Shown: piece by piece, positions 1 to 64,000 of the stretch | How positions within the stretch are numbered: position 1 is the first letter of the stretch | How the letters are laid out: every line of letters starts with the position of its first letter | Assembly (NCBI GenBank): GCA_029249445.1 | Contig: JAQWHI010000018.1 | Location: 1-64,000, forward strand | Direction of reading: 5' to 3' | DNA from: Crocinitomicaceae bacterium | GTDB taxonomy: Bacteria; Bacteroidota; Bacteroidia; Flavobacteriales_D; Crocinitomicaceae | Length of the DNA stretch: 64,000 nucleotides | Program-made: the position numbers and the translations under genes | The notes under the pieces: model-generated | What the model was told of the DNA's origin: nothing | Databases searched by the model: none | Seen by the model: the letters and a program-made list of their open reading frames with translations, nothing else

Positions 1-1
1 T

Positions 2-3000
2 CTTGCTGCGTCAGGCACAGGTGATATTTCGAGTTTTACAACAACGAATACAACCGCTTCAGCCATAGTTTCAACAATAACAGTTACACCATCAGCTAAT
101 AGTTGTGACGGTTCAGCGATAACATTTACAATTACAGTAAACCCAACACCATCAATAGTAGCTCAAACAACTGCTGTTTGTTCAGGGGTGGCATTCAGTG
201 TTGCTCCAGCAAATGGGTCAGGAAACATTGTTCCAACAGGGACAACATACGATTGGTCGGCACCAAGTGCAATAACAGGAATTTCTGGTTTGTCAGCAGC
301 TGGCACGCCTCAAACAACTATTGGAGGTACTTTGTCAAATTCGACAAACGCTCCAATCGATGTGATATATTCAGTAACACCAACAAGCGGTTCTTGTGAT
401 GGTGCTGCTTTCAATGTAATAGTAACGGTAAATCCTGCACCATTAGTAGCAGATCAAACTGTAACGAGTTGTTCAGGTTCTGCATTTACAGCTGCTCCTA
501 CAAATGGATCGGGGAATATTGTTCCATCTAATACAACCTACAGTTGGGCTGCACCTGCTGCCGTAACAGGAATAACAGGTTTGGCTTCAGGTACAACCGA
601 AACCAATTTTAATGGAAACCTCACGAATACAACAAATGCAGCAATCGTTGTCACGTACACAGTAACACCAACAAGTGGTACTTGTCAAGGTGCGACATTT
701 GATGTTGCCGTAACAGTTGATCCAACCCCATCAATAGCTGATGAATCAACAGCGATTTGTTCGGGAGATGCGTTTTCAGTTGTTCCATCTTCATCATCTG
801 CATCCAATGCAAGTGATTTATTTATATCTGAGTACGTGGAAGGTTCTAGTAATAATAAGTATATCGAGATTTTCAATGGAACGGGTGGTTCAGTCGATTT
901 AACTGATTACAGGTTACGTTTGTATTCGAATGGTGCCAACACTCCTAACAATGATGTAATTTTGTCCGGTACTTTAGCTAATAACAGTACTCTGGTTTAC
1001 AGGAACTCTTCTGCGACGGCCTACACAGGTACTTCGACTGTGAATGCAGCCGTTAGTTTTAATGGCGATGATGCCGTTGCTCTTTACAAGATTTCATCTA
1101 GTTCGTTTGTAGATGTCTTCGGTCGTATTGGAGATGATCCTGGATCGGCATGGTCTGCAGGTGGAAATAGTACCGCAAATAAAACACTCGTCCGAAATTC
1201 GAATATTACAGGTGGAGTTACGGCAAGTCCGACAGGAACAGGTGCTACGGCATTTACAACTCTAGCAACGGAGTGGAGTCAATCAAATCAAGATGACGTT
1301 AGTAATCTTGGATCTCATACTTACGGAACGAGTAACAGTAATATAATCCCTGCTGCTATAACTTATTCCTGGCCAGCTCCCGCTGCAATATCAGGAATTT
1401 CTGGTTTAGCTTCAGGTACGAATGAAACAACAATAGGCGGCACATTAACGAATTCAACCAATGCTGCGATACAAGTAACCTATGTAGTTACACCAACAAG
1501 CGGTTCTTGTGATGGTGCTGCTTTCAATGTAACAGTAACGGTAAATCCTACACCAGTAGTAGTAGATCAAACAGCTGCTGTTTGTACAGGGGTTGCATTC
1601 AGTGTTGCTCCAGCAAATGGATCGGGAAATATTGTTCCAGCGGGTACAACATATGATTGGTCGGCACCAAGTGCAATAACAGGAATTTCTGGTTTGTCTT
1701 CTGGTACGGCTGAAACAACTATCGGAGGTACTTTGTCAAATTCGACAAGTGCACCAATTGATGTTGTTTATTCAGTAACACCAACAAGCGGTTCTTGTGT
1801 AGGTTCTGCCTTCAATGTAACAGTAACGGTAAATCCTACACCAATAATATCTGACCAATCTACTTCAATATGTTCGGCATCAGCATATACTCTAGCGCCA
1901 ATAGACGGTGATAACGGAGATATCGTTCCATCAACAACAACATATAGTTGGGCTGCACCTGCGTCTGTAATAGGAATAACAGGTTTGGCTTCAGGTACAA
2001 GCGAAGTTAACTTCAATGGAACCCTTACGAATACAACAACATCAGCAATCTCGGTGACGTATGTAGTTACTCCAACAAATGGAACTTGTCAAGGTGCATC
2101 ATTTAATGTCGTTGTAACGGTAAATCCTACTCCAGTAGTAGCGGCAAAAACAGCAACAGTTTGTTCGGCAGATGCATTTTCAGTTGTACCAGTTGATGGT
2201 GTTTCTGGTGATATAGTACCCGCCGGTACAACATATGATTGGTCTGCACCTTCAGCCGTATCAGGAATAACTGGTTTATCTTCTGGGACAGCTCAATCTA
2301 CAATCGGGGGTACTCTAACCAATACTACGAATGCGCCAATAACTGTTATCTACAGTGTAACACCTTCAATTAGTAATTGTTCAGGGACAGCATTTGATGT
2401 AAGCGTTACCGTAAATCCGGTCCCAGATATTGCAGATGCAACCTTGAGTTCTTGTTCAGAATCAGTGTTTAGCTTCACGCCTTCTGGAACATCTGATATT
2501 ATTCCATCGGGAACGACATATACTTGGACATTTGCTGACAATCCATTTGTTGTAGGTGAAGTAAATCAAGCAACAGCTCAGACTTCATTGGATCAGACAT
2601 TATTGAACTTATCTTCAACTGCACAAACGGTTGTTTACACGGTCACTCCTACAAGCGGAACGTGTGTAGGAAATACATTTACATTAAGTGCAACGATCAA
2701 TCCATTACCTGTTGTTGCTGCAATTACAGGAGCATCGAGCGTATGTGTGGGATCAACGACTGTTTTAGCAAGTTCTACAACAGGTGGAGTTTGGTCTTCA
2801 AGTGATGCAACAGTTGCCGATGTGAGTGCAAGTGGAGTAGTTACAGGAGCATCAGCAGGTTCAGCAACGATAACATATGGTGTGACAATTAATGGATGTA
2901 CAACAACAACCTCAGCATCCATGACAGTGAATGCTTCACCGAGTGCTACAGTAACAGCATCAGGAGCGACAACATTCTGTGCAGGTGGCACAGTAGACTT

Positions 3001-4612
3001 AACTGCGAATGCAGGAACAAGCTACTTGTGGTCAAACGGAGCACAGACACAAACGATCACAGTAACAACATCTGGATCATACAGTGTAACAGTAACGAAC
3101 GGATCAGGATGTTCAACAACATCATCAGCACAGTCTGTAACGGTTAATCCATTACCAACAGTAGCAGCGATTACGGGATCACCTGATGTATGTGTAGGAT
3201 CAACGACTGTTTTAGCAAGTTCTACAACAGGCGGAGTTTGGTCAACAAGTGATGCAACAGTTGCCGATGTAAGTGCAAGTGGAGTAGTTACGGGAGTATC
3301 GGCAGGTTCAGCAACGATAACATATACTGTAACAGATGGAAACGGGTGTACAAATTCAACATCTGCATCAGTATCGGTTGATTCAACACCTGCGGTTCCA
3401 TTAATTGTTGCGAACGGACCTACAACAATATGTCCTTCGTCATCCTTGACGCTAACTGCTCCAGCAGGTTATACATATGTTTGGAGTACTGGTGATCAAA
3501 CAGCATCAATTTCTGTGAATCAAACGGATTCGTATACTGTGACAGTTTCGAATGCGGCTGGATGCTCGACGACTTCAGCGCCAATTGATGTGACTGTAGA
3601 AGATGTTACAGCTCCAACACTGGTTGTACCGAATGATGTCATTGTATCAGTAAATAATGGATGTGAGGCAACTGTCGATATTGGAAACGCTTTAGCTGTT
3701 GACAACTGTACATTACTTTCGTTGACAAACGATGCACCTGCATTCTACCCAATAGGTACTACTATAGTAACTTGGACAGCGACAGATGCTTCAGGAAACG
3801 TAACTACATTAACTCAAGAGATAAATGTGGTAGATGATATCAATCCAACAATTGCGGCCCCAGGTGCAGTGGTAGCATACACAGACGCTAATTGTGAAGC
3901 TACTGGAGTTGATTTAGGTACAGCAGCGGCATCCGATAATTGTAATACAGGATTAGTTGTTAGTAATGACGCGCCGGTTGCTTATCCAATTGGTTTAACT
4001 GTTGTAACCTGGACAGCTATAGATGCATACGGTAACACGTCTAGCGCTACTCAGGATGTCAATGTTTTTGATACGGTTTCACCGGTAATTGATCTTGTTG
4101 ATATTGATTTTACTCTTGATGCCTTAGGTGAAGGAAATATAGTATTTGACGATATCGATAATGGAACTACTGACAATTGTGGTATTGCAACAATAACTTT
4201 GAGTCAAACAGATTTTAACTGTGATAATGTTGGAAACAATGTCGTTACAGTAACGGTTACAGATAACAGCGGAAACGTAAGTACCGAAGAAGTTAATGTA
4301 TTTGTGAATGCATCTGCATTCTGTGGGGATGCTAGTTGGGATGGACCAGCAGTTCCTGAAGCATTTACGCCAAATGACAACGGAATCAATGATTACTTTG
4401 TTGTTCCAGGCTTGGATGGTTACAATGTAAGAGAACTTACTGTCTTCGATAGATACGGAGGTGTTGTTTATGAGTCCAATCTATACAATAATGATTGGGA
4501 CGGAACGAATATGTCCGGCGATAGATTGCCAGATGCAACCTACTATTATATTCTTACTATAACAGGAGGTAAAACTAAGGCTGGTTACGTCTACATAAAC
4601 AGAGTGAAATAA
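2..4612 (+). CDS. T9SS-secreted PKD-like/HYR repeat adhesin, 5' partial
   Basis: A large cell-surface protein whose reading frame is open from base 2, so the N-terminus and signal peptide lie outside the window; 1536 residues are visible. In order it shows about seven PKD-like repeats of roughly 90 residues (CSG near the start, TYxWxAP in the middle, VTVNPTP at the end), two Ig-like repeats with the motif SDATVADVSASGVVTG, three HYR-like repeats (from about residue 1203) and a C-terminal CHU_C/type B sorting domain from about residue 1452 (EAFTPNDNGIND, then FDRYGGVVYES and WDGTNMSGD). In this family that domain directs export by the type IX system and surface attachment. A lamin-tail domain sits inside the third repeat. 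A PorP/SprF gene follows 21 bp downstream, as sprF follows sprB in Flavobacterium. Adhesin or gliding role is inferred; ligand unknown. Confidence 0.9.
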   Translation, partial: LAASGTGDISSFTTTNTTASAIVSTITVTPSANSCDGSAITFTITVNPTPSIVAQTTAVCSGVAFSVAPANGSGNIVPTGTTYDWSAPSAITGISGLSAAGTPQTTIGGTLSNSTNAPIDVIYSVTPTSGSCDGAAFNVIVTVNPAPLVADQTVTSCSGSAFTAAPTNGSGNIVPSNTTYSWAAPAAVTGITGLASGTTETNFNGNLTNTTNAAIVVTYTVTPTSGTCQGATFDVAVTVDPTPSIADESTAICSGDAFSVVPSSSSASNASDLFISEYVEGSSNNKYIEIFNGTGGSVDLTDYRLRLYSNGANTPNNDVILSGTLANNSTLVYRNSSATAYTGTSTVNAAVSFNGDDAVALYKISSSSFVDVFGRIGDDPGSAWSAGGNSTANKTLVRNSNITGGVTASPTGTGATAFTTLATEWSQSNQDDVSNLGSHTYGTSNSNIIPAAITYSWPAPAAISGISGLASGTNETTIGGTLTNSTNAAIQVTYVVTPTSGSCDGAAFNVTVTVNPTPVVVDQTAAVCTGVAFSVAPANGSGNIVPAGTTYDWSAPSAITGISGLSSGTAETTIGGTLSNSTSAPIDVVYSVTPTSGSCVGSAFNVTVTVNPTPIISDQSTSICSASAYTLAPIDGDNGDIVPSTTTYSWAAPASVIGITGLASGTSEVNFNGTLTNTTTSAISVTYVVTPTNGTCQGASFNVVVTVNPTPVVAAKTATVCSADAFSVVPVDGVSGDIVPAGTTYDWSAPSAVSGITGLSSGTAQSTIGGTLTNTTNAPITVIYSVTPSISNCSGTAFDVSVTVNPVPDIADATLSSCSESVFSFTPSGTSDIIPSGTTYTWTFADNPFVVGEVNQATAQTSLDQTLLNLSSTAQTVVYTVTPTSGTCVGNTFTLSATINPLPVVAAITGASSVCVGSTTVLASSTTGGVWSSSDATVADVSASGVVTGASAGSATITYGVTINGCTTTTSASMTVNASPSATVTASGATTFCAGGTVDLTANAGTSYLWSNGAQTQTITVTTSGSYSVTVTNGSGCSTTSSAQSVTVNPLPTVAAITGSPDVCVGSTTVLASSTTGGVWSTSDATVADVSASGVVTGVSAGSATITYTVTDGNGCTNSTSASVSVDSTPAVPLIVANGPTTICPSSSLTLTAPAGYTYVWSTGDQTASISVNQTDSYTVTVSNAAGCSTTSAPIDVTVEDVTAPTLVVPNDVIVSVNNGCEATVDIGNALAVDNCTLLSLTNDAPAFYPIGTTIVTWTATDASGNVTTLTQEINVVDDINPTIAAPGAVVAYTDANCEATGVDLGTAAASDNCNTGLVVSNDAPVAYPIGLTVVTWTAIDAYGNTSSATQDVNVFDTVSPVIDLVDIDFTLDALGEGNIVFDDIDNGTTDNCGIATITLSQTDFNCDNVGNNVVTVTVTDNSGNVSTEEVNVFVNASAFCGDASWDGPAVPEAFTPNDNGINDYFVVPGLDGYNVRELTVFDRYGGVVYESNLYNNDWDGTNMSGDRLPDATYYYILTITGGKTKAGYVYINRVK
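173..436 (+). repeat. Direct repeat copy 1 within the adhesin gene
   Basis: This block closely matches 1577-1837 in the same frame, with one in-frame 3-bp length difference. Both encode a PKD-like repeat with the GSGNIVP, YDWSAPSAITGISGL and VTPTSGSC segments. The DNA similarity points to recent duplication or conversion between repeats. Confidence 0.75.
815..1330 (+). other. Lamin-tail domain inserted into a PKD-like repeat
   Basis: About 172 residues starting DLFISEYVEGSSNNKYIEIF and ending LGSHTYGT match the lamin-tail (LTD) module found in many secreted bacterial nucleases and adhesins (motifs FNGDDAVALYK and DVFGRIGDDPGSAW). It interrupts repeat 3: sequence before it (GDAFSVVPS) and after it (NIIPAAITYSWPAP) joins into one normal repeat. 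The domain therefore sits in a surface loop of the repeat fold. Confidence 0.75.
1577..1837 (+). repeat. Direct repeat copy 2 within the adhesin gene
   Basis: Second copy of the block at 173-436. It is in the same reading frame and encodes a nearly identical PKD-like domain. Confidence 0.75.
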
Positions 4613-4633
4613 TAAAATTTTTATAAATCAATT

Positions 4634-5554
4634 ATGAAAAATTTAAATAAAATAGTATTAGGTGTTGCGTTTGCATTAATTACAACGCACACCTTAGCTC
4701 AAGATCCAAATTTTCGTTTGAATCAATTCAACTCCCTTTTGTTGAACCCCGCTCAGGCCGGTGCAAACAGTTATTCCGATGTAAGTGTTCTTGGAGTTTC
4801 GCAGTGGAATTCTCTTCCTGGAGCTCCGAGAACTGCAGCATTTTCAGGTAACTTCAAGATGGGAGACAACTTTGGAATGGGAGCTGCATTTATGCAAGAT
4901 GAGCTCGGTCCTGTTAAGTCCTTTAATATCTCAATTAACGCGGCGTATCATCTAAAACTTTCTCGGAAGTGGAGATTATCTGTTGGATTGAAAGGAATTA
5001 TGGGGAACACTACAGTTGCACTTCAAGATTTGAATGTAGTTGATTCAGATCCTGATATGATGACTAACTTGAATTCTGGACTTTCTTTCAATGGTGGATA
5101 TGGTGTTTTGTTATATTCCAAAAAAGTATACTTTGGGTATTCCCAACCAAGAGTAGCAGCGATTGCTTTCCAAGACAGAAATATGTCTTCATTTGTTGAT
5201 ACCAAAGGTGGGCATATTGGATATTTCGGTACTGACCTTCCGATGGGTGCATCATGGAAGTGGAGGCCAAATGTTGTAGCTCGATATATTCCAACTTTAC
5301 CACTTGTGATGGATATTAATTCAATATTCACTGCGAAGGGAGGTTTTGATATAGGAGTAACGTACCAATTGAATAGCTCTATTGGTGCAATGATTGGTTT
5401 TGATGTAAAGAAGAAGTTTTATATCGGATATTCATATTCATTCCCGTTGAGTCAACTGTCTTCAATTACAAACCAAACCCATGAATTAGGCTTGAGATAT
5501 ATGTTTAATAAGAGTAATTCAAGTTATCAAGGACCTCGTTTTTTTAACAATTAA
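4634..5554 (+). CDS. PorP/SprF family type IX secretion membrane protein
   Basis: A 306-residue outer-membrane protein of the PorP/SprF family, which helps deliver partner CHU_C adhesins to the surface through the type IX system. The first 22 residues form a signal peptide ending LAQ before DPNF. The mature start (FRLNQFNSLLLNPAQAGA) is the family signature, with Asn-Pro-Ala near the N-terminus. The rest alternates beta strands with turns (GYSYSFPLSQLSS, HELGLRYMF at the C-terminus), consistent with a small beta barrel. It lies 21 bp after the adhesin gene and 26 bp before the OmpA-family gene, so it probably serves the upstream adhesin. The start is fixed by the signal peptide. Confidence 0.92.
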   Translation: MKNLNKIVLGVAFALITTHTLAQDPNFRLNQFNSLLLNPAQAGANSYSDVSVLGVSQWNSLPGAPRTAAFSGNFKMGDNFGMGAAFMQDELGPVKSFNISINAAYHLKLSRKWRLSVGLKGIMGNTTVALQDLNVVDSDPDMMTNLNSGLSFNGGYGVLLYSKKVYFGYSQPRVAAIAFQDRNMSSFVDTKGGHIGYFGTDLPMGASWKWRPNVVARYIPTLPLVMDINSIFTAKGGFDIGVTYQLNSSIGAMIGFDVKKKFYIGYSYSFPLSQLSSITNQTHELGLRYMFNKSNSSYQGPRFFNN

Positions 5555-5580
5555 GAACAACAGTTAAACGCCAACTTAGA

Positions 5581-7164
5581 ATGAGTCTATTAAGAATTAG
5601 CGCAATTGCAGGATTGTTTTTCAGCCAGCTGTCTTTTGGTCAGTACAGTCAGGTTGCATTGGTGCCTGCATCCTTCAATACTGAAGCAAATGAATTTGCT
5701 ATTAGAAAATTTAAAGATGCTTTAGTTTTTGTTGGAGCTGCTAAAGATGAGTTGGGGAATCAATTGTATGACTCAAAGACGAACGAGCCATTTACGGATT
5801 TGTTTTTAGTGAGTGATTCTGCAATTACCGATTTTAAAATCCCAAACGCCTCGGGTGTGTCTAGTTTAGCAAGTACACGTGCTTTTGATGGACCTATTTC
5901 TGCCTCTGATGATGGTAATATCATATTCTTTACGAATAATTTAATTGGTAGAAGAGTAAAACAGACCTTAGGTTTGTTCTACACGATAAAAACACCACTT
6001 GGATATGGAGATCCAATAGCTTTCAGTTTTAATTCAAACGATTACAATACAACACATCCTTTTTATGATGAAGCGACAGGTTATTTATACTTTTCTTCTG
6101 ATATAAGTTCGGGTATTGGTGGGATGGATATTTATCGTGTAAACTTTAAAGATGGCACTTTCGGTGAAGTCGAGACATTAGGAATTAACAGTGTTTCTAA
6201 CGATATCTTTCCGTCAGTTTATGACGGTAAAATCTATGTGACCTCAAATAGAGTGGGAAGCATGGGTGGATATGATCTGTTTGTTTGTGAAGGAGATAGT
6301 GTTCAAAGAATGGAAGCTCCATTCAATTCTAGTCATGATGATCTGGCAATATGTTGGTTGTCAAGTAAGACAGGTTTCTATTCCTCGAATAGAATCATCG
6401 ACGAGATTCAATCTAGTGATTCCACAAGAAAAAAAGACGATGATATCTATGCCTTTGTCATTGAAGATGAGTTGAATATAGTTTCATTAGATGTCACCTT
6501 GACTGATGAAAATGGAAATCCGATAGAGTCTGCATTGCTAACAGTGATAGATGATTCTACTGGAAAAATGAAATTCTCGAGTTTATCAGATTTTGAGGGT
6601 AGAGTTGTTGGTGTACTGGACACTTTAGGGAATGATGCTGCGAATGCTTACAATATTATCATCACCAAAGAGGGGTACGTCTTCAAAGAACAAGTTATCG
6701 TTGCTGATGCAAAAGACACAAGTTCAATGGATATTGTTGCTATTGATACTGATGCGACAACACTTGAAACGGAAATGGAATTGTCTGATGTATTGGATAT
6801 AAAAACAATCTACTATGACTTTAATAGTTCGGCATTACGTCAGGAATCTAAAGTAGAACTTGACAAACTTGTCTTGTTTATGAATGGTCACCCGGAAGTA
6901 CTTGTAGAACTTGGATCACACACAGATTGCACAGGCTCTGATCAATACAACTTGTGGCTCTCTAAAAGAAGAGCGGCCTCGGCAGTTTCTTATATAAAAA
7001 GTAGATTGAAAGTACCTGGTAAAATTCTATCGCAAGGTTATGGTGAAAATGTTCCTGAAGTTTCATGTGATTGTGAAAGCAATTCGTGTTCCGATAGTGA
7101 CAACCAGAAAAACCGGAGAACAGAATTCATTATCACTTCTTTGAATTTTTCTTCACAGAAATAA
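5581..7164 (+). CDS. OmpA-family periplasmic protein with PD40-like propeller
   Basis: A 527-residue protein with a signal peptide (cleavage after LSFG). Residues about 90-290 hold PD40/WD40-like strands (YLYFSSDISSGIGGMDIYR and ITVTSNRVGSMGGYDLF-like units). Residues about 305-390 look like a carboxypeptidase-regulatory-like beta domain. Residues about 410-520 are an OmpA peptidoglycan-binding domain (YYDFNSSALR, GSHTDCTG, LSKRRAASAVSYI). The architecture resembles T9SS proteins of the PorE type, which anchor the machinery to the cell wall, but without the TPR part. Placement directly after PorP/SprF supports an anchoring role for this adhesin locus. That role is inference. A strong terminator follows at once. 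Confidence 0.88.
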   Translation: MSLLRISAIAGLFFSQLSFGQYSQVALVPASFNTEANEFAIRKFKDALVFVGAAKDELGNQLYDSKTNEPFTDLFLVSDSAITDFKIPNASGVSSLASTRAFDGPISASDDGNIIFFTNNLIGRRVKQTLGLFYTIKTPLGYGDPIAFSFNSNDYNTTHPFYDEATGYLYFSSDISSGIGGMDIYRVNFKDGTFGEVETLGINSVSNDIFPSVYDGKIYVTSNRVGSMGGYDLFVCEGDSVQRMEAPFNSSHDDLAICWLSSKTGFYSSNRIIDEIQSSDSTRKKDDDIYAFVIEDELNIVSLDVTLTDENGNPIESALLTVIDDSTGKMKFSSLSDFEGRVVGVLDTLGNDAANAYNIIITKEGYVFKEQVIVADAKDTSSMDIVAIDTDATTLETEMELSDVLDIKTIYYDFNSSALRQESKVELDKLVLFMNGHPEVLVELGSHTDCTGSDQYNLWLSKRRAASAVSYIKSRLKVPGKILSQGYGENVPEVSCDCESNSCSDSDNQKNRRTEFIITSLNFSSQK

Positions 7165-7187
7165 GGCTGTGATTTATTTTCTCTCCT

Positions 7188-7217
7188 GAGGTCAAATGTC
7201 TGACCTCTATTTTTTTT
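7188..7217 (+). terminator. Rho-independent terminator of the adhesin/PorP/OmpA operon
   Basis: A perfect 7-bp stem GAGGTCA/TGACCTC with a 6-nt loop is followed by TATTTTTTTT. It lies 23 bp past the stop codon of the OmpA-family gene and separates the operon from the giant repeat gene. Confidence 0.88.
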
Positions 7218-7241
7218 GAAGATTTACAAAAAAAAACATGT

Positions 7242-7259
7242 CTCAAATTTAGATTTGAG
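7242..7259. promoter_or_regulatory. Inverted repeat upstream of the giant adhesin gene
   Basis: CTCAAAT and ATTTGAG form a perfect 7-bp inverted repeat with a 4-nt spacer, 47 bp before the preferred start codon. It could be a protein-binding site in the promoter region. There is no T-run after it, so it is unlikely to be a terminator. Confidence 0.25.
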
Positions 7260-7306
7260 TAGTGATTGTTGTATCTTTCTTCTGCTGTTATATGATATAC
7301 TACATT

Positions 7307-10300
7307 ATGTTATTCTCAAAATTCACTACATCTGTATTCGTATTATTTATGTGTACAAACCTAAATGCACAGGGGTGTGCGGATTTGGTTTTGGATGCAG
7401 GGGTTGACACCTCTATCTGCGGAGGACAAAATTATGTATTGGGAGGGACGCCATCAGCTCAATGGATTGGCATTGGAAATCCGACGTTAAATTACAATTG
7501 GTACAATTCAGCAAATACACTTTTAGCTAGTGTTTCCAATCCAGTAGTTGCAATCAATCAAGCGGATACATATATGCTGGTTGTAGATGATGGTGCAGGC
7601 TGTTCAGATACTGCTTATGTTACGATATCTGATTTGCCATCTCCTATTGCGGATTCTTTAGGAATGACCGGAAATACTTTTGGGAATTATCAAACTTTAC
7701 TTTATAATGGCGAATTGGTTTATCGAGTTTGTTTCAGTAATTCAAATTTCATTGGTAATGGTGACTTTACATTTACAGATCCTAACCTCTTGAATTACCC
7801 AATAGGTACTATTATGACCTGTGATTGGGGTGATGGAAATTTAGACACCTATACATACTCGGGCGCACCTATCAACATGATACACATCTATCCACCCGGT
7901 GATTATGACTTCACTTATTCTGTAACCTATCCATCATCGGGGTGTTTTTCTCAAGTTGATTTTAATGTATTCGTAGGAATTAGTCCCCCCGCTCTGTCTG
8001 TCAGTGGTTCCGGAAATGCTTTCTGTTTACCTCAGTTTTATCAGATCGATATTGGAGCTCCATTTGACCCAGCAGGAACTGTGTATAATATTCAAATCAA
8101 TGATGGTACAGACACCTCTTTTGTTGGTCTGCCATCAAACCCGTTTACATTTCAGCATTTATTTGCTTCAACGTCTTGCGGTGTCAATACATTAATAAAT
8201 AGTACGACTTATCAAGATTCATACTCTATCCAAGTAACGAGCTCCAATGGATGTAACTTGCAAGGAACCTTTGCTGCAATTGGTCCAATTCAAGTTGGAG
8301 AAAGTACGGATGCGGATTTTACACAGTCATCAGGTGAGGTTTGTGTTGGAGGAGAGGTCATTTTCAACAATACATCTGAAACAGGTTCGAATGTTTATCA
8401 GGCTGGTGGTTGTGATACTTTAACTGCTCTATATTGGGAGGTAACTCCCTCATCTGGTTTCACTGTATCCAATGGTGTTTTAGGGGCGAATAATGGATTT
8501 GACTATTTTCAAGTTTGGTCTTCAGGTACGGATCAACTTGATTTACAGTTCGATTCAACTGGAGTTTATGATATAACACTTTATATTGGAAACGAATGTG
8601 GTATTGATTCGTTAACACAACAAGTTTGTGTATTGCCTCAGCCTACTGCCAATTTTGATTTGAGTAATGATTCTTTTTGTACATCTGAATTGGTATCAAC
8701 TACCAACAACTCCGCTGGTCTAGCTTGTGGATTTCAGTTTGAATCAGATTGGCAAGTCACCTATGACAATCCCCTAAATTGTTCTCCCAATTCGGGTATG
8801 GATTTTGTGAACGGCACTGATACATCGTCTTTTGAACCTATATTGGATTTTACTGGCCCAGGGAATTACGAAATTACTTTAACAACTTCCTATCCTGGAT
8901 CAATTCCCGGCTGTCTTAGTGATCAGATGATAGATTCTGTTTTTGTGCAGTCTCCTCCCGAAATTCAACTTGTGCCTCTAGGAGATAGCATCTGTGAGGG
9001 AGAGGATGTTCAATTCACAGGCTCTGTTGTTGACTGCTACGATTCTACGACAATCTATACGTGGTATTTTGAAGTTGAACCTGGTATTTTAATTTTCAAT
9101 TCGTCGACATTAACTCCAAACGTAACATACAATACTTCAGGAACGTTTACCTATAGCCTAGAGGCAACAAATATATGTGGTAACAATATTATTATGGATT
9201 CAATTGTTGTTAATCCTGATGTATTTGTAGATGCTGGAACAAATCAGGCTGCTTGTTTGAATACAGTCCTTGACCTTAATGGTATAATTTCTGGTGGAAC
9301 AACTTCTGGAGTATGGTCAGCTAATGTTGCAGGGGGCTCTTTCGATGATCCGAACGCCTTAATTACGACTTACACACCACCAATTAATTTTAGTGGTCAA
9401 ATCACAATTACTCTAACTTCAATAGATCCTGTCGGCCCATGTCTGAGTAATTCGGATTCATTCATCTATACCATCAGTGATGAGGCCGTTGTTGACGCAA
9501 TGCCGGATGCAACGGTATGTGAAGGAGATCTTGTTACCTTGAACGCTTCATTACAAGGAGCTGCCTCAACTGCTACTTGGTCAGACAACGGAGCTGGAGG
9601 GCAGATAATAAACGAAAATCAGAGCACAGGATTTGCTCAATATATTTTGCCGAGTGGGGTGAATCAAGTTGTACTTTTTGTAGAGACTGATGTTCCCTCT
9701 CCGTTGTGCCCATCTGACATTGATTCTGTTGTTATAACAATTCTTGATCTTCCCACAATTTCGTCTCTATCAGACCAAACGGTATGTGACGGTTCAACTA
9801 CACAGGCAGTTGTTTTCAATGGTACAGGTACACAATACAGTTGGACCAACAGTGATCCGAGCATTGGTTTGGCCAGTTCAGGCTCTGGAGACATCGCACC
9901 ATTTACGGCGCAGAATGGAGGTCAGAATGCGGTGAATGCATTGATCACAGTGACGCCTGAGTATACAAGTGGCGGTGTGACGTGCCCTGGAAGTACAGAA
10001 GATTTTACCATTACAGTAAATCCATTACCAACGATCGATACGATTTCTGATCAAACATTCTGTGAAGGGGATCAGACCTTGTCTATTGATTTTACGAGTT
10101 CACCTGGTACTACATTTACATGGACCAACGACAATACACAAACAGGTTTGGGGGCATCAGGTTCAGGATCGATTCCTTCATTTACAACAATAAATGGCAC
10201 AACACAACCGGTGATTTCATTAATTACCGTAACACCGACATTGAATGGTTGTATTGGTCCCGATATGATATTTACACTCACTGTCAATCCTGTTCCAGTC

Positions 10301-13300
10301 GTTGATGCATTGCCTTCAATTGATACTTGTTCCGGGACATTGCTTTCTATCAGTTTTACTGGTACAGCAACACAATACAATTGGACGAACGACAATACAA
10401 CAATAGGTCTTGGTACTTCAGGTACTGGCACAATTGATTTTACGACACTCAATACGGGAACAAGTTCTGAGCTTGCAACAGTAGTTGTTACTCCGGGTTA
10501 TTTATTGAATAATTTACTCTGTTCGGGTTCTACAGAAACATTTACGATTACTGTACAGCCAGTTCCTCATGTTTTACCACTTCAAGATCAGACGATTTGT
10601 AATGGAGATCAAACCCAACTCGTATCTTTTGGATCTGATGTTTTAGGAACGAGCTATGCTTGGACCAATGACAACCCACAAATAGGCTTGTCTACAACAG
10701 GTTCACAAGACATTCCATCGTTTACAGGAACAAACTCAGGGAATACATCAATTGTGGGTACAATTACTGTAAGTCCATTTACAAATGGGTGTCCAGGTCC
10801 AGACAGTACACTTCAGTTTACAATTGATCCAACTCCTGTGATAACGACTTCACAGTTGTCAGATACACTTTGTTCTACAGATTCAAGTACTCCAGTTGCT
10901 TGGACATCGAATGTTATTGGAACGAGTTACACATGGACTGGTTCAATAACAAGTGGTTCATTGACCGGAGCAGTATTGAGCGGGACAGGTGACTTACAAA
11001 GTATGCAACTTACAAATACAGATTCTGTTCCTGCAGTAATTGTATATACTGTAACACCAGAAGCCAATGATTGTTCAGGTGGATCAATCACGTATACAAT
11101 TGTTGTGAATCCGATTCCTGGTCTTGATTCAATCGCTGCGGAGGTCATCTGTGGAGGAACATCTTTTACAGCACCTGTTTTCACATCAACTGTATCAGGA
11201 ACAAGTTATACATGGACTTTAGATCAGCCTGGTAATGTTCCAGCCACATTAACAGGTTATCAGTTGAGTGGGAGTGGAGCACTTCCATCTCAAACAATCA
11301 ATAATAGTGGCAATTCGCCATACACATTGGATTACATTGTTACTCCCACAGCGGATGGATGTATCGGTTTATCAGAAGTATTTTCTCTCACGATAAATCC
11401 TGCTCCGGTTGTTTCATTCAGCCTTCCTTCTCAAGTAATTTGTTCAGGAGATGTTAGTTCACAAGTAGTGTTGAGTTCTTTTACACCGAACGTTACTTTT
11501 GACTGGATAGCGAGTAGTGTTCCAGCTGGTGTTTCAGGTGTTTCCCCATTACAGGATACATCGAACATACCAAGCATGACTTTGACAAATAGTGGTGTCT
11601 CACCCGAAGTGGTAACGTTTATAGCGACAGCAACAACATCTGGAGGTGCTGCATGTCCGGGATCACCTACAAATTATACGATCACGATTAATCCAGTTCC
11701 ATCTGTATCGACGGTTACAGACCAAACGGTATGTGACGGTTCAACTACACAGGCAGTTGTTTTCAATGGTACAGGTACACAATACAGTTGGACCAACAGT
11801 GATCCGAGCATCGGTTTGGCCAGTTCAGGTTTTGGAGACATTGCACCATTTACAGCGCAGAATGGAGGTCAGAGTGCGGTGAATGCATTGATCACAGTGA
11901 CGCCTGAGTATACAAGTGGCGGTGTGACGTGTTCTGGAAGTCCATTTACATTCAGTTTTACTGTTGATCCGACTCCTTTTGTTAATCCCGTTGTTGATCA
12001 AGAATTATGTATTGGTGATCTTTCTCAACCGATTACATTTACAGGTACCGCCTCTAACTACAATTGGACGAATACAAATACAGCTTCCGGTGCCTCAGGA
12101 TCTGGGGTAGGGATTGTTAATTCGTTTGTAGCCCAGAACAATACGAATCAAGTGCTTACTTCATCTTTTGAGGTGATTCCTGAAGCGAATGGTTGTATTG
12201 GTTCTAGTATTTTCTTTGTGATAGACGTAAACCCTGAGACTTCAGTTAGTCCGATTGGTAATATGGAATTCTGTTCTGGAGATCAAACTTCTATTGTTTC
12301 ATTTAGCGGTGGCGGCTTGTCATATTCATGGACGAATGACACTCCTTCTATTGGCTTACCTGCTTCAGGTGTGGGACCGATTGCTTCATTCACTGCTACG
12401 AATGGCACGAATGTTCCACTTCAAGCGACCATAACTGTAACTCCATTATTTGTAGGAGGTTTAACCTCATGCCCAGGTAGTTCGACTCAGTTCACGATTA
12501 CTGTGAATCCGATACCAACAGTTTTACCCGTTGCTGATCAAGTAATCTGTAATGGTTCGTCTTCACAAGCGGTTCAATTTTCAGGAACAAATGCTTCTGC
12601 TTTTCAATGGACTGCAAGTTCGACATCAATAGGTATCCCTGCAAGTGGAACGGGCACAATTCAATCGTTTACAACTGTCAATTCAGGGAGTAATTCTGAA
12701 ATTTCAAATGTAGTTGTTACGCCTGAATTGGCGAGCAATGGGCTGGTCTGTTTCGGTTCGCCCGAATCATTTGATTTTATAATTAATCCAAGTCCTTCAG
12801 TTACTGCGATAAGCGATATTCTTGTTTGTGAAGGAGAAACTGTCCCTTCGACTTTGATAACGGGTAATGCTACATCATTCGACTGGACTTCAGCACCTTC
12901 CAATACTGGAGTTCAGACTTCTGGGAGCGGAAACATTCCATCATTTGTAGCCATTAATTCAACCAATCAACCGATCAGTGATGTTATGACGATAACTCCG
13001 AATTTCAGTGGTTCTGGCTTATCCTGCCCGGGTGTGCCTCTATCGTTTACGGTTACTGTCAATCCATTACCAGAGGTTGATCCACTTTCTGATCAAGTTT
13101 TGTGCAGCGGTTCGAGTACGAGTCCAGTTCTTTTCAATGGAACAGCAACAAATTATGCATGGACGAATAGTGCCCCTTCAATTGGTCTGCTTTCCTCTGG
13201 GAATGGTGATATCTCATCTTTTACGGCTGGAAATTTAGGACAATCTGAAGTTGTTTCGATTTTTGAAGTAACTCCTGAATACACTGCGGGTGGACTAACT

Positions 13301-16300
13301 TGTATTGGAAATCAAGAGTTATTCACGATAACCGTCAATCCAACTCCTATTATTGATCCACTGTCTGATTTGGCAAGTTGTTCAGGTGACGATATTGGAC
13401 CGATTATCTTTACTGGGATTTCTACCTCATTTAATTGGACGAATACCAATACGGGAATAGGTATTCCATCGAGTGGTACAGGTAATATTGGAATTGTCAA
13501 CTACAGTAATACGGGCGCGGTAACCGAAAATACAACAATTACGGTAACACCTGAATATACATTTGCAGGTCTGACATGTATTGGTTCTAGTGAAAGTTTT
13601 TCTATTGGAGTTTTGCCGAATCCTACAATAAACTCAATACCTGATTACACCTATTGTAATAATGAATCAACGGTGCCAGTCAATTTTAGTGGTTTAGCAA
13701 CTGAGTTCACTTGGACGAATACGAATCCACAAATTGGTCTTGCCTCAAATGGAGTGGGAGATATTTCTTCTTTTACTGTGATAAATGGTGGTGGTGCTGT
13801 TGAAACAGCATCTGTTTCTATAACACCAGGATATACTGATATTGGTATCACATGTCAAGGGACTCCACAACTTTTCAATATTACTGTGAATCCAGCACCT
13901 ACTATTAATTCTGTTCCAGATTTAATTGTGTGCAATGGGGATCAAGTATCAGCAATTAATTTCTCAGGTACGGCGACCAACTTCAGTTGGAGCAATTCTG
14001 AACCATCTATCGGTCTACTCAATTCAGGCAATGGAAATATTTCCTCATTTTCGGCAATCAATACAGGCATTACTCCAATTACCGCTACTATTACAGTTGA
14101 ATCTTCTTTTGGTTCAAATGGTGTTCAGTGCACAGGAATTACGGAATCATTTACTATAACGGTTAATCCAACACCGACCGTTGATCCGATTGCGGATCAA
14201 GTTGTATGTGATGGTGCATCGACCAATACAGTTACATTAACAGGTTCTGGGACATCATATACATGGACAAATACATTGCCATCGATAGGTATATCCTCGA
14301 ATGGTACAGGAGACATACCTGCATTCAGTGCACTAAATACAAGCAGTCTTCCAGTTACGGCCAATTTTACAGTTGTACCTGTTGCTTTACAATGTTCAGG
14401 AACTGCAGAACTTTTTTCTCTGACAGTAAATCCAACACCAACTGTCGATCCAATTGCATCAATAGAGGGATGTACTGGAGTGGTTCAGCCCGTAATTCAA
14501 CCAACAGGAAACTTTTCATCTATATCATGGACGAACTCAAATGCAACCATCGGTATTCCTTCTTTTGGAACTGCTCAGATTCCATCCTTTACCTTAAGTA
14601 ATCCATCAAATGCGACTGTCAATCAATCCGTCGTAATATTTACACCGATCAATACCAATGCAGGCGTTCAATGTTTCGGATTACAAACACAATTTGATAT
14701 TTCCGTCAATCCATCGCCTGAGGCTGATCCGATTGCTGATATTGAATTGTGTAACGGAGAGAGTTCCTCAATTGTAAGCCTTACTGGTTCCGGAAGCTTC
14801 TATGAGTGGACAAATAGCAACCCGAGTATTGGATTGGCAGGTGCTGGAAATGGAGATGTTCCAGTTTTCAATGCGACCAATACTCAAAATAGTGATACGA
14901 CTGCTTTGATCTCTGTGACACCAATCTATCAATCGAGCAGTGGACAGTTGTGTTCAGGAACAGGAACAGATTTCAATTTTATAGTGCATCCTTCACCATT
15001 AATTGATACAGTTGGTATAGCGACGGTATGCAGTGGAGATGATCTTAATGTGAATTTAAGTGCATCCGTTCCTTCCTTGATTTCTTGGTCAGCGATTGAT
15101 AATCCTGATGTTTTGGGAGAGAGTACTTTCCTTCAAACATTGCCAACGATAAACAATACATTAACTAACAATGTAGCGACAATTGAATCGGTTACTTATG
15201 AGGTGAGTGCAAACTCTTTACCTTATGGATGTGTAGGTCCTACCTATTCTTTTGACGCTTTGGTGATACCGGAAGTTTTTATTACAAGCAGTCCTACTAT
15301 AGAAATTTGTAGTGGTGTCTCAGCGTCTGTATTCCTGACTACAAACATTCCTTCAGATTTTATTTGGTTTGCTACTGATAACCCAAATGTAATAGGAGAA
15401 TCGCAGGTGTTTGGAACAGGTAATATTATAAATGATGTACTCATCAATACGTCATTAACCCCTCAAATTGTTGTTTACAGTGTGATTCCAACTTCGCAGC
15501 AAGGAGCATGTCAAGGTCTTGCTCAGACCGTCTCTGTTCTGGTGAATCCTCCAATTGAGTTGATCAGTCCACTTAGTTCCGAGATTTGTTCCGGAGATGT
15601 TGTAGATATGAATTTGGTGGCAAATGCGAATGTTAATTTCAGCTGGTTTGCGCAAAGTTCACTCGAGGTAAATGGTGAGAGTTTAACGATTCAAAATGGA
15701 AGTGTTATTGATGACCAACTAGAAAATACAACCTTGGTTCCTCAGTCTGTTTTTTATACAGTTGTAGCTACAACACAAGCGAACGGGTGTTCAAGTCCGA
15801 GTACGCAAGTTGAAGTTGTTGTAAATCCAGTACCTGTTGTAGATCCGTTGAATGTGGTGCTTTGTAGCGGTGAAACTGTGAATGCGGGGTTAACAGCCTC
15901 AAGCACATCTTCTTTTGAATGGTATGCAGATCCAAATAATAATGTAACAGGGGAGACGCAAATCCCGCAAAACACATCGCTAATTAATGATCAGTTAATA
16001 AACTCTGGAGTAGTAGCAGAAACGGTACTTTATTCGATTCAGGCAACTTCTGATAAGGGGTGTGTTGGACCAATACTCGTGCAACCTGTACTTGTGAATC
16101 CACTTCCTGAGGTTGACTTTATAATCTCCAATCAGATCCTTTGTGAAATTGATTCTATTTATTTTGTGAACAATTCAAATCCAGCTTACAGTTTTTTATG
16201 GGACTTTGGTGATGGTGATTCGTCGTCAGTATTTGAACCTTCTCATATTTATGGAGCAACAGGCAATTATACGGTCACGCTAACTGCTGTAGATCCCCAA

Positions 16301-17140
16301 ACAAATTGTATAAACATCGATGAAAGTAATGTTTTAATTCAGGACAGTCCGCCTGTAGACTTTGCTGTGAATCAGACAGAAGGATGTATTCCTGCTAATT
16401 TTGTATTTACGGATCTCAATAATTTACCAGATGTGGACGTTGTTTGGGACTTTGGTGACGGGCAGTTGTCAAATCAGCCGGGATCTATTGATCACACATA
16501 CGCCGATACGGGATGTTTTACAGTTACTCTGACGGCAACCAACGCCATTGGATGTGTTAGTACTTTTTCAAATACTGACATGGTATGCGTTTACGAAAAT
16601 CCAATTGCCTTTTTTACAGCAGAAGAGACAATTGTTCCTGCTGACGATCCTTTCGTCTACTTCATAAACAACTCTCAATACGCAGACACCTACGTTTGGG
16701 ACTTTGGTGATGGAGCAACAAGTTTTTCTGAAAACCCAGTTCACTTATACCCACAGGGTGCAGCAAATTATGAGGTTCTTCTTACTGCATCGAATGCTTC
16801 AGGTTGTTTTGATCAATTTGTGCTCACAATTGTTCTTTGGGAAGAAGAGCTGATCTATGTGCCGAACTCGTTCACGCCAAATGGAGATGGTTCTAACGAT
16901 ATATTCAAACCCATTATCACGGCAGGTTTCGATAAAGAGAGCTATCAACTGTTGATTTTTAACCGTTGGGGTGAAATGGTTTTTGAATCCTATGACCCAA
17001 ATGTTGGTTGGGATGGTACTTTTGGTACATCTCAAAGTTTTGAATCTCAAGACGGTACGTATACATGGAGAATTACTCTGAGAGGTTTGCAGGATGAAGA
17101 TGCTACATTATTTTTAGGTCACGTCAATTTATTGAAATAA
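7307..17140 (+). CDS. Giant T9SS-secreted adhesin with about 23 PKD-like repeats
   Basis: A surface protein of about 3277 residues. The frame is open from a GTG at 7262, but ATG 7307 gives the best signal peptide (MLFSKFTTSVFVLFMC, cleavage near LNAQ), so I chose it. The N-terminal 800 residues are varied, Cys-containing PKD-like segments. From about residue 815 to 2930 come about 23 tandem repeats of 90-100 residues, each with C(S/N/D)G near the start, WTN in the middle and ITVNPxP at the end. Then come three classical PKD domains (WDFGDG at about residues 2963, 3045 and 3128) and a C-terminal CHU_C sorting domain (SFTPNGDGSNDIF, FNRWGEMVFES). It is probably exported by T9SS and acts in adhesion or gliding. 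Repeat conservation without frameshifts shows it is under selection. It has no PorP/SprF gene of its own. Confidence 0.9.
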   Translation: MLFSKFTTSVFVLFMCTNLNAQGCADLVLDAGVDTSICGGQNYVLGGTPSAQWIGIGNPTLNYNWYNSANTLLASVSNPVVAINQADTYMLVVDDGAGCSDTAYVTISDLPSPIADSLGMTGNTFGNYQTLLYNGELVYRVCFSNSNFIGNGDFTFTDPNLLNYPIGTIMTCDWGDGNLDTYTYSGAPINMIHIYPPGDYDFTYSVTYPSSGCFSQVDFNVFVGISPPALSVSGSGNAFCLPQFYQIDIGAPFDPAGTVYNIQINDGTDTSFVGLPSNPFTFQHLFASTSCGVNTLINSTTYQDSYSIQVTSSNGCNLQGTFAAIGPIQVGESTDADFTQSSGEVCVGGEVIFNNTSETGSNVYQAGGCDTLTALYWEVTPSSGFTVSNGVLGANNGFDYFQVWSSGTDQLDLQFDSTGVYDITLYIGNECGIDSLTQQVCVLPQPTANFDLSNDSFCTSELVSTTNNSAGLACGFQFESDWQVTYDNPLNCSPNSGMDFVNGTDTSSFEPILDFTGPGNYEITLTTSYPGSIPGCLSDQMIDSVFVQSPPEIQLVPLGDSICEGEDVQFTGSVVDCYDSTTIYTWYFEVEPGILIFNSSTLTPNVTYNTSGTFTYSLEATNICGNNIIMDSIVVNPDVFVDAGTNQAACLNTVLDLNGIISGGTTSGVWSANVAGGSFDDPNALITTYTPPINFSGQITITLTSIDPVGPCLSNSDSFIYTISDEAVVDAMPDATVCEGDLVTLNASLQGAASTATWSDNGAGGQIINENQSTGFAQYILPSGVNQVVLFVETDVPSPLCPSDIDSVVITILDLPTISSLSDQTVCDGSTTQAVVFNGTGTQYSWTNSDPSIGLASSGSGDIAPFTAQNGGQNAVNALITVTPEYTSGGVTCPGSTEDFTITVNPLPTIDTISDQTFCEGDQTLSIDFTSSPGTTFTWTNDNTQTGLGASGSGSIPSFTTINGTTQPVISLITVTPTLNGCIGPDMIFTLTVNPVPVVDALPSIDTCSGTLLSISFTGTATQYNWTNDNTTIGLGTSGTGTIDFTTLNTGTSSELATVVVTPGYLLNNLLCSGSTETFTITVQPVPHVLPLQDQTICNGDQTQLVSFGSDVLGTSYAWTNDNPQIGLSTTGSQDIPSFTGTNSGNTSIVGTITVSPFTNGCPGPDSTLQFTIDPTPVITTSQLSDTLCSTDSSTPVAWTSNVIGTSYTWTGSITSGSLTGAVLSGTGDLQSMQLTNTDSVPAVIVYTVTPEANDCSGGSITYTIVVNPIPGLDSIAAEVICGGTSFTAPVFTSTVSGTSYTWTLDQPGNVPATLTGYQLSGSGALPSQTINNSGNSPYTLDYIVTPTADGCIGLSEVFSLTINPAPVVSFSLPSQVICSGDVSSQVVLSSFTPNVTFDWIASSVPAGVSGVSPLQDTSNIPSMTLTNSGVSPEVVTFIATATTSGGAACPGSPTNYTITINPVPSVSTVTDQTVCDGSTTQAVVFNGTGTQYSWTNSDPSIGLASSGFGDIAPFTAQNGGQSAVNALITVTPEYTSGGVTCSGSPFTFSFTVDPTPFVNPVVDQELCIGDLSQPITFTGTASNYNWTNTNTASGASGSGVGIVNSFVAQNNTNQVLTSSFEVIPEANGCIGSSIFFVIDVNPETSVSPIGNMEFCSGDQTSIVSFSGGGLSYSWTNDTPSIGLPASGVGPIASFTATNGTNVPLQATITVTPLFVGGLTSCPGSSTQFTITVNPIPTVLPVADQVICNGSSSQAVQFSGTNASAFQWTASSTSIGIPASGTGTIQSFTTVNSGSNSEISNVVVTPELASNGLVCFGSPESFDFIINPSPSVTAISDILVCEGETVPSTLITGNATSFDWTSAPSNTGVQTSGSGNIPSFVAINSTNQPISDVMTITPNFSGSGLSCPGVPLSFTVTVNPLPEVDPLSDQVLCSGSSTSPVLFNGTATNYAWTNSAPSIGLLSSGNGDISSFTAGNLGQSEVVSIFEVTPEYTAGGLTCIGNQELFTITVNPTPIIDPLSDLASCSGDDIGPIIFTGISTSFNWTNTNTGIGIPSSGTGNIGIVNYSNTGAVTENTTITVTPEYTFAGLTCIGSSESFSIGVLPNPTINSIPDYTYCNNESTVPVNFSGLATEFTWTNTNPQIGLASNGVGDISSFTVINGGGAVETASVSITPGYTDIGITCQGTPQLFNITVNPAPTINSVPDLIVCNGDQVSAINFSGTATNFSWSNSEPSIGLLNSGNGNISSFSAINTGITPITATITVESSFGSNGVQCTGITESFTITVNPTPTVDPIADQVVCDGASTNTVTLTGSGTSYTWTNTLPSIGISSNGTGDIPAFSALNTSSLPVTANFTVVPVALQCSGTAELFSLTVNPTPTVDPIASIEGCTGVVQPVIQPTGNFSSISWTNSNATIGIPSFGTAQIPSFTLSNPSNATVNQSVVIFTPINTNAGVQCFGLQTQFDISVNPSPEADPIADIELCNGESSSIVSLTGSGSFYEWTNSNPSIGLAGAGNGDVPVFNATNTQNSDTTALISVTPIYQSSSGQLCSGTGTDFNFIVHPSPLIDTVGIATVCSGDDLNVNLSASVPSLISWSAIDNPDVLGESTFLQTLPTINNTLTNNVATIESVTYEVSANSLPYGCVGPTYSFDALVIPEVFITSSPTIEICSGVSASVFLTTNIPSDFIWFATDNPNVIGESQVFGTGNIINDVLINTSLTPQIVVYSVIPTSQQGACQGLAQTVSVLVNPPIELISPLSSEICSGDVVDMNLVANANVNFSWFAQSSLEVNGESLTIQNGSVIDDQLENTTLVPQSVFYTVVATTQANGCSSPSTQVEVVVNPVPVVDPLNVVLCSGETVNAGLTASSTSSFEWYADPNNNVTGETQIPQNTSLINDQLINSGVVAETVLYSIQATSDKGCVGPILVQPVLVNPLPEVDFIISNQILCEIDSIYFVNNSNPAYSFLWDFGDGDSSSVFEPSHIYGATGNYTVTLTAVDPQTNCINIDESNVLIQDSPPVDFAVNQTEGCIPANFVFTDLNNLPDVDVVWDFGDGQLSNQPGSIDHTYADTGCFTVTLTATNAIGCVSTFSNTDMVCVYENPIAFFTAEETIVPADDPFVYFINNSQYADTYVWDFGDGATSFSENPVHLYPQGAANYEVLLTASNASGCFDQFVLTIVLWEEELIYVPNSFTPNGDGSNDIFKPIITAGFDKESYQLLIFNRWGEMVFESYDPNVGWDGTFGTSQSFESQDGTYTWRITLRGLQDEDATLFLGHVNLLK
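9771..9994 (+). repeat. 224-bp direct repeat, copy 1
   Basis: Matches 11718-11941 with no gaps and 8 differences that I counted by eye, all of them transitions. It encodes one PKD-like repeat starting DQTVCDGSTTQAVVFNGTG. The other repeats of the gene are far more diverged, so this pair is recent. Confidence 0.9.
11718..11941 (+). repeat. 224-bp direct repeat, copy 2
   Basis: Second copy of the repeat at 9771-9994, 1947 bp downstream in the same frame. It is the eighth PKD-like unit of the array, while the first copy is unit one. Confidence 0.9.
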
Positions 17141-17173
17141 AAGATACTCTCGTTTGTTGTCCTTGTAGCCGTG

Positions 17174-17866
17174 TTATCGAATAATTGAAGTTCCGCCATC
17201 GACATGAAGGATTTGACCCGTCATCCATGATGATTTTGGAGACAAAAGATAATGCGCCGCCTCGGCAATGTCTGATGTAGTTCCTATTCTTTTGAGAGGA
17301 TTTTTCTCGGATTGAAATTGGATTTTTTCAGGAGAACTGAGAAATTTCATTGAGAGGTTTGTGCTAGTTATGGACGGTGCTACAGCATTGATTCGTATTG
17401 AAGGCGCAAGTTCTGCAGCTAGGCTTCGTGTCAAACCTTCAATGGCACCTTTTGACATTGCTACTTGTGCATGAAAACTGAAACCGTTCTGAACAGCGAC
17501 AGTTGAGAACAATACCACAGAAGCACGGGAACTTTTTTTCAATTTTGGTAAGAGGTGTTTCAATACCTTGACTGCTCCTAAGGTTTGTAATTTGTAATCT
17601 TCAATGAAATCCTCTTCCTTGAATCGGTGAAACGGTTTAAGATTTATGCTACCCGGACAATAAGCAAGCCCGTCAATTGTCTCAGGTAACTCACTAATGT
17701 CAAGTTCATCCGTTAAAACATTAAATTTTTGATAACGAACATTGGTGCTGTTGTGAACCTCACTTTCATTATAAGTTGTAAAAACGTGATCTCCATTTTT
17801 TGAGAGTAGACCAACAAGTTCTTTTCCTATTCCGGCAGATCCACCGATAATTACGTAGTTGCTCAT
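17174..17866 (-). CDS. SDR-family oxidoreductase lacking the catalytic Tyr
   Basis: A 230-residue short-chain dehydrogenase/reductase-fold protein. The N-terminal nucleotide-binding motif is clear (VIIGGSAGIGKEL), as are GxxNxK-like and C-terminal segments (RINAVAPSITSTNLS, MTGQILHVDGGTSI). The family's YxxxK motif is changed: the Lys is kept (VAMSKGAIEG) but the Tyr position is Val. Either it is not a classical dehydrogenase or another residue does the chemistry. The frame runs further upstream to 17965, but a good promoter (17905-17938) would start transcription after that point, so ATG 17866 is preferred. It lies just outside the photolyase operon; related Bacteroidota clusters, from memory, often carry such an SDR, which makes a light-stress link possible. 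Confidence 0.82.
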   Translation of the reverse strand: MSNYVIIGGSAGIGKELVGLLSKNGDHVFTTYNESEVHNSTNVRYQKFNVLTDELDISELPETIDGLAYCPGSINLKPFHRFKEEDFIEDYKLQTLGAVKVLKHLLPKLKKSSRASVVLFSTVAVQNGFSFHAQVAMSKGAIEGLTRSLAAELAPSIRINAVAPSITSTNLSMKFLSSPEKIQFQSEKNPLKRIGTTSDIAEAAHYLLSPKSSWMTGQILHVDGGTSIIR

Positions 17867-17904
17867 TGTTTTTTTTTTAAGATGCATTAAAGTAACGTGT
17901 TGCA

Positions 17905-17938
17905 CAAAGTTATAAAATGAAGATGAAAATGATTCAAT
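17905..17938 (-). promoter_or_regulatory. Bacteroidota-type promoter of the SDR gene
   Basis: On the minus strand the -7 box TAACTTTG (17905-17912) fits TAnnTTTG, with TTG 22 bp upstream as a -33 box. It would give a leader of about 30 nt before ATG 17866. Confidence 0.5.
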
Positions 17939-18108
17939 CGGCAAGGCTTCAGACCGATTTATCAAGGATAAAATGACGGTAAATATCTTTTATTTTGTTT
18001 TTTTAACTTTTTATAACTACCACGTTTACAGGTGTATTATGTTTTTTTTGCTGCAATATGGGTACTTATTGTATTTTTTACCTTATCTTGACAAAAAAAA
18101 ATAGAAAA

Positions 18109-18939
18109 ATGAGCCTTGTTTTCAGACATTTGTTTACTGCCTTATGTGTCCAAGCGGGTATGATTGGTGGTATATATGCTCAAAATGTTCCGATTGACTT
18201 TGAGGAAACAGGAAACGGTGCAACATGGATCTGGACAGTATTTGAAAATGACAGCAACCCTGCATTAGAAATTGTAGAGAATCCTGATATGAGTGGAATA
18301 AATCATTCTTCTACAGTTGCAAAATTCACTGCTTTAACGACTGGAAATCCTTGGAGCGGATGCGAGTCGCTTCACGGCGGTGGAATAGGTCAGTTCATTA
18401 TGGATTCAAGCACTAGTAGTATTAATATAATGGTTTGGAAGCCGGTAATTAGTGATGTTGGTATTAAATTAGTTCGATCGGACAATTGGTCTTTGGGCGA
18501 GATAAAAATTCCGAATACCAAAGTGAATGAATGGGAATTACTAACGTTCGATTTTAGTGCTCATATTGGAAATGATTACGATCAAATTGTAATCTTTCCT
18601 GATTTTGACTTGAATGGTAGAACGGCTGATAATGTCATCTATTTTGACAATATCTTGGGTCTTGATTCGATTCCAGGAACGGACAATGCTTCTACTTTTG
18701 AGCTTTCGTCCATTGATTTTAAGATGTATCCAAATCCAACGAATTCGTTCGTCAATATTTTATCTAAGGTTTCTATCGATGCCTTGTCTATTCGCAATTT
18801 ACTCGGTGAGATAGTTCTATCAGAACAGCCAATTGGTACTTCTCTATCCGTTGACATGTCGCAAATGGATTCCGGAGTATACTTTGTTGAAGTCGTTAGT
18901 GGGAATAAAACAGTACGTAAAACAATTACAAAAGAATAA
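18109..18939 (+). CDS. Secreted protein with type A T9SS sorting domain
   Basis: A 276-residue secreted protein from ATG 18109; a longer frame begins at 18058 but the extra 17 residues would precede the signal peptide (ending IYAQ). Residues about 25-190 form a beta-rich module starting IDFEETGNGATWIWTVFEND, with NPDMSG and WSGCESLHGG. I recognise this as the jelly-roll type module often attached to secreted polysaccharide-active proteins of Bacteroidota, so carbohydrate binding is possible but unproven. The last 80 residues are a Por/type A sorting domain (KMYPNPTNSFVNI, MDSGVYFVEV, KTITKE end), which directs T9SS export and surface anchoring. It is a single-gene unit, divergent from the SDR gene. 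Confidence 0.85.
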   Translation: MSLVFRHLFTALCVQAGMIGGIYAQNVPIDFEETGNGATWIWTVFENDSNPALEIVENPDMSGINHSSTVAKFTALTTGNPWSGCESLHGGGIGQFIMDSSTSSINIMVWKPVISDVGIKLVRSDNWSLGEIKIPNTKVNEWELLTFDFSAHIGNDYDQIVIFPDFDLNGRTADNVIYFDNILGLDSIPGTDNASTFELSSIDFKMYPNPTNSFVNILSKVSIDALSIRNLLGEIVLSEQPIGTSLSVDMSQMDSGVYFVEVVSGNKTVRKTITKE

Positions 18940-19059
18940 TTGCTTGCGACCGATAGGTTACACGCAAAAGTATGAAAGATAAATAGTTCCTTTTATTTGA
19001 TTTTAGTTATTTGATTTTTAGTGGTTTATTATTCAATTAATCGATAGAAGGTTTGTGTA

Positions 19060-19102
19060 AAAGGGTTGTTTTAGCTTTGCTGAAACGGCCCTTTACTTTT
19101 TT
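19060..19102 (+). terminator. Terminator hairpin between the T9SS gene and the TetR operon
   Basis: A 16-bp stem (AAAGGGTTGTTTTAGC pairing GCTGAAACGGCCCTTT, including three G-U pairs) with a TTT loop is followed by AC and six T. It insulates the photolyase operon from upstream transcription. Confidence 0.8.
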
Positions 19103-19289
19103 CATCTGTATAGAAAGTACATCAATTCTCCGATGTTTCAGCGCTCTTATGAACGATTCAAAACAATTGATATCGTCCCTCGCTTAGTTGTTGATTAAGT
19201 TTCAAATATGGGATGTAATTGCGTTTTTGATTTCCTCCTTAATTAGTATTATTTGTGATATTGTTCGGTAAGGTTTTGTTCCCAATTCT

Positions 19290-19324
19290 TATTTTTGTTT
19301 AACTTTACAAGTAAATAGTTAAAC
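19290..19324 (+). promoter_or_regulatory. Promoter and candidate TetR operator of the photolyase operon
   Basis: The -7 box TATTTTTG (19290-19297) fits the Bacteroidota pattern exactly; no good -33 box is visible at normal spacing. Starting on its last base is a perfect inverted repeat, GTTTAACT and AGTTAAAC, separated by 12 bp (19297-19324). It covers the expected transcription start and ends three bases before the TetR start codon. Position and symmetry fit autorepression by the TetR protein. Confidence 0.6.
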
Positions 19325-19327
19325 AAT

Positions 19328-19951
19328 ATGAAAAAAGAAGATATCTTAGCGGCTTATTCGGAGTTCATAACAAAGCATAACAAACGTCCATTAAACATGG
19401 CGACTTTCGCAGAAAGCTTGAAAATAAGTGAAGTAGAGATTTATGAGTTCTACTCAGACTTTAGTGTCATGGATGCTGAAATAATGAATCATTTCATTCT
19501 TAATGCAATCGATCTCACAAAAAAGAGCAGCGATCAGGGCGAGAGCAATAAAGAAATCCTTTTGATTTTTTATTACACTTTGGTGGAGGTGCTGAAAGCG
19601 AATAGGTCATTGATTCTTTTCTTATTGCCTGTTAATCAAGGAGCACTGAATGGAATTAAGGCCTTGTCTTCTTCGAAGAAAAGTTTCTTGGATTTTATAG
19701 AAGAGAATGAGTTTGATACAAATGCGTTTCAATTTCTTCCTGACGGCTCAATAAAGACAAACGTAATTAAAACTGGTGCTTGGGTGCAGTTCTGTTCCAT
19801 ATTGATGTATTGGCTGAAGGACACTTCTCCGGATTTTGAGAAAACTGATTTATTCATCGAAAAAAGCCTTAAGTTATCCTTTGATATAGTCGATTCAAGT
19901 GTAGCTGAGAGTTTTATTGATTTTGGAAAATTTATGTTCAGTAAATCATGA
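19328..19951 (+). CDS. TetR-family transcriptional regulator
   Basis: A 207-residue regulator heading the photolyase operon. The N-terminal 50 residues form the TetR helix-turn-helix (NMATFAESLKISEVEIYEFY); the family signature is weak in the first helix but the F..FYSDFS pattern is typical. The remainder is helical and would bind a ligand or form the dimer. The next gene, an ABC1-type kinase, overlaps by 4 bp (ATGA), so both are translated together. It probably represses its own operon from the inverted repeat that overlaps the -7 box. The inducing signal cannot be read from the sequence; the operon's content suggests light, oxidative or quinone-type stress, which is inference. Confidence 0.85.
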   Translation: MKKEDILAAYSEFITKHNKRPLNMATFAESLKISEVEIYEFYSDFSVMDAEIMNHFILNAIDLTKKSSDQGESNKEILLIFYYTLVEVLKANRSLILFLLPVNQGALNGIKALSSSKKSFLDFIEENEFDTNAFQFLPDGSIKTNVIKTGAWVQFCSILMYWLKDTSPDFEKTDLFIEKSLKLSFDIVDSSVAESFIDFGKFMFSKS

Positions 19952-21267
19952 AGACACTGGATTATATCCCTCAAACCAAAATTCAAAGAGCTGGAAAACT
20001 ATTAAAAATAGGTGCTCAGGTTGGGAAGAATTATGCCAAATATGTTGGCAATCGAATAATACTCTCTGAGGACGATGCGCGGAACAAGCTGAATTCCGCG
20101 AATGCTACGAATATTTATGACGGCCTATCAGAACTCAAGGGAAGTGCATTAAAGATGGCGCAAATGATGAGTTTGGACGATGGCTTGTTACCGAAAGAAT
20201 TTGTAGAGAAATTTTCTCTTGCCCAGTTCAGTGTTCCACCGCTTTCTGGACCGCTTGCACGAAAAGTCTTTAGAAAGAATATGGGAAGAAATCCAGAAGA
20301 GGTTTTTTCATCATTTGAGAGAGAAAGTAGTTATGCGGCAAGCATCGGACAGGTGCATCTTGCAGAGATTGATGGCAATAAGGTCGCCGTTAAAATTCAA
20401 TACCCAGGAGTTGCGCAAAGCATAATTAGTGATTTAAAGCTCGTAAAGCCAATAGCGCTGCGGATGCTGAAGTTGAAGAATGATGAAGTGGAAGAGTATT
20501 TCGAGGAAGTACAGCAAAAATTATTGGAAGAAACGAATTACGAACTCGAAAAAGAGAATTTAGAAGAGGCACGTGACCTATCGAGTGTCTTGCCGAATAT
20601 TGTCATTCCGAAGATTTACGATTCTTACTCAGGGAAGAGTGTATTGACAATGGAATGGATGGAAGGGCTTCATTTATCTGAGTTCTCCAAACAACAAGTG
20701 TCGCTCGAGGAGCGCAATTTAATAGCACAGTCCTTGTGGGACTTTTATCTCTTTCACATTCACAATTACAAAAAAGTCCACGCCGATCCTCACCCCGGAA
20801 ATTTTAAAGTAAATCCACAAAATGAACTTGTTGTTTTGGATTTTGGCTGTATGAAAGACATTCCTCAGGATTTTTATAATTCCTTTTTCAAATTGGCGGA
20901 TTTAAAAAATGTGCATGATGACTGCGTGTTCGAAGAAGTGCTGAAGGAACTGGATATCATAACAGAAAATGACAATGCAAAAGCGATTGAGACAATTAAG
21001 TCCACATTTAAAAAAATGCTTTGCATCATTAACAAACCTTTTCAATACGAAAAGTTTGACTTTAGTGATCCTGCTTATTATCAAGAACTCCTCATTTTAG
21101 GCAATGAATTGAAAAATGATGAAACATTAAAAAGTCTCAATGGCAAGAGAGGTTCAAAGCACTTTGTTTATGTAAATCGTACGCTAATTGGGCTTCTAGG
21201 TCTAATGAATTCACTAAATGCCGGTGACATTCTTGTTGACAACTACATGACGTACTCCAAAAAATAA
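19948..21267 (+). CDS. ABC1/AarF/UbiB-family atypical kinase
   Basis: A 439-residue member of the ABC1 (AarF/UbiB/COQ8) family of atypical kinases or ATPases. Visible motifs are the N-terminal K-x-(G/A)-Q signature, here KMAQ from Lys69, the nucleotide loop AASIGQVHLA with VAVKIQYPG, the catalytic HADPHPGNF (His278) and metal-binding DFG (Asp298). The usual Gly of KxGQ is Ala. Family members support quinone or isoprenoid lipid metabolism; no quinone gene is adjacent, so the partner here is unclear. The gene overlaps TetR by 4 bp and precedes the DUF2805 gene by 6 bp. In Bacteroidota I recall this subfamily sitting beside photolyase genes, which agrees with this operon. Confidence 0.9.
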   Translation: MKTLDYIPQTKIQRAGKLLKIGAQVGKNYAKYVGNRIILSEDDARNKLNSANATNIYDGLSELKGSALKMAQMMSLDDGLLPKEFVEKFSLAQFSVPPLSGPLARKVFRKNMGRNPEEVFSSFERESSYAASIGQVHLAEIDGNKVAVKIQYPGVAQSIISDLKLVKPIALRMLKLKNDEVEEYFEEVQQKLLEETNYELEKENLEEARDLSSVLPNIVIPKIYDSYSGKSVLTMEWMEGLHLSEFSKQQVSLEERNLIAQSLWDFYLFHIHNYKKVHADPHPGNFKVNPQNELVVLDFGCMKDIPQDFYNSFFKLADLKNVHDDCVFEEVLKELDIITENDNAKAIETIKSTFKKMLCIINKPFQYEKFDFSDPAYYQELLILGNELKNDETLKSLNGKRGSKHFVYVNRTLIGLLGLMNSLNAGDILVDNYMTYSKK

Positions 21268-21273
21268 ATACAA

Positions 21274-21543
21274 ATGAATCCAGGGGACATCGATAGGGTA
21301 ATTGAAATGGCATGGGAAGACCGTACACCGTTCGAAGCGATTAAATTTCAATTTGAACTCTCTGAAGCTGAAGTAATTGCACTGATGAGAAAAGAGCTGA
21401 AATCGAGTTCCTTCAAACTATGGAGAAAACGTGTGAACAGCGGTATAAGTTCTAAGCATGCCAAAAAACGAAGTGAAGACATCACACGATTTAGATGTTC
21501 ACGGCAAAAAAGTATCGCGAACAACAAAATTTCAAAAAGATGA
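21274..21543 (+). CDS. DUF2805 / TIGR03643 family small protein
   Basis: An 89-residue protein of the DUF2805 (TIGR03643) family. Recognition rests on DIDRVIEMAWEDRTPFEAI, EAEVIALMRKEL and SSFKLWRKRV, which look like a small helix-turn-helix-like helical bundle. The C-terminal 30 residues are rich in Lys, Arg and Ser. Function is unknown. The stop codon overlaps the next start codon (ATGA at 21540-21543), so it is coupled to the first photolyase homologue. The short size and basic tail could suit nucleic-acid binding, but that is speculation. Confidence 0.85.
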   Translation: MNPGDIDRVIEMAWEDRTPFEAIKFQFELSEAEVIALMRKELKSSSFKLWRKRVNSGISSKHAKKRSEDITRFRCSRQKSIANNKISKR

Positions 21544-22634
21544 ATTTCCCAACAGACATTGGAGCTATAGAAGACCGGTTGAATCGATTCAATCCAGTAA
21601 GTTATGCGAAATCAAGAAATTATTTGGACGGAAATGTTTCTTATTTGAGTCCGTATATAGCAAGAGGTGTTATCTCAACAAAACAAGTTGCGGATAGAAT
21701 GATGGAGCGAAACTTGCCTTGGTATACAATTGAAAAATATATTCAGGAGTTGGCGTGGCGCGACTATTGGCAGCTCACGTGGAAGTATTCTGAAAAGAGC
21801 ATCGATGACGATTTTAAGCATGTCCAAACGGATGTATCAAATCATTTAATGCCAGAAGCAATTCAGAAAGGTACTACAGGAATAGTTGCGATTGATTCGG
21901 CCATAGCGGAATTTTATGAAACAGGATACATGCACAACCACATGCGTATGTACATCGCATCAATCTGTTGTAACATCGCAAAATCACATTGGAGCGTTCC
22001 TGCAAAGTGGTTGTATGCTCATTTGTTGGATGGCGATGCGGCGAGCAATCAATTGAGTTGGCAGTGGGTAGCTGGGACATTTTCTGGAAAAAAGTATTAT
22101 GCCAATCAAGAAAACATCAACCGCTATTGTCATAGTAGTCAAACTGCTACATTCCTTGATGTTCCTTACGAAGCATTTGATGTCTTGCCAATTCCAGAGG
22201 TGCTTTCAGTGCTCGATTCGTTTGAAATGAGAACAGATTTGGACGTTTCAAATCCAACTTTGATTGATGGTAAAAGAACGTTGATTTACAATTACTACAA
22301 TCTTGATCCCTCATGGTACGCAGATACTGATGTTCAACGTGTTTTATTATTAGAACCTACCCATTTCGAGAAGTATCCTATCTCTAAAAAATGCATCGAT
22401 TTCATGATGGACTTATCTAAAAACATCAAGAACATTCAGGTATTTGTTGGTGAGTTTGTTGAATTGAAAGCAGCATTAAACAACTCAGAGTTGGTATTTA
22501 AGGAGCATCCGACAAGCAGTCATTACAAAGGGACGGAAGAGTCACGAGCATGGCTTACTGATGTTACCGGTACTTACAATTCGTTTTTTGCATATTGGAA
22601 AAGAGCGAAAAAGCAGCTCAAATATGAATCGTGA
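21540..22634 (+). CDS. Photolyase-like FAD protein, apparently circularly permuted
   Basis: A 364-residue flavoprotein of the photolyase/cryptochrome superfamily. It lacks the usual N-terminal antenna domain and begins directly with the FAD-binding helical domain (residues about 1-210: SYLSPYIARGVIS, QELAWRDYW, TGYMHNHMRM, LDGDAASNQLSWQWVAG). The family WQW (Trp174, Trp176) and the Asn of the MHN motif (Asn133) are retained. Residues about 243-330 resemble the missing Rossmann antenna domain (TLIYNYYNLDPSW, RVLLLEPTHFEKYP, NIQVFVGEF), now at the C-terminus. ATG 21540 gives the ATGA overlap with the DUF2805 gene; an upstream ATG (21495) would add 15 residues. DNA repair or light sensing is plausible but not proven. 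Confidence 0.85.
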   Translation: MNFPTDIGAIEDRLNRFNPVSYAKSRNYLDGNVSYLSPYIARGVISTKQVADRMMERNLPWYTIEKYIQELAWRDYWQLTWKYSEKSIDDDFKHVQTDVSNHLMPEAIQKGTTGIVAIDSAIAEFYETGYMHNHMRMYIASICCNIAKSHWSVPAKWLYAHLLDGDAASNQLSWQWVAGTFSGKKYYANQENINRYCHSSQTATFLDVPYEAFDVLPIPEVLSVLDSFEMRTDLDVSNPTLIDGKRTLIYNYYNLDPSWYADTDVQRVLLLEPTHFEKYPISKKCIDFMMDLSKNIKNIQVFVGEFVELKAALNNSELVFKEHPTSSHYKGTEESRAWLTDVTGTYNSFFAYWKRAKKQLKYES

Positions 22635-24084
22635 AATCAATATTGTATGGATCAAACGCGATTTAAGACTGAGTGACCACGCTTCCTTTGGCGAGGCGGA
22701 ACAGTCTGATCTAGATTACCTTCCGATTTATATTTTCGAGCCCTCATTTTTCGAAGCAGACGACTACTCAGACCGGCATGGACAATTCATATTTCATTCA
22801 TTGAAAGTAATGAATGAAAGCCTTTCCAGTGTTCAGCGTGAGGTCATTTGTTTTTGTGCGCCTGCGGAAACAGTTTTTCATTACTTGTCCTCAGAATTTC
22901 TTGTGAATTCCGTCTTTTCCTATCAAGAAAGCGGAACACGCAAAACATGGGATCGCGATAAGGCGGTGGCTCAACTTCTGAATGAAAAAGGGATCGCTTG
23001 GAAACAATTTCAGAGGGATGGAATTATAAGAGGAATTACAAATAGAAAGCATTGGGACCAGGGCTGGTTTCAGGTGATGGAGGCACCTCTCATAAATAAC
23101 AACTATTCAACAGGATCGCTCCATCTTGAGAGAAATCCGTTTCCGTTGGATGAAGCACGAATGAAGGTATTGGAAGAATATAGTGAACACTTTCAAATCC
23201 CAGGAGAAATTGCGGCAATGAAGTACCTTCACTCTTTTTGCAAAGAACGAGGAAAGAATTACAGCCGTCACATTTCCAAACCAACGGAGAGTCGTTTGTC
23301 CTGTGGGCGCATTTCTCCTTATTTGGCGTGGGGAAACCTAAGCGTACGTCAGGCCTATCAATATGTCAATCTTCACGAGAATTATCAGAAAAACAAAAGA
23401 AGCTTTAATGGTCTACTTACGCGGTTAAAATGGCGGTGTCATTTTATTCAAAAGTTTGAAAATGAATGTGATTATGAACTGCGTTGCGTGAACAAGGGCT
23501 ATGAAACATTAAAGCATGAGAACAATGCGAATTTGATTGAGGCATGGAAGCACGGCACCACGGGATTTCCACTTGTCGATGCGTGCATGAGGTGTCTAAA
23601 AACTACAGGCTGGATCAATTTTCGGATGCGGGCGATGCTTGTTTCGATTTTTTGCCATCATTTTAATTGCGATTGGAAAAAAGGGACGTATCACCTTGCA
23701 CAGTTGTTTCTCGATTATGAACCTGGGATTCATTTTACGCAATTTCAAATGCAGGCGGGTACTACGGGTATCAATACGGTTCGAATTTACAATCCAATAA
23801 AGCAATCAAAAGATCATGATCCAAAAGGAATTTTTATCAAGAAGTGGGTACCCGAATTGGAATCGATTCCGGAGGAATTCATTCATGAACCTTGGAACAT
23901 GACTCCCTTGGACCGTGCATTTTCAGGTGTTGAGATCGATTATCCAAGTCCCGCAGTGGAATTGTTAGAATCTGGACGAATGGCTCGCAAGCGAATATGG
24001 GGACATCGCCGTAACACTGATGTAAAGAATGAAAGTCGCAGGATACTTCAGCGGCATGTTAGAAATAGTAAAAAAAGAAAGTAA
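22624..24084 (+). CDS. Cryptochrome/photolyase with altered flavin pocket
   Basis: A 486-residue protein with the full classical layout. An N-terminal Rossmann antenna domain (NIVWIKRDLRLSDHASF, YIFEP) is followed by the FAD domain (RLSCGRISPYLAWGNLSVR, TGFPLVDACMR, RIYNPIKQSKDHDPKGIF, KKWVPEL). Compared with E. coli PhrB, WMHNRLRM reads WINFRMRA, so the flavin-contacting Asn is Phe333, and WQWAASTG reads FQMQAGTTG (Phe374, Met376), so the flavin-proximal Trp is lost. The Trp of EAWxxGxTG and of DWKKG are kept. It may be a divergent photolyase or a photoreceptor. ATG 22624 overlaps the preceding gene by 11 bp; the next gene overlaps its stop by 1 bp (TAATG). Confidence 0.88.
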   Translation: MNREINIVWIKRDLRLSDHASFGEAEQSDLDYLPIYIFEPSFFEADDYSDRHGQFIFHSLKVMNESLSSVQREVICFCAPAETVFHYLSSEFLVNSVFSYQESGTRKTWDRDKAVAQLLNEKGIAWKQFQRDGIIRGITNRKHWDQGWFQVMEAPLINNNYSTGSLHLERNPFPLDEARMKVLEEYSEHFQIPGEIAAMKYLHSFCKERGKNYSRHISKPTESRLSCGRISPYLAWGNLSVRQAYQYVNLHENYQKNKRSFNGLLTRLKWRCHFIQKFENECDYELRCVNKGYETLKHENNANLIEAWKHGTTGFPLVDACMRCLKTTGWINFRMRAMLVSIFCHHFNCDWKKGTYHLAQLFLDYEPGIHFTQFQMQAGTTGINTVRIYNPIKQSKDHDPKGIFIKKWVPELESIPEEFIHEPWNMTPLDRAFSGVEIDYPSPAVELLESGRMARKRIWGHRRNTDVKNESRRILQRHVRNSKKRK

Positions 24085-25565
24085 TGAGTCATTCAATCAA
24101 TCTTGTATTCCCTCATCAATTGTTTGCAGATAGTACGCTTGTGAAGAATGGATTCGACACCTATTTGATTGAGGAATTTTTGTATTTCCGACAGTACAAG
24201 TTTCACAAACAGAAGATTACATTTCATAGAGCAGCGATGAAGTCCTATGAGAGTTATTTGACTTCCCAAGGAGTCACTGTACATTATATTGAATCGGGGA
24301 GTGCTCTTTCTGATGTGCGCAATTTTGGTGAAGAATTAAAGCGTTGTGCAATCAAAGAACTACATTTCATAGATCCAACAGACAACTGGTTGCGAAAAAG
24401 AGTTTTGGCACTTTCGAACGAATGTGAGATTACAATGCACACCGATTTGAACTTTATGAACACACCGGATGATTTGAAGTCCTTTTTTAAGCCAACTAAA
24501 AAATCATTTTTCCAAACAAGTTTCTACAAGCAGCAACGGAAGAAGTTTGGAGTTTTGCTCGATGAAGAATTCCAACCAGTAGGAGGGAAGTGGACCTACG
24601 ACGCTGACAACAGAAAAAAATATCCAAAAAATAAAGTACCTCCTGCCATTCACTTTCCTAAAAAAAGCTCATTCTGGGATGCGGCTATAATCTATACTGA
24701 GAAGCATTTTTCAGATTACCCAGGTACTATTTCGATGGATTATCGTTATCCAATTAACCATGCAGAGGCTGCTGCATGGCTCGAGCAGTTTTTGACCTAT
24801 CGCTTTCATGAGTTTGGTCCCTATGAGGATGCAATAGTGCAGGAGCATTCGATATTGAATCACAGTCTGCTTTCTCCGCTGATGAATTCAGGTTTGTTAT
24901 TGCCCGAATATGTTGTCAATAGAGCACTTGAATTTAGTGTGGCCGAGAATGTACCCATTAATTCAACGGAGGGTTTTGTTCGTCAGGTAATTGGTTGGCG
25001 TGAGTTTATACGTGGAATGTATGCGGTAAAGGGAACAGAGTCAAGAACAATGAATTTTTGGAAGTTCGATCGAAAAATACCACAATCATTCTACGATGGT
25101 ACCACAGGAATTGTTCCAGTAGATAATGCGATTAAAAAAGCACTTGACACGGGATATTGCAATCATATCGAGCGTTTAATGATTCTTGGCAATTTTATGT
25201 TGTTGTGTGAATTCGATCCCGATGAAGTGTTCCGTTGGTTCATGGAATTGTTCATTGATGCTTACGATTGGGTGATGGTACCAAATGTCTATGGGATGTG
25301 TTTGTTTGCGGACGGTGGATTTTTCGCTACAAAACCTTACATCAGTGGGGCGAATTACATTAAAAAAATGAGCAACTTTAAAGGTGGCGAATGGGAGGCG
25401 ATTTGGAATGGTTTATTTTGGAATTTTATAGACAAACACCAGGATTTTTTCAGTTCAAATCCTCGAATGAGCATGATGGTCCATTCGCTCCGTCGTATGT
25501 CGCCAGACAAAAAAGTAATGCATTTGACTTCTGCTGAGCAGTTTCTCGGAGCGTTGGATGTTTGA
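24084..25565 (+). CDS. Cryptochrome/photolyase-related (DPRP, COG3046) protein without Fe-S cysteines
   Basis: A 493-residue member of the photolyase-related family that includes the bacterial (6-4) photolyases PhrB/CryB. Typical segments are VFPHQLFADS at the N-terminus, HRAAMKSYE, VRQVIGWREFIRGMY, TGYCNHIERLMILGNFMLL, ADGGFFATKPYISG. In A. tumefaciens PhrB four Cys bind a [4Fe-4S] cluster. Here Cys359 lies in the GYCNH motif, but between MSN (from residue 429) and FWNF there is only FKGGEWEAIWNGL, with none of the three C-terminal cysteines. The Fe-S cluster is therefore probably absent. Last gene of the operon, ending 39 bp before a convergent gene. Repair of (6-4) photoproducts is possible. 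Confidence 0.88.
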   Translation: MSHSINLVFPHQLFADSTLVKNGFDTYLIEEFLYFRQYKFHKQKITFHRAAMKSYESYLTSQGVTVHYIESGSALSDVRNFGEELKRCAIKELHFIDPTDNWLRKRVLALSNECEITMHTDLNFMNTPDDLKSFFKPTKKSFFQTSFYKQQRKKFGVLLDEEFQPVGGKWTYDADNRKKYPKNKVPPAIHFPKKSSFWDAAIIYTEKHFSDYPGTISMDYRYPINHAEAAAWLEQFLTYRFHEFGPYEDAIVQEHSILNHSLLSPLMNSGLLLPEYVVNRALEFSVAENVPINSTEGFVRQVIGWREFIRGMYAVKGTESRTMNFWKFDRKIPQSFYDGTTGIVPVDNAIKKALDTGYCNHIERLMILGNFMLLCEFDPDEVFRWFMELFIDAYDWVMVPNVYGMCLFADGGFFATKPYISGANYIKKMSNFKGGEWEAIWNGLFWNFIDKHQDFFSSNPRMSMMVHSLRRMSPDKKVMHLTSAEQFLGALDV

Positions 25566-25604
25566 TCCTTTTCGTTTTGATCGATAAAGGCAGAATTTAT
25601 GGCA

Positions 25605-26330
25605 TTATTTGATGTCTTTAATTTCAAATTTGACATAAACTAGTGCTTCCAATTTGATTTTCTTGAATACAATGGCCCCAATTGACTTTTCGTTCAATGC
25701 AGCTGTTTCTCTAGAAAAATTAGCAGATGTTTTCAATCGGTTTTCAATTCTGTAATAGTCGCCTGATTCTGAATTGCGTTCATTGATTATAAGCGCTGTG
25801 CCGGTTTGCTGCCCAATGGCCGCCAACAAATAGTCGGCTTTTGATTTTGCATTTTTAATTGCCTCAATATTTACTTCCTTTCGGAGTTCTTTGATTTTAG
25901 AGTGACTAACTTTTGAGATGTAAGCGTTGTCAATTTTTATTTCGTCAAGTTTTGAAAAAACAGCTGCTACTTGCTTTGCTGAAGTCAACTTGAGTTCGTA
26001 TTCACTTTGTGAAATCACGTCTTTTTTTGTCCATTTCACTTTAATGTAATCCGCTTGGGCATCCGCTACTGCAAGCAGATCGAGCGGAATATTTAGATCG
26101 GTTAGGGCTTGTCTTAATTTAATCTCTTGTTCTTCCACACTGATCTCATCTTTTCCTGATGTTCTCTCCTTGATTGTAATTGAGAGGTAAATTTCATCGG
26201 GAATTATTTTTTTTTCAGCCTTTCCTGTTACTTCGATGTACGGTTTTTGTTCACCACTTGTATGGTTTTGCGCAAATGACATTTGAGAGATGCAAATCAA
26301 TCCCAATGTCAATGTTAAGATATATCTCAT
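25605..26330 (-). CDS. SIMPL-domain (DUF541) periplasmic protein
   Basis: A 241-residue exported protein. A signal peptide ends at SFAQ, then a SIMPL (BP26/OMP28-like, DUF541) domain runs through most of the protein. The family opening is seen in IEVTGKAEKKIIPDEIYLSI, followed by the helical segment EEQEIKLRQALTDLNI and the later KAKSKADYLLAAIGQQTG-like stretch. Family members form oligomeric periplasmic or outer-membrane particles of uncertain role, and have been linked to stress tolerance. It is a single gene convergent with the photolyase operon. The 260 bp upstream hold no gene. Confidence 0.85.
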   Translation of the reverse strand: MRYILTLTLGLICISQMSFAQNHTSGEQKPYIEVTGKAEKKIIPDEIYLSITIKERTSGKDEISVEEQEIKLRQALTDLNIPLDLLAVADAQADYIKVKWTKKDVISQSEYELKLTSAKQVAAVFSKLDEIKIDNAYISKVSHSKIKELRKEVNIEAIKNAKSKADYLLAAIGQQTGTALIINERNSESGDYYRIENRLKTSANFSRETAALNEKSIGAIVFKKIKLEALVYVKFEIKDIK

Positions 26331-26591
26331 GATCTCTGTTTAATGGTTTAACGTATCATTTCGGCTTTCCTTGTGTAAGTTAAGATTTAAATCGAGAACG
26401 ATTTGACTGATTAATACTTTAGTTGGGGTTTCGTAGACTGAAAACAAACTCATTTTAATAACCCACGGTAGAAAAAACAAAAAGTAGTATAAGTGGTTTT
26501 CAAGCGACTATTTCTATAAACGGTTTAGTTTGTAAAAGCTGATGGATGTCTGTGTATCCAAACAGATTACTAAAATATCAGGCAATTTGAT

Positions 26592-27278
26592 TTAGAACAA
26601 TGGAGATCCGTTTGAGTCAGTTGTTAAAACATCACTCATCAAATCCAAGAAAGGACGCAGCTTTTTGAACGTTTCGTTGACCACAGCATCAAATTGCGCT
26701 TCGAGAACTTCCTCGTCTGAGAATTTTTTGATAAAAACGAATTGTTTGAAACGGAGCAAGTCAATGTCGGGATGGTCTTTGTCAAACCCTTTGGGTGCTG
26801 TTTTTAATTGTTCTCCGTACAGCGCGCCGAAGGTTGTTTGAATTTCTTTGCTATTTATAATTGCACGCAATTCTTCAGCATCCGAAGCAATCTCCTCACG
26901 AATGCGAAACAAATCGTCTTTGTTGGGTGCCCAGAATCCACCTCCCACGAACGACTGTCCTCCAGGCTGTATGTGGAAATAATATCCTCCTCTTAACTGC
27001 TTTGTTGCACGATTTAATCCACCACCCCAGTGTGTTTTGTATGGTGATTTGTCTTTTGAAAAACGCACATCCCGATAAATGCGGAAAAGGCTTTTTTTGC
27101 CTGACAGCGTTTCGATATTGTCATGACCGTTCATTTTTTCTAAAACCGAATCGGCAAAAGCAATTGCATTTTCATGATGCTTTACATATTCTGATTTGTG
27201 TGCATGAAACCAATCGCGGTTGTTGTTCTTCCCAAGTAATTGAAGGAATGCGAGGTTCTCTTTAGATATCGAAGCCAT
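26592..27278 (-). CDS. DUF2461 (TIGR02453) family protein
   Basis: A 228-residue cytoplasmic protein of the DUF2461 family. Markers are FLQLLGKNNNRDWFHAHK at the N-terminus, RIYRDVRFSKDKSPYKTHWG, GGYYFHIQPGG and the C-terminal LRPFLDLMSDVL. The length is normal for the family. Biochemical function is unknown; no signal peptide or membrane segment is visible. It is divergent from the secreted protein at 27415, with 136 bp between start codons. Confidence 0.88.
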   Translation of the reverse strand: MASISKENLAFLQLLGKNNNRDWFHAHKSEYVKHHENAIAFADSVLEKMNGHDNIETLSGKKSLFRIYRDVRFSKDKSPYKTHWGGGLNRATKQLRGGYYFHIQPGGQSFVGGGFWAPNKDDLFRIREEIASDAEELRAIINSKEIQTTFGALYGEQLKTAPKGFDKDHPDIDLLRFKQFVFIKKFSDEEVLEAQFDAVVNETFKKLRPFLDLMSDVLTTDSNGSPLF

Positions 27279-27414
27279 AATTCGTTACGTATTGATTCAT
27301 AAATGTAGTGAAAGTAGCGCGTACTAGGTATTGAATTCTTGAGAACTTTGGAAAGTTTGTTTGGCAAGACAGCACGCCGGTGAGATGTGCCTAAAATTTC
27401 TGTAAATTCGTGGT

Positions 27415-28494
27415 ATGAAGAATGTTCTTGTGGTGCTGTTATTGTTGTTGGTTTTTTCTGTAAGTGCTCAAAAGGTAATTCCAATGGTTGATTTCAATGG
27501 TTTTTTCAACAGCTTTCAGAACGGAGTTTTTAGACAGATTAGTTTTCAGCCCATTCAGCAGTTTAAGTTTGGTGACAATGTAATGGCCTTCTATGATTAC
27601 CGTGGTAATTTGCTCACATACGATGGAACGACGCAAAAAACCATTTCAAATATTGAATCTGAATACACGGTGTCTGACAATCTTATTACATGGAAGATTG
27701 CCACGACCTTGAATCTTTGGGACAACAATGCATTGCGAACTTTGTCGTATCAGGTAGGGAATTATCAGGTGAGCGATAGTTTGGTTGTGTTTCAGGACAT
27801 GCGCTACAATTCGGTGAGTGCGTATTACAATGGAGAAGTTCATGAATTGTATACTTCGGTTGGAGACATTGAGTTTCCCGATTTTATTGGTGAGAACATC
27901 GTTGCATTTCGCGACAACGGGAATTTCTATAAAGTGTTTTGGAGGGGCCAGATTTATGAATTGGATGTGTGGCATGATCCATTTTCTTTTCGAGGAGGAA
28001 CTGACATGATCGCCTTCAATGATCCCATCAATGGTACGTTCGCAATTTTTGAGAATGGACAGTTTTCGGATGTTGAATTGCAGTACGTGAGCTCCTACAA
28101 AGTCGGAAATGGTTTTGTTGTTTATGAAAATCAAAACGGAGAATTGTTGATGTATAAAGAGGGGGAAATTGTTGAATTGAGCAATTTTAGGGCATCGTTT
28201 TATGATGTTCGAGACAATATTGTGCTTTGGAGTGAAAACTCATTTTTATATACTTACCACAATGGCGAGAAAGTAGAGGTAGAGCGATATGTTCCCAATG
28301 AGTATGCGATCAAAAATGATGTTATTGTCTACCGCAATATTATGGGGGGTGTAACCTCTTTTATTAATGGAGTACCTGAAGAAATAACCAATCAAACCGA
28401 GTCCTCATTCTCTGTTCATGGAAATGCAGTGCTTGTTGAGCTCTTTAATAAGTCATATATCGTACTTCAAAAAGGAAAAAAATATTACCTCTAA
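27415..28494 (+). CDS. Secreted beta-propeller-like repeat protein, unknown function
   Basis: A 359-residue exported protein with a signal peptide (cleavage near VSAQ). The mature part is built from about eight degenerate repeats of 40-45 residues with the pattern (V/G)DN(I/V)(V/I)xW/Fx(D/N) then YxNGExxEL, for example GENIVAFRDNGN, RGQIYELDVWH, RDNIVLWSENS and YHNGEKVEVERY. The pattern suggests a beta-propeller. There is no sorting domain, so it is probably periplasmic or outer-membrane associated. I do not recognise a named family. The start fits the signal peptide. Confidence 0.8.
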   Translation: MKNVLVVLLLLLVFSVSAQKVIPMVDFNGFFNSFQNGVFRQISFQPIQQFKFGDNVMAFYDYRGNLLTYDGTTQKTISNIESEYTVSDNLITWKIATTLNLWDNNALRTLSYQVGNYQVSDSLVVFQDMRYNSVSAYYNGEVHELYTSVGDIEFPDFIGENIVAFRDNGNFYKVFWRGQIYELDVWHDPFSFRGGTDMIAFNDPINGTFAIFENGQFSDVELQYVSSYKVGNGFVVYENQNGELLMYKEGEIVELSNFRASFYDVRDNIVLWSENSFLYTYHNGEKVEVERYVPNEYAIKNDVIVYRNIMGGVTSFINGVPEEITNQTESSFSVHGNAVLVELFNKSYIVLQKGKKYYL

Positions 28495-28578
28495 TTGTAG
28501 CGGTCAATTATACAGGTGGTCCGAAGATTTTGTATATAACTTTTTGGACAATTGATTCAATCAACCAAATACTCTGTG

Positions 28579-28586
28579 TATCTTTG
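28579..28586 (+). promoter_or_regulatory. -7 box of the DUF4494-pdxH operon
   Basis: TATCTTTG matches TAnnTTTG exactly and lies 29 bp before the DUF4494 start codon. A TTG occurs 24 bp upstream, slightly far for a -33 box. Confidence 0.45.
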
Positions 28587-28615
28587 ATGCTCAATTTTAA
28601 ACAACAACAAACAGA

Positions 28616-29194
28616 ATGAATTATTGGTTCACAGTTAAAGTAAAATATACGAAACAACTTGATAATGGTGCTTTGAAAAGAGTTTCAGAACCGTACCTTG
28701 TTGCTGCAATGACTTTCACAGATGCAGAGGCTCGAATTTACGAGGAACTTGGACAAGTCATTCGAGGTGAATTCAATGTTGTTGGTATCACGAGAACGGA
28801 ACTGCACGATATTTTTATTTATGATGATGCGGATGTCTGGTACAAGGTAAAAGTAAAGTACGAAACTGCTGACGCTGATTCTGAAAAAGCGAAAAAGGTA
28901 ACCCAAAACTTCCTCGTTACGGCAAATTCCGTTAAAGAAGCCTACGAGCGGATCAAAGAATGTTTGTCTACCTTGCTCGTTGATTTTGAAATTCCATCGA
29001 TTGTAGTTTCGCCTATTGTCGAGATTTTTCCATTTGCAGAAAATTTGGACAAAGAGATTGACCGCCGCCCGATGAATGAGGTTGAGTCATCGGAAGAGCA
29101 ACCAAATGGAGGTGCTGTTTTCTCTGCGTCTGGCTCTGACGAGGATGATAGCGAAGAGAGTGAAATTGAAGACGTCACAAGCAAGGACGAATGA
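28616..29194 (+). CDS. DUF4494 family protein
   Basis: A 192-residue Bacteroidota protein of the DUF4494 family. The conserved core covers residues 1-140 (WFTVKVKYTKQLDNGALKRV, PYLVAAMTFTDAEARI, VWYKVKVKYETAD, FLVTANSVKEAYERIKE). It shows an internal duplication: two copies of a W(F/Y)xVKVKY strand each followed by (Y/F)LV and a helix. The C-terminal 45 residues are acidic and probably disordered (DEDDSEESEIED). Function is unknown. The stop overlaps the pdxH start by 4 bp (ATGA), so its product is tied to a vitamin B6 gene. Confidence 0.88.
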   Translation: MNYWFTVKVKYTKQLDNGALKRVSEPYLVAAMTFTDAEARIYEELGQVIRGEFNVVGITRTELHDIFIYDDADVWYKVKVKYETADADSEKAKKVTQNFLVTANSVKEAYERIKECLSTLLVDFEIPSIVVSPIVEIFPFAENLDKEIDRRPMNEVESSEEQPNGGAVFSASGSDEDDSEESEIEDVTSKDE

Positions 29195-29835
29195 AAAATA
29201 TATTAGATACATTTCGCCAAGGGCATCATGAGTTCGAGAACAGTCGGTTAGACGGTTTTGAGGGAGTCAATCCGTATGAGTTGTTTGAATTATGGACAAC
29301 TGAGGCTGTTGAAAATAAAGAAAATGAGCCAAATGCATTTGTTTTGGCAACGGTAAGTTCAAATGGACAGTCCAGTTCGAGAATTGTATATCTCAAAGAC
29401 ATTATTGAAAAGCGATTTGTGTTCTACACAAACTACAGCAGTCAAAAAGGCGTGGATATTGAATCAAATCCAAAGGTATCAATGTTGTTTTTTTGGCCCA
29501 ATGCAGCGCGTCAAGTGCGCATAGAAGGGAAATGTTCAAAGGTGCCTACGGAAGTAAGTGATGCTTATTTTGCATCCCGTCCAAGAGGTAGCCAAATTGG
29601 TGCTTGGGCATCACATCAAAGTGATTCGCTTTCAAGTAGAGAGGAGTTAGAAGCACGGTTTGAAGATTTTGAAAAGAAATTTCCCAATGAAATTCCACGA
29701 CCTGATCATTGGGGTGGATTTTGGATTGATCCTTCTAGCTTTGAGTTTTGGCAAGGTCGCCCCTCGCGCTTGCACGATCGAATTCGGTTTGAAGAGGTAG
29801 ACGGTGTTTGGAAAAACAGAAGACTAAATCCCTAA
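29191..29835 (+). CDS. pdxH: Pyridoxamine 5'-phosphate oxidase
   Basis: PdxH oxidises pyridoxine or pyridoxamine 5'-phosphate to pyridoxal 5'-phosphate using FMN and O2. The 214-residue length is normal. FMN- and substrate-binding motifs are seen in SSRIVYLKDI, FYTNYSSQKG, ARQVRIEG, the SRPRGSQIGAWAS-QS segment, and the C-terminal family block ending GRPSRLHDRI with WKNRRLNP. It is the middle gene of a DUF4494-pdxH-M16 operon (4-bp overlap before, 2-bp gap after). Confidence 0.95.
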   Translation: MKNILDTFRQGHHEFENSRLDGFEGVNPYELFELWTTEAVENKENEPNAFVLATVSSNGQSSSRIVYLKDIIEKRFVFYTNYSSQKGVDIESNPKVSMLFFWPNAARQVRIEGKCSKVPTEVSDAYFASRPRGSQIGAWASHQSDSLSSREELEARFEDFEKKFPNEIPRPDHWGGFWIDPSSFEFWQGRPSRLHDRIRFEEVDGVWKNRRLNP

Positions 29836-29837
29836 AA

Positions 29838-31070
29838 ATGTTCGAGGTCGACCCAATTATTTTCAGCCTATCCAACGGTGTTAAGGTGGCTTATTTGCAG
29901 CGTGATGCATTTGTTGCACATATGGGAGTCATGATTCATGGGGGAGCTCGTTTTGAGCGTCAAGATGAAGAGGGACTTGCACACTTTATTGAACACTGTA
30001 TTTTTAAGGGAACAAAAAAGAGAACGGCGTTCGATATTTTTACCGATCTCGATTCTGTAGGTGGTGAGTTGAATGCCTACACAAACAAAGAAGAAATTTG
30101 TGTTCATGCATCGTTTCGAAAAACTCATTTTGGCATTGCTTCTGAATTGCTCGGAGATATTGTACAAAATGCAACGTTTCCAAAGGAAGAAATAGAGAAG
30201 GAGAAGGAGGTCGTTTTAGATGAAATCATATCATATATGGACAATCCAGCCGAACGTATTTTTGATGAATTTGAAGCAAAGATTTTCAAAGGAAATTCAC
30301 TTGGATACAATATACTTGGAAACAAGGCCTCTGTCAGTGGTTTTACTAGAGATCATATCGTCAATTACCTTGAGCGTTATTTTAAAGCGGAAAATACAGT
30401 TATTTCCTTTGTTGGTGATGTTCCAATCGATCAAGTGCGAGAAGTACTAGAGACCGATTTCGGGCAGATGAGGTCGGGTGAAGTCGATTTGAACAGTGCT
30501 GAAATTCCAACAATCGATACCTTTCGATTGATCGAGAAGAAGTCAAACTTCCAAACACATACGGTGATCGGCGGTCGCGCACCTTCATACAATGACCCCA
30601 AGCGTCGTGCAATGACGCTACTGACAAACGTGCTTGGTGGACCGGCACTGAATTCTCGCTTGATTCTCTCTCTTCGTGAGAAATATGGCTATGCCTACAA
30701 CATTGAAGCCAATTATACGGCTTACTCAGATGCAGGTTTTTGGAGTGTCTATATGGGCACGGACAAAAAATATCTCAAAAAAGCAATCGCGCTGATTTAT
30801 GAAGAACTGGCCTTGATGGTAGACAAAAACCTTTCTGCAAAAGAACTTGTTCATGCAAAAGAACAATTGAAAGGACACATCGCACTCTCATTAGACAGTA
30901 ACATGGAATTGATGTTTAGTATTGGCAAAAGCGTAATGATCCATGGCAAGGTAGATTCAATTCAAGAGGTCTACAATCAAATTGATGCGATTGATCTCAG
31001 CGAGCTTGGTGATGTGGCAAAAGCGAATTTTAGCCGTCAACAAATGTCAGAGTTGGTATATGAATTCTAA
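29838..31070 (+). CDS. M16-family zinc metallopeptidase
   Basis: A 410-residue pitrilysin-type (M16) peptidase, like mitochondrial processing peptidase and bacterial PqqL/YmxG. The inverted zinc motif HxxEH is present (HFIEHCIFKGT, from His49), with the distal Glu in EKEKEVVLDEI. The C-terminal half carries the R/Y substrate-binding segment (LREKYGYAYNIEANY). No signal peptide is seen, so it is probably cytoplasmic. The frame extends 30 bp upstream into pdxH, but ATG 29838, two bases after the pdxH stop, is the natural start. Confidence 0.92.
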   Translation: MFEVDPIIFSLSNGVKVAYLQRDAFVAHMGVMIHGGARFERQDEEGLAHFIEHCIFKGTKKRTAFDIFTDLDSVGGELNAYTNKEEICVHASFRKTHFGIASELLGDIVQNATFPKEEIEKEKEVVLDEIISYMDNPAERIFDEFEAKIFKGNSLGYNILGNKASVSGFTRDHIVNYLERYFKAENTVISFVGDVPIDQVREVLETDFGQMRSGEVDLNSAEIPTIDTFRLIEKKSNFQTHTVIGGRAPSYNDPKRRAMTLLTNVLGGPALNSRLILSLREKYGYAYNIEANYTAYSDAGFWSVYMGTDKKYLKKAIALIYEELALMVDKNLSAKELVHAKEQLKGHIALSLDSNMELMFSIGKSVMIHGKVDSIQEVYNQIDAIDLSELGDVAKANFSRQQMSELVYEF

Positions 31071-31199
31071 ACACGAAAGAATTATTTAGTACCAGAACAA
31101 AATACAATGCCATTTCTCTTCTGAAGGTTATGAAATTTCATCCTGTTTAAGTTGAAAATCGTTCTAAACAAGTAAAAAAAACTTGTATTTTTTATTTTG

Positions 31200-31276
31200 C
31201 CCCCTAAAAAATAGGGGGTATGTTGATAAATTTTAATAAAATATTGAAATTACCCCCTTGAATTAATGTATTTTTG
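31200..31276 (+). promoter_or_regulatory. glnN promoter with C-rich operator-like repeats
   Basis: The -7 box TATTTTTG (31269-31276) and TTG 22 bp upstream (31244-31246) form a plausible promoter 17 bp before ATG. A palindrome CCCCCTA-5-TAGGGGG lies at 31200-31218, and its half-site TACCCCCT occurs again between the -33 and -7 boxes (31251-31258). One site upstream and one inside the promoter spacer suggest a protein operator for nitrogen control. Confidence 0.5.
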
Positions 31277-31293
31277 AAAAAAAATCATTTATT

Positions 31294-33480
31294 ATGGCAA
31301 ATCAAAGAATGCAAGCATATTATGACGTTCTTCACAGAACACCCAATGAAGATAAGTTTAATGGTAAAATGTCAACGATTTTTGGTGAGAATGTATTCCA
31401 TATGGAAGTCATGCGTGAGTACCTCCCGAGTGAGGCATACAAATCCATGAAGAAAGCGGCCCAAGACGGAACTCGATTGGATCGTGATATGGCCGACCAA
31501 GTAGCTTCGGCAATGAAAGATTGGGCCATAACGAAAGGAGCAACGCATTACACACATTGGTTTCAGCCTTTGACAGGATCTACTGCCGAGAAGCACGATG
31601 CCTTTTTAAAGCCTGTGGCACCAGGAAAAGCGATCGAGCGATTTGACGGTGATTTACTAGTACAACAAGAGCCAGATGCATCATCTTTCCCAAATGGAGG
31701 AATACGAAATACCTTCGAAGCAAGAGGTTATACCGCATGGGACCCTTCTTCACCTGCATTTGTAATTGATAAAACACTTTGTATTCCAACAATATTTATT
31801 GCCTATACTGGTGAAGCATTGGACTATAAAATGCCACTATTGAAAGCATTACATGCTGTGAATGAAGCAGCTGTAGACGTTTGTCAATACTTCGACAAGA
31901 ATGTAAAAAGAACAACTGCTACCTTAGGTTGGGAGCAGGAATACTTTTTGGTAGACAAAGCATTATTCAATGCGCGCCCAGATTTAATGATGACAGGAAG
32001 AGCTTTGTTTGGCCATGATTCAGCAAAAGGCCAGCAACTGGATGATCATTACTTTGGATCAATTACGGAACGTGTAACTGCATTTATGCGTGACTTTGAA
32101 ACAGAATCCATTCGACTCGGAATTCCAGTGACTACACGTCACAATGAAGTAGCACCAAATCAGTTTGAATGTGCACCGATATTTGAAGAGTGTAACTTAG
32201 CGAATGATCACAACTTATTGTTGATGGATCTTCTTGAAAAAGTAGCACGACGTCACAATTTCCGTGTTTTACTTCACGAAAAGCCATTTGCTGGGGTCAA
32301 CGGGTCAGGAAAGCACAACAACTGGTCGCTGAGCACAGACACAGGAGTGAATCTTTTGGCACCAGGTAAAAATCCAAAGAGCAACCTTCAGTTTTTAACC
32401 TTCTTTGTCAATACGATTAAGGCAATTCATGACAATGCTGATTTGTTGAGAGCTGCAATTGCTGGCGCAGGCAACGACCATCGTTTGGGTGCGAATGAAG
32501 CACCTCCTGCAATCATTTCAACGTTCATTGGTTCTCAGTTGACAGCATTACTAGACAATATTGAGAAAAATGTTAAAGCAGGGAAAATGACTCCAGAAGA
32601 CAAAACTGAGTTGAAGTTGGACATCGGTAAGATTCCACAGATTCTTCTAGACAACACAGATCGAAACAGAACATCGCCTTTTGCTTTTACAGGAAATAAA
32701 TTTGAGTTTAGAGCGGTTGGATCGTCAGCAAATTGTTCCTCTGCAATGATTGTTTTGAATACAATTATGGCAAAACAGTTGAAAGCGTTCAAAACCAGTG
32801 TAGATGCCCGAATTAAGAGTGGAGACAGCAAGGATGAAGGGATTTTAAAAGAACTTCAAAAACTGATCAAAGAATCAAAGAAAATTCGTTTCGAAGGAAA
32901 TGGATATGGTGAGGAGTGGCTCAAGGAAGCTGAAAAAAGAGGACTTTCAAATCTCAAGGATACACCGAGAGCTTTGCAAGTATGGGGTGACAAAAAGTAC
33001 ATAGATTTGTTTTCTGAATTGAATGTTTTGACACCACGAGAGTTGGAGGCAAGACAGGAAATCGAGTTTGAGAATTACATTATGAAAATTCAAATAGAGG
33101 CTCGAGTAATTGGTGAAATGGTTGGGAACTTTATCGCACCAGCAGCAATTGAATACCAAAACAAATTGATCAGTAATGTACAAGGATTGATTGAGGTACT
33201 TGGCGCGAAAGATGGCAAAAGTGCAGCTAAAGGCGCCATTGACGTCATTCAAAAAATTTCTGAGCATTTGAATAAAATGAAAGCTTTGAGTGACGAAATG
33301 CTCATCGCTCGAAAAGAAGTGAATAAAATTGAAGACATGGAAGAGAAGGCGATCGCATACTGCGATAAGGTGAAGGTATTCTTTGATCAGATTCGCTATA
33401 ATGCCGACAAACTCGAACTACTTATCGATGATGAGGAATGGAGATTGCCAAAATTCAGAGAGATGCTTTTCACGCGTTAG
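31294..33480 (+). CDS. glnN: Glutamine synthetase type III
   Basis: A 728-residue type III glutamine synthetase, which makes glutamine from glutamate, ammonia and ATP. The length separates it from types I and II. Family features include FGENVFHMEVMREYLP near the N-terminus, the glutamate/ATP-site segments TLGWEQEYFLVD, TTRHNEVAPNQFE and FAGVNGSGKHNNWS, RTSPFAFTGNKFEFR, and the helical C-terminal extension (about 570-728). Type III enzymes act as dodecamers in the cytoplasm and are the main form in many Bacteroidota. Transcribed alone, with its own promoter and a terminator 25 bp after the stop. Confidence 0.96.
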   Translation: MANQRMQAYYDVLHRTPNEDKFNGKMSTIFGENVFHMEVMREYLPSEAYKSMKKAAQDGTRLDRDMADQVASAMKDWAITKGATHYTHWFQPLTGSTAEKHDAFLKPVAPGKAIERFDGDLLVQQEPDASSFPNGGIRNTFEARGYTAWDPSSPAFVIDKTLCIPTIFIAYTGEALDYKMPLLKALHAVNEAAVDVCQYFDKNVKRTTATLGWEQEYFLVDKALFNARPDLMMTGRALFGHDSAKGQQLDDHYFGSITERVTAFMRDFETESIRLGIPVTTRHNEVAPNQFECAPIFEECNLANDHNLLLMDLLEKVARRHNFRVLLHEKPFAGVNGSGKHNNWSLSTDTGVNLLAPGKNPKSNLQFLTFFVNTIKAIHDNADLLRAAIAGAGNDHRLGANEAPPAIISTFIGSQLTALLDNIEKNVKAGKMTPEDKTELKLDIGKIPQILLDNTDRNRTSPFAFTGNKFEFRAVGSSANCSSAMIVLNTIMAKQLKAFKTSVDARIKSGDSKDEGILKELQKLIKESKKIRFEGNGYGEEWLKEAEKRGLSNLKDTPRALQVWGDKKYIDLFSELNVLTPRELEARQEIEFENYIMKIQIEARVIGEMVGNFIAPAAIEYQNKLISNVQGLIEVLGAKDGKSAAKGAIDVIQKISEHLNKMKALSDEMLIARKEVNKIEDMEEKAIAYCDKVKVFFDQIRYNADKLELLIDDEEWRLPKFREMLFTR

Positions 33481-33505
33481 TCAATAGTAATCTGTTATAA
33501 ATTAG

Positions 33506-33537
33506 GTCGCTTGTCAATTTTGATGAGCGGCTTTTTT
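33506..33537 (+). terminator. Terminator of glnN
   Basis: A 12-bp stem (GTCGCTTGTCAA with TTGATGAGCGGC, including G-U pairs) with a 2-nt loop is followed by TTTTTTATTTT. Confidence 0.82.
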
Positions 33538-33550
33538 ATTTTAAGGATAT

Positions 33551-34990
33551 TTAGTCAACTTCGTAAGCTCCAATATCTCTAGATCCCATAAAGCGATTGG
33601 ATCCGACAAGATCAATTCCAATTGCCTCGAGAATGGTGTTGGGAAATGCATCACTCCCCGCATTGAAGAGCGGCGAATTTGACGTGTATGTGAAGTCGTA
33701 TATACTCTCGTCGGTAAACGCAGGATTTAAATTCCACAAATTGTCAGAGAAAAAAGAACCGGTAAAGATCTCATCACTTTTAATCAGGTTGTTGGAGAAG
33801 TTAAATGTCAATGGTGTGCCAAAAGAAACTGTATCTATGGAAAGTTCGTAGTTTGAATTGCCATAGATTACACTGTTTGTTATTGTTCCTTCATTGATGC
33901 TTCCGATGGTTTGTACACCGTTAGCAATATAGTAATTGCTAATGCCGACTGCAGCCGCAGAGTTACCGCCCGCTCCAAAGCCGAGCAGGTGGCAATTGTT
34001 GAAATTGAAATCTCCACCCTCGAGAACGAGAAGCGAATGGATTCCGTTTCTTGCAATCATACAGTTTTGTGCTTGAATCTTCGCACCGGAATATATGAAT
34101 ACCCCGTAGCTCGCACAATTTTCGATAATGGTATTTGATACCTGTAGCGTATAGTTGCTATTTGCGGGATCTTCTCCATATACATGTATGCCAGAAATTG
34201 CGTTTTTAATGCGTGCGTAGTTGATTTTGCTGGGCAATGCTTCTCGCATGTAAATGCCATAATACTGTCCTGTGACATCATCATACCATGGTTCCAATCG
34301 GTCTCCTTGAAATGTTACAGGCTCGGAGAACGTACCTTCGATGTTTAGCACACCTTTGTAATTGTATAACAATCCACCTTTGTGCAAATATACATCAGTT
34401 CCTTGCGGAATTGTAAGTGCTGTAGCCGAGTCAATAAAGGCAACATTCAGGATGACATGCGGTTTGTCGTTTGGCCAAATACCTGAGTTTATATCCAATC
34501 CTTCTCCATTTGGAAGACTAAAGTCAGAGTAGTGAAAGTAGGCATCCTGACCGCTAGCAAGTAGTTTTACAGATTGGTCCGTTCCGTTTGTTGTAAATGT
34601 AATTTCATCCTCTACAACCAGCGGAAGTGTGCCGTTGTTTTGGTCCAAGGTGACCTCAACAAAAACAAATAAACTGTCACCACCTTCGAGTTCGAGTTCG
34701 GAAAAGAGCGTTCCAGAAATTCCATCGACATTAATTCTGTATGGAGAATTTGTTCCACCTGCCAGCTCGATTTTGCTTACCGTGAGTGTCCTGTTGTCGT
34801 TATTGAATATTTTGAGTTGTTTGGTTGTGGATCCAATTGTTGTAAATATGGTGTCAAAAACTACTGTGTCAGCACTGAAATCAAGATTACCCTCAGAATA
34901 AAAAACGGGCTTTTTGCAACTCGATAGACTCGCGATTAAAAGTAGAGTAGCTCCAAATAGGAGCGAGATATAGAATTTATATAATTTCAT
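33551..34990 (-). CDS. Lipoprotein with right-handed beta-helix
   Basis: A 479-residue outer-membrane-type lipoprotein. The signal peptide ends in the lipobox LSSC, followed by KKP. Residues about 30-150 are an Ig-like/choice-of-anchor-type beta domain (FDTIFTTIGSTTKQLKIFNN, SKIELAGG). From about residue 190 the sequence becomes a right-handed parallel beta-helix with short repeating strands (GVLNIEGTFSEPVTFQGD, YGIYMREALPSKINYARIKN, NTIIENCASYGVFI, NCMIARNGIHSLLV). Such helices often bind or cleave polysaccharides, but no catalytic motif is visible. Function unknown; conserved in Flavobacteriales in my recollection. Convergent with glnN. Confidence 0.82.
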   Translation of the reverse strand: MKLYKFYISLLFGATLLLIASLSSCKKPVFYSEGNLDFSADTVVFDTIFTTIGSTTKQLKIFNNDNRTLTVSKIELAGGTNSPYRINVDGISGTLFSELELEGGDSLFVFVEVTLDQNNGTLPLVVEDEITFTTNGTDQSVKLLASGQDAYFHYSDFSLPNGEGLDINSGIWPNDKPHVILNVAFIDSATALTIPQGTDVYLHKGGLLYNYKGVLNIEGTFSEPVTFQGDRLEPWYDDVTGQYYGIYMREALPSKINYARIKNAISGIHVYGEDPANSNYTLQVSNTIIENCASYGVFIYSGAKIQAQNCMIARNGIHSLLVLEGGDFNFNNCHLLGFGAGGNSAAAVGISNYYIANGVQTIGSINEGTITNSVIYGNSNYELSIDTVSFGTPLTFNFSNNLIKSDEIFTGSFFSDNLWNLNPAFTDESIYDFTYTSNSPLFNAGSDAFPNTILEAIGIDLVGSNRFMGSRDIGAYEVD

Positions 34991-35046
34991 AATTCGACGT
35001 CAAAAATAACGTAAATACATTTAGGTTTATTTTATCTTTGTGAAAG

Positions 35047-35077
35047 TTTAGGAATTTAAAAAGTTTATATATCTTTG
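35047..35077 (+). promoter_or_regulatory. Promoter of rpmE2
   Basis: TTTA, 19 bp, then TATCTTTG (35070-35077) closely match the Bacteroidota promoter. The leader to the start codon would be about 28 nt. Confidence 0.6.
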
Positions 35078-35110
35078 CATCCCCAATAGGGACAAGAAAT
35101 TATTATTGTT

Positions 35111-35365
35111 ATGAGAAAAGATATCCATCCAGAAGATTATAGATTAGTTGTTTTTAAAGACATGTCAAACGATTATGCATTTGTTTGTCCTTCATGCGCT
35201 GCATCAAGTGAAACAATCAAATGGGAAGATGGCAATGAGTATCCTCTAATTAAGTTGGATATTTCTCACAAATCGCATCCATTCTTCACTGGAGTTGTTC
35301 AGTTTGTTGATACGGCAGGTCGTATTGACAAGTTCAACACGCGTTACGGTAAACGTAAGAAGTAA
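35111..35365 (+). CDS. rpmE2: 50S ribosomal protein L31, type B
   Basis: An 84-residue type B L31. It shows the conserved MRKDIHPEDYRLVVFKD start, the SHPFFTG motif and the basic end FNTRYGKRKK. One CPSC pair is present but the second zinc-binding Cys pair of type A L31 is absent, as expected for type B. It binds the central protuberance of the large subunit. Monocistronic, with a strong promoter and terminator. Its expression should be high. Confidence 0.96.
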   Translation: MRKDIHPEDYRLVVFKDMSNDYAFVCPSCAASSETIKWEDGNEYPLIKLDISHKSHPFFTGVVQFVDTAGRIDKFNTRYGKRKK

Positions 35366-35392
35366 GAGATATATAAGTTTATACAACATAAA

Positions 35393-35422
35393 GCTGTTTC
35401 GTTTTTCGAAGCAGTTTTTTTT
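35393..35422 (+). terminator. Terminator of rpmE2
   Basis: An 8-bp stem CTGTTTCG/CGAAGCAG with a 5-T loop is followed by eight T, 28 bp after the stop codon. Confidence 0.88.
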
Positions 35423-35503
35423 ATGGTATGATTTCTGATTAAGGCATTCGGAAGGATGGATCAATTGGTTTGCCAATACATTCTGATTTAGTAATTGAAT
35501 TGT

Positions 35504-35511
35504 TAATTTTG
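35504..35511 (+). promoter_or_regulatory. -7 box directly before the WG-repeat gene
   Basis: TAATTTTG is an exact TAnnTTTG match ending five bases before the GTG start codon. If used, the mRNA would have almost no leader. The -33 box is not clear. Confidence 0.4.
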
Positions 35512-35515
35512 AGGT

Positions 35516-37618
35516 GTGAGATTAACCACGAGAAATAGTAGTCTTTTCATTGTCTTTTTTGCTGTTGTCTTCATGGCAGCAGCCAACAAGATCGATCAAG
35601 GATATAAAGCCTTGGGTCAATACGACTACTTCAAAGCAAAAAAATGTTTTAAGAAAGGATTGAGGCGCAACCCTGCTGCATCTGCTCAAGGACTTGCAAT
35701 AATTTATTTTCGCAACGACAATCCATTTCATAATTACGACTCAGCCTATTTTTACATCAATAAATCTATTGAAGATTGGTCCCTGGCGAGGCAGAAACAA
35801 AAGGAAAAATGGAAGGTATATGGGTTTACATACGACAGTATAATTCATCTTCGTCAAAACATTAGTTCTGCATTTTTTAGAATCGCTAATGAAATGAATA
35901 CCGAGCAGGCCTATATTTCTTTTCTAAAGAAAAATCCATGGGCAATGGAAGTGGAACGAAGTATTGTACTCCGGGATTCAATTGCTTTTTATGGAGCCGT
36001 CCAAGAAAACACAGCTTTAAGTCTAAAAAAGTTCACAGAGAAGTACCCGGCAAGTCGATACAAAGATCGAGCAATAAAAATGTATTACGATCTTCAATTT
36101 GATGAAATGACGGCAGACGGCAGTTTGGAGTCTTTCGTCCGGTTTATCAATTCAAACGCTGAAAGCCCTTTGCGCTTGTATGCTGAAGAAAGAGTGTTCT
36201 CGATAGTCACAGCACCCAATGATATATATTCCTATGAATCCTTTATCCGAAACCATCAGGAGAATCATTGCATAGATTCTGCATGGGCTGCTTTGTATCA
36301 GTTAAAATTGTCTGATTTCTCTCGGAACACAATGCAGGAATTTTTATCGTTTGATCACCGCTTACATCAAACAATTCTTGATGATATTCAATTCTTCGAT
36401 TCTTTATTGCTTCCTTTCATTGCAAACAATCGATATGGCTTCATGAATATAGCGGGAGAAGTCGTTGTTCCGAATGATTTTGATTTTACTGGGTATTTCC
36501 AAGAGGGTTTAGCAGTGGTAGTCAAAGGCGAAAAATTTGGTTTTATAAACAAGCGAGGCGAACTTCAAATTCCATGCATGTATACTTCTGCAGGGGATTT
36601 TATTGATGGGCTTGCAATTATAGAGTTGAACGACAAGTTGGGTGTAATTGATCGAAATGGACGCTATCGTTTTGAATGTATTTATGAAGATTTTGGCGTT
36701 TTTTCGGAAGGATTGGTTTATGCTAGTATTGATGAGAAATATGGATATTATAATGAAGATGGGGAACAAATCATCCCACATAATTTTGACGATGCTTATG
36801 ATTTCCAGAATCAAATGGCCAAAGTAGAAATCAATGGTGTGCAGACTTTTATAGAAAGATCAGGCGCTCCTATTGTTCCAGAAAGTTATGAGGAGATTGA
36901 GAGGTATTTTGATACTTTATTTGTTGTCAAAAAAAAGGGGAAGTTTGGTTTTGTCAATAATAAGGGTAAATGGGTTTTAGATCCTGTATTTGATGCAATT
37001 GGGAAATTAAAAAACGGTCTTGCAATAGCCGCTATTGAGGATAGAATTGTTTACCTGAATGCACAAGGAGAAATTACAATTGACAATGGATACAAAACCT
37101 TCCCGAATTTCATAAAGAAGTCCGAATTCATTGAAGGAACAGCCATTGCGTTTAAAAATGGAAAGTACGGAAGAATCAATCGTAAAAATGAACTTGTGGC
37201 AGCGTTTGATTTTGATAATATAGATGTGGGTAACGATGTTATTCCTGGGCAAAAAGGTGAGTATTGGGCACTTTATGATGCATATGGAAAACGTATTTCT
37301 TCAGCAGACTATTCCAGTCTCGAACGTCTAAAGAACAATAATTTTGTCGCAGCCAAATCTGAACGACTTGGTGTAATTGATTCAGCTGGGGAGATCGTAA
37401 TTCCATTTTTGTTCAATGCGATTGAATTTTTTGGGGATTCTCTTTATCGTGTTGAAATAGCTGGGAAGTATGGTATTTATCACAATGACAAACCGATTGT
37501 GCCTGCCGAATGTTCTCAAATTGGTCGCTTTAGTAAGGAATTCTTATTTTTAAGAAAGCAAGGAGCGTTGATTTACTACAATATAAGGGAAAGAAAATTC
37601 GTTCAATTGGTGAAGTAA
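35516..37618 (+). CDS. WG-repeat protein with N-terminal TPR-like region
   Basis: A 700-residue exported or membrane-anchored protein starting at GTG 35516; the signal sequence (SSLFIVFFAVVFMAAA) supports that start. Residues 25-290 are helical and TPR-like (DQGYKALGQYDYFKAKKCFKKGL, in part). From about residue 300 to 690 come about nine WG-type beta repeats of 45-50 residues: YGFMNIAGEVVVPNDFD, FGFINKRGELQIPCMY, LGVIDRNGRYRFECIYEDF, YGYYNEDGEQIIPHNFDDAY, FGFVNNKGKWVLDPVFDAIG. WG proteins are common in Bacteroidota; the biochemical role is unknown. First gene of a three-gene operon. Confidence 0.85.
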   Translation: MRLTTRNSSLFIVFFAVVFMAAANKIDQGYKALGQYDYFKAKKCFKKGLRRNPAASAQGLAIIYFRNDNPFHNYDSAYFYINKSIEDWSLARQKQKEKWKVYGFTYDSIIHLRQNISSAFFRIANEMNTEQAYISFLKKNPWAMEVERSIVLRDSIAFYGAVQENTALSLKKFTEKYPASRYKDRAIKMYYDLQFDEMTADGSLESFVRFINSNAESPLRLYAEERVFSIVTAPNDIYSYESFIRNHQENHCIDSAWAALYQLKLSDFSRNTMQEFLSFDHRLHQTILDDIQFFDSLLLPFIANNRYGFMNIAGEVVVPNDFDFTGYFQEGLAVVVKGEKFGFINKRGELQIPCMYTSAGDFIDGLAIIELNDKLGVIDRNGRYRFECIYEDFGVFSEGLVYASIDEKYGYYNEDGEQIIPHNFDDAYDFQNQMAKVEINGVQTFIERSGAPIVPESYEEIERYFDTLFVVKKKGKFGFVNNKGKWVLDPVFDAIGKLKNGLAIAAIEDRIVYLNAQGEITIDNGYKTFPNFIKKSEFIEGTAIAFKNGKYGRINRKNELVAAFDFDNIDVGNDVIPGQKGEYWALYDAYGKRISSADYSSLERLKNNNFVAAKSERLGVIDSAGEIVIPFLFNAIEFFGDSLYRVEIAGKYGIYHNDKPIVPAECSQIGRFSKEFLFLRKQGALIYYNIRERKFVQLVK

Positions 37619-37625
37619 ACGAGGT

Positions 37626-38381
37626 GTGTTAGAAGCAATAGACAAATACAAGTACGGAATTTTAGCAGCGATAGGCAGCTATATGGTGTTATTTGCTTAT
37701 TTAAATTTCAGTTCTTACAAAGAGTATTTTGTAATTGAAGGATATGAGCATACCGGAGAGTTGGTGGCTGATGAAGAATTTCAGCTGAAAGCTAAAAATA
37801 TTGAGATGCCTCAAAATTTTGACGAAGAGGTACTCAATATGGCAAATAATGCTTCTGACGGTCGGGAAACGTCGTCCGATCAGTTTTTCGAGAATAGTTC
37901 CCCTAGCGAAATAGCCGAAGATATAAAAGCACTTGAACAACAAATGATGCAGGAGGCAGGAGGATCTGAAGAAAGAGCTGAGTTACAAGCAATGATTGAT
38001 GCTCGTAAAAGACAAAAAGAAAAGATGGATCAGGAGATTAGTAAAAATGATCCGACAGCAACACAAAGTGGAGCAGTCAAAACCGCACACAAAACAATGG
38101 TTGATTTTGACCTTGGAGGCAGAGATGCCTATCAAAAAAACAAATGGTACGTTCGCAATCCTGGATACAAATGTGATAATGCCTACAAAGTAACTGTACA
38201 CATTGATGTTCAGGTCAACTCTTCTGGTACTGTTGTTTCTGCGATTTATAACGCGAACAAGAGCTCTGGTGCATCAAGCTGTGAAATAAATACAGCTGTT
38301 AAATATGCGAAAATGTCGCGGTTTGAATATCAAGCGAGTGGAGGTAATACTGGTTGGATTCAATACATCTTTATGCCGTAA
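37626..38381 (+). CDS. TonB-like C-terminal domain protein with one membrane helix
   Basis: A 251-residue inner-membrane protein from GTG 37626, 7 bp after the WG gene. One N-terminal membrane helix (ILAAIGSYMVLFAYLNF) needs that start. A charged, probably coiled or extended middle (about residues 75-150, rich in Glu, Gln and Lys) spans the periplasm. The C-terminus (about 165-251) matches the TonB-like fold: Cys-containing NPGYKCDNAYKVTVHIDVQVN, GTVVSAIYNANKSSGAS, YAKMSRFEYQ, WIQYIFMP. Function in energy transduction is not certain, since no TonB-dependent receptor or ExbB/ExbD gene is adjacent. It may couple the envelope to the WG protein. Confidence 0.78.
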   Translation: MLEAIDKYKYGILAAIGSYMVLFAYLNFSSYKEYFVIEGYEHTGELVADEEFQLKAKNIEMPQNFDEEVLNMANNASDGRETSSDQFFENSSPSEIAEDIKALEQQMMQEAGGSEERAELQAMIDARKRQKEKMDQEISKNDPTATQSGAVKTAHKTMVDFDLGGRDAYQKNKWYVRNPGYKCDNAYKVTVHIDVQVNSSGTVVSAIYNANKSSGASSCEINTAVKYAKMSRFEYQASGGNTGWIQYIFMP

Positions 38382-38385
38382 TTTG

Positions 38386-39183
38386 ATGGATAAAATGGGA
38401 TATCTTGACTTGGCAAGCAAACTTGGTTTGCGCTCTGATGATCTTTTGTTTATTGCCTCGGACATTAAGCAATTGGCATTGGATTGTAAAGCTACTGGAA
38501 CTCACTTTGATACCAATGCCTTTATCGCATCATTTCAGGAGGTGTTGAGATCGGGCACCATAATTATTCCTGCTTATACCGATTATCTAAAAGATGGTGG
38601 GGTTTTTGACCATGCAAAAGCAAAACCATCAACTGGAGCATTGTCAAATCGAGTAATGCGAATGAAGGACTTTGTACGTTCGAACGACCCGCTCCATTCC
38701 GTTTTAGTGTGGGGTCAAAAAGCAGAAGAAATCTCAAATCTTAATTCGAAATCAACGTTGGGTGAACACAGTGTCTTTGATTATATGTTCAAACATAAGG
38801 CAAAAATGGTGTGTATTGATGTAGATTTTCAAGACAGTTTAACCTTCACACATTATGTTGAGGAGAAAGAGAAGGTTAGCTACAGAAAGCCCTATTTATG
38901 GCGAATGAATCGAATCATGAATGGTTCCAGTGAACAGGTTGAACTTACGTTTCACACCAAAAAGCCTTGGATTTTAACCAATTTATATGGTCTTCAAGAC
39001 GATAGTGCAAAGGATGGAGTGAATCAAACATTTCAACACGGAGCAAGTAGGATTCAGTTTTTTGATCTATGCGAAATGCATGATTATATTTTGAGTTACA
39101 TCAAATCAGGAAAGAAATTGTACGAGGTCAGTTTCATTCATTTTTTCAAGTCCATAGCAAAAAGAATTTTGGGTAAGTCCTAA
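38386..39183 (+). CDS. AAC(3)-family N-acetyltransferase
   Basis: A 265-residue member of the aminoglycoside 3-N-acetyltransferase fold family. Family segments are LVWGQKAEE preceded by DPLHSV, the GTIIIPAYTDYLKDGG strand, LGEHSVFDYM, and THYVEE with the conserved His and Glu. No resistance is implied: many members act on sugars or lipids of the envelope, and the neighbours here are envelope proteins. ATG 38386 lies 4 bp after the preceding stop; an in-frame ATG far upstream (38305) lies inside that gene. Confidence 0.8.
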   Translation: MDKMGYLDLASKLGLRSDDLLFIASDIKQLALDCKATGTHFDTNAFIASFQEVLRSGTIIIPAYTDYLKDGGVFDHAKAKPSTGALSNRVMRMKDFVRSNDPLHSVLVWGQKAEEISNLNSKSTLGEHSVFDYMFKHKAKMVCIDVDFQDSLTFTHYVEEKEKVSYRKPYLWRMNRIMNGSSEQVELTFHTKKPWILTNLYGLQDDSAKDGVNQTFQHGASRIQFFDLCEMHDYILSYIKSGKKLYEVSFIHFFKSIAKRILGKS

Positions 39184-39295
39184 AACATAGCAAAAGAACT
39201 CATTGCATTACTATTTGCGCGTGAACAAAGAATTGACGCCTTAGATCATTACATTCCTAATTCAAAACTGTATTTTTACAAAAAAATAGATAGGA

Positions 39296-40138
39296 ATGAG
39301 TGCTATTAATTGGGAAACAGTCAAAGAATACGAAGATATTACATTCAAAGTAGCTGACGGTGTGGCAAGAATCGCATTCAATCGGCCTGAAGTACGTAAT
39401 GCTTTTCGTCCAAAAACCGTTGATGAATTATTGGATGCCTTAATTATATGTCATGAAAGCCAAGAGCTCGGTGTTGTATTGATTACAGGAGAGGGACCGT
39501 CAACAAAAGACGGTGGTTGGGCTTTTTGCTCTGGTGGCGACCAACGTGTTCGGGCAAAGAGAGGGTACCAAGGATTGGATGGTGTAAATAAGTTCAATAT
39601 TCTCGATGTTCAACGTCAGATTCGTTTTATGAACAAAGTAGTTATCGCTGTTGTGCCTGGATGGGCAGTAGGTGGCGGACACAGTCTTCATGTTGTTTGT
39701 GATTTGACCCTGGCGAGTAAAGAGCACGCAATTTTTAAGCAAACAGATGCCGATGTGGCAAGTTTTGATGGTGGATTTGGTTCTGCATACCTAGCACGTC
39801 AAGTTGGACAGAAAAGAGCACGAGAAATTTTTTTTCTAGGACTTGATTACTCTGCACAAGAGGCATACGATATGGGTATGGTAAATAAAGTTGTTCCGCA
39901 CGATGAGTTGGAGCAAACAGCTTACGATTGGGCTCAAGAAATAATGACCAAGAGTCCTACGGCCATTAAAATGCTCAAATTTGGATTTAATCTTATTGAT
40001 GATGGATTGGTTGGACAGCAAGTATATGCTGGTGAAGCAACACGTTTGGCTTATGGAACTGATGAAGCGGAGGAGGGACGTAATGCCTTTTTAGAAAAAA
40101 GGAAGCGCGATTTCTCGAAGTTTCCAAAATTTCCTTAA
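39296..40138 (+). CDS. menB: 1,4-dihydroxy-2-naphthoyl-CoA synthase
   Basis: MenB closes the second ring of menaquinone from o-succinylbenzoyl-CoA. The 280-residue protein has crotonase fold motifs: FNRPEVRNAFRPKTVDEL, GGWAFCSGGDQRVR (oxyanion hole) and SFDGGFGSAYLARQVG. In bicarbonate-dependent (type I) MenB the motif reads QTGPKVGSFD; here it is QTDADVASFD, with Asp at the Gly position, so this is a type II enzyme that supplies its own acid. Other men genes are not in the window. A bidirectional terminator follows. Confidence 0.95.
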   Translation: MSAINWETVKEYEDITFKVADGVARIAFNRPEVRNAFRPKTVDELLDALIICHESQELGVVLITGEGPSTKDGGWAFCSGGDQRVRAKRGYQGLDGVNKFNILDVQRQIRFMNKVVIAVVPGWAVGGGHSLHVVCDLTLASKEHAIFKQTDADVASFDGGFGSAYLARQVGQKRAREIFFLGLDYSAQEAYDMGMVNKVVPHDELEQTAYDWAQEIMTKSPTAIKMLKFGFNLIDDGLVGQQVYAGEATRLAYGTDEAEEGRNAFLEKRKRDFSKFPKFP

Positions 40139-40154
40139 TCTCATGTTCGGATAT

Positions 40155-40190
40155 AAAAAAAGGCAGCCATAATTTGATTGCCTTTTTGCT
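40155..40190. terminator. Terminator between convergent menB and hydroxyacyl-CoA dehydrogenase genes
   Basis: AAAAAGGCA pairs with TGCCTTTTT across a 13-nt loop; A-rich on one side and T-rich on the other, so it can act on both strands. Confidence 0.78.
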
Positions 40191-40212
40191 TTTATGAAGT
40201 GGTATTTGATCT

Positions 40213-41103
40213 CTATTTTTTAAAATTATCTGCTACGATGAGCTCTTTTGTTCCGTGCCCCCAAGAATAAAACCCTTCACCTGTTTTCACGCCTTTTTTT
40301 CCAGCGGTAACCATGTTTACCAAAAGCGGGCATGGTGCGTATTTTGGATTTCCGAATCCAATATTTAGTACTTCTAATATTGCAAGACAGACATCAAGAC
40401 CAATAAAATCCGCCAACTGAAGCGGTCCCATTGGATGCGCCATGCCAAGTTTCATCACAGTGTCAATTTCTTCAACTCCCGCAACACCCTCATGTAGCGT
40501 TACAATTGCTTCATTGATCATTGGCATTAAAATTCTATTTGCCACAAATCCTGGGTAATCGTTTACTTCAACAGGTACTTTATTGAGTTTCGTTGAAGTC
40601 TCCATGATAACTTGAGTTACTTCATCAGATGTATCATATCCACGAATTATTTCGACAAGTTTCATAATTGGCACTGGATTCATGAAGTGCATTCCAATGA
40701 CTTTGTCTGGTCGTGAAGTAGCAGCAGCAATTTTCGTTATTGATATTGACGAGGTATTTGAGGCGAGAATTACGTGTGCCTCTGTAGCTTCGTCTAGATC
40801 TTTAAATATTTTCAGCTTTAGGTCAATATTTTCAGTCGCAGCTTCAACGACGAGGTCGACACCTGCAACTCCATCTTCTAGTACAGTAAATGTAGATATT
40901 CGAGAAAGTGTATCGTTTTTCTCTTGTTCACTAATTTTTTCCTTTGCAACCATTCTGTCAAGGTTTTTAGTGATTGTTGCCATTCCTTTTTCTAAAGATG
41001 AATCAGAGACATCAATGAGTGACACACTGTATCCGAATTGAGCGAAGGTATGAGCGATTCCATTCCCCATTGTTCCTGCTCCAATAACTGCTACGTTTTT
41101 CAT
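40213..41103 (-). CDS. 3-hydroxybutyryl-CoA dehydrogenase
   Basis: A 296-residue NAD-dependent 3-hydroxyacyl-CoA dehydrogenase, acting in butyryl-CoA or fatty-acid metabolism. It has the Rossmann motif VAVIGAGTMGNGIA at the N-terminus, VVEAATENIDLK, the catalytic His segment GMHFMNPVPIMKLVEI, PGFVANRILMPMINEA, and the helical C-terminal domain (GMAHPMGPLQLADFIGLD). An ATG six codons upstream (41121) is also possible; 41103 places the Rossmann strand at the usual position. Single gene, divergent from the DCC-family gene. Confidence 0.93.
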   Translation of the reverse strand: MKNVAVIGAGTMGNGIAHTFAQFGYSVSLIDVSDSSLEKGMATITKNLDRMVAKEKISEQEKNDTLSRISTFTVLEDGVAGVDLVVEAATENIDLKLKIFKDLDEATEAHVILASNTSSISITKIAAATSRPDKVIGMHFMNPVPIMKLVEIIRGYDTSDEVTQVIMETSTKLNKVPVEVNDYPGFVANRILMPMINEAIVTLHEGVAGVEEIDTVMKLGMAHPMGPLQLADFIGLDVCLAILEVLNIGFGNPKYAPCPLLVNMVTAGKKGVKTGEGFYSWGHGTKELIVADNFKK

Positions 41104-41214
41104 AGTTCTAATTTTAGACATGCAAATATACTATTAACCTTAGTTCGATATGTAAATTTAGTCAGAATGTCTTAAAGTAGTCGGAGGTGCGATGTTCTTT
41201 GTAAGTTCTTTTTA

Positions 41215-41655
41215 TTGAATTCGGAACAAATCAATTACAACACATATATTTGTAGTATCGAAATTGAAAAGAACATAGTGTTTTATGATGGTGAATGTGG
41301 GTTTTGCAACCGAGCTGTTACTTTCATACTTGCTAAAGATCAAACAACCTCATTGTGTTTTGCTTCAATTCAATCTGGATTTGCTCAGAATTTTTTTACC
41401 TCAAAGCATTGGGAGGAGCCAGATTTAAGCACGTTTTATTTTTATGAAGATGGGGTGCTTTATGAAAAATCGACTGGTGCCTTGAGGCTTTTGAATTATT
41501 TTAGCCGTTCCTATAAACTTCTAAAGGTTTTTTGGTTGGTACCCGTTGGTATTCGCGATTGGTTTTATAATGCGGTTGCGAAGCGACGAGAGAGCCTGTC
41601 AAGCGGATATTGTATCCTACCGACATCAGGTCAGTGTGATCGCTTTCTTGATTGA
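41215..41655 (+). CDS. DCC-family thiol-disulfide oxidoreductase-like protein (DUF393)
   Basis: A 146-residue protein of the DCC family (DUF393), named after its DxxCxxC motif: DGECGFCN here, near residue 25. Other conserved parts are STFYFYEDGVLYEKSTGALRL-type strands (in part) and VPVGIRDWFYNAVAKRR. Members resemble thioredoxin-fold oxidoreductases; the substrate is unknown. The only in-frame start before the first strand is TTG at 41215, so the start is uncertain. It ends 5 bp before the convergent hydrolase gene. Confidence 0.85.
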   Translation: MNSEQINYNTYICSIEIEKNIVFYDGECGFCNRAVTFILAKDQTTSLCFASIQSGFAQNFFTSKHWEEPDLSTFYFYEDGVLYEKSTGALRLLNYFSRSYKLLKVFWLVPVGIRDWFYNAVAKRRESLSSGYCILPTSGQCDRFLD

Positions 41656-41659
41656 ATGG

Positions 41660-42490
41660 TTAGGACTCGACTGTTTGGAAAAATGAGAGCGTTACTTCGC
41701 ATGCTTTCTTCAGTGCCTGAGGCATTTGTTCTTTCTCCCACGGTTGAGCCGATCCGAAGGTATGTTGTGTTTCTTTAATGATCACCGGTGAAGTATTTAG
41801 CCAATTGGAGAGGGCTTCTGCTTCACTGGGCAAGACAGAAGTATCATTTTCACCATGAACAATGAGTGTTGGGATTGTGCTTGTTTTGCAATAGGTTTCA
41901 ATATTCAGTCGCTCTTGGTGCAAAAGGAAGTCTTTATATTGCGAGTAACTGTGGGGCATGTTTTGATTTGTTCTTCCGTTTTTAACAAATCGTATTCTCT
42001 TCTGTTTCCATTCGTTCAGTTTCTCTTTATTAGGAAATCGGTTTTTTATGGATGAAATACCAGCCCAAGAGGCAATTCTACTAATGTTTTTATTTTTTGA
42101 CTGTAGTAGCGCGATTCCGCCACCCCGGGAATGTCCAATCAGATTTATAATGGGCATTCGATCAAAATGCTTTGATAGGCACTCAAAGATTGCGTCAAAA
42201 TCTTCAATTTCTTTAATGTATGAATTGATTGAAAAGGCATCTAAATCGCTAAAGTCGATTGGTTTCTCGGTAGTTCCGCCATTGTGGCTGACGTTGTATT
42301 TTAGAAACCCGAATTTTTGACGAATAAAGTAATCTTGTACCAAGTTCCAACAGCCCCAATCTTTGAATCCCATATATCCGTGCAGGAATACAATCAATTG
42401 TCCGTTCCAAGCGTCAGGCACAGTGAGATCGTAAAGACTTTCTCTATCATTGGATCCTTTATAACTAATGTTTGTTATGGTTGTATGCAT
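41660..42490 (-). CDS. Alpha/beta hydrolase
   Basis: A 276-residue cytoplasmic alpha/beta-hydrolase. The oxyanion-hole region is IVFLHGYMGFKDWG, the nucleophile elbow is GHSRGGG with its Ser, the acid is probably the Asp in HGENDTSV and the base the His in ETQHTFG. Substrate is unknown; likely a carboxylesterase or lipase-type enzyme. There is no signal peptide. Convergent with the DCC gene. Confidence 0.88.
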   Translation of the reverse strand: MHTTITNISYKGSNDRESLYDLTVPDAWNGQLIVFLHGYMGFKDWGCWNLVQDYFIRQKFGFLKYNVSHNGGTTEKPIDFSDLDAFSINSYIKEIEDFDAIFECLSKHFDRMPIINLIGHSRGGGIALLQSKNKNISRIASWAGISSIKNRFPNKEKLNEWKQKRIRFVKNGRTNQNMPHSYSQYKDFLLHQERLNIETYCKTSTIPTLIVHGENDTSVLPSEAEALSNWLNTSPVIIKETQHTFGSAQPWEKEQMPQALKKACEVTLSFFQTVES

Positions 42491-42671
42491 GTTGTAACGA
42501 AATTAAAAGAATCAAACAAATAGTAAGTCAAATGATCAAAAGAATTAACTGAAATGAATGGGAATGATTCCGTTGCATTGATTTATAGTGGATGGAATTG
42601 TTCAAAACATATATGCATTGCACTATTTTGAGCCCTACGATTGATTATATTAGCGGTGCAAAACATCGCTT

Positions 42672-43055
42672 TTGAAAAAGACATTTTTTATTTTTTTGAT
42701 TTTGTTTTTGGCGTCTTGCGCTCAAGAATATGGCAATCGAGTTGTTGGCGGCAATCTGTCTGTATATTATATAGATTCGAAAGATGAAGCTTTGGCATCT
42801 AAATTGGCTGTCTTCTGGAAAAAGCATGATTTGATTGCGGAGGCACCGCAAGACATTAAATTGTCACGAACCGAAGAAGGTTACCGGATTTCATTGATCA
42901 TACACGATAATTTTGAGGCCGAAATGATTCGTTTTAACGAACGAAAGGCATTGCTCGAATTACGTGCGATGCTAAAGGATGAAATATTCCAAGATCAAGG
43001 TATTGAATTGGTGCTTTCGGACGATCAGTTTAAACCTTTATTGCAGATTAAATAG
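42672..43055 (+). CDS. Small lipoprotein, unknown function
   Basis: A 127-residue lipoprotein starting with TTG at 42672. A clean signal (KKTFFIFLILFLASC) with the lipobox LASC supports this start. The mature part is one mixed domain of about 105 residues (NLSVYYIDSKDEALASKLAV, then a helix ending LKDEIFQDQGIELVLSD). I recognise no family. It ends one base before the epimerase-CBS gene, heading a six-gene operon, so it may be coupled in expression to the sugar genes. Confidence 0.72.
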   Translation: MKKTFFIFLILFLASCAQEYGNRVVGGNLSVYYIDSKDEALASKLAVFWKKHDLIAEAPQDIKLSRTEEGYRISLIIHDNFEAEMIRFNERKALLELRAMLKDEIFQDQGIELVLSDDQFKPLLQIK

Positions 43056-44060
43056 ATGAAAATTTCAGCTTCCATATACAGTGACAAAAAGAGAGCTTTA
43101 AACGAGGTTATTGCTGACCTTGTTGAACATCAGGTCGATTTACTTCACGTAGATTGCAACGACGATCTGAATGTTTTTGATGATATTAGAGAAATTCGTG
43201 AATTGTGTGCAATACCAATAGATTTACATATCATTACCGATACCCCTGAAAAATATTACCAACCACTCATTGATGCCCCAGTTGAGTATGTGACCTTTCA
43301 GTATGAAGACTTGAAGAAGCCCCTTTCCATTCCGGATGAGATCACAGGAAAAAAAGGAATTGCTGTTACAACTCCAACGAGCATTGAGATTTTTGAAGAG
43401 CATAAAATGTTTGATTTTATCTTAATAATGGCAACCGTTCCAGGGCAGAGTGGAGGAAAATTTGATACGGTCAATTTTAGTAAAATCCGTGAGTTTCGGA
43501 ACAAATATCCGAGCAAATCGATCCATGTGGATGGCGGTGTAAACGCCGAAGTCTCCTTTATCCTAAGAAATATGGGAGTAACCAGTGCCGTTTCAGGCTC
43601 CTACTTGTTTAATTCGGCAAGTGTGGGCAATGCGTTAATGAATTTGACCAAGAGAACTATTGAGTCCCACTTTTCTATTGGTGATTTTATGACACCAATT
43701 TCGGAATCCCCCGTGGTGTACTCAGATGAGCTTTCTATGGCATCAATTTTAGAATCAATTGATTCTGGTCGACTTGGATTTACACTTGTTGTGGAGAATG
43801 ATGGAAAATTAAGTGGTTTGATTTCGAATGCCGATGTTCGGAAAGGATTACTGCGACATTTGAATGATTTGAATGTGATGGACCCACGTGAATTTTTAAA
43901 CATTGATCCAATAATAATAACTGATGATGCGACCATTGTGGAAATGCTCCAATTGATAAAGAAATGTAAGTTTCCAGTGATGTATTTACCCGTTGTTGGC
44001 CACGATGGTTATGCAAAAGGAATTGTTACTTTTGTTAACCTCATTAAAGGAGAATTATGA
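43056..44060 (+). CDS. Ribulose-phosphate 3-epimerase fused to a CBS-domain pair
   Basis: A 334-residue fusion. Residues 1-195 are a TIM barrel like ribulose-5-phosphate 3-epimerase, which interconverts ribulose-5-P and xylulose-5-P. The family's metal and catalytic residues are all present: His31 and Asp33 (LLHVDCND), His58 (IDLHI) and Asp159 (HVDGGV), so catalysis is plausible. Residues 205-334 form two CBS motifs (DFMTPISESPVVYSDELS, GLISNADVRKGLL, GIVTFVNLI), typical adenosyl-nucleotide sensors. CBS fused to this enzyme is unusual; arabinose-5-phosphate isomerase KdsD carries a similar CBS pair. The stop overlaps the DAHP synthase start (ATGA). Confidence 0.85.
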   Translation: MKISASIYSDKKRALNEVIADLVEHQVDLLHVDCNDDLNVFDDIREIRELCAIPIDLHIITDTPEKYYQPLIDAPVEYVTFQYEDLKKPLSIPDEITGKKGIAVTTPTSIEIFEEHKMFDFILIMATVPGQSGGKFDTVNFSKIREFRNKYPSKSIHVDGGVNAEVSFILRNMGVTSAVSGSYLFNSASVGNALMNLTKRTIESHFSIGDFMTPISESPVVYSDELSMASILESIDSGRLGFTLVVENDGKLSGLISNADVRKGLLRHLNDLNVMDPREFLNIDPIIITDDATIVEMLQLIKKCKFPVMYLPVVGHDGYAKGIVTFVNLIKGEL

Positions 44061-45055
44061 TCATACACTTGAAAGACAATATAAATGCCGAACAGGCGGC
44101 TGGTATTGCAGAAAAGATAAATGCGTTTCACACAGTTTCACAAGGAAAGAATGTTTTAATTTCTGGAAGCGGTATGAAAGATGTGCCTAACGCTATTGAG
44201 GCTCATGTAGATCAATTTTGGGTATTTGATAATGACATCCAATTGGCGTCTCGAGAATATCAAGATGAAAAACGTGAAGTTAAAATCGGAGATGTAACCA
44301 TTGGAGGACATCAAAATGCAACCTTATTGATCGGAGGACCTTGCTCTGTTGAATCAGAGGATCAAATTCGAGATGCTGCGCAATTGCTTGTTGGAATGGG
44401 ATTGACTACGCTCAGAGGAGGTTGTTATAAGCCGAGAACAAGCCCATATTCTTTTCAAGGTCTCGGTTTGGAGGGGCTACACCTTTTGGCCAAGATGAGA
44501 GAAGAATTTGGATTAAATGTGATTACTGAAGCGAGAGACGCAACCCATATACATGAAGTAATTGAACACTCAGATGTTATCCAAGTTGGAGCGAAAGCAA
44601 TGTACGACCAAGGCATCCTCAGAGCATGTGCAAAAACACAAAAGCCTGTTTTGATCAAACGAGGATTTGGAACAACGCTAAAAGAATTTGTTCAGGCTGC
44701 TGAGTTCGTGCTGTCGGGAGGAAATGAAAATGTAATCCTCTGCGAGCGTGGTTTGAGAACATTTGAAACAAATACGAGATTTACACTCGATTTATGTGGT
44801 GTGGCCTGGCTTCAAGAACATACTAACCTTCCGATTGTTTTGGACCCAAGTCATGCAATGGGATATTCGTATGGTGTTCCTGTTCTTGCAAAAGCTTGCG
44901 TTGCTATGGGGATTGATGGTCTTTTGATTGAGGCCCACCGTAATCCTAGTGTTGCAAAATCTGATGCGTCACAACAACTAAATCATTCAGAGTTTAAACA
45001 GCTTTTGGATCAAATTAGACCTGTAGCAGAAAGTGTAGGATATAAAATTATATAA
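44057..45055 (+). CDS. aroF: DAHP synthase, type I-beta
   Basis: A 332-residue 3-deoxy-7-phosphoheptulonate synthase, which joins PEP and erythrose-4-P as the first shikimate step. It has an N-terminal ferredoxin-like regulatory domain (residues 1-80, IIHLKDNINAEQAAG) and the barrel with LIGGPCSVESEDQI, LRGGCYKPRTSPYSFQGLG, ITEARDATH, LIKRGFGTT and DPSHAMGYSYGVP. KPRTSPYxFQG marks type I-beta DAHP synthases rather than KDO-8-P synthase. The ferredoxin-like domain is usually the feedback sensor. Its substrate supply would come from the adjacent pentose-phosphate epimerase. It overlaps both neighbours (4 bp before, 1 bp after). Confidence 0.93.
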   Translation: MIIHLKDNINAEQAAGIAEKINAFHTVSQGKNVLISGSGMKDVPNAIEAHVDQFWVFDNDIQLASREYQDEKREVKIGDVTIGGHQNATLLIGGPCSVESEDQIRDAAQLLVGMGLTTLRGGCYKPRTSPYSFQGLGLEGLHLLAKMREEFGLNVITEARDATHIHEVIEHSDVIQVGAKAMYDQGILRACAKTQKPVLIKRGFGTTLKEFVQAAEFVLSGGNENVILCERGLRTFETNTRFTLDLCGVAWLQEHTNLPIVLDPSHAMGYSYGVPVLAKACVAMGIDGLLIEAHRNPSVAKSDASQQLNHSEFKQLLDQIRPVAESVGYKII

Positions 45056-45735
45056 TGTATTTAGAGCAAAACATACGTGGATTGTGCGACAAATTTGGAT
45101 TGAATTTTGATTCTTTTCTGGAAGAATTAGATGTTGATCACGTAAATGAACTCTCCATTTATGATTTGGAGGCGATCGCTGAGGAGTATGTCATCGATTT
45201 AAATGCATTGCTTTTTAAAAATTCGTTCAAATCAAATCATTTAAAAAGTCGACTTGAAAACATTAAGTTGCTTGTTTTGGATGTAGACGGAGTGATGACC
45301 GATGGAGGGATGTACTTCACCGAGTCTGGAGATCAATTTAAAAAATTCAATACAAAAGATGGAATGGCCATTTTGCATTTGACTAAAAGTGATTTTCAAG
45401 TAGCAATAATCTCATCTGGATTTAGGGGAGAGTCGGTTCATCGACGTGCTGAAATGCTGGGGATTCAGCACTGCACTGTGAGTCGCGATTCAAAAATGGA
45501 CACCCTGAACAAGCTCTGTTCAACGCTCGGAATCGGTTTAGAAAACGTAGCAATGATTGGTGATGACGTGAATGATCTGGCTGTCATGGAGAAGATTGGC
45601 TTGGCGGCATGCCCGCGAGATGCTGTGAATTCCGTAAAACAAGTGTGTGATATTATTTTAACACTCAAGGGAGGTCAGGGCTGTGTGCGCGAATTTATTG
45701 ATCAGTATATTTTTGATGAACCATTGAACGAATAA
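45055..45735 (+). CDS. KdsC-like HAD phosphatase with N-terminal extension
   Basis: A 226-residue phosphatase. From about residue 70 it matches the KdsC (3-deoxy-D-manno-octulosonate-8-phosphate phosphatase) subfamily: LLVLDVDGVMTDGGMYF with catalytic Asp, NTKDGMAILHL, IISSGFRGESVHRRAEMLG, Lys in SRDSKMD and MIGDDVNDLAVM. It lacks a cap domain, as expected for KdsC tetramers. The first 65 residues are an extra helical domain resembling a lambda-repressor-type helix-turn-helix (LEAIAEEYVIDLNALLF). Normal KdsC starts near the DVDG. The start overlaps the DAHP synthase stop by one base, so the extension is genuine. Substrate could be KDO-8-P or a related ulosonate phosphate. Confidence 0.85.
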   Translation: MYLEQNIRGLCDKFGLNFDSFLEELDVDHVNELSIYDLEAIAEEYVIDLNALLFKNSFKSNHLKSRLENIKLLVLDVDGVMTDGGMYFTESGDQFKKFNTKDGMAILHLTKSDFQVAIISSGFRGESVHRRAEMLGIQHCTVSRDSKMDTLNKLCSTLGIGLENVAMIGDDVNDLAVMEKIGLAACPRDAVNSVKQVCDIILTLKGGQGCVREFIDQYIFDEPLNE

Positions 45736-45740
45736 ATGAT

Positions 45741-46961
45741 ATGAGTAAAATAAAGATTGGAATCATCAGAGAAGGAAAGGTACCGCCAGATATGCGCGTT
45801 GCTCTTACTCCGATTCAATGTCGCTCACTAATTGATATTTATCCGAATTTAGAGATAACGGTTCAGCCCAGTGCTGTTCGCGCCTTTAAGGACACTGCCT
45901 ATAAAAATATGGGGATCACTGTTTCTGAGGATCTTACAGATTGTGATGTCATTATTGGTGTGAAGGAAGTAAATATTGAGGATTTGATTCCCAACAAGAA
46001 ATTCATGTTTTTTTCACATACTCTAAAAAAGCAACCGTACAACCGTGAATTGCTCCAAGCGGTCCTCGATAAGAATATCCAATTGATTGATTATGAAGCA
46101 TTGAAGGATGCAGGAGGAAGGCGAATAATAGGATTTGGAAGGTATGCTGGAATTGTTGGCTGTTACAATGGTTTCCGAACTTATGGATTGAAGCACAATT
46201 TATACACACTCAAAGCGGCAAACAAATGTGTTGATCGGAAAGAAGTGGAGCAAGAATTGAAAAAGGTAAAGCTTCCTCCAAATACGAAGATTATCCTAAC
46301 TGGATTTGGACGGGTAGGACACGGGGCAAGAGAAATATTAAGTGAATTACCACTTCAAGAAGTTAGTCCTAATGAGTTCTTATCCAATGACTTTAATACT
46401 CCAGTATTTGCACATTTGGATGTTCAAGATTATTATAAAAGACGGGATGGCTCTGAATTTTCAAAGGATTATTTTTATTCTTCACCCGAGGAGTTTGATT
46501 GTACTTTTTCAAAATTTCTACCACATGCAGACATGTACATACCGTCACATTATTGGAGCGACAAAGCGGATTATATCATCACACGCGAAGATTTAAAGCA
46601 AGAAGATGTTCGTTTGTCTGTTGTTGCAGATATTTCATGTGACATTGATTGTGCAGTTGCATGCACAATTCGTCCGAGTAAAATTGCTGATCCGATTTAT
46701 GGTTATGATCCTGCAACGGAGTCAGAGGCAGATTATATGAAAGACGGCGTTATTGCTGTTATGGCAGTGGATAATTTACCATGTGAGCTGCCTTTAGATG
46801 CCTCTGAGGATTTTGGTAACGAATTGATCAAGGAGGTCATCCCGTCCTTGATTGGGGAGGATGTCAATGGTGTAATTGCTCGAGGAAGTGAAACTACATT
46901 AACTGGTGAATTAACGGAATATTTTGACTATTTAGAAGATTATTTAAAAGGAATCGAATAA
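45741..46961 (+). CDS. Saccharopine/alanine dehydrogenase-like NAD(P) oxidoreductase
   Basis: A 406-residue oxidoreductase of the alanine dehydrogenase/PNT and saccharopine dehydrogenase (LYS1-like) fold. The N-terminal domain begins KIGIIREGKVPPDMRVALTP, the family entry. ALKDAGGRRIIGFGRYAGIVG precedes the NAD domain and IILTGFGRVGHGAREIL is the dinucleotide motif. ITREDLKQEDVRLSVVADISCDIDCA is the catalytic region. The actual substrate is unknown; an amino-acid or amino-sugar dehydrogenase role is possible. It lies 5 bp after the KdsC-like gene. Confidence 0.85.
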   Translation: MSKIKIGIIREGKVPPDMRVALTPIQCRSLIDIYPNLEITVQPSAVRAFKDTAYKNMGITVSEDLTDCDVIIGVKEVNIEDLIPNKKFMFFSHTLKKQPYNRELLQAVLDKNIQLIDYEALKDAGGRRIIGFGRYAGIVGCYNGFRTYGLKHNLYTLKAANKCVDRKEVEQELKKVKLPPNTKIILTGFGRVGHGAREILSELPLQEVSPNEFLSNDFNTPVFAHLDVQDYYKRRDGSEFSKDYFYSSPEEFDCTFSKFLPHADMYIPSHYWSDKADYIITREDLKQEDVRLSVVADISCDIDCAVACTIRPSKIADPIYGYDPATESEADYMKDGVIAVMAVDNLPCELPLDASEDFGNELIKEVIPSLIGEDVNGVIARGSETTLTGELTEYFDYLEDYLKGIE

Positions 46962-46963
46962 CG

Positions 46964-48325
46964 ATGAAAAAAGGGAACAAGAAAATTATTCGGGGTTGGG
47001 TCATGTATGATTGGGCCAATTCAGTTTATAATCTTGTTATTTCTTCAGCAATTTTCCCAATTTTTTACGACAATGTTACGACGAAAGCATTTGCCAAGCG
47101 TGTTCACGGCTTGGAGGGAGAGGCATACACACAGGCGGTAGATAGTGGGTTTGATTTTGGCAATGTAACAGTGCAGTTTTTTGGTGCAGAAATTTCCAAC
47201 TCTGTCTTGATTTCTTATGTATTGTCTGCGTCTTTTTTGGTTGTTTCATTTCTATCTCCCATGCTATCAGGAGTTGCCGATTTTTCAGGGAACAAGAAAC
47301 GCTTTATGCAATTCTTCTGTTATCTCGGGGCCTTGTCCTGTATCTCTTTGTATTGGTTTTCTCCCAATTCAATTGAATTGGGTATGTTGTCTATCTTTCT
47401 AGGGAGCATTGGATTTTGGAACAGCTTGGTTTTTTACAATGCATATTTGCCCGAAATTGCAGCACCAAAGGATCATGATCGAATTTCAGCGCGTGGTTTT
47501 TCAATGGGATACTTGGGTAGTATGTTGCTTTTGGTGCTTTGCCTCTCAATAATTATGTTTATTGATCCCAAGTACACATCGATCAGTTTTCTTTTGGTAG
47601 GACTTTGGTGGATTGGTTTTAGTCAGATTACATACCGAGTATTGCCCAACAATCCATACAAGAAAAAGAAACAGAAGGGAATTTTATTAAAAGGATTCAA
47701 AGAATTACGGGCTGTTTTCAGCGAATTCAAAAAGACCAAACAACTGAAACGCTTTTTGCTGGCGTTTTTCTTCTACAATACGGGGGTTCAGACTGTAATG
47801 TTGATGGCGGTTATATTTGCGAAAAAAGAGGTGGATTGGGGAGATGCAGGTGGAGATACAGGACTTATAATTGCGATTCTATTAATTCAGATTCTTGGCG
47901 CATTTGGTGCGTTTGTTATGTCTCGTCTTTCTGGTGCAATTGGTAACATAAAGACACTGGGGATTTCTATTGTTATTTGGCTTGGTGTGTGCGTTGCGGC
48001 CTACATAGTTACTTCGCCGTTTCAATTTTATTTTCTGGCAGGCACAGTCGGTTTGGTCATGGGTGGCGTTCAAGCATTGTCGCGCTCAACCTATTCAAAA
48101 ATGCTTCCAGAAACAGAAGATCATGCGAGTTATTTTTCTTTTTATGATGCCACAGAAAAGATTGGAATCGTTATCGGTACGTTCTCTTTTGGTTTGTTCG
48201 AAATGATCACAGGTTCATTGCGAACGTCTGTGATTTCGGTAACTTTCTTTTTTCTCGTGGGGCTGATTTTGTTGTTTTTTATCCCAAAAAAGCACGTGCC
48301 TAGTCAAGCAGCATTTACAAAATAA
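46964..48325 (+). CDS. UMF1-type MFS transporter
   Basis: A 453-residue major facilitator of the UMF1 (Atg22-like) family with about 12 membrane helices. The family signature YDWANSVYNLVISSAIFPIF is at the N-terminus, with the MFS loop GVADFSGNKKRFM and a second GxxR-type loop near LSGAIGNIKT. A cytoplasmic Lys-rich loop (PYKKKKQKG) separates the halves. Members are thought to export small metabolites, perhaps amino acids. It is the last gene of the six-gene operon, 2 bp after the oxidoreductase, and may move the pathway's product. That is inference. Confidence 0.9.
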   Translation: MKKGNKKIIRGWVMYDWANSVYNLVISSAIFPIFYDNVTTKAFAKRVHGLEGEAYTQAVDSGFDFGNVTVQFFGAEISNSVLISYVLSASFLVVSFLSPMLSGVADFSGNKKRFMQFFCYLGALSCISLYWFSPNSIELGMLSIFLGSIGFWNSLVFYNAYLPEIAAPKDHDRISARGFSMGYLGSMLLLVLCLSIIMFIDPKYTSISFLLVGLWWIGFSQITYRVLPNNPYKKKKQKGILLKGFKELRAVFSEFKKTKQLKRFLLAFFFYNTGVQTVMLMAVIFAKKEVDWGDAGGDTGLIIAILLIQILGAFGAFVMSRLSGAIGNIKTLGISIVIWLGVCVAAYIVTSPFQFYFLAGTVGLVMGGVQALSRSTYSKMLPETEDHASYFSFYDATEKIGIVIGTFSFGLFEMITGSLRTSVISVTFFFLVGLILLFFIPKKHVPSQAAFTK

Positions 48326-48354
48326 GCTTCGGAAGCTAATCGTTTCGAAGTAGG

Positions 48355-49440
48355 CTATTTTCTATAAAATGGCAACTTAACAATTTTCGCTTTCACGGCT
48401 TTGTTTCGAATCTCAATAAAAACTTCTGTCTCTATTTCACTGTCTGTTTTTGTGACATAACCAAGACCGATTGCTTTTTGCATTGAAGGTGACATTGTTC
48501 CTGAGGTAACGCGTCCAATCACTTCTCCACTTGCATTTTGGATAGGGTAGTCGTGCCGTGGAATCCCACGATCAATCATCTCAAATGCAACTAGTTTTCG
48601 TGATGTACCTTCCTCTTTTTGTTTTGTGAGAAAGTCTTTATCAATGAAGTCTTCCTTATTTAGTTTTGTGATCCAGCCAAGTCCGGCTTCAAGAGGCGAT
48701 GTTGTATCGTCAATATCATTTCCGTAAAGGCAAAACCCCATTTCCAACCGAAGCGTATCTCTTGCAGCAAGTCCGATGGGTTTAATGCCATAGTCTGCGC
48801 CGGCTTCGAATACTTTTTTCCATACTTCCTCAGCCGCATCGTTTTTACAGTAAATTTCAAATCCGCCGCTTCCCGTATATCCTGTAGCTGAAATGATGAC
48901 ATTGTCTATTCCAGCAAAGGTATTTACTTCAAAGTGATAGTAGTTGATTTCACTAAGATTCACGTGCGTTAATTGTTGCATTGCTTCAACAGCTTTTGGA
49001 CCTTGAATTGCGAGTAGTGAATAGTCGTCTGAAACATTTCTTAATTGGCAATCAAATGTATTGTGTGATGAAATCCAATTCCAATCTTTATCAATGTTTG
49101 AAGCGTTTACGACAAGCAGGTATTTCTCATCGTTGAATTTATAAATAATAAGGTCGTCAATTATTCCTCCCTTACCATTTGGCATACAGCTATATTGTGC
49201 TCTTCCTTCAGTCATGACTGAGGCGTCATTTGAAGTAACTTTTTGTATTAGATCGAGGGATCCCGGTCCAGTCAGAATAAATTCTCCCATGTGGGAAACA
49301 TCGAATACACCAACGCCTTCACGAACTGTTTTGTGTTCTAAATTGACACCTTCGTATTGAACAGGCATGTTATATCCTGCAAAAGGCACCATTTTTGCGC
49401 CCAATTCTTCGTGAACATTTGATAAAGCTGTATTCTTCAT
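48355..49440 (-). CDS. gcvT: Aminomethyltransferase, glycine cleavage T protein
   Basis: A 361-residue T protein. It moves the one-carbon unit from the aminomethyl lipoyl H protein to tetrahydrofolate and releases ammonia. Recognised by [32 protein letters not shown], the catalytic Asp region [30 protein letters not shown] and the C-terminal beta barrel ([20 protein letters not shown]). Length and start are normal. It is the only glycine cleavage gene in the window. Convergent with the MFS gene. Confidence 0.96.
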
Positions 49441-49516
49441 TTTATTATTTTAAATTGTTCGACAAAATTAAAATTAAAGTGCAATTTTTGAATCACAAAA
49501 TGTTATGAATTGCTTT

Positions 49517-50653
49517 CTATTCTTGCAAACCCATCAATTCCGCCATTTCCTTACCAACGAGTGTTCCAATTGCCACGCCCATTCCGCCCATTCGAATGCC
49601 ACAATAAACGTTGTTCTCTACTTTTTTTATGATTGGTTTTTTGCTCCCTCCAACTCCCATTATTCCCGCCCAAGAGTGGTCAATTTCGAAAGGAGTATTT
49701 GGCAGAATTACTGTTTTTAATAGTTCTTCCAATCGATCCAAAATAGGACGTGTTGTTTCTATCGTTGTTGTTGTTTCTCCAATTTTATCAAGATTTCTTC
49801 CTCCACCAAACAATATCCGATTGTCGATGTTTCTAAAATAGTAAAACCCCTCTTGGTAATGAAACGTTCCTTTTACTTTCAAATCTTCAATTGGTTTTGT
49901 AATTAGAACTTGTGCTCGAGCAGGCAGGATGTCTTCTTTGGGAAGAAGTTGCTTCGCAAATCCATTGGTGCATATGGCAATTTTTTGAGCATCAATGGTT
50001 CCGATCGATGTTTTCACATTAAGACCATTAACGGATAGCGCTTCGATTCCAAAGAGAATATGTATGTTCTCTTTTACTGCACGCTTAAAAAAAACATCGT
50101 TTAATTTTGATGTGTCAATTTGTCCTTCAAGGCGGTTGTGGAATGCACCATAGATTTGGTTGAAATCAAATTTAGCAGCAACGTCTTCATCAATTGTATA
50201 CACTTCTTTTTGTCCAGTTATTTTCTCGAGTTGTTTATTCAAATGGGGAAGAAGAGTTTTTAGCTTATTGTAACGGTCTTTTTCTTTTTTTGTGTACAAA
50301 TCCCATGACCCATTTGTTTCGAGGTTGAAGGAATTTGCACCGAACATATCCTTTAAATAATCAAGTCCTTTTATTCGCATGGCAACAGTTTCCCAAACCG
50401 CATCTTCTCCGAAATTTTCGATGTCGTCGGCTAGCTCTGAGGGGCTGCCAAAACATGCGAAACCAGCATTTTTTGAGCTTGCACCGGAGGGCAAAATGCC
50501 TCTTTCAATAATGACAATTTTTGCTTCTGGATGTGTGCGTCGCAAATGCAATGCAGTGCTGAATCCTACGATTCCACACCCTATGATTAAATAATCAATA
50601 GATTTGAAGTAAGTTTTTTGCTCCCAGTAACTCGTTTCATCAATCTTTAGCAT
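49517..50653 (-). CDS. FAD-dependent oxidoreductase (DAO/glycine oxidase-like)
   Basis: A 378-residue flavoprotein of the D-amino-acid/glycine/sarcosine oxidase (DAO) family. The FAD motif is YLIIGCGIVGFSTALHLRR (GxGxxG), followed by IERGILPSGASSKNAGFACF. The C-terminal half contains GGGRNLDKIG, HSWAGIMGVGG and GIRMGGMGVAIGTLVGKE, which close the FAD site. An N-terminal extension of about 20 residues precedes the fold. The substrate is unknown; an amine or amino acid is likely. Divergent from the large TPR gene. Confidence 0.9.
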   Translation of the reverse strand: MLKIDETSYWEQKTYFKSIDYLIIGCGIVGFSTALHLRRTHPEAKIVIIERGILPSGASSKNAGFACFGSPSELADDIENFGEDAVWETVAMRIKGLDYLKDMFGANSFNLETNGSWDLYTKKEKDRYNKLKTLLPHLNKQLEKITGQKEVYTIDEDVAAKFDFNQIYGAFHNRLEGQIDTSKLNDVFFKRAVKENIHILFGIEALSVNGLNVKTSIGTIDAQKIAICTNGFAKQLLPKEDILPARAQVLITKPIEDLKVKGTFHYQEGFYYFRNIDNRILFGGGRNLDKIGETTTTIETTRPILDRLEELLKTVILPNTPFEIDHSWAGIMGVGGSKKPIIKKVENNVYCGIRMGGMGVAIGTLVGKEMAELMGLQE

Positions 50654-50766
50654 ACTATTTGTACTTACTATTCTGAACTATTTTCACCATCTTTGTGTAA
50701 ATGAATTATTCAAATTTAAACCAATTCTGTAACTGTGCGTACAGGACAACGTTTAAATAAGTTAGT

Positions 50767-53700
50767 ATGAAGCACTTTATTCTTTTATTGGCGTTGATTT
50801 TGAGTAGCTATGGGTATGCTCAGGAACTGCCATTCTTGTTTAAAGGCAAGGTTTCCAACTCAGATAATAATGTACCTGAGGGCGCTGTGAAAGTTTCTAT
50901 TGAACAGAATGGACTGGTAGTTTCCAACGTTCAGACAATATCGAATGGCAAATATACGCTTCGTGGAACTGTTGATCTCTCAATGCCATTTCAGGTGACC
51001 TTTGCAAAAACTGATTTTGTGTCAAAGTTTGTGCAATTTGATATGACCAAAATGAATGAAGAGGATGCCCCGTCTGGAGATCTTCGGCCTGTTGATCAAT
51101 TGGATATTCGAATTTTCAAGGAACGTGAAAATTTAGACTTTGGTTTTTTAGATGAAGAACCAGTTGTTGAATTTGAATGGAATCCTTCTAGGATGGGTGC
51201 AATACCAGATATGAATGGAGCAAATAAAATGAAATCCAGGATTGAGGACATGCTGTTGGAAGAAGAACGCAATAAAGTGGCTACTGATACAAAATACAAT
51301 CAGGCGATATTAGAAGCGGATGCAGCTTACGCTAAAGGTGCGTATCCGGAAGCGTTAGAAAAGTATGAAGAAGCACTTGGTTTCAAGCCAAGAGAGACAC
51401 ATCCTTTAGAACGTATTTCTGAGTTGGACGCCTTAATTCTTGCACAGCAAGAAGAAGAATTGGCTGCAAGTCAAGAGCGTCAGGCTTTCGATAATCTCAT
51501 CTCAGCGGCAGATAATTTGCGTGATCAGAAAGATTTTGAAGCTGCAATTTCCAAATACAAAGAAGCTTTGAAGTTGAAGCCTGACGAACAACATCCAAAA
51601 GATCAAGTTGCAATTTTATCTGCGAAAATTGCACAGGCTAAGAAAGAGGCTGCACGACAAGAAGCTTATGATGGGGCCATTCAATTGGGCGAATCATTTT
51701 TGAAACAGAAAAGTTTTAAAGCAGCAAAAGACAAGTTCCAAGAAGCAAGTGATCTGAAACCGAGCGAGGAATTGCCCAAACAGCGTCTAAAAGAAATCGC
51801 TGCGAAGCTCAATGAAGCGAAAGCTGCTCAGGCAGAGAGGGAACAATACAAAAAAGCACTTGCGGAAGCAGACGCCTTGTTTGATGCCGAGAGCTACAAA
51901 GCGGCAAAGTCAAAATATGAGTTGGTTTTATCCTTGGAGCCTTCCTCAACCTATGCGAAAACGCGTAAAAATAGTTGTGAAGAAAAGATACTTGAGCAAA
52001 ATCAAAGAGAGCAGACAATTGAAAAAATTGCTGCGCTGATGAACAGTGGAAATGTGGCGTTAAGCAGACGATCATACAAAGAGGCGATTGCAGCGTTCGA
52101 AGCTGTCCTGAAAATAGACAATGGTCAACTCGAAGCTTCTGAAAAACTTAAAATGGCGTTACAAAAAAATGAAGTTCAGACGTTAACAGAAAAGGGAGAT
52201 GCGAATTTTAATGCAAATAAATTCCAAGAGGCAATAGAAGATTATACAGCGGCAAATGCATTAATTACTTCCATTGAGCTGACCGATAAGATTGAAGCTG
52301 CTAGGAAGCGCCTTGATCAAGAGACTGCACTTGCTGCAAAAAATAAAAAGTATGAGGAACTTATAGTATTGGCTGATGCATCTTTCGAATCGAAAGAGTG
52401 GGAGAAGGCAAGATCACTTTATTCAGATGCCCTGAGTTATACAAATGACAAAAGCTATGCGCAAGGTCAATTAAGTCAAATTGAAAAAAATATTGCCAAT
52501 GAGAGAATGGTCTCAAAGCGGAAATTGAAATTTGAGAAGTTAATGCTCGAGGGACAGACGGCTTTTGATCGAAACGATTGGAGTACGGCAGTTTCTAAAT
52601 ATACAACAGCACTTGAATACACTGTTGAAAAGGAAGTTATTCAAGCTAAGATTGATGAAGTAAAATCGATTCAAGAACAAGAATTGATTCTTTCGAAACA
52701 GAATGCAAAAATATCCTTGCTATTGAATCAAGGAAAAGCAGCTCTCAAGAGGAAAGAGTACAACAAAGCAAAAGATAAGTTCGAGGAGGTTTTATCTATA
52801 AGTGCTTCAAATGTAGATGCGAAAAACGAGTTAGAGCAGGTAAATGCGAAGATTATTGAACTTCAAGATACTGCTGAAAAAGAGAAAGCCTTTCAAAAAC
52901 TTAAAAAAGAAGGGTATGACTTTGCAGATAATAAGGAATACGCCCGCGCAAAAGAGAAGCTGACACAAGCATTGAGTTTGAGAGAAGATTCTGAGATTCG
53001 CGAAAAAATTGCGAACATTGAGCGAAAGGAAAAAGCATTGACTGCTCAATTGGAAAGGCAGCAAATTTTTGATGAGTTGATGGATGCTGCTGAGGTACTT
53101 TCTCAAGAGGAAGAGTATGAAAAGGCTATTGCAAAATATAGAGAAGCCTCGGAGTTAATGCCTAATGAAGCGAAGCCGAAAGTAGAAATACAAGCACTTG
53201 AAAAAATGAGGGCCAACGCTTTAAAGCAACTTAAAATCGATGAAAAATATGCTGAAATAATCGAAAAGGGGGAGTTTCTCATTTCTAGAAAGAAATACCT
53301 TGAAGCAATTGTTGAATTTAATAAGGCGTTTGTAATCAAACCGAATGAAAAACTACCTGTAGATCGAGCAGCAGAAGCAGAAAGACTCTCAAAAGAGAGT
53401 ACCTCAGAGCTTGAGCGACTCGTCGAGAAAAACCTAAACGTTGCCCAAAAGAAACTCGACGAGAGAAATTACGATCGTGCACTTCAAATTTTAAACAATA
53501 CTGAGAAGCTGGATCCAAACAATGACCGATTGAAACAGATGCGATTCAAAGTAGATGCGTATTATCAAAGAGAGGAAGATTACACAAAATTTATTGCTGA
53601 TGCTTCCAGTATGGAGCTCGCGAAGGATTTTGTGGGTGCGCGCAAGGCCTACGAGGCTGCGATCCGCTTAAAACCAGAAGAAGAACTGATTGATAAAATC

Positions 53701-56067
53701 GAAGAGTTGCGCGTTATTATTGAGCAGGAAGCAGCGAAGGCGATTGAGGAGCAGTTGTATACAGAACAAATGTCAAAAGGAAAGAAGGCATTTGATGGTG
53801 GATCATTTGATTTGGCACTGGTAGAATACAAGAGGGCACTGGAAGTTCGGGAAAATGATGTAGAAGCCACAGCCAGAATGGATGAGGTTCAGCAAGTTCT
53901 TGACAATTTGGCGGTATTAAATGCTGAAAAAATAAAGAATAAGAACAGGTTCGATACGATCGTTAGAGAAGCGGATGAGTTCTTTAACAGCAATAAGGAT
54001 TATGTCAATGCCAAAAGTAAGTACGAAGCGGCTTTGGCGATTTTCCCCAATGATGCTTATGTTAAACTACAGATTGATGAATGCACCAACCTCCGAATTC
54101 TTGAGTTAAAGAAGGAGTCGGATAAAGAATACCAAAAAATCCTCTCAGAAGGAGATATGTATTTCAACAATAAAAAATATGACGAAGCACAGGGTGTGTA
54201 TGAGTCTGCGGTTTTGATGCGACCAAATGACATGTATCCGAAAAATAAATTGAATAAAATTCAGGCGATTTTAAATCCACAATTGGTTGAATTGGATCAA
54301 TTAGAGGATCTGGGAACTCCTTTTGAGGGCTCTATTTTGGATGGACAATTTCTTCTCGCCCAAGCTGAGGAGGAACGCAAATTATTGAACAAACTTGCAA
54401 TTGGTCGCCAGTTGATCGAACTTGATGCTGCTCAGTCTCAAATGAATGCGGAGATGTCTGAAGGTCAGTACCAACGTTCGAGTGAGGTTGCACGAATTCA
54501 GTCCAGTATGAGCAATGAAGTCGCACAGGCAGACGTCAATCGAGAAGAAAGTTTAGCGTTGCTCAGAGCGTCTGAAAAGAAACGAACAAAGATGGATGTT
54601 CAAAATATTCAGTATGAGTATGCTGAGAATACACGCAACCAAGAAGCTATTTATGCCATGAATAATGAGCGTGATTTATATGTTGTAAGTCAAGATCAAG
54701 AGTTCAAAGAAGAACTCAATCAAATTGACAATATTACGAACGCACTCCAAGGAGCGGCGGGTGAAAGGCAACTTCAGGAGATTGATGATAGGAACGCAAA
54801 GAGTCTTCGATTCAGTTCTGTAAAGCTGAAGGTACTTGATGAGCCAATGGATTACTCTGACCAGCGCGAATTGGTGTATCAAGACGTAAGCAGGATAAAT
54901 GCATACATGGCTACTCAAGCTGCTGATAATCAGCGCAGAGAAGCTATAGATAGAATTGAGTTGGAAAATGCTTTTGGTGCAGCAGAACAAGGGTATGAAC
55001 AGTATAGTTTAAGTAGTAAAGAAGTGTCTGATTTGACTGCTGAGGAATTGAAGGCATTGACGAAATCAATCAATGATTCAGGCTACGCGCTCAATGGACT
55101 TGAAAAGGAGTCTCATTATACAGCTATGGACACATTGTCTGCAATTCGAGCTCGTCTAAATCCATTATCTCAAGATTATACCTATGCTGTTCAAGAGAGC
55201 ACTGCAGATATAGACCGAATCAAGCTGGATATTTGGGATGAACAGGCATTGCAATACACAAAGGAAAAAGACCAATCACTTGAGGTAGACCAAAAGATTG
55301 TTGCTTTTAAAAGAAAAGCGGATTCAGCTCCTTTCGATTATGAACAAGGCCACCGTGTGGTGATTGATGTGCTTTCCGAACGTATAAATGAATTGCAAAA
55401 TTTGAATGAGCAAGAGTTTAATGCAGCCATGGTAGATCGTTCAAAGGTCCAAGCATTGATTGATGCGAAAACGGACGAGATTGTAAGTGCTGGGCTTGTT
55501 GCAGAAGGTGCACATGCAAAGAAAATTGCGTATGTTCGAAGCCAAAACTTAAAGCCAAAACAGACGACTGCAGGTATCGAACAAAATGATCGCGTTGAGC
55601 GATTAGCTACGGAGAAGAATGTGAACGATATATACAATCAGGTTACATTAAATAGCGCTGCTGAGATTGCAGAGCACGCAGATCAATCAGAGCGATTTGC
55701 AGCAAAGCAAAAAGCAATTGAAAGAAAGAATTCAAACCAATTTGTTGGAAAGCAGGAGTCGCTTCAGAATACAGCGAATCAGATTCATGGAATCAATAAT
55801 ACTCCAGAGAAAAAGATGAAATTAGCCAATTCACTAGGCGAGGATTACCCGGAAGGGGTATCGGAAGAGTCGTTTACTCAAGCTGATAACAACGGAAAGA
55901 TGAAGGCAATAATAACACGTCGAATTGTCGTTATTGAAGGGCATGCAGATGTGTATGTGAGAACACAGACGATACAGGCAATAACATATTCAAAGAATGG
56001 TAAACCAAGTTTGCAACATGTTTGGAACACTGAAACGCAAGGTCCTCATTTGGAGCGCCACTTTTAG
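50767..56067 (+). CDS. Giant TPR-repeat exported protein
   Basis: A 1766-residue exported protein. A signal peptide ends at YAQ. Residues about 20-110 are a carboxypeptidase-regulatory-like beta domain (KGKVSNSDNNVPEGAVKVSI). From about 165 to 1150 there are about twenty degenerate tetratricopeptide units (for example AKGAYPEALEKYEEALGFKP, DQKDFEAAISKYKEALKLKP). Residues about 1180-1690 are long helical, Gln/Glu-rich segments. The last 75 residues are a distinct module (DYPEGVSEESFTQ, ITRRIVVIEGHADVYVR, KNGKPSLQHVWNTETQ) that I recall on other large Bacteroidota TPR proteins. Probably periplasmic scaffold, perhaps for T9SS or gliding; function unknown. Confidence 0.88.
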   Translation: MKHFILLLALILSSYGYAQELPFLFKGKVSNSDNNVPEGAVKVSIEQNGLVVSNVQTISNGKYTLRGTVDLSMPFQVTFAKTDFVSKFVQFDMTKMNEEDAPSGDLRPVDQLDIRIFKERENLDFGFLDEEPVVEFEWNPSRMGAIPDMNGANKMKSRIEDMLLEEERNKVATDTKYNQAILEADAAYAKGAYPEALEKYEEALGFKPRETHPLERISELDALILAQQEEELAASQERQAFDNLISAADNLRDQKDFEAAISKYKEALKLKPDEQHPKDQVAILSAKIAQAKKEAARQEAYDGAIQLGESFLKQKSFKAAKDKFQEASDLKPSEELPKQRLKEIAAKLNEAKAAQAEREQYKKALAEADALFDAESYKAAKSKYELVLSLEPSSTYAKTRKNSCEEKILEQNQREQTIEKIAALMNSGNVALSRRSYKEAIAAFEAVLKIDNGQLEASEKLKMALQKNEVQTLTEKGDANFNANKFQEAIEDYTAANALITSIELTDKIEAARKRLDQETALAAKNKKYEELIVLADASFESKEWEKARSLYSDALSYTNDKSYAQGQLSQIEKNIANERMVSKRKLKFEKLMLEGQTAFDRNDWSTAVSKYTTALEYTVEKEVIQAKIDEVKSIQEQELILSKQNAKISLLLNQGKAALKRKEYNKAKDKFEEVLSISASNVDAKNELEQVNAKIIELQDTAEKEKAFQKLKKEGYDFADNKEYARAKEKLTQALSLREDSEIREKIANIERKEKALTAQLERQQIFDELMDAAEVLSQEEEYEKAIAKYREASELMPNEAKPKVEIQALEKMRANALKQLKIDEKYAEIIEKGEFLISRKKYLEAIVEFNKAFVIKPNEKLPVDRAAEAERLSKESTSELERLVEKNLNVAQKKLDERNYDRALQILNNTEKLDPNNDRLKQMRFKVDAYYQREEDYTKFIADASSMELAKDFVGARKAYEAAIRLKPEEELIDKIEELRVIIEQEAAKAIEEQLYTEQMSKGKKAFDGGSFDLALVEYKRALEVRENDVEATARMDEVQQVLDNLAVLNAEKIKNKNRFDTIVREADEFFNSNKDYVNAKSKYEAALAIFPNDAYVKLQIDECTNLRILELKKESDKEYQKILSEGDMYFNNKKYDEAQGVYESAVLMRPNDMYPKNKLNKIQAILNPQLVELDQLEDLGTPFEGSILDGQFLLAQAEEERKLLNKLAIGRQLIELDAAQSQMNAEMSEGQYQRSSEVARIQSSMSNEVAQADVNREESLALLRASEKKRTKMDVQNIQYEYAENTRNQEAIYAMNNERDLYVVSQDQEFKEELNQIDNITNALQGAAGERQLQEIDDRNAKSLRFSSVKLKVLDEPMDYSDQRELVYQDVSRINAYMATQAADNQRREAIDRIELENAFGAAEQGYEQYSLSSKEVSDLTAEELKALTKSINDSGYALNGLEKESHYTAMDTLSAIRARLNPLSQDYTYAVQESTADIDRIKLDIWDEQALQYTKEKDQSLEVDQKIVAFKRKADSAPFDYEQGHRVVIDVLSERINELQNLNEQEFNAAMVDRSKVQALIDAKTDEIVSAGLVAEGAHAKKIAYVRSQNLKPKQTTAGIEQNDRVERLATEKNVNDIYNQVTLNSAAEIAEHADQSERFAAKQKAIERKNSNQFVGKQESLQNTANQIHGINNTPEKKMKLANSLGEDYPEGVSEESFTQADNNGKMKAIITRRIVVIEGHADVYVRTQTIQAITYSKNGKPSLQHVWNTETQGPHLERHF

Positions 56068-57070
56068 CCTACTGGCTCTTGTTTCATCATGTGATGAGGC
56101 ACCATTACCAACTACCGAGATCTCTGGTCAGACGCAGGGCACAACCTATACTGTAATTGTCGTTGGCGAAGAGGTAGAAGTCAATAAATCAGAGATAGAC
56201 CGTCTTTTGCGTGATTTTGATCTTTCATTGTCTACTTATATTGATGAATCGGTGATTTCAAAATTGAATCAATCGATCGAGCCAATGCGTTTAATTGACA
56301 AAAGTGGGTATTTCAAAACATGTTATGAAGAGAGTCAAGATGTTTTTCAGCGGACCAAAGGTTTGTTCGACCCATCTGTCTACCCGTTAGTCAAAGGTTG
56401 GGGGTTTATGAACAACATGGAGACTCCATTGGTGCAAGATGAAATTGATTCTTTGCTGCAATTTATAGGTTTTGAGCCGGGTAAGTTACACACTATTTCA
56501 TTTTCTGATTCTGATATCTCAATGGTGAAATCTGAAACGAATTTTAAAATTGATTTTAATGCGATTGCTCAAGGGTTGTCGGTTGATGTTCTATTTGATT
56601 TTATTAGAGCGAAGGGTTACAATAACTTTTTCGTTGAAATCGGAGGTGAGCTGCGCGTTAGTGGAAGAAACAAATACAATACAAGTTGGAACATAGCGGT
56701 TGATCGACCAATTGCGAACCTCGAAGCCCGTCAGTTAGATACAATCATTCACATATCGAATAAAGCGATCGCTACAAGTGGAAATTACCGGAAGTTTTAT
56801 GTAAAATATGGTGTCAAGTATTCCCATACTTTGAACCCAAAAACAGGAGTTCCTGTGAGGCATAGGCTTCTGAGTGCGACAGTGATTGCTGAAAAGTGCT
56901 CTACTGCTGATGCATATGCTACAGCATTTATGGTGATGGGTGTAGATGCCACACAACAATTTATTAAGGAGAATGAAGATCTAAATTTGGATGCTTATCT
57001 GATTTATACAGATGCTAGGGGGAATTTAAAGCATACCATGTCATCTGGTTTTCCGCGTTATTTACAATGA
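56018..57070 (+). CDS. apbE: FAD:protein FMN transferase
   Basis: A 350-residue ApbE-type lipoprotein, which attaches FMN covalently to Thr residues of membrane redox proteins. Signal and lipobox are clear from ATG 56018 (LALVSSC). Family motifs are QTQGTTYTV, LFDPSVYPLVKGWGF, DFNAIAQGLSVDVLFDF, VEIGGELRVSGRN, HTLNPKTGVPVRH and STADAYATAFMVMG. The frame opens seven codons upstream, but ATG 56018 gives the lipobox at the right distance. It overlaps the TPR gene by 50 bp in another frame, an unusually long overlap. Confidence 0.93.
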   Translation: MFGTLKRKVLIWSATFSLLALVSSCDEAPLPTTEISGQTQGTTYTVIVVGEEVEVNKSEIDRLLRDFDLSLSTYIDESVISKLNQSIEPMRLIDKSGYFKTCYEESQDVFQRTKGLFDPSVYPLVKGWGFMNNMETPLVQDEIDSLLQFIGFEPGKLHTISFSDSDISMVKSETNFKIDFNAIAQGLSVDVLFDFIRAKGYNNFFVEIGGELRVSGRNKYNTSWNIAVDRPIANLEARQLDTIIHISNKAIATSGNYRKFYVKYGVKYSHTLNPKTGVPVRHRLLSATVIAEKCSTADAYATAFMVMGVDATQQFIKENEDLNLDAYLIYTDARGNLKHTMSSGFPRYLQ

Positions 57071-57159
57071 TGTTTTCCGCATACTACTGTGCGTAACTCT
57101 GCATGTTTCTGGTGCGATGTGTTCTTCATTTAATGTATTTTCATAAAAAGAAATCAATT

Positions 57160-57516
57160 ATGTTAGCAAAAAAAGTTTTAGAGGTGCTCTTTACTTTGGT
57201 GTTATTCGGTATTGGAGGTCTGCTTAGTGCTCATTTTATTGCGATTACGTCTATTGTTGAGATTCAGTTTTTACCTATTTATATAATGGTATTGTGTCTT
57301 TGTTACGTAATTGTTCAAATTGTAAAACGCTACGCCCTCAATAATCAGAATTGGTGGGATTGGCTCTATTACATCGGACTTCTCTCTATAATGGTTCCTG
57401 CCTATATGATCAACGAAGAGAACTCAACGCTTTTTATTGGATTGGCGAATTACGGAACTTTATTTCTTCTTATTCCTGTGATTGGAGACGCATTACAAAT
57501 CTTTCAAAAGAAATAA
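57160..57516 (+). CDS. Small membrane protein, unknown function
   Basis: A 118-residue protein with about four membrane helices from ATG 57160 (VLEVLFTLVLFGIGGLLS, FLPIYIMVLCLCYVIV, WLYYIGLLSIMVPAYMI, LANYGTLFLLIPVIG). A frame extension to 57103 would add 19 residues of poor quality. I recognise no family. It ends 4 bp before mpl, suggesting co-expression, perhaps with cell-wall recycling or envelope assembly. Confidence 0.75.
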   Translation: MLAKKVLEVLFTLVLFGIGGLLSAHFIAITSIVEIQFLPIYIMVLCLCYVIVQIVKRYALNNQNWWDWLYYIGLLSIMVPAYMINEENSTLFIGLANYGTLFLLIPVIGDALQIFQKK

Positions 57517-57520
57517 CAAT

Positions 57521-58882
57521 ATGAATGTTCACTTCATAGCAATTGGTGGTAGTGCAATGCACAATTTGGCAATAGCACTCAATCGCAAGGGTATGAATAT
57601 AACAGGTTCTGATGATGAAATTTTTGAACCTTCAAGATCACGCTTAATGAGAGAAGGGATTCTTCCAGAGTCTATCGGTTGGAATAAAGATAGAATTAGC
57701 TCTGGACTAGATGCTGTTATTCTCGGAATGCATGCACGAGCTGACAATCCAGAACTTCTTCGTGCCAAGGAACTCGGTGTTCCTGTATACTCATATCCCG
57801 AATACCTCTATGAACAGAGTAAGTACAAAAAACGGATTGTCATTGGTGGTTCCCATGGAAAAACAACAATTACATCAATGTTGTTGCATGTGATCAATGC
57901 GATTGGAATGAATGTAGATTACATGGTTGGTGCACAGTTGGATGGCTACGATTGTATGGTGAAGATTACTGAAGAAGCCTCTATCATGATATTAGAGGGA
58001 GATGAATACTTAAGTTCACCAATTGATCGTAGGCCGAAATTCCATCTCTACAAGCCTGATGTTGCCATAATTAGTGGAATCGCTTGGGATCATATTAACG
58101 TATTTCCCACCTTTGAAAATTATGTTGACCAGTTCGATCAATTTTGCGATGAGATTGTTGAAGGAGGCGTTTTGATTTACAATTTCGAAGATGAAGAAGT
58201 ACGAAGTTTAGGAGAGCGCCATGAGGACAAATTACAAACGGTTCCATATCATACACCAAATTATGAAGTAACAAAAACAGGCACACTTTTGCACTATAAA
58301 GGCAAAGAGTACCCTTTGAATATTTTCGGTGCGCACAATCTACAGAATATGATTGGCGCAATGCATCTTGGCGCTTCTATCGGTATTGATACCGATGCTT
58401 TTTTAAAGGCTGCAGCTACATTTACTGGGGCAGGAAAACGATTACAAAGAGTCATTGAAAATGACACTTTCGTGATGTATAAGGATTTTGCGCACTCGCC
58501 CTCCAAACTCAAAGCAACTACGAAAGCGGTGAAGGATCAATACAAAGAAAGAAAAGTGATTGCTTGTATGGAATTACATACATTTTCATCATTGAAAAAA
58601 GAGTTTTTGCCGCAATACAATCGTGCAATGGCTGAAGCAGATGTTGCAATTGTATACTTCAGTCCACAAGTCGTCGCACACAAAAAATTAGATGCCATTT
58701 CAAAAGAGATGGTCCTGGATGGATTTGGTGGTAATGTCATTGTGATGAATAGAACTGAGGAGGTACTTCGTTTTATTCGCGAACAGGAATGGGATAAGTC
58801 TGTATTACTCATGATGTCCTCTGGAAATTTTGATGGTATTGATTACGATGCTCTTGGCGGGGAAATCTTAAATCAGTTTTAA
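57521..58882 (+). CDS. mpl: UDP-MurNAc:tripeptide ligase, murein recycling
   Basis: A 453-residue Mur ligase of the Mpl type, which attaches recycled L-Ala-D-Glu-mesoDAP tripeptide to UDP-MurNAc. N-terminal UDP-binding domain VHFIAIGGSAMHNLAIAL, a P-loop IGGSHGKTTITSML, and the central-domain SGIAWDHINVFP and GAHNLQNMIGA motifs are present. The ligand-binding domain ends with LMMSSGNFDG. MurC is longer in its central part, and the SAMHNLA start is typical for Bacteroidota Mpl. An in-frame ATG at 57482 lies within the previous gene; 57521 is preferred. Confidence 0.92.
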   Translation: MNVHFIAIGGSAMHNLAIALNRKGMNITGSDDEIFEPSRSRLMREGILPESIGWNKDRISSGLDAVILGMHARADNPELLRAKELGVPVYSYPEYLYEQSKYKKRIVIGGSHGKTTITSMLLHVINAIGMNVDYMVGAQLDGYDCMVKITEEASIMILEGDEYLSSPIDRRPKFHLYKPDVAIISGIAWDHINVFPTFENYVDQFDQFCDEIVEGGVLIYNFEDEEVRSLGERHEDKLQTVPYHTPNYEVTKTGTLLHYKGKEYPLNIFGAHNLQNMIGAMHLGASIGIDTDAFLKAAATFTGAGKRLQRVIENDTFVMYKDFAHSPSKLKATTKAVKDQYKERKVIACMELHTFSSLKKEFLPQYNRAMAEADVAIVYFSPQVVAHKKLDAISKEMVLDGFGGNVIVMNRTEEVLRFIREQEWDKSVLLMMSSGNFDGIDYDALGGEILNQF

Positions 58883-58883
58883 A

Positions 58884-60671
58884 ATGAAAGCACGGATTGG
58901 AGCTGCAATATCGAATAAAGATACGAGGGTACTTATTTTAATTGTAGGTTTGGGAATATTGCTCCGCGTCCTGGCACTTCCTCTAGTTCAAGTAGTGGAT
59001 GCAGATGCGGTAACCCGAGTTTTTGTTTCAAAAAAATGGTTACTCGATCCAAATTTCATCACAGAAGGGGTTTGGCCTCCGTTGCATTACTATTTCAATG
59101 CTGTAGTGATCTGGATGACTGGTAGCCATATTACCGCACCAATTGTCGCTCACATGCTCATGGCAGCATTTACGGCGGTCCCTATTTATAAATTCACAAA
59201 AAGAGAAGTGAGTAAAAAAGGGGCTTGGCTTGCTGCACTTTTGTATGTTTTGAGTCCAATAATTTTCCGAAATTCATTTCATACTTTGTCTGGTATTCCT
59301 TACTGTTTCTTTGTTGCGCTTGGCTTTAACGCACTATCGTTGGCAATTCGAGAGAGGAATGTTCGACAAGCTATATATGCCGGATTATTTTTGACTGTAG
59401 CATCGGGATTTAGATATGAGGCATGGTTACTTATTGCTTTGTTGACAGGAATTACAGTATATTTTAGGTTGTGGCGAATTATGCTATTCTTCTGGCTATT
59501 TTCAATGATTTTTCCGCTTTTTTGGATGATTGGAAATTATGTTGCTCACCACGATTTCTTTTACGGATTAAGTGGAGCCTACAAATGGAACATCATCCTG
59601 GAAGGGGTTAATGCAAATGTACCTATCGATAAAAAAGTGCTTCGCTGGCTCTATTTTCCGTTGACTTGGTTCTTTATATTTTCTCCAATTGTAGCTTCAT
59701 GGCTTGGTTTTAAGCTTGTTTCTAAGTGGCGTAGAAAAGAATTGAAATTATCACTGTTTGTTTGGGCCGTTCCTTTTTGGGTCATGTTATTCACATTCAT
59801 GTATAAGGCTAGTGAAGGAACGCTTCTGTTACAGACGCGTTTTACATCCTCTTTAATCCTTCTCTCTATTCCTTTTACGGGGTTGTTGATAGATGAAATG
59901 ATATGGAATAAAACAAGACGTTTGATATTGGGTTTAGTGATCGCATCAATTTTGCCTTTGTCTTATTTTTGGATTACAGTCCAGTATCAAGATTGGTTTC
60001 CTAAGGATACACTGCCGCAAAAGGTAATGTTGGCGTATCGATCAAATACGCTTTTGTCGTGCAATGCGTTGCCTCGTCTTGAAGATCAAGGAATCGCGAG
60101 AATGAGCAATGAAATCAATAAGAATCTGAGTCCGGATGATGGTCTTATACTTGACTTCTGGTCATGGCAAAGCAGTTATTACTTCGCCTTGTATTCGAAT
60201 CTAGACCCATCGCAAATTTATCAAGTAAATGGGGCGACGAATGCTCCAGAATACGTGATTTTTGTAAAAGAGTTGTTGGAAAAGTGCCCAAAAGGGGTGA
60301 TTGTTTTAAAATGCAATTCTAAATTTCGAGATTTATATGATATCGATGGGGATTTAGTTGTTTTCAAAACGATCGATGAACACACAATTCGATTGACTCC
60401 TATTTCGGACAATGGGCATCTTTATGTCTATAAGTACGACTTGGTTGAGGCAGGTGCCACTACTGATACTTCAAAAGGGATTGAATTGTGTCCGATTCCC
60501 TTTTCCCGCAATCATTTTAGAAACAGCGTAAAAGACAACTTGGCTTGGTATCAAGAATGTGTTTTAAAATCGCATGATGAAGGAACCCCAATAGATCAGA
60601 TTATTGAGGGGATGGTAGATTGGGTCATAAATGATAGATTGGAGAGAGGGCAAAAAACTATTGGAGATTAA
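58884..60671 (+). CDS. GT-C type membrane glycosyltransferase (GT39-like)
   Basis: A 595-residue integral membrane protein starting one base after mpl. It has about eleven helices, beginning ILIVGLGILLRVLALP. The first loop carries the acidic motif DADAVTRVF typical of GT-C polyprenyl-phosphate-sugar transferases, and WPPLHYYFNAVVIW resembles the PMT/GT39 and ArnT loop. The C-terminal 200 residues are soluble and would face the periplasm. It likely transfers a sugar from a lipid carrier to a surface molecule or protein. Acceptor unknown. Confidence 0.85.
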   Translation: MKARIGAAISNKDTRVLILIVGLGILLRVLALPLVQVVDADAVTRVFVSKKWLLDPNFITEGVWPPLHYYFNAVVIWMTGSHITAPIVAHMLMAAFTAVPIYKFTKREVSKKGAWLAALLYVLSPIIFRNSFHTLSGIPYCFFVALGFNALSLAIRERNVRQAIYAGLFLTVASGFRYEAWLLIALLTGITVYFRLWRIMLFFWLFSMIFPLFWMIGNYVAHHDFFYGLSGAYKWNIILEGVNANVPIDKKVLRWLYFPLTWFFIFSPIVASWLGFKLVSKWRRKELKLSLFVWAVPFWVMLFTFMYKASEGTLLLQTRFTSSLILLSIPFTGLLIDEMIWNKTRRLILGLVIASILPLSYFWITVQYQDWFPKDTLPQKVMLAYRSNTLLSCNALPRLEDQGIARMSNEINKNLSPDDGLILDFWSWQSSYYFALYSNLDPSQIYQVNGATNAPEYVIFVKELLEKCPKGVIVLKCNSKFRDLYDIDGDLVVFKTIDEHTIRLTPISDNGHLYVYKYDLVEAGATTDTSKGIELCPIPFSRNHFRNSVKDNLAWYQECVLKSHDEGTPIDQIIEGMVDWVINDRLERGQKTIGD

Positions 60672-60676
60672 ACCTC

Positions 60677-61708
60677 TTATCGTTTGTATTTCAGTTGCTC
60701 TGAACGTCCTTTTCGGAATATTTTGTTGCTTACTTCTTTTCCTCTTCGTTGCTCTTTTTGAACATCCTCGGGCATTGCGTTTACTTCCATACAATCTTGA
60801 GAACAGCAATTGTTCATTTTTTTGCGGCACGATTCACATTGAATGAATAAAAGATGACATGCGGCATTTTCGCAATTTGTATGTGTGTCGCAAGCTGCTC
60901 CGCATTGATGGCATTGAGAAATTACTTCTTCCGATATTCTCTCAGAACGTCGGTGGTCAAAAACAAAATTTTTGCCATGGAACTTATTTTCAAGACCTTC
61001 TGATTTTACTTGTCGGACATACTCAATAATTCCACCCTCCAATTGGTATACGTTTTTGAATCCTTTGTGCTTAAAGTAAGCACTTGCTTTTTCACATCGA
61101 ATCCCACCAGTACAATACATTACGAGACTTTTGTCTTCTTTGTTTTCTTTTAGGTCTTGCTCAATAATGTCGAGAGAATCTCGAAAGGTGTCCACATCTG
61201 GTGTTATAGCACCTTCGAAATGACCAATTTCACTCTCGTAGTGGTTTCGCATATCTACCAAGATTGTTTTTTCCTCTGCAATGATGTCGTTAAAGTCACT
61301 GGCATTGAGGTGAATACCTTTGTTTGTTACATCAAACGTGTTGTCATTCAACCCATCAGCAACAATTTTGTCTCTTACTTTTATTTTCAGTTTAAGAAAA
61401 GATTTGTTGTCCTGTTCGACAGCTACATTTAAACGGATTCCATTCAAAAAATCTATTGCGTACAACTGTTCACGAAACGCTTCAAAATTACTTGCCGGAA
61501 CCGAAATTTGTGCATTTATTCCTTCAGTAGCTATATAGGTTCTACCAAGCACGTCTAAGGCGTTCCAAGTAATGAATAAATTATTTCTAAATGTTTTTGG
61601 GTTCTCTATGCGATGGTACTGATAGAAAGAGATTGTTATCCGGCGTTCACCAGCGTTATCAATCATTTCCGCTCTTTCCTTCGCACTTAATTTGTTGTAC
61701 AGTTGCAT
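60677..61708 (-). CDS. trhO: tRNA uridine(34) hydroxylase TrhO (rhodanese domain)
   Basis: A 343-residue rhodanese-family enzyme that hydroxylates uridine 34 of certain tRNAs with oxygen, the step toward 5-methoxyuridine. The N-terminal domain contains FYQYHRIENPKTFRNNL and RTYIATEGINAQISVP, the conserved YceA/TrhO entry. The rhodanese loop is MYCTGGIRCEKASAYFKHKG with its catalytic Cys. The C-terminus has a Cys cluster (QCHQCGAACDTHTNC, CESCRKKMNNCC), probably zinc-binding. Convergent with the glycosyltransferase gene, 5 bp apart. Confidence 0.93.
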   Translation of the reverse strand: MQLYNKLSAKERAEMIDNAGERRITISFYQYHRIENPKTFRNNLFITWNALDVLGRTYIATEGINAQISVPASNFEAFREQLYAIDFLNGIRLNVAVEQDNKSFLKLKIKVRDKIVADGLNDNTFDVTNKGIHLNASDFNDIIAEEKTILVDMRNHYESEIGHFEGAITPDVDTFRDSLDIIEQDLKENKEDKSLVMYCTGGIRCEKASAYFKHKGFKNVYQLEGGIIEYVRQVKSEGLENKFHGKNFVFDHRRSERISEEVISQCHQCGAACDTHTNCENAACHLLFIQCESCRKKMNNCCSQDCMEVNAMPEDVQKEQRRGKEVSNKIFRKGRSEQLKYKR

Positions 61709-61875
61709 GCTATAAACCGATTAAATTTGAATGTTGCACAAAGGTACTACATTTTTAATGGAAAAGATGATTTTTAAGGATGACATGTTTTTTGTTAAAT
61801 CATGATTTCTGTCATGTTTTGTATCAATTTTCTGTTTTAACTTAGTACTTAACAACTAAAAACAAAGGGCAATTT

Positions 61876-62295
61876 ATGGGACAATTAATTGAAGTTAATC
61901 AAGTGGAAATCTTGGTGAAATTTACTTCACCAACAAAAGGAAAAATAACATTTAAAGATCTTGGAATTATGGATGAGCAATTGGTTCTCAATGGCGGTTT
62001 TCTTCGTCTGAGATTCGACCTTGAAGGAATTGGTGCACATGATTATTTTGCTTTTCCAACCATTGAGGTGTCCAATAAGGAAAATTGCGCTGAAACACAC
62101 TGGCAGTGTGAGTTTAATGGAGAAACAATATTAGACAAGATGGATCATCATGGCCATTCAACTGTCATGCTACTTGCCAAAAAGAAATTGATTTCGCTTG
62201 AACACCGTCATGAAAATGAATTAATTGTCCACGCGGAATTTCCTGAAGCCGTACATTTGATTGCTGAAGATTCGTACATCAATTTTTTTAAATAG
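61876..62295 (+). CDS. Small cytoplasmic protein, unknown function
   Basis: A 139-residue protein without signal or membrane segment. It looks beta-rich: VNQVEILVKFTSPTKGKITFKD, NGGFLRLRFDLEGIGAHDYFAFP, then a His-rich turn (MDHHGHSTVML, LEHRHENELIVH) and FPEAVHLIAEDSYINFFK. The four or more His residues in two clusters could bind metal, but I see no family match. Clear start after an upstream A-rich leader; single gene. Confidence 0.7.
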   Translation: MGQLIEVNQVEILVKFTSPTKGKITFKDLGIMDEQLVLNGGFLRLRFDLEGIGAHDYFAFPTIEVSNKENCAETHWQCEFNGETILDKMDHHGHSTVMLLAKKKLISLEHRHENELIVHAEFPEAVHLIAEDSYINFFK

Positions 62296-62367
62296 AAGTT
62301 GATTTCAAGCGATGGGGAACATTATTTCGCTCTTGGTGTTTTTTTGTTCCTAAAATAATGAGTTGAA

Positions 62368-62925
62368 CTACTGATCGCGAAAAACTATTTTGCGGTAGAT
62401 CACAGTAATGAATATACTGTTCAAGGTGGCCAGTAAAAGCAGTGCTAGCATTGATAAGGTCATTGTTGAAGAGGCTTTATAAAATCCTTCCGGACCTGTT
62501 TTGAGTTTTTCATAGATCTCCTCTTTGGATAAGATTTCAAATTCAGCGTTTTGTGCGCGTGCTTTTTCAAGACCATTTGGTTTGTCAAGTTCTTTCTTAA
62601 TTCCCATATGGGCTTCAGCAATTTGATGTTTATTGAATTCTGGATCAATTTCGGAGTAATAGAAATAGATAAAGATACTTACAATCATAGCATAGGGAAC
62701 GCCTGCTGTTAGTCCATTTTTTATATCATTGAGCGCATTTGATGCTTCGGTTTCTTTTCGCTTGTGAAGAAAGAGTCCAACTGCAATAGAAAGCAAAACA
62801 CACAGCATGTTCAGCAATACTGATGGGACGATGTTGTATCCAGTTGCTCCTGTCCAAAAAAACAACATCTTAATTAAGATCCAAAGTCCAGCGAAAAAAA
62901 GTCCAGTTTTTATGGTGATTTTCAT
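62368..62925 (-). CDS. DUF4199 family membrane protein
   Basis: A 185-residue inner-membrane protein of the DUF4199 family, common in Bacteroidota. It has four membrane helices (GLFFAGLWILIKMLFFWTG, VLLNMLCVLLSIAVGLFL, VPYAMIVSIFIYFYY, SMLALLLLATLNSIFITVIY) and a soluble loop (about residues 95-145). The TAGVPYAM segment is the family core. Function unknown. It follows rho by 11 bp on the same strand, so both may share a transcript. Confidence 0.85.
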   Translation of the reverse strand: MKITIKTGLFFAGLWILIKMLFFWTGATGYNIVPSVLLNMLCVLLSIAVGLFLHKRKETEASNALNDIKNGLTAGVPYAMIVSIFIYFYYSEIDPEFNKHQIAEAHMGIKKELDKPNGLEKARAQNAEFEILSKEEIYEKLKTGPEGFYKASSTMTLSMLALLLLATLNSIFITVIYRKIVFRDQ

Positions 62926-62936
62926 TATTCGCTGGA

Positions 62937-64000
62937 TTAGCTGTTCATTGTCGCTAAGAATTCCTCATTTGACATTGTATTGCTCATTCTGTCTTTTAAG
63001 AATTCCATAGCTTCAACAGGATTCATATCTGCGATGAATTTTCGCATCAACCAAACGCGTTGTAATACATCTTTGTCCATCAGTAAGTCTTCACGACGCG
63101 TACCTGATGAGGTTATATCAATTGCAGGATAGATGCGTCGGTTTGAGATTTTTCTATCGAGCTGTAATTCCATGTTGCCCGTTCCTTTGAACTCTTCAAA
63201 GATTACCTCATCCATTTTTGATCCTGTTTCTGTCAATGCTGTTGCTAATATCGAAAGTGAGCCTCCATTTTCAATTTTACGGGCGGATCCGAAGAAACGT
63301 TTTGGTTTGTGAAGTGCATTGGCATCGACACCACCTGAAAGGACTTTACCTGAAGCAGGAGAAACAGTGTTGTAAGCTCGTGCCAAACGTGTTATTGAGT
63401 CAAGTAAAATACAAACATCATGTCCACACTCGACCATTCGTTTTGCCTTTTCAAGGACCATATTAGCCACTTTTACGTGACGGTCGGCAGGTTCATCGAA
63501 CGTTGATGCTATTACTTCTGCGTTCACAGAGCGTGCCATATCTGTCACTTCTTCTGGTCGTTCATCAATGAGTAGTACAATTAGGTAGGTTTCAGGGTGA
63601 TTTGCTGCAATTGCATTGGCTACATCTTTCAGTAGCATTGTTTTACCTGTTTTTGGCTGGGCAACAATCATTCCACGTTGACCTTTTCCAATCGGAGCAA
63701 ATAGATCCATTACACGTGTAGAAAGTGTTTCTTGTGAATGTCCTGTTAGTTTAAATTTTTGATCTGGAAATAGTGGAGTTAAATATTGAAATGGTACACG
63801 GTCTCGAATGTAAGACGGTGTTCTTCCGTTGATCGATTCAACTTTAACAAGCGGAAAGAATTTTTCTCCTTCTCTTGGTGGCCGAATTGTTCCCGTTACT
63901 GTGTCGCCTGTTTTTAAACCGAAGAGCTTGACTTGACTTTGGGAAACATAAATGTCATCAGGTGAAGGTAAGTAGTTGTAATCAGAAGATCTCAAAAATC
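62937..64000 (-). CDS. rho: Transcription termination factor Rho, 5' partial
   Basis: The C-terminal 354 residues of Rho, a hexameric RNA helicase that ends transcription. The frame is open to the right edge, so the N-terminus is outside; the TTG near 63995 is an internal Leu of the [16 protein letters not shown] segment, not a start. Visible: the RNA-binding domain end, the Walker A loop [15 protein letters not shown], Walker [18 protein letters not shown], the Q-loop [11 protein letters not shown], the R-loop [15 protein letters not shown] and the C-terminal helix. Length fits a normal Rho C-terminus. Confidence 0.96.

Follow-up and report, generated by a model that had tools for sequence, protein, structure and literature searches.

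The order of the domains in photolyases was long regarded as fixed. Proteins of the NewPHL/SPL (short photolyase-like) group were reportedly described by Emmerich et al. in 2020 and by Xu et al. in 2021. An inverted topology is reported for these proteins (PMC13274461), and a reverse domain order has also been published for the Phr4/5/6 photolyases (PMC9426592). In the Phr4/Phr5 and Phr6 proteins of Synechococcus and Cyanobium the FAD-binding domain precedes the photolyase domain, and the two are encoded either by two adjacent genes or by a single one. A photolyase homologue with its FAD-binding domain first was found in a 64,000-nucleotide stretch of Crocinitomicaceae DNA (hereafter, the window). 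The first-pass annotation of this DNA held that all known photolyases have the opposite order, a statement that the two publications above contradict. We therefore consider the protein a new member, from a Bacteroidota clade, of the already published NewPHL/SPL class rather than a new invention, a reading to which we give a probability of about 0.7. No description of this clade was met in the portions of the literature searched, and Xu et al. 2021 may cover it.

The protein has 364 amino acids and is encoded on the forward strand at 21540-22634, with an ATG at 21540 and the stop codon at 22632-22634. An alternative, longer start is present at 21495; the 80 homologues that were kept align from residues 1-3. 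The start overlaps by 4 bases the stop codon of the gene directly upstream (21274-21543), which codes for a small DUF2805/TIGR03643 protein (PF10985, E 9.4e-35; TIGR03643 above cut-off). Before it lie the gene for an ABC1/UbiB-type atypical kinase (19948-21267; PF03109, E 4.3e-59) and, overlapping the latter by 4 bases, that of a TetR-family regulator (19328-19951; PF17931), which is probably the first of the operon. Downstream, and with an 11-base overlap, there is a conventional photolyase/cryptochrome with the DNA_photolyase domain followed by FAD_binding_7 (22624-24084) and then a DPRP, or prokaryotic 6-4 photolyase-type, protein (24084-25565; PF04244, E 5.8e-54). As these six forward-strand genes follow one another from 19328 to 25565 with overlaps or a 6-base gap between neighbours, they look, from their arrangement, like one operon, in which three photolyase-family genes have three different architectures. 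A fourth photolyase-family gene is found elsewhere in the source genome. The TetR-UbiB-DUF2805 order recurs in two Hanstruepera loci (L043 and L066). With regard to the DPRP protein, the 60 residues that follow KPY, where we take the Fe-S ligands of FeS-BCP to lie, contain no C-x2-C...C motif in it or in any of its 50 checked homologues. Farther upstream, the window also holds a 3292-amino-acid ORF built of many similar segments (7262-17140), perhaps of a secreted or gliding-related type.

The FAD-binding helical domain comes first, as had been claimed, and takes up residues 1-214 (21540-22181, forward strand). PF03441 (FAD_binding_7) matches residues 68-185 with an E of 7e-23, covering only positions 2-124 of the 203 in the profile, and the AlphaFold2 model is helical up to residue 214. 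When the protein or its 74-row profile (alignment A1, that is, the protein and 73 of the 80 kept homologues) was compared with the photolyases in the PDB, the match covered residues ~20-187 at best, and no photolyase or cryptochrome chain in the phmmer list was matched before its own position 196. Thus, there is no antenna domain ahead of the FAD domain. The same is seen in the open reading frames of the relatives, in which the FAD match starts at residue 85 or earlier in those of the reversed type, and no earlier than residue 210 in the frames of conventional and DPRP proteins (frames cut by the end of a locus were set aside; the exceptions are two Acidobacteria frames that are extended far ahead of the normal start). 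These two extensions, considered as a possible second antenna domain, were rejected by eye, being arginine-rich, repetitive-looking and ahead of the start. The FAD domain of the DPRP protein aligns with residues 3-195 (E 1.8e-11).

The flavin residues named in the first-pass annotation (N133, W174 and W176) are indeed identical in all 74 aligned rows, as are E70, W73, W151 and N170, while M137 is found in 73 of them. In the alignment with the E. coli enzyme (1dnp), they correspond to N341 (N133), W382 (W174), W384 (W176), E274 (E70), W277 (W73), W359 (W151), N378 (N170) and M345 (M137). We take these E. coli positions to form the lesion pocket, the N5 contact and the electron chain. The position of E. 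coli W306 falls in an alignment gap, which leaves a tryptophan dyad formed by W174 and W151. Class I CPD photolyases, such as those of E. coli and A. nidulans, share the residues of the FAD domain with our protein, but they have the third tryptophan (W306) and an antenna domain that comes first and is larger. In the prokaryotic 6-4 photolyases/FeS-BCP it is the DPRP domain that comes first; PF04244 has no match in our protein at E ≤ 1. By the DASH cryptochrome model TIGR02765, the protein scores 72.8 bits, against a cut-off of 317.05.

The protein shows the features of the NewPHL/SPL class that could be followed by sequence. The FAD domain is N-terminal, without an antenna domain before it, and a second domain follows. 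A tryptophan dyad is described for the D. shibae NewPHL (PMC8948257), and W174 and W151 are its counterparts in 74/74 rows; likewise, NewPHL is said to keep the N5 asparagine (PMC12083526), which corresponds to the invariant N170. There are also differences. In one paper, SPLs are described as having an Fe-S cluster and no alpha/beta domain (PMC9649867), from which the Bacteroidota clade departs. Similarly, Phr4 and Phr6 carry four Fe-S cysteines (PMC9426592), whereas no C-x2-C motif was found within 60 residues after YYANQ in the 64 rows that could be checked (the other 16 of the 80 lack this anchor). The protein itself has four cysteines in all (positions 143, 144, 197 and 285), none of them in a C-x2-C arrangement. 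The clade is, consequently, not of the Phr4/Phr6 type and, by this feature, lies nearer to Phr7/NewPHL. Additionally, the part after the FAD match has ~130-140 residues in most Bacteroidota-type frames, compared with ~180-190 in the alphaproteobacterial relatives. One Bacteroidota-type homologue (L156, 3056-4297), with a frame of 414 amino acids, has extra inserts between and within both parts.

A relative from Ruegeria TM1040 served as a stand-in for a characterised NewPHL, its orthology to the D. shibae protein being presumed; we take D. shibae to belong, like Ruegeria TM1040, to the Roseobacteraceae. A PDB search with this relative gave 26 sequences at E ≤ 0.001, all of them conventional photolyases or cryptochromes matched through the FAD part, and no solved inverted photolyase was recognised among them. 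In a tree of FAD domains with 58 rows, for which the DPRP and P0002-type pieces were roughly cut, the Bacteroidota-type proteins form a clade of their own (support 100/98), distinct from the other reversed relatives. The 22 reversed or split rows, a sample that leaves the characterised NewPHLs outside, group together with a support of 86/37, the SH-aLRT value of 37 being weak. Reversed and split rows, together with DPRP, are separated from the conventional photolyases with a support of 99/97, with a warning from the tree program about long branches coming together where DPRP is joined.

Across the genome collection, relatives of any length are encoded at 310 loci. The best 80 of these, which match from residues 1-3 to 348-364, come mostly from Bacteroidota, with two from Acidobacteria and one from an Akkermansiaceae bin. 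A match spanning both parts was found in 16 of 198 Bacteroidota genomes, the source genome included, while a seventeenth (G101) has only a 78-residue piece; such recurrence of both parts indicates that the two-domain layout is not due to chance. The C-terminal domain was detected at E ≤ 0.01 in 31 of the 247 genomes of the class, in 29 of them within open frames of 363-457 amino acids and in the other two (G853 and G872) as fragments. When 96 genomes from the same phylum as the Akkermansiaceae bin were searched, only the bin's own gave a full-length match. As for mobile elements, 171 plasmid records match, two of them (both from Persicobacter) with 80% or more of the query covered; ten phage records have a match to the FAD part, none reaching 80% of the query, and two viral contig scans confirmed none.

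Some of the neighbours also recur. DUF2805 is encoded directly upstream in 54 of the 79 homologous loci with enough flank, and in 51 of 70 loci a DPRP protein is encoded no more than 4 kb downstream. A conventional photolyase lies directly downstream in 14/70 loci, and UbiB in the available flank of 2/72. In 17 loci without a conventional photolyase, more than 400 bases separate the homologue from DPRP, and each of the six such gaps that were inspected codes for a similar protein of ~210 amino acids. The one that was scanned (L003, 7123-7749) is flavin reductase-like (PF01613, E 1e-13). In two alphaproteobacterial plasmids, from Ruegeria and Peteryoungia, a gene for an ABC1/UbiB kinase adjoins that of the reversed photolyase (L085, 2947-5549, and L113, 602-3143). 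A marine metagenome paper places DUF2805 among translation-linked domains (PMC3597751).

What follows the FAD domain is more difficult to identify. The model obtained with the 74 rows (pLDDT 93.2, pTM 0.91) predicts, after the last helix of the FAD domain, strands at 247-251 and 266-271, helices at 273-278 and 283-293, a strand at 299-303, a helix at 306-313, strands at 318-321 and 332-334 and a final helix at 349-359, with block pLDDT values of 91-97 across residues 241-360. The same elements were predicted when the domain (residues 243-359; 22266-22616, forward strand) was folded in isolation with 23 rows (pLDDT 86.5, pTM 0.73). The possibility that this part is the ordinary tail of a FAD domain was discarded, both by this folding as a separate alpha/beta domain and by the comparison of its profile with the FAD parts of the two operon neighbours, neither of which it matches (P 0.085 and 0.18). 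With the whole model, Foldseek gave 85 matches at E ≤ 0.001, the best being 1iqr (E 3.6e-8), and the best 50 of the 85 are photolyases and cryptochromes aligned over 195-264 columns. As Foldseek aligns in sequence order, such matches should reflect mainly the FAD part, and the two domains of a reversed protein could not both appear in them. The search with the isolated domain, which had been suggested in the first-pass annotation, gave 772 matches at E ≤ 10, none of them at E ≤ 0.001 and with no photolyase among the best 50. They are headed by an ornithine carbamoyltransferase (E 0.035) and a phosphopantetheine adenylyltransferase (0.040), followed by other alpha/beta proteins. Thus, although the search did not recover a photolyase, the predicted fold is of the alpha/beta class and not an unrelated one. 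A sequence search of the PDB with the profile of this domain gave no match at E ≤ 10.

The link with the antenna domain comes from the relatives. In the one from Deinococcus AJ005, FAD_binding_7 is followed by a below-threshold match to DNA_photolyase (PF00875, E 7e-4), which reaches 7.8e-5, also below cut-off, when the C-terminal part is used alone. Similar values, also below cut-off, were obtained for the second of the two separate genes of Deinococcus QL22 (E 2.3e-4) and for a stand-alone Acidobacteriota gene (E 6.9e-5); the C-terminal part of D. wulumuqiensis gives an E of only 0.22, and PF00875 has no match in the alphaproteobacterial relatives L085, L087 and L113. A profile of five Deinococcus/Acidobacteriota C-terminal domains matches that of 30 conventional N-terminal domains with an E of 4.8e-12. 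Among 396 Acidobacteriota genomes searched with a five-row alignment of such domains, eight were detected at E ≤ 0.001, three through close stand-alone relatives and five through conventional photolyases, that is, frames bearing a FAD domain (L160-L164). In turn, the domain of our protein matches a six-row Deinococcus/Acidobacteriota set over 96 columns (P 0.0011), a result that none of 300 column shuffles equalled, and an alphaproteobacterial-type set with one shuffle in 300 as good; as column shuffling removes local order, this null is a lenient one. Six alphaproteobacterial-type domains likewise match the six-row set (E 4.8e-6, 0/300 shuffles) and the conventional N-terminal domains (P 0.0024, 0/300). 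Compared directly, by contrast, the domain has no significant match to the conventional N-terminal domains (20/300 shuffles as good) or to those of its two operon neighbours (20/300 and 11/300). Among the control comparisons, the N-terminal domain of the P0002 type was found (8.4e-18), but that of DPRP was missed against the conventional ones (P 0.038), so the method is weak at such distances; in a shallow first version of the direct comparison, the positive control had failed as well.

The relation is, consequently, transitive: the domain matches the intermediates and these match antenna domains. From these profiles there is moderate support for considering it a photolyase antenna domain in reduced form. 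The earlier description of a Rossmann-like segment resembling the antenna domain at residues ~243-330 stands with regard to an alpha/beta domain after the FAD domain, while the antenna identity is reached only through intermediates. It has to be weighed against a rather unlikely alternative, in which the FAD domain would be truly NewPHL-like and the second domain an unrelated Rossmann/HUP-like one recruited independently. The direct comparison would be explained in this way, and so would the top of the isolated-domain search, with ornithine carbamoyltransferase, adenylyltransferases, methyltransferases and a universal stress protein, all at E of at least 0.035. Against this, the match to the Deinococcus/Acidobacteriota domains extends over 96 columns, includes a shared FxxFWK-like end motif and was equalled by none of the 300 shuffles, and those domains match conventional antenna domains at 4.8e-12. 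HUP-like is, moreover, the class of the photolyase antenna domain, and similarities of this kind could also come from a degraded one.

The most likely function of the protein is the flavin-dependent repair of CPDs, perhaps in single-stranded DNA. FADH- in the first domain would be excited by near-UV or blue light and would pass an electron to the pyrimidine dimer bound in the conserved pocket (E70, W73, N133, M137 and W176), while the flavin would be reduced through the chain of two tryptophans, W174 and W151. By analogy with the characterised NewPHLs, the substrate would probably be CPDs in single-stranded DNA. For the second domain, which is short and most likely derived from the photolyase antenna domain, a role in structure or in DNA contact seems likelier than the classical antenna one. 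An improbable alternative is that the protein no longer repairs DNA and has become a sensor of blue light or a regulator, as its operon includes a TetR regulator, two other photolyase-family genes stand beside it and the third tryptophan of the electron chain is missing. However, 73-74 of the 74 rows retain the residues of the lesion pocket, and a dyad is what has been reported for the D. shibae NewPHL (PMC8948257).

How the reversed order arose may be considered from relatives in which the two domains are encoded separately. In Deinococcus QL22 (L111), the gene of the FAD protein (1896-2669) overlaps the adjacent one (2666-3187), which codes for the alpha/beta protein. In two Acidobacteriota genomes, the FAD protein and an alpha/beta protein of 150-152 amino acids are encoded far apart on one contig, at 1582817 and 2573802 in G323 and at 1098867 and 2548857 in G296, that is, ~1.0 and 1.45 Mb from each other; a third Acidobacteriota genome (G459) holds the alpha/beta gene. 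Within the loci, the split-domain genes lie at 3297-3749 (L150), 3367-3825 on the reverse strand (L151), 2969-3751 (L153) and 1896-3187 (L111). These layouts mirror that of phr4/phr5 in marine Synechococcus (PMC9426592). Given such separate genes, a fusion in the opposite order is a likelier origin than a circular permutation; they suggest that two partners were joined in that order, the loss of a fusion being also possible. Thus, of the circular permutation proposed in the first-pass annotation, the reversed order is real, while the permutation itself fits these relatives less well than a fusion does. A literal one, by tandem duplication of a conventional photolyase gene and loss of the outer halves, is highly improbable: the FFAYWK motif at the end of the second domain does resemble the one that closes the antenna domain in conventional enzymes, but the separate genes of Deinococcus QL22 and two Acidobacteriota make a fusion in the other order simpler.

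Returning to fusion in the opposite order, a broader and tentative proposal is that photolyases began as an ancient partnership of two subunits, one a FAD protein and the other an alpha/beta protein, and that fusions in either order then took place independently. Steps of this process would still be visible in the reversed class, with unlinked genes in some Acidobacteriota, adjacent and overlapping ones in Deinococcus QL22, a fusion in other Deinococcus and, in Bacteroidota, a fused protein with a shrunken second domain, whose partners in a light-repair module might be DUF2805, a DPRP photolyase and either a flavin reductase or a UbiB kinase. The reversed class shows, in any case, that the order of the domains in photolyases is not fixed, and with the split-gene relatives one can ask which of the arrangements is the older. 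The Bacteroidota clade represents a compact version of these enzymes with a frequent partner, DUF2805, which can consequently be tested as a photorepair factor.
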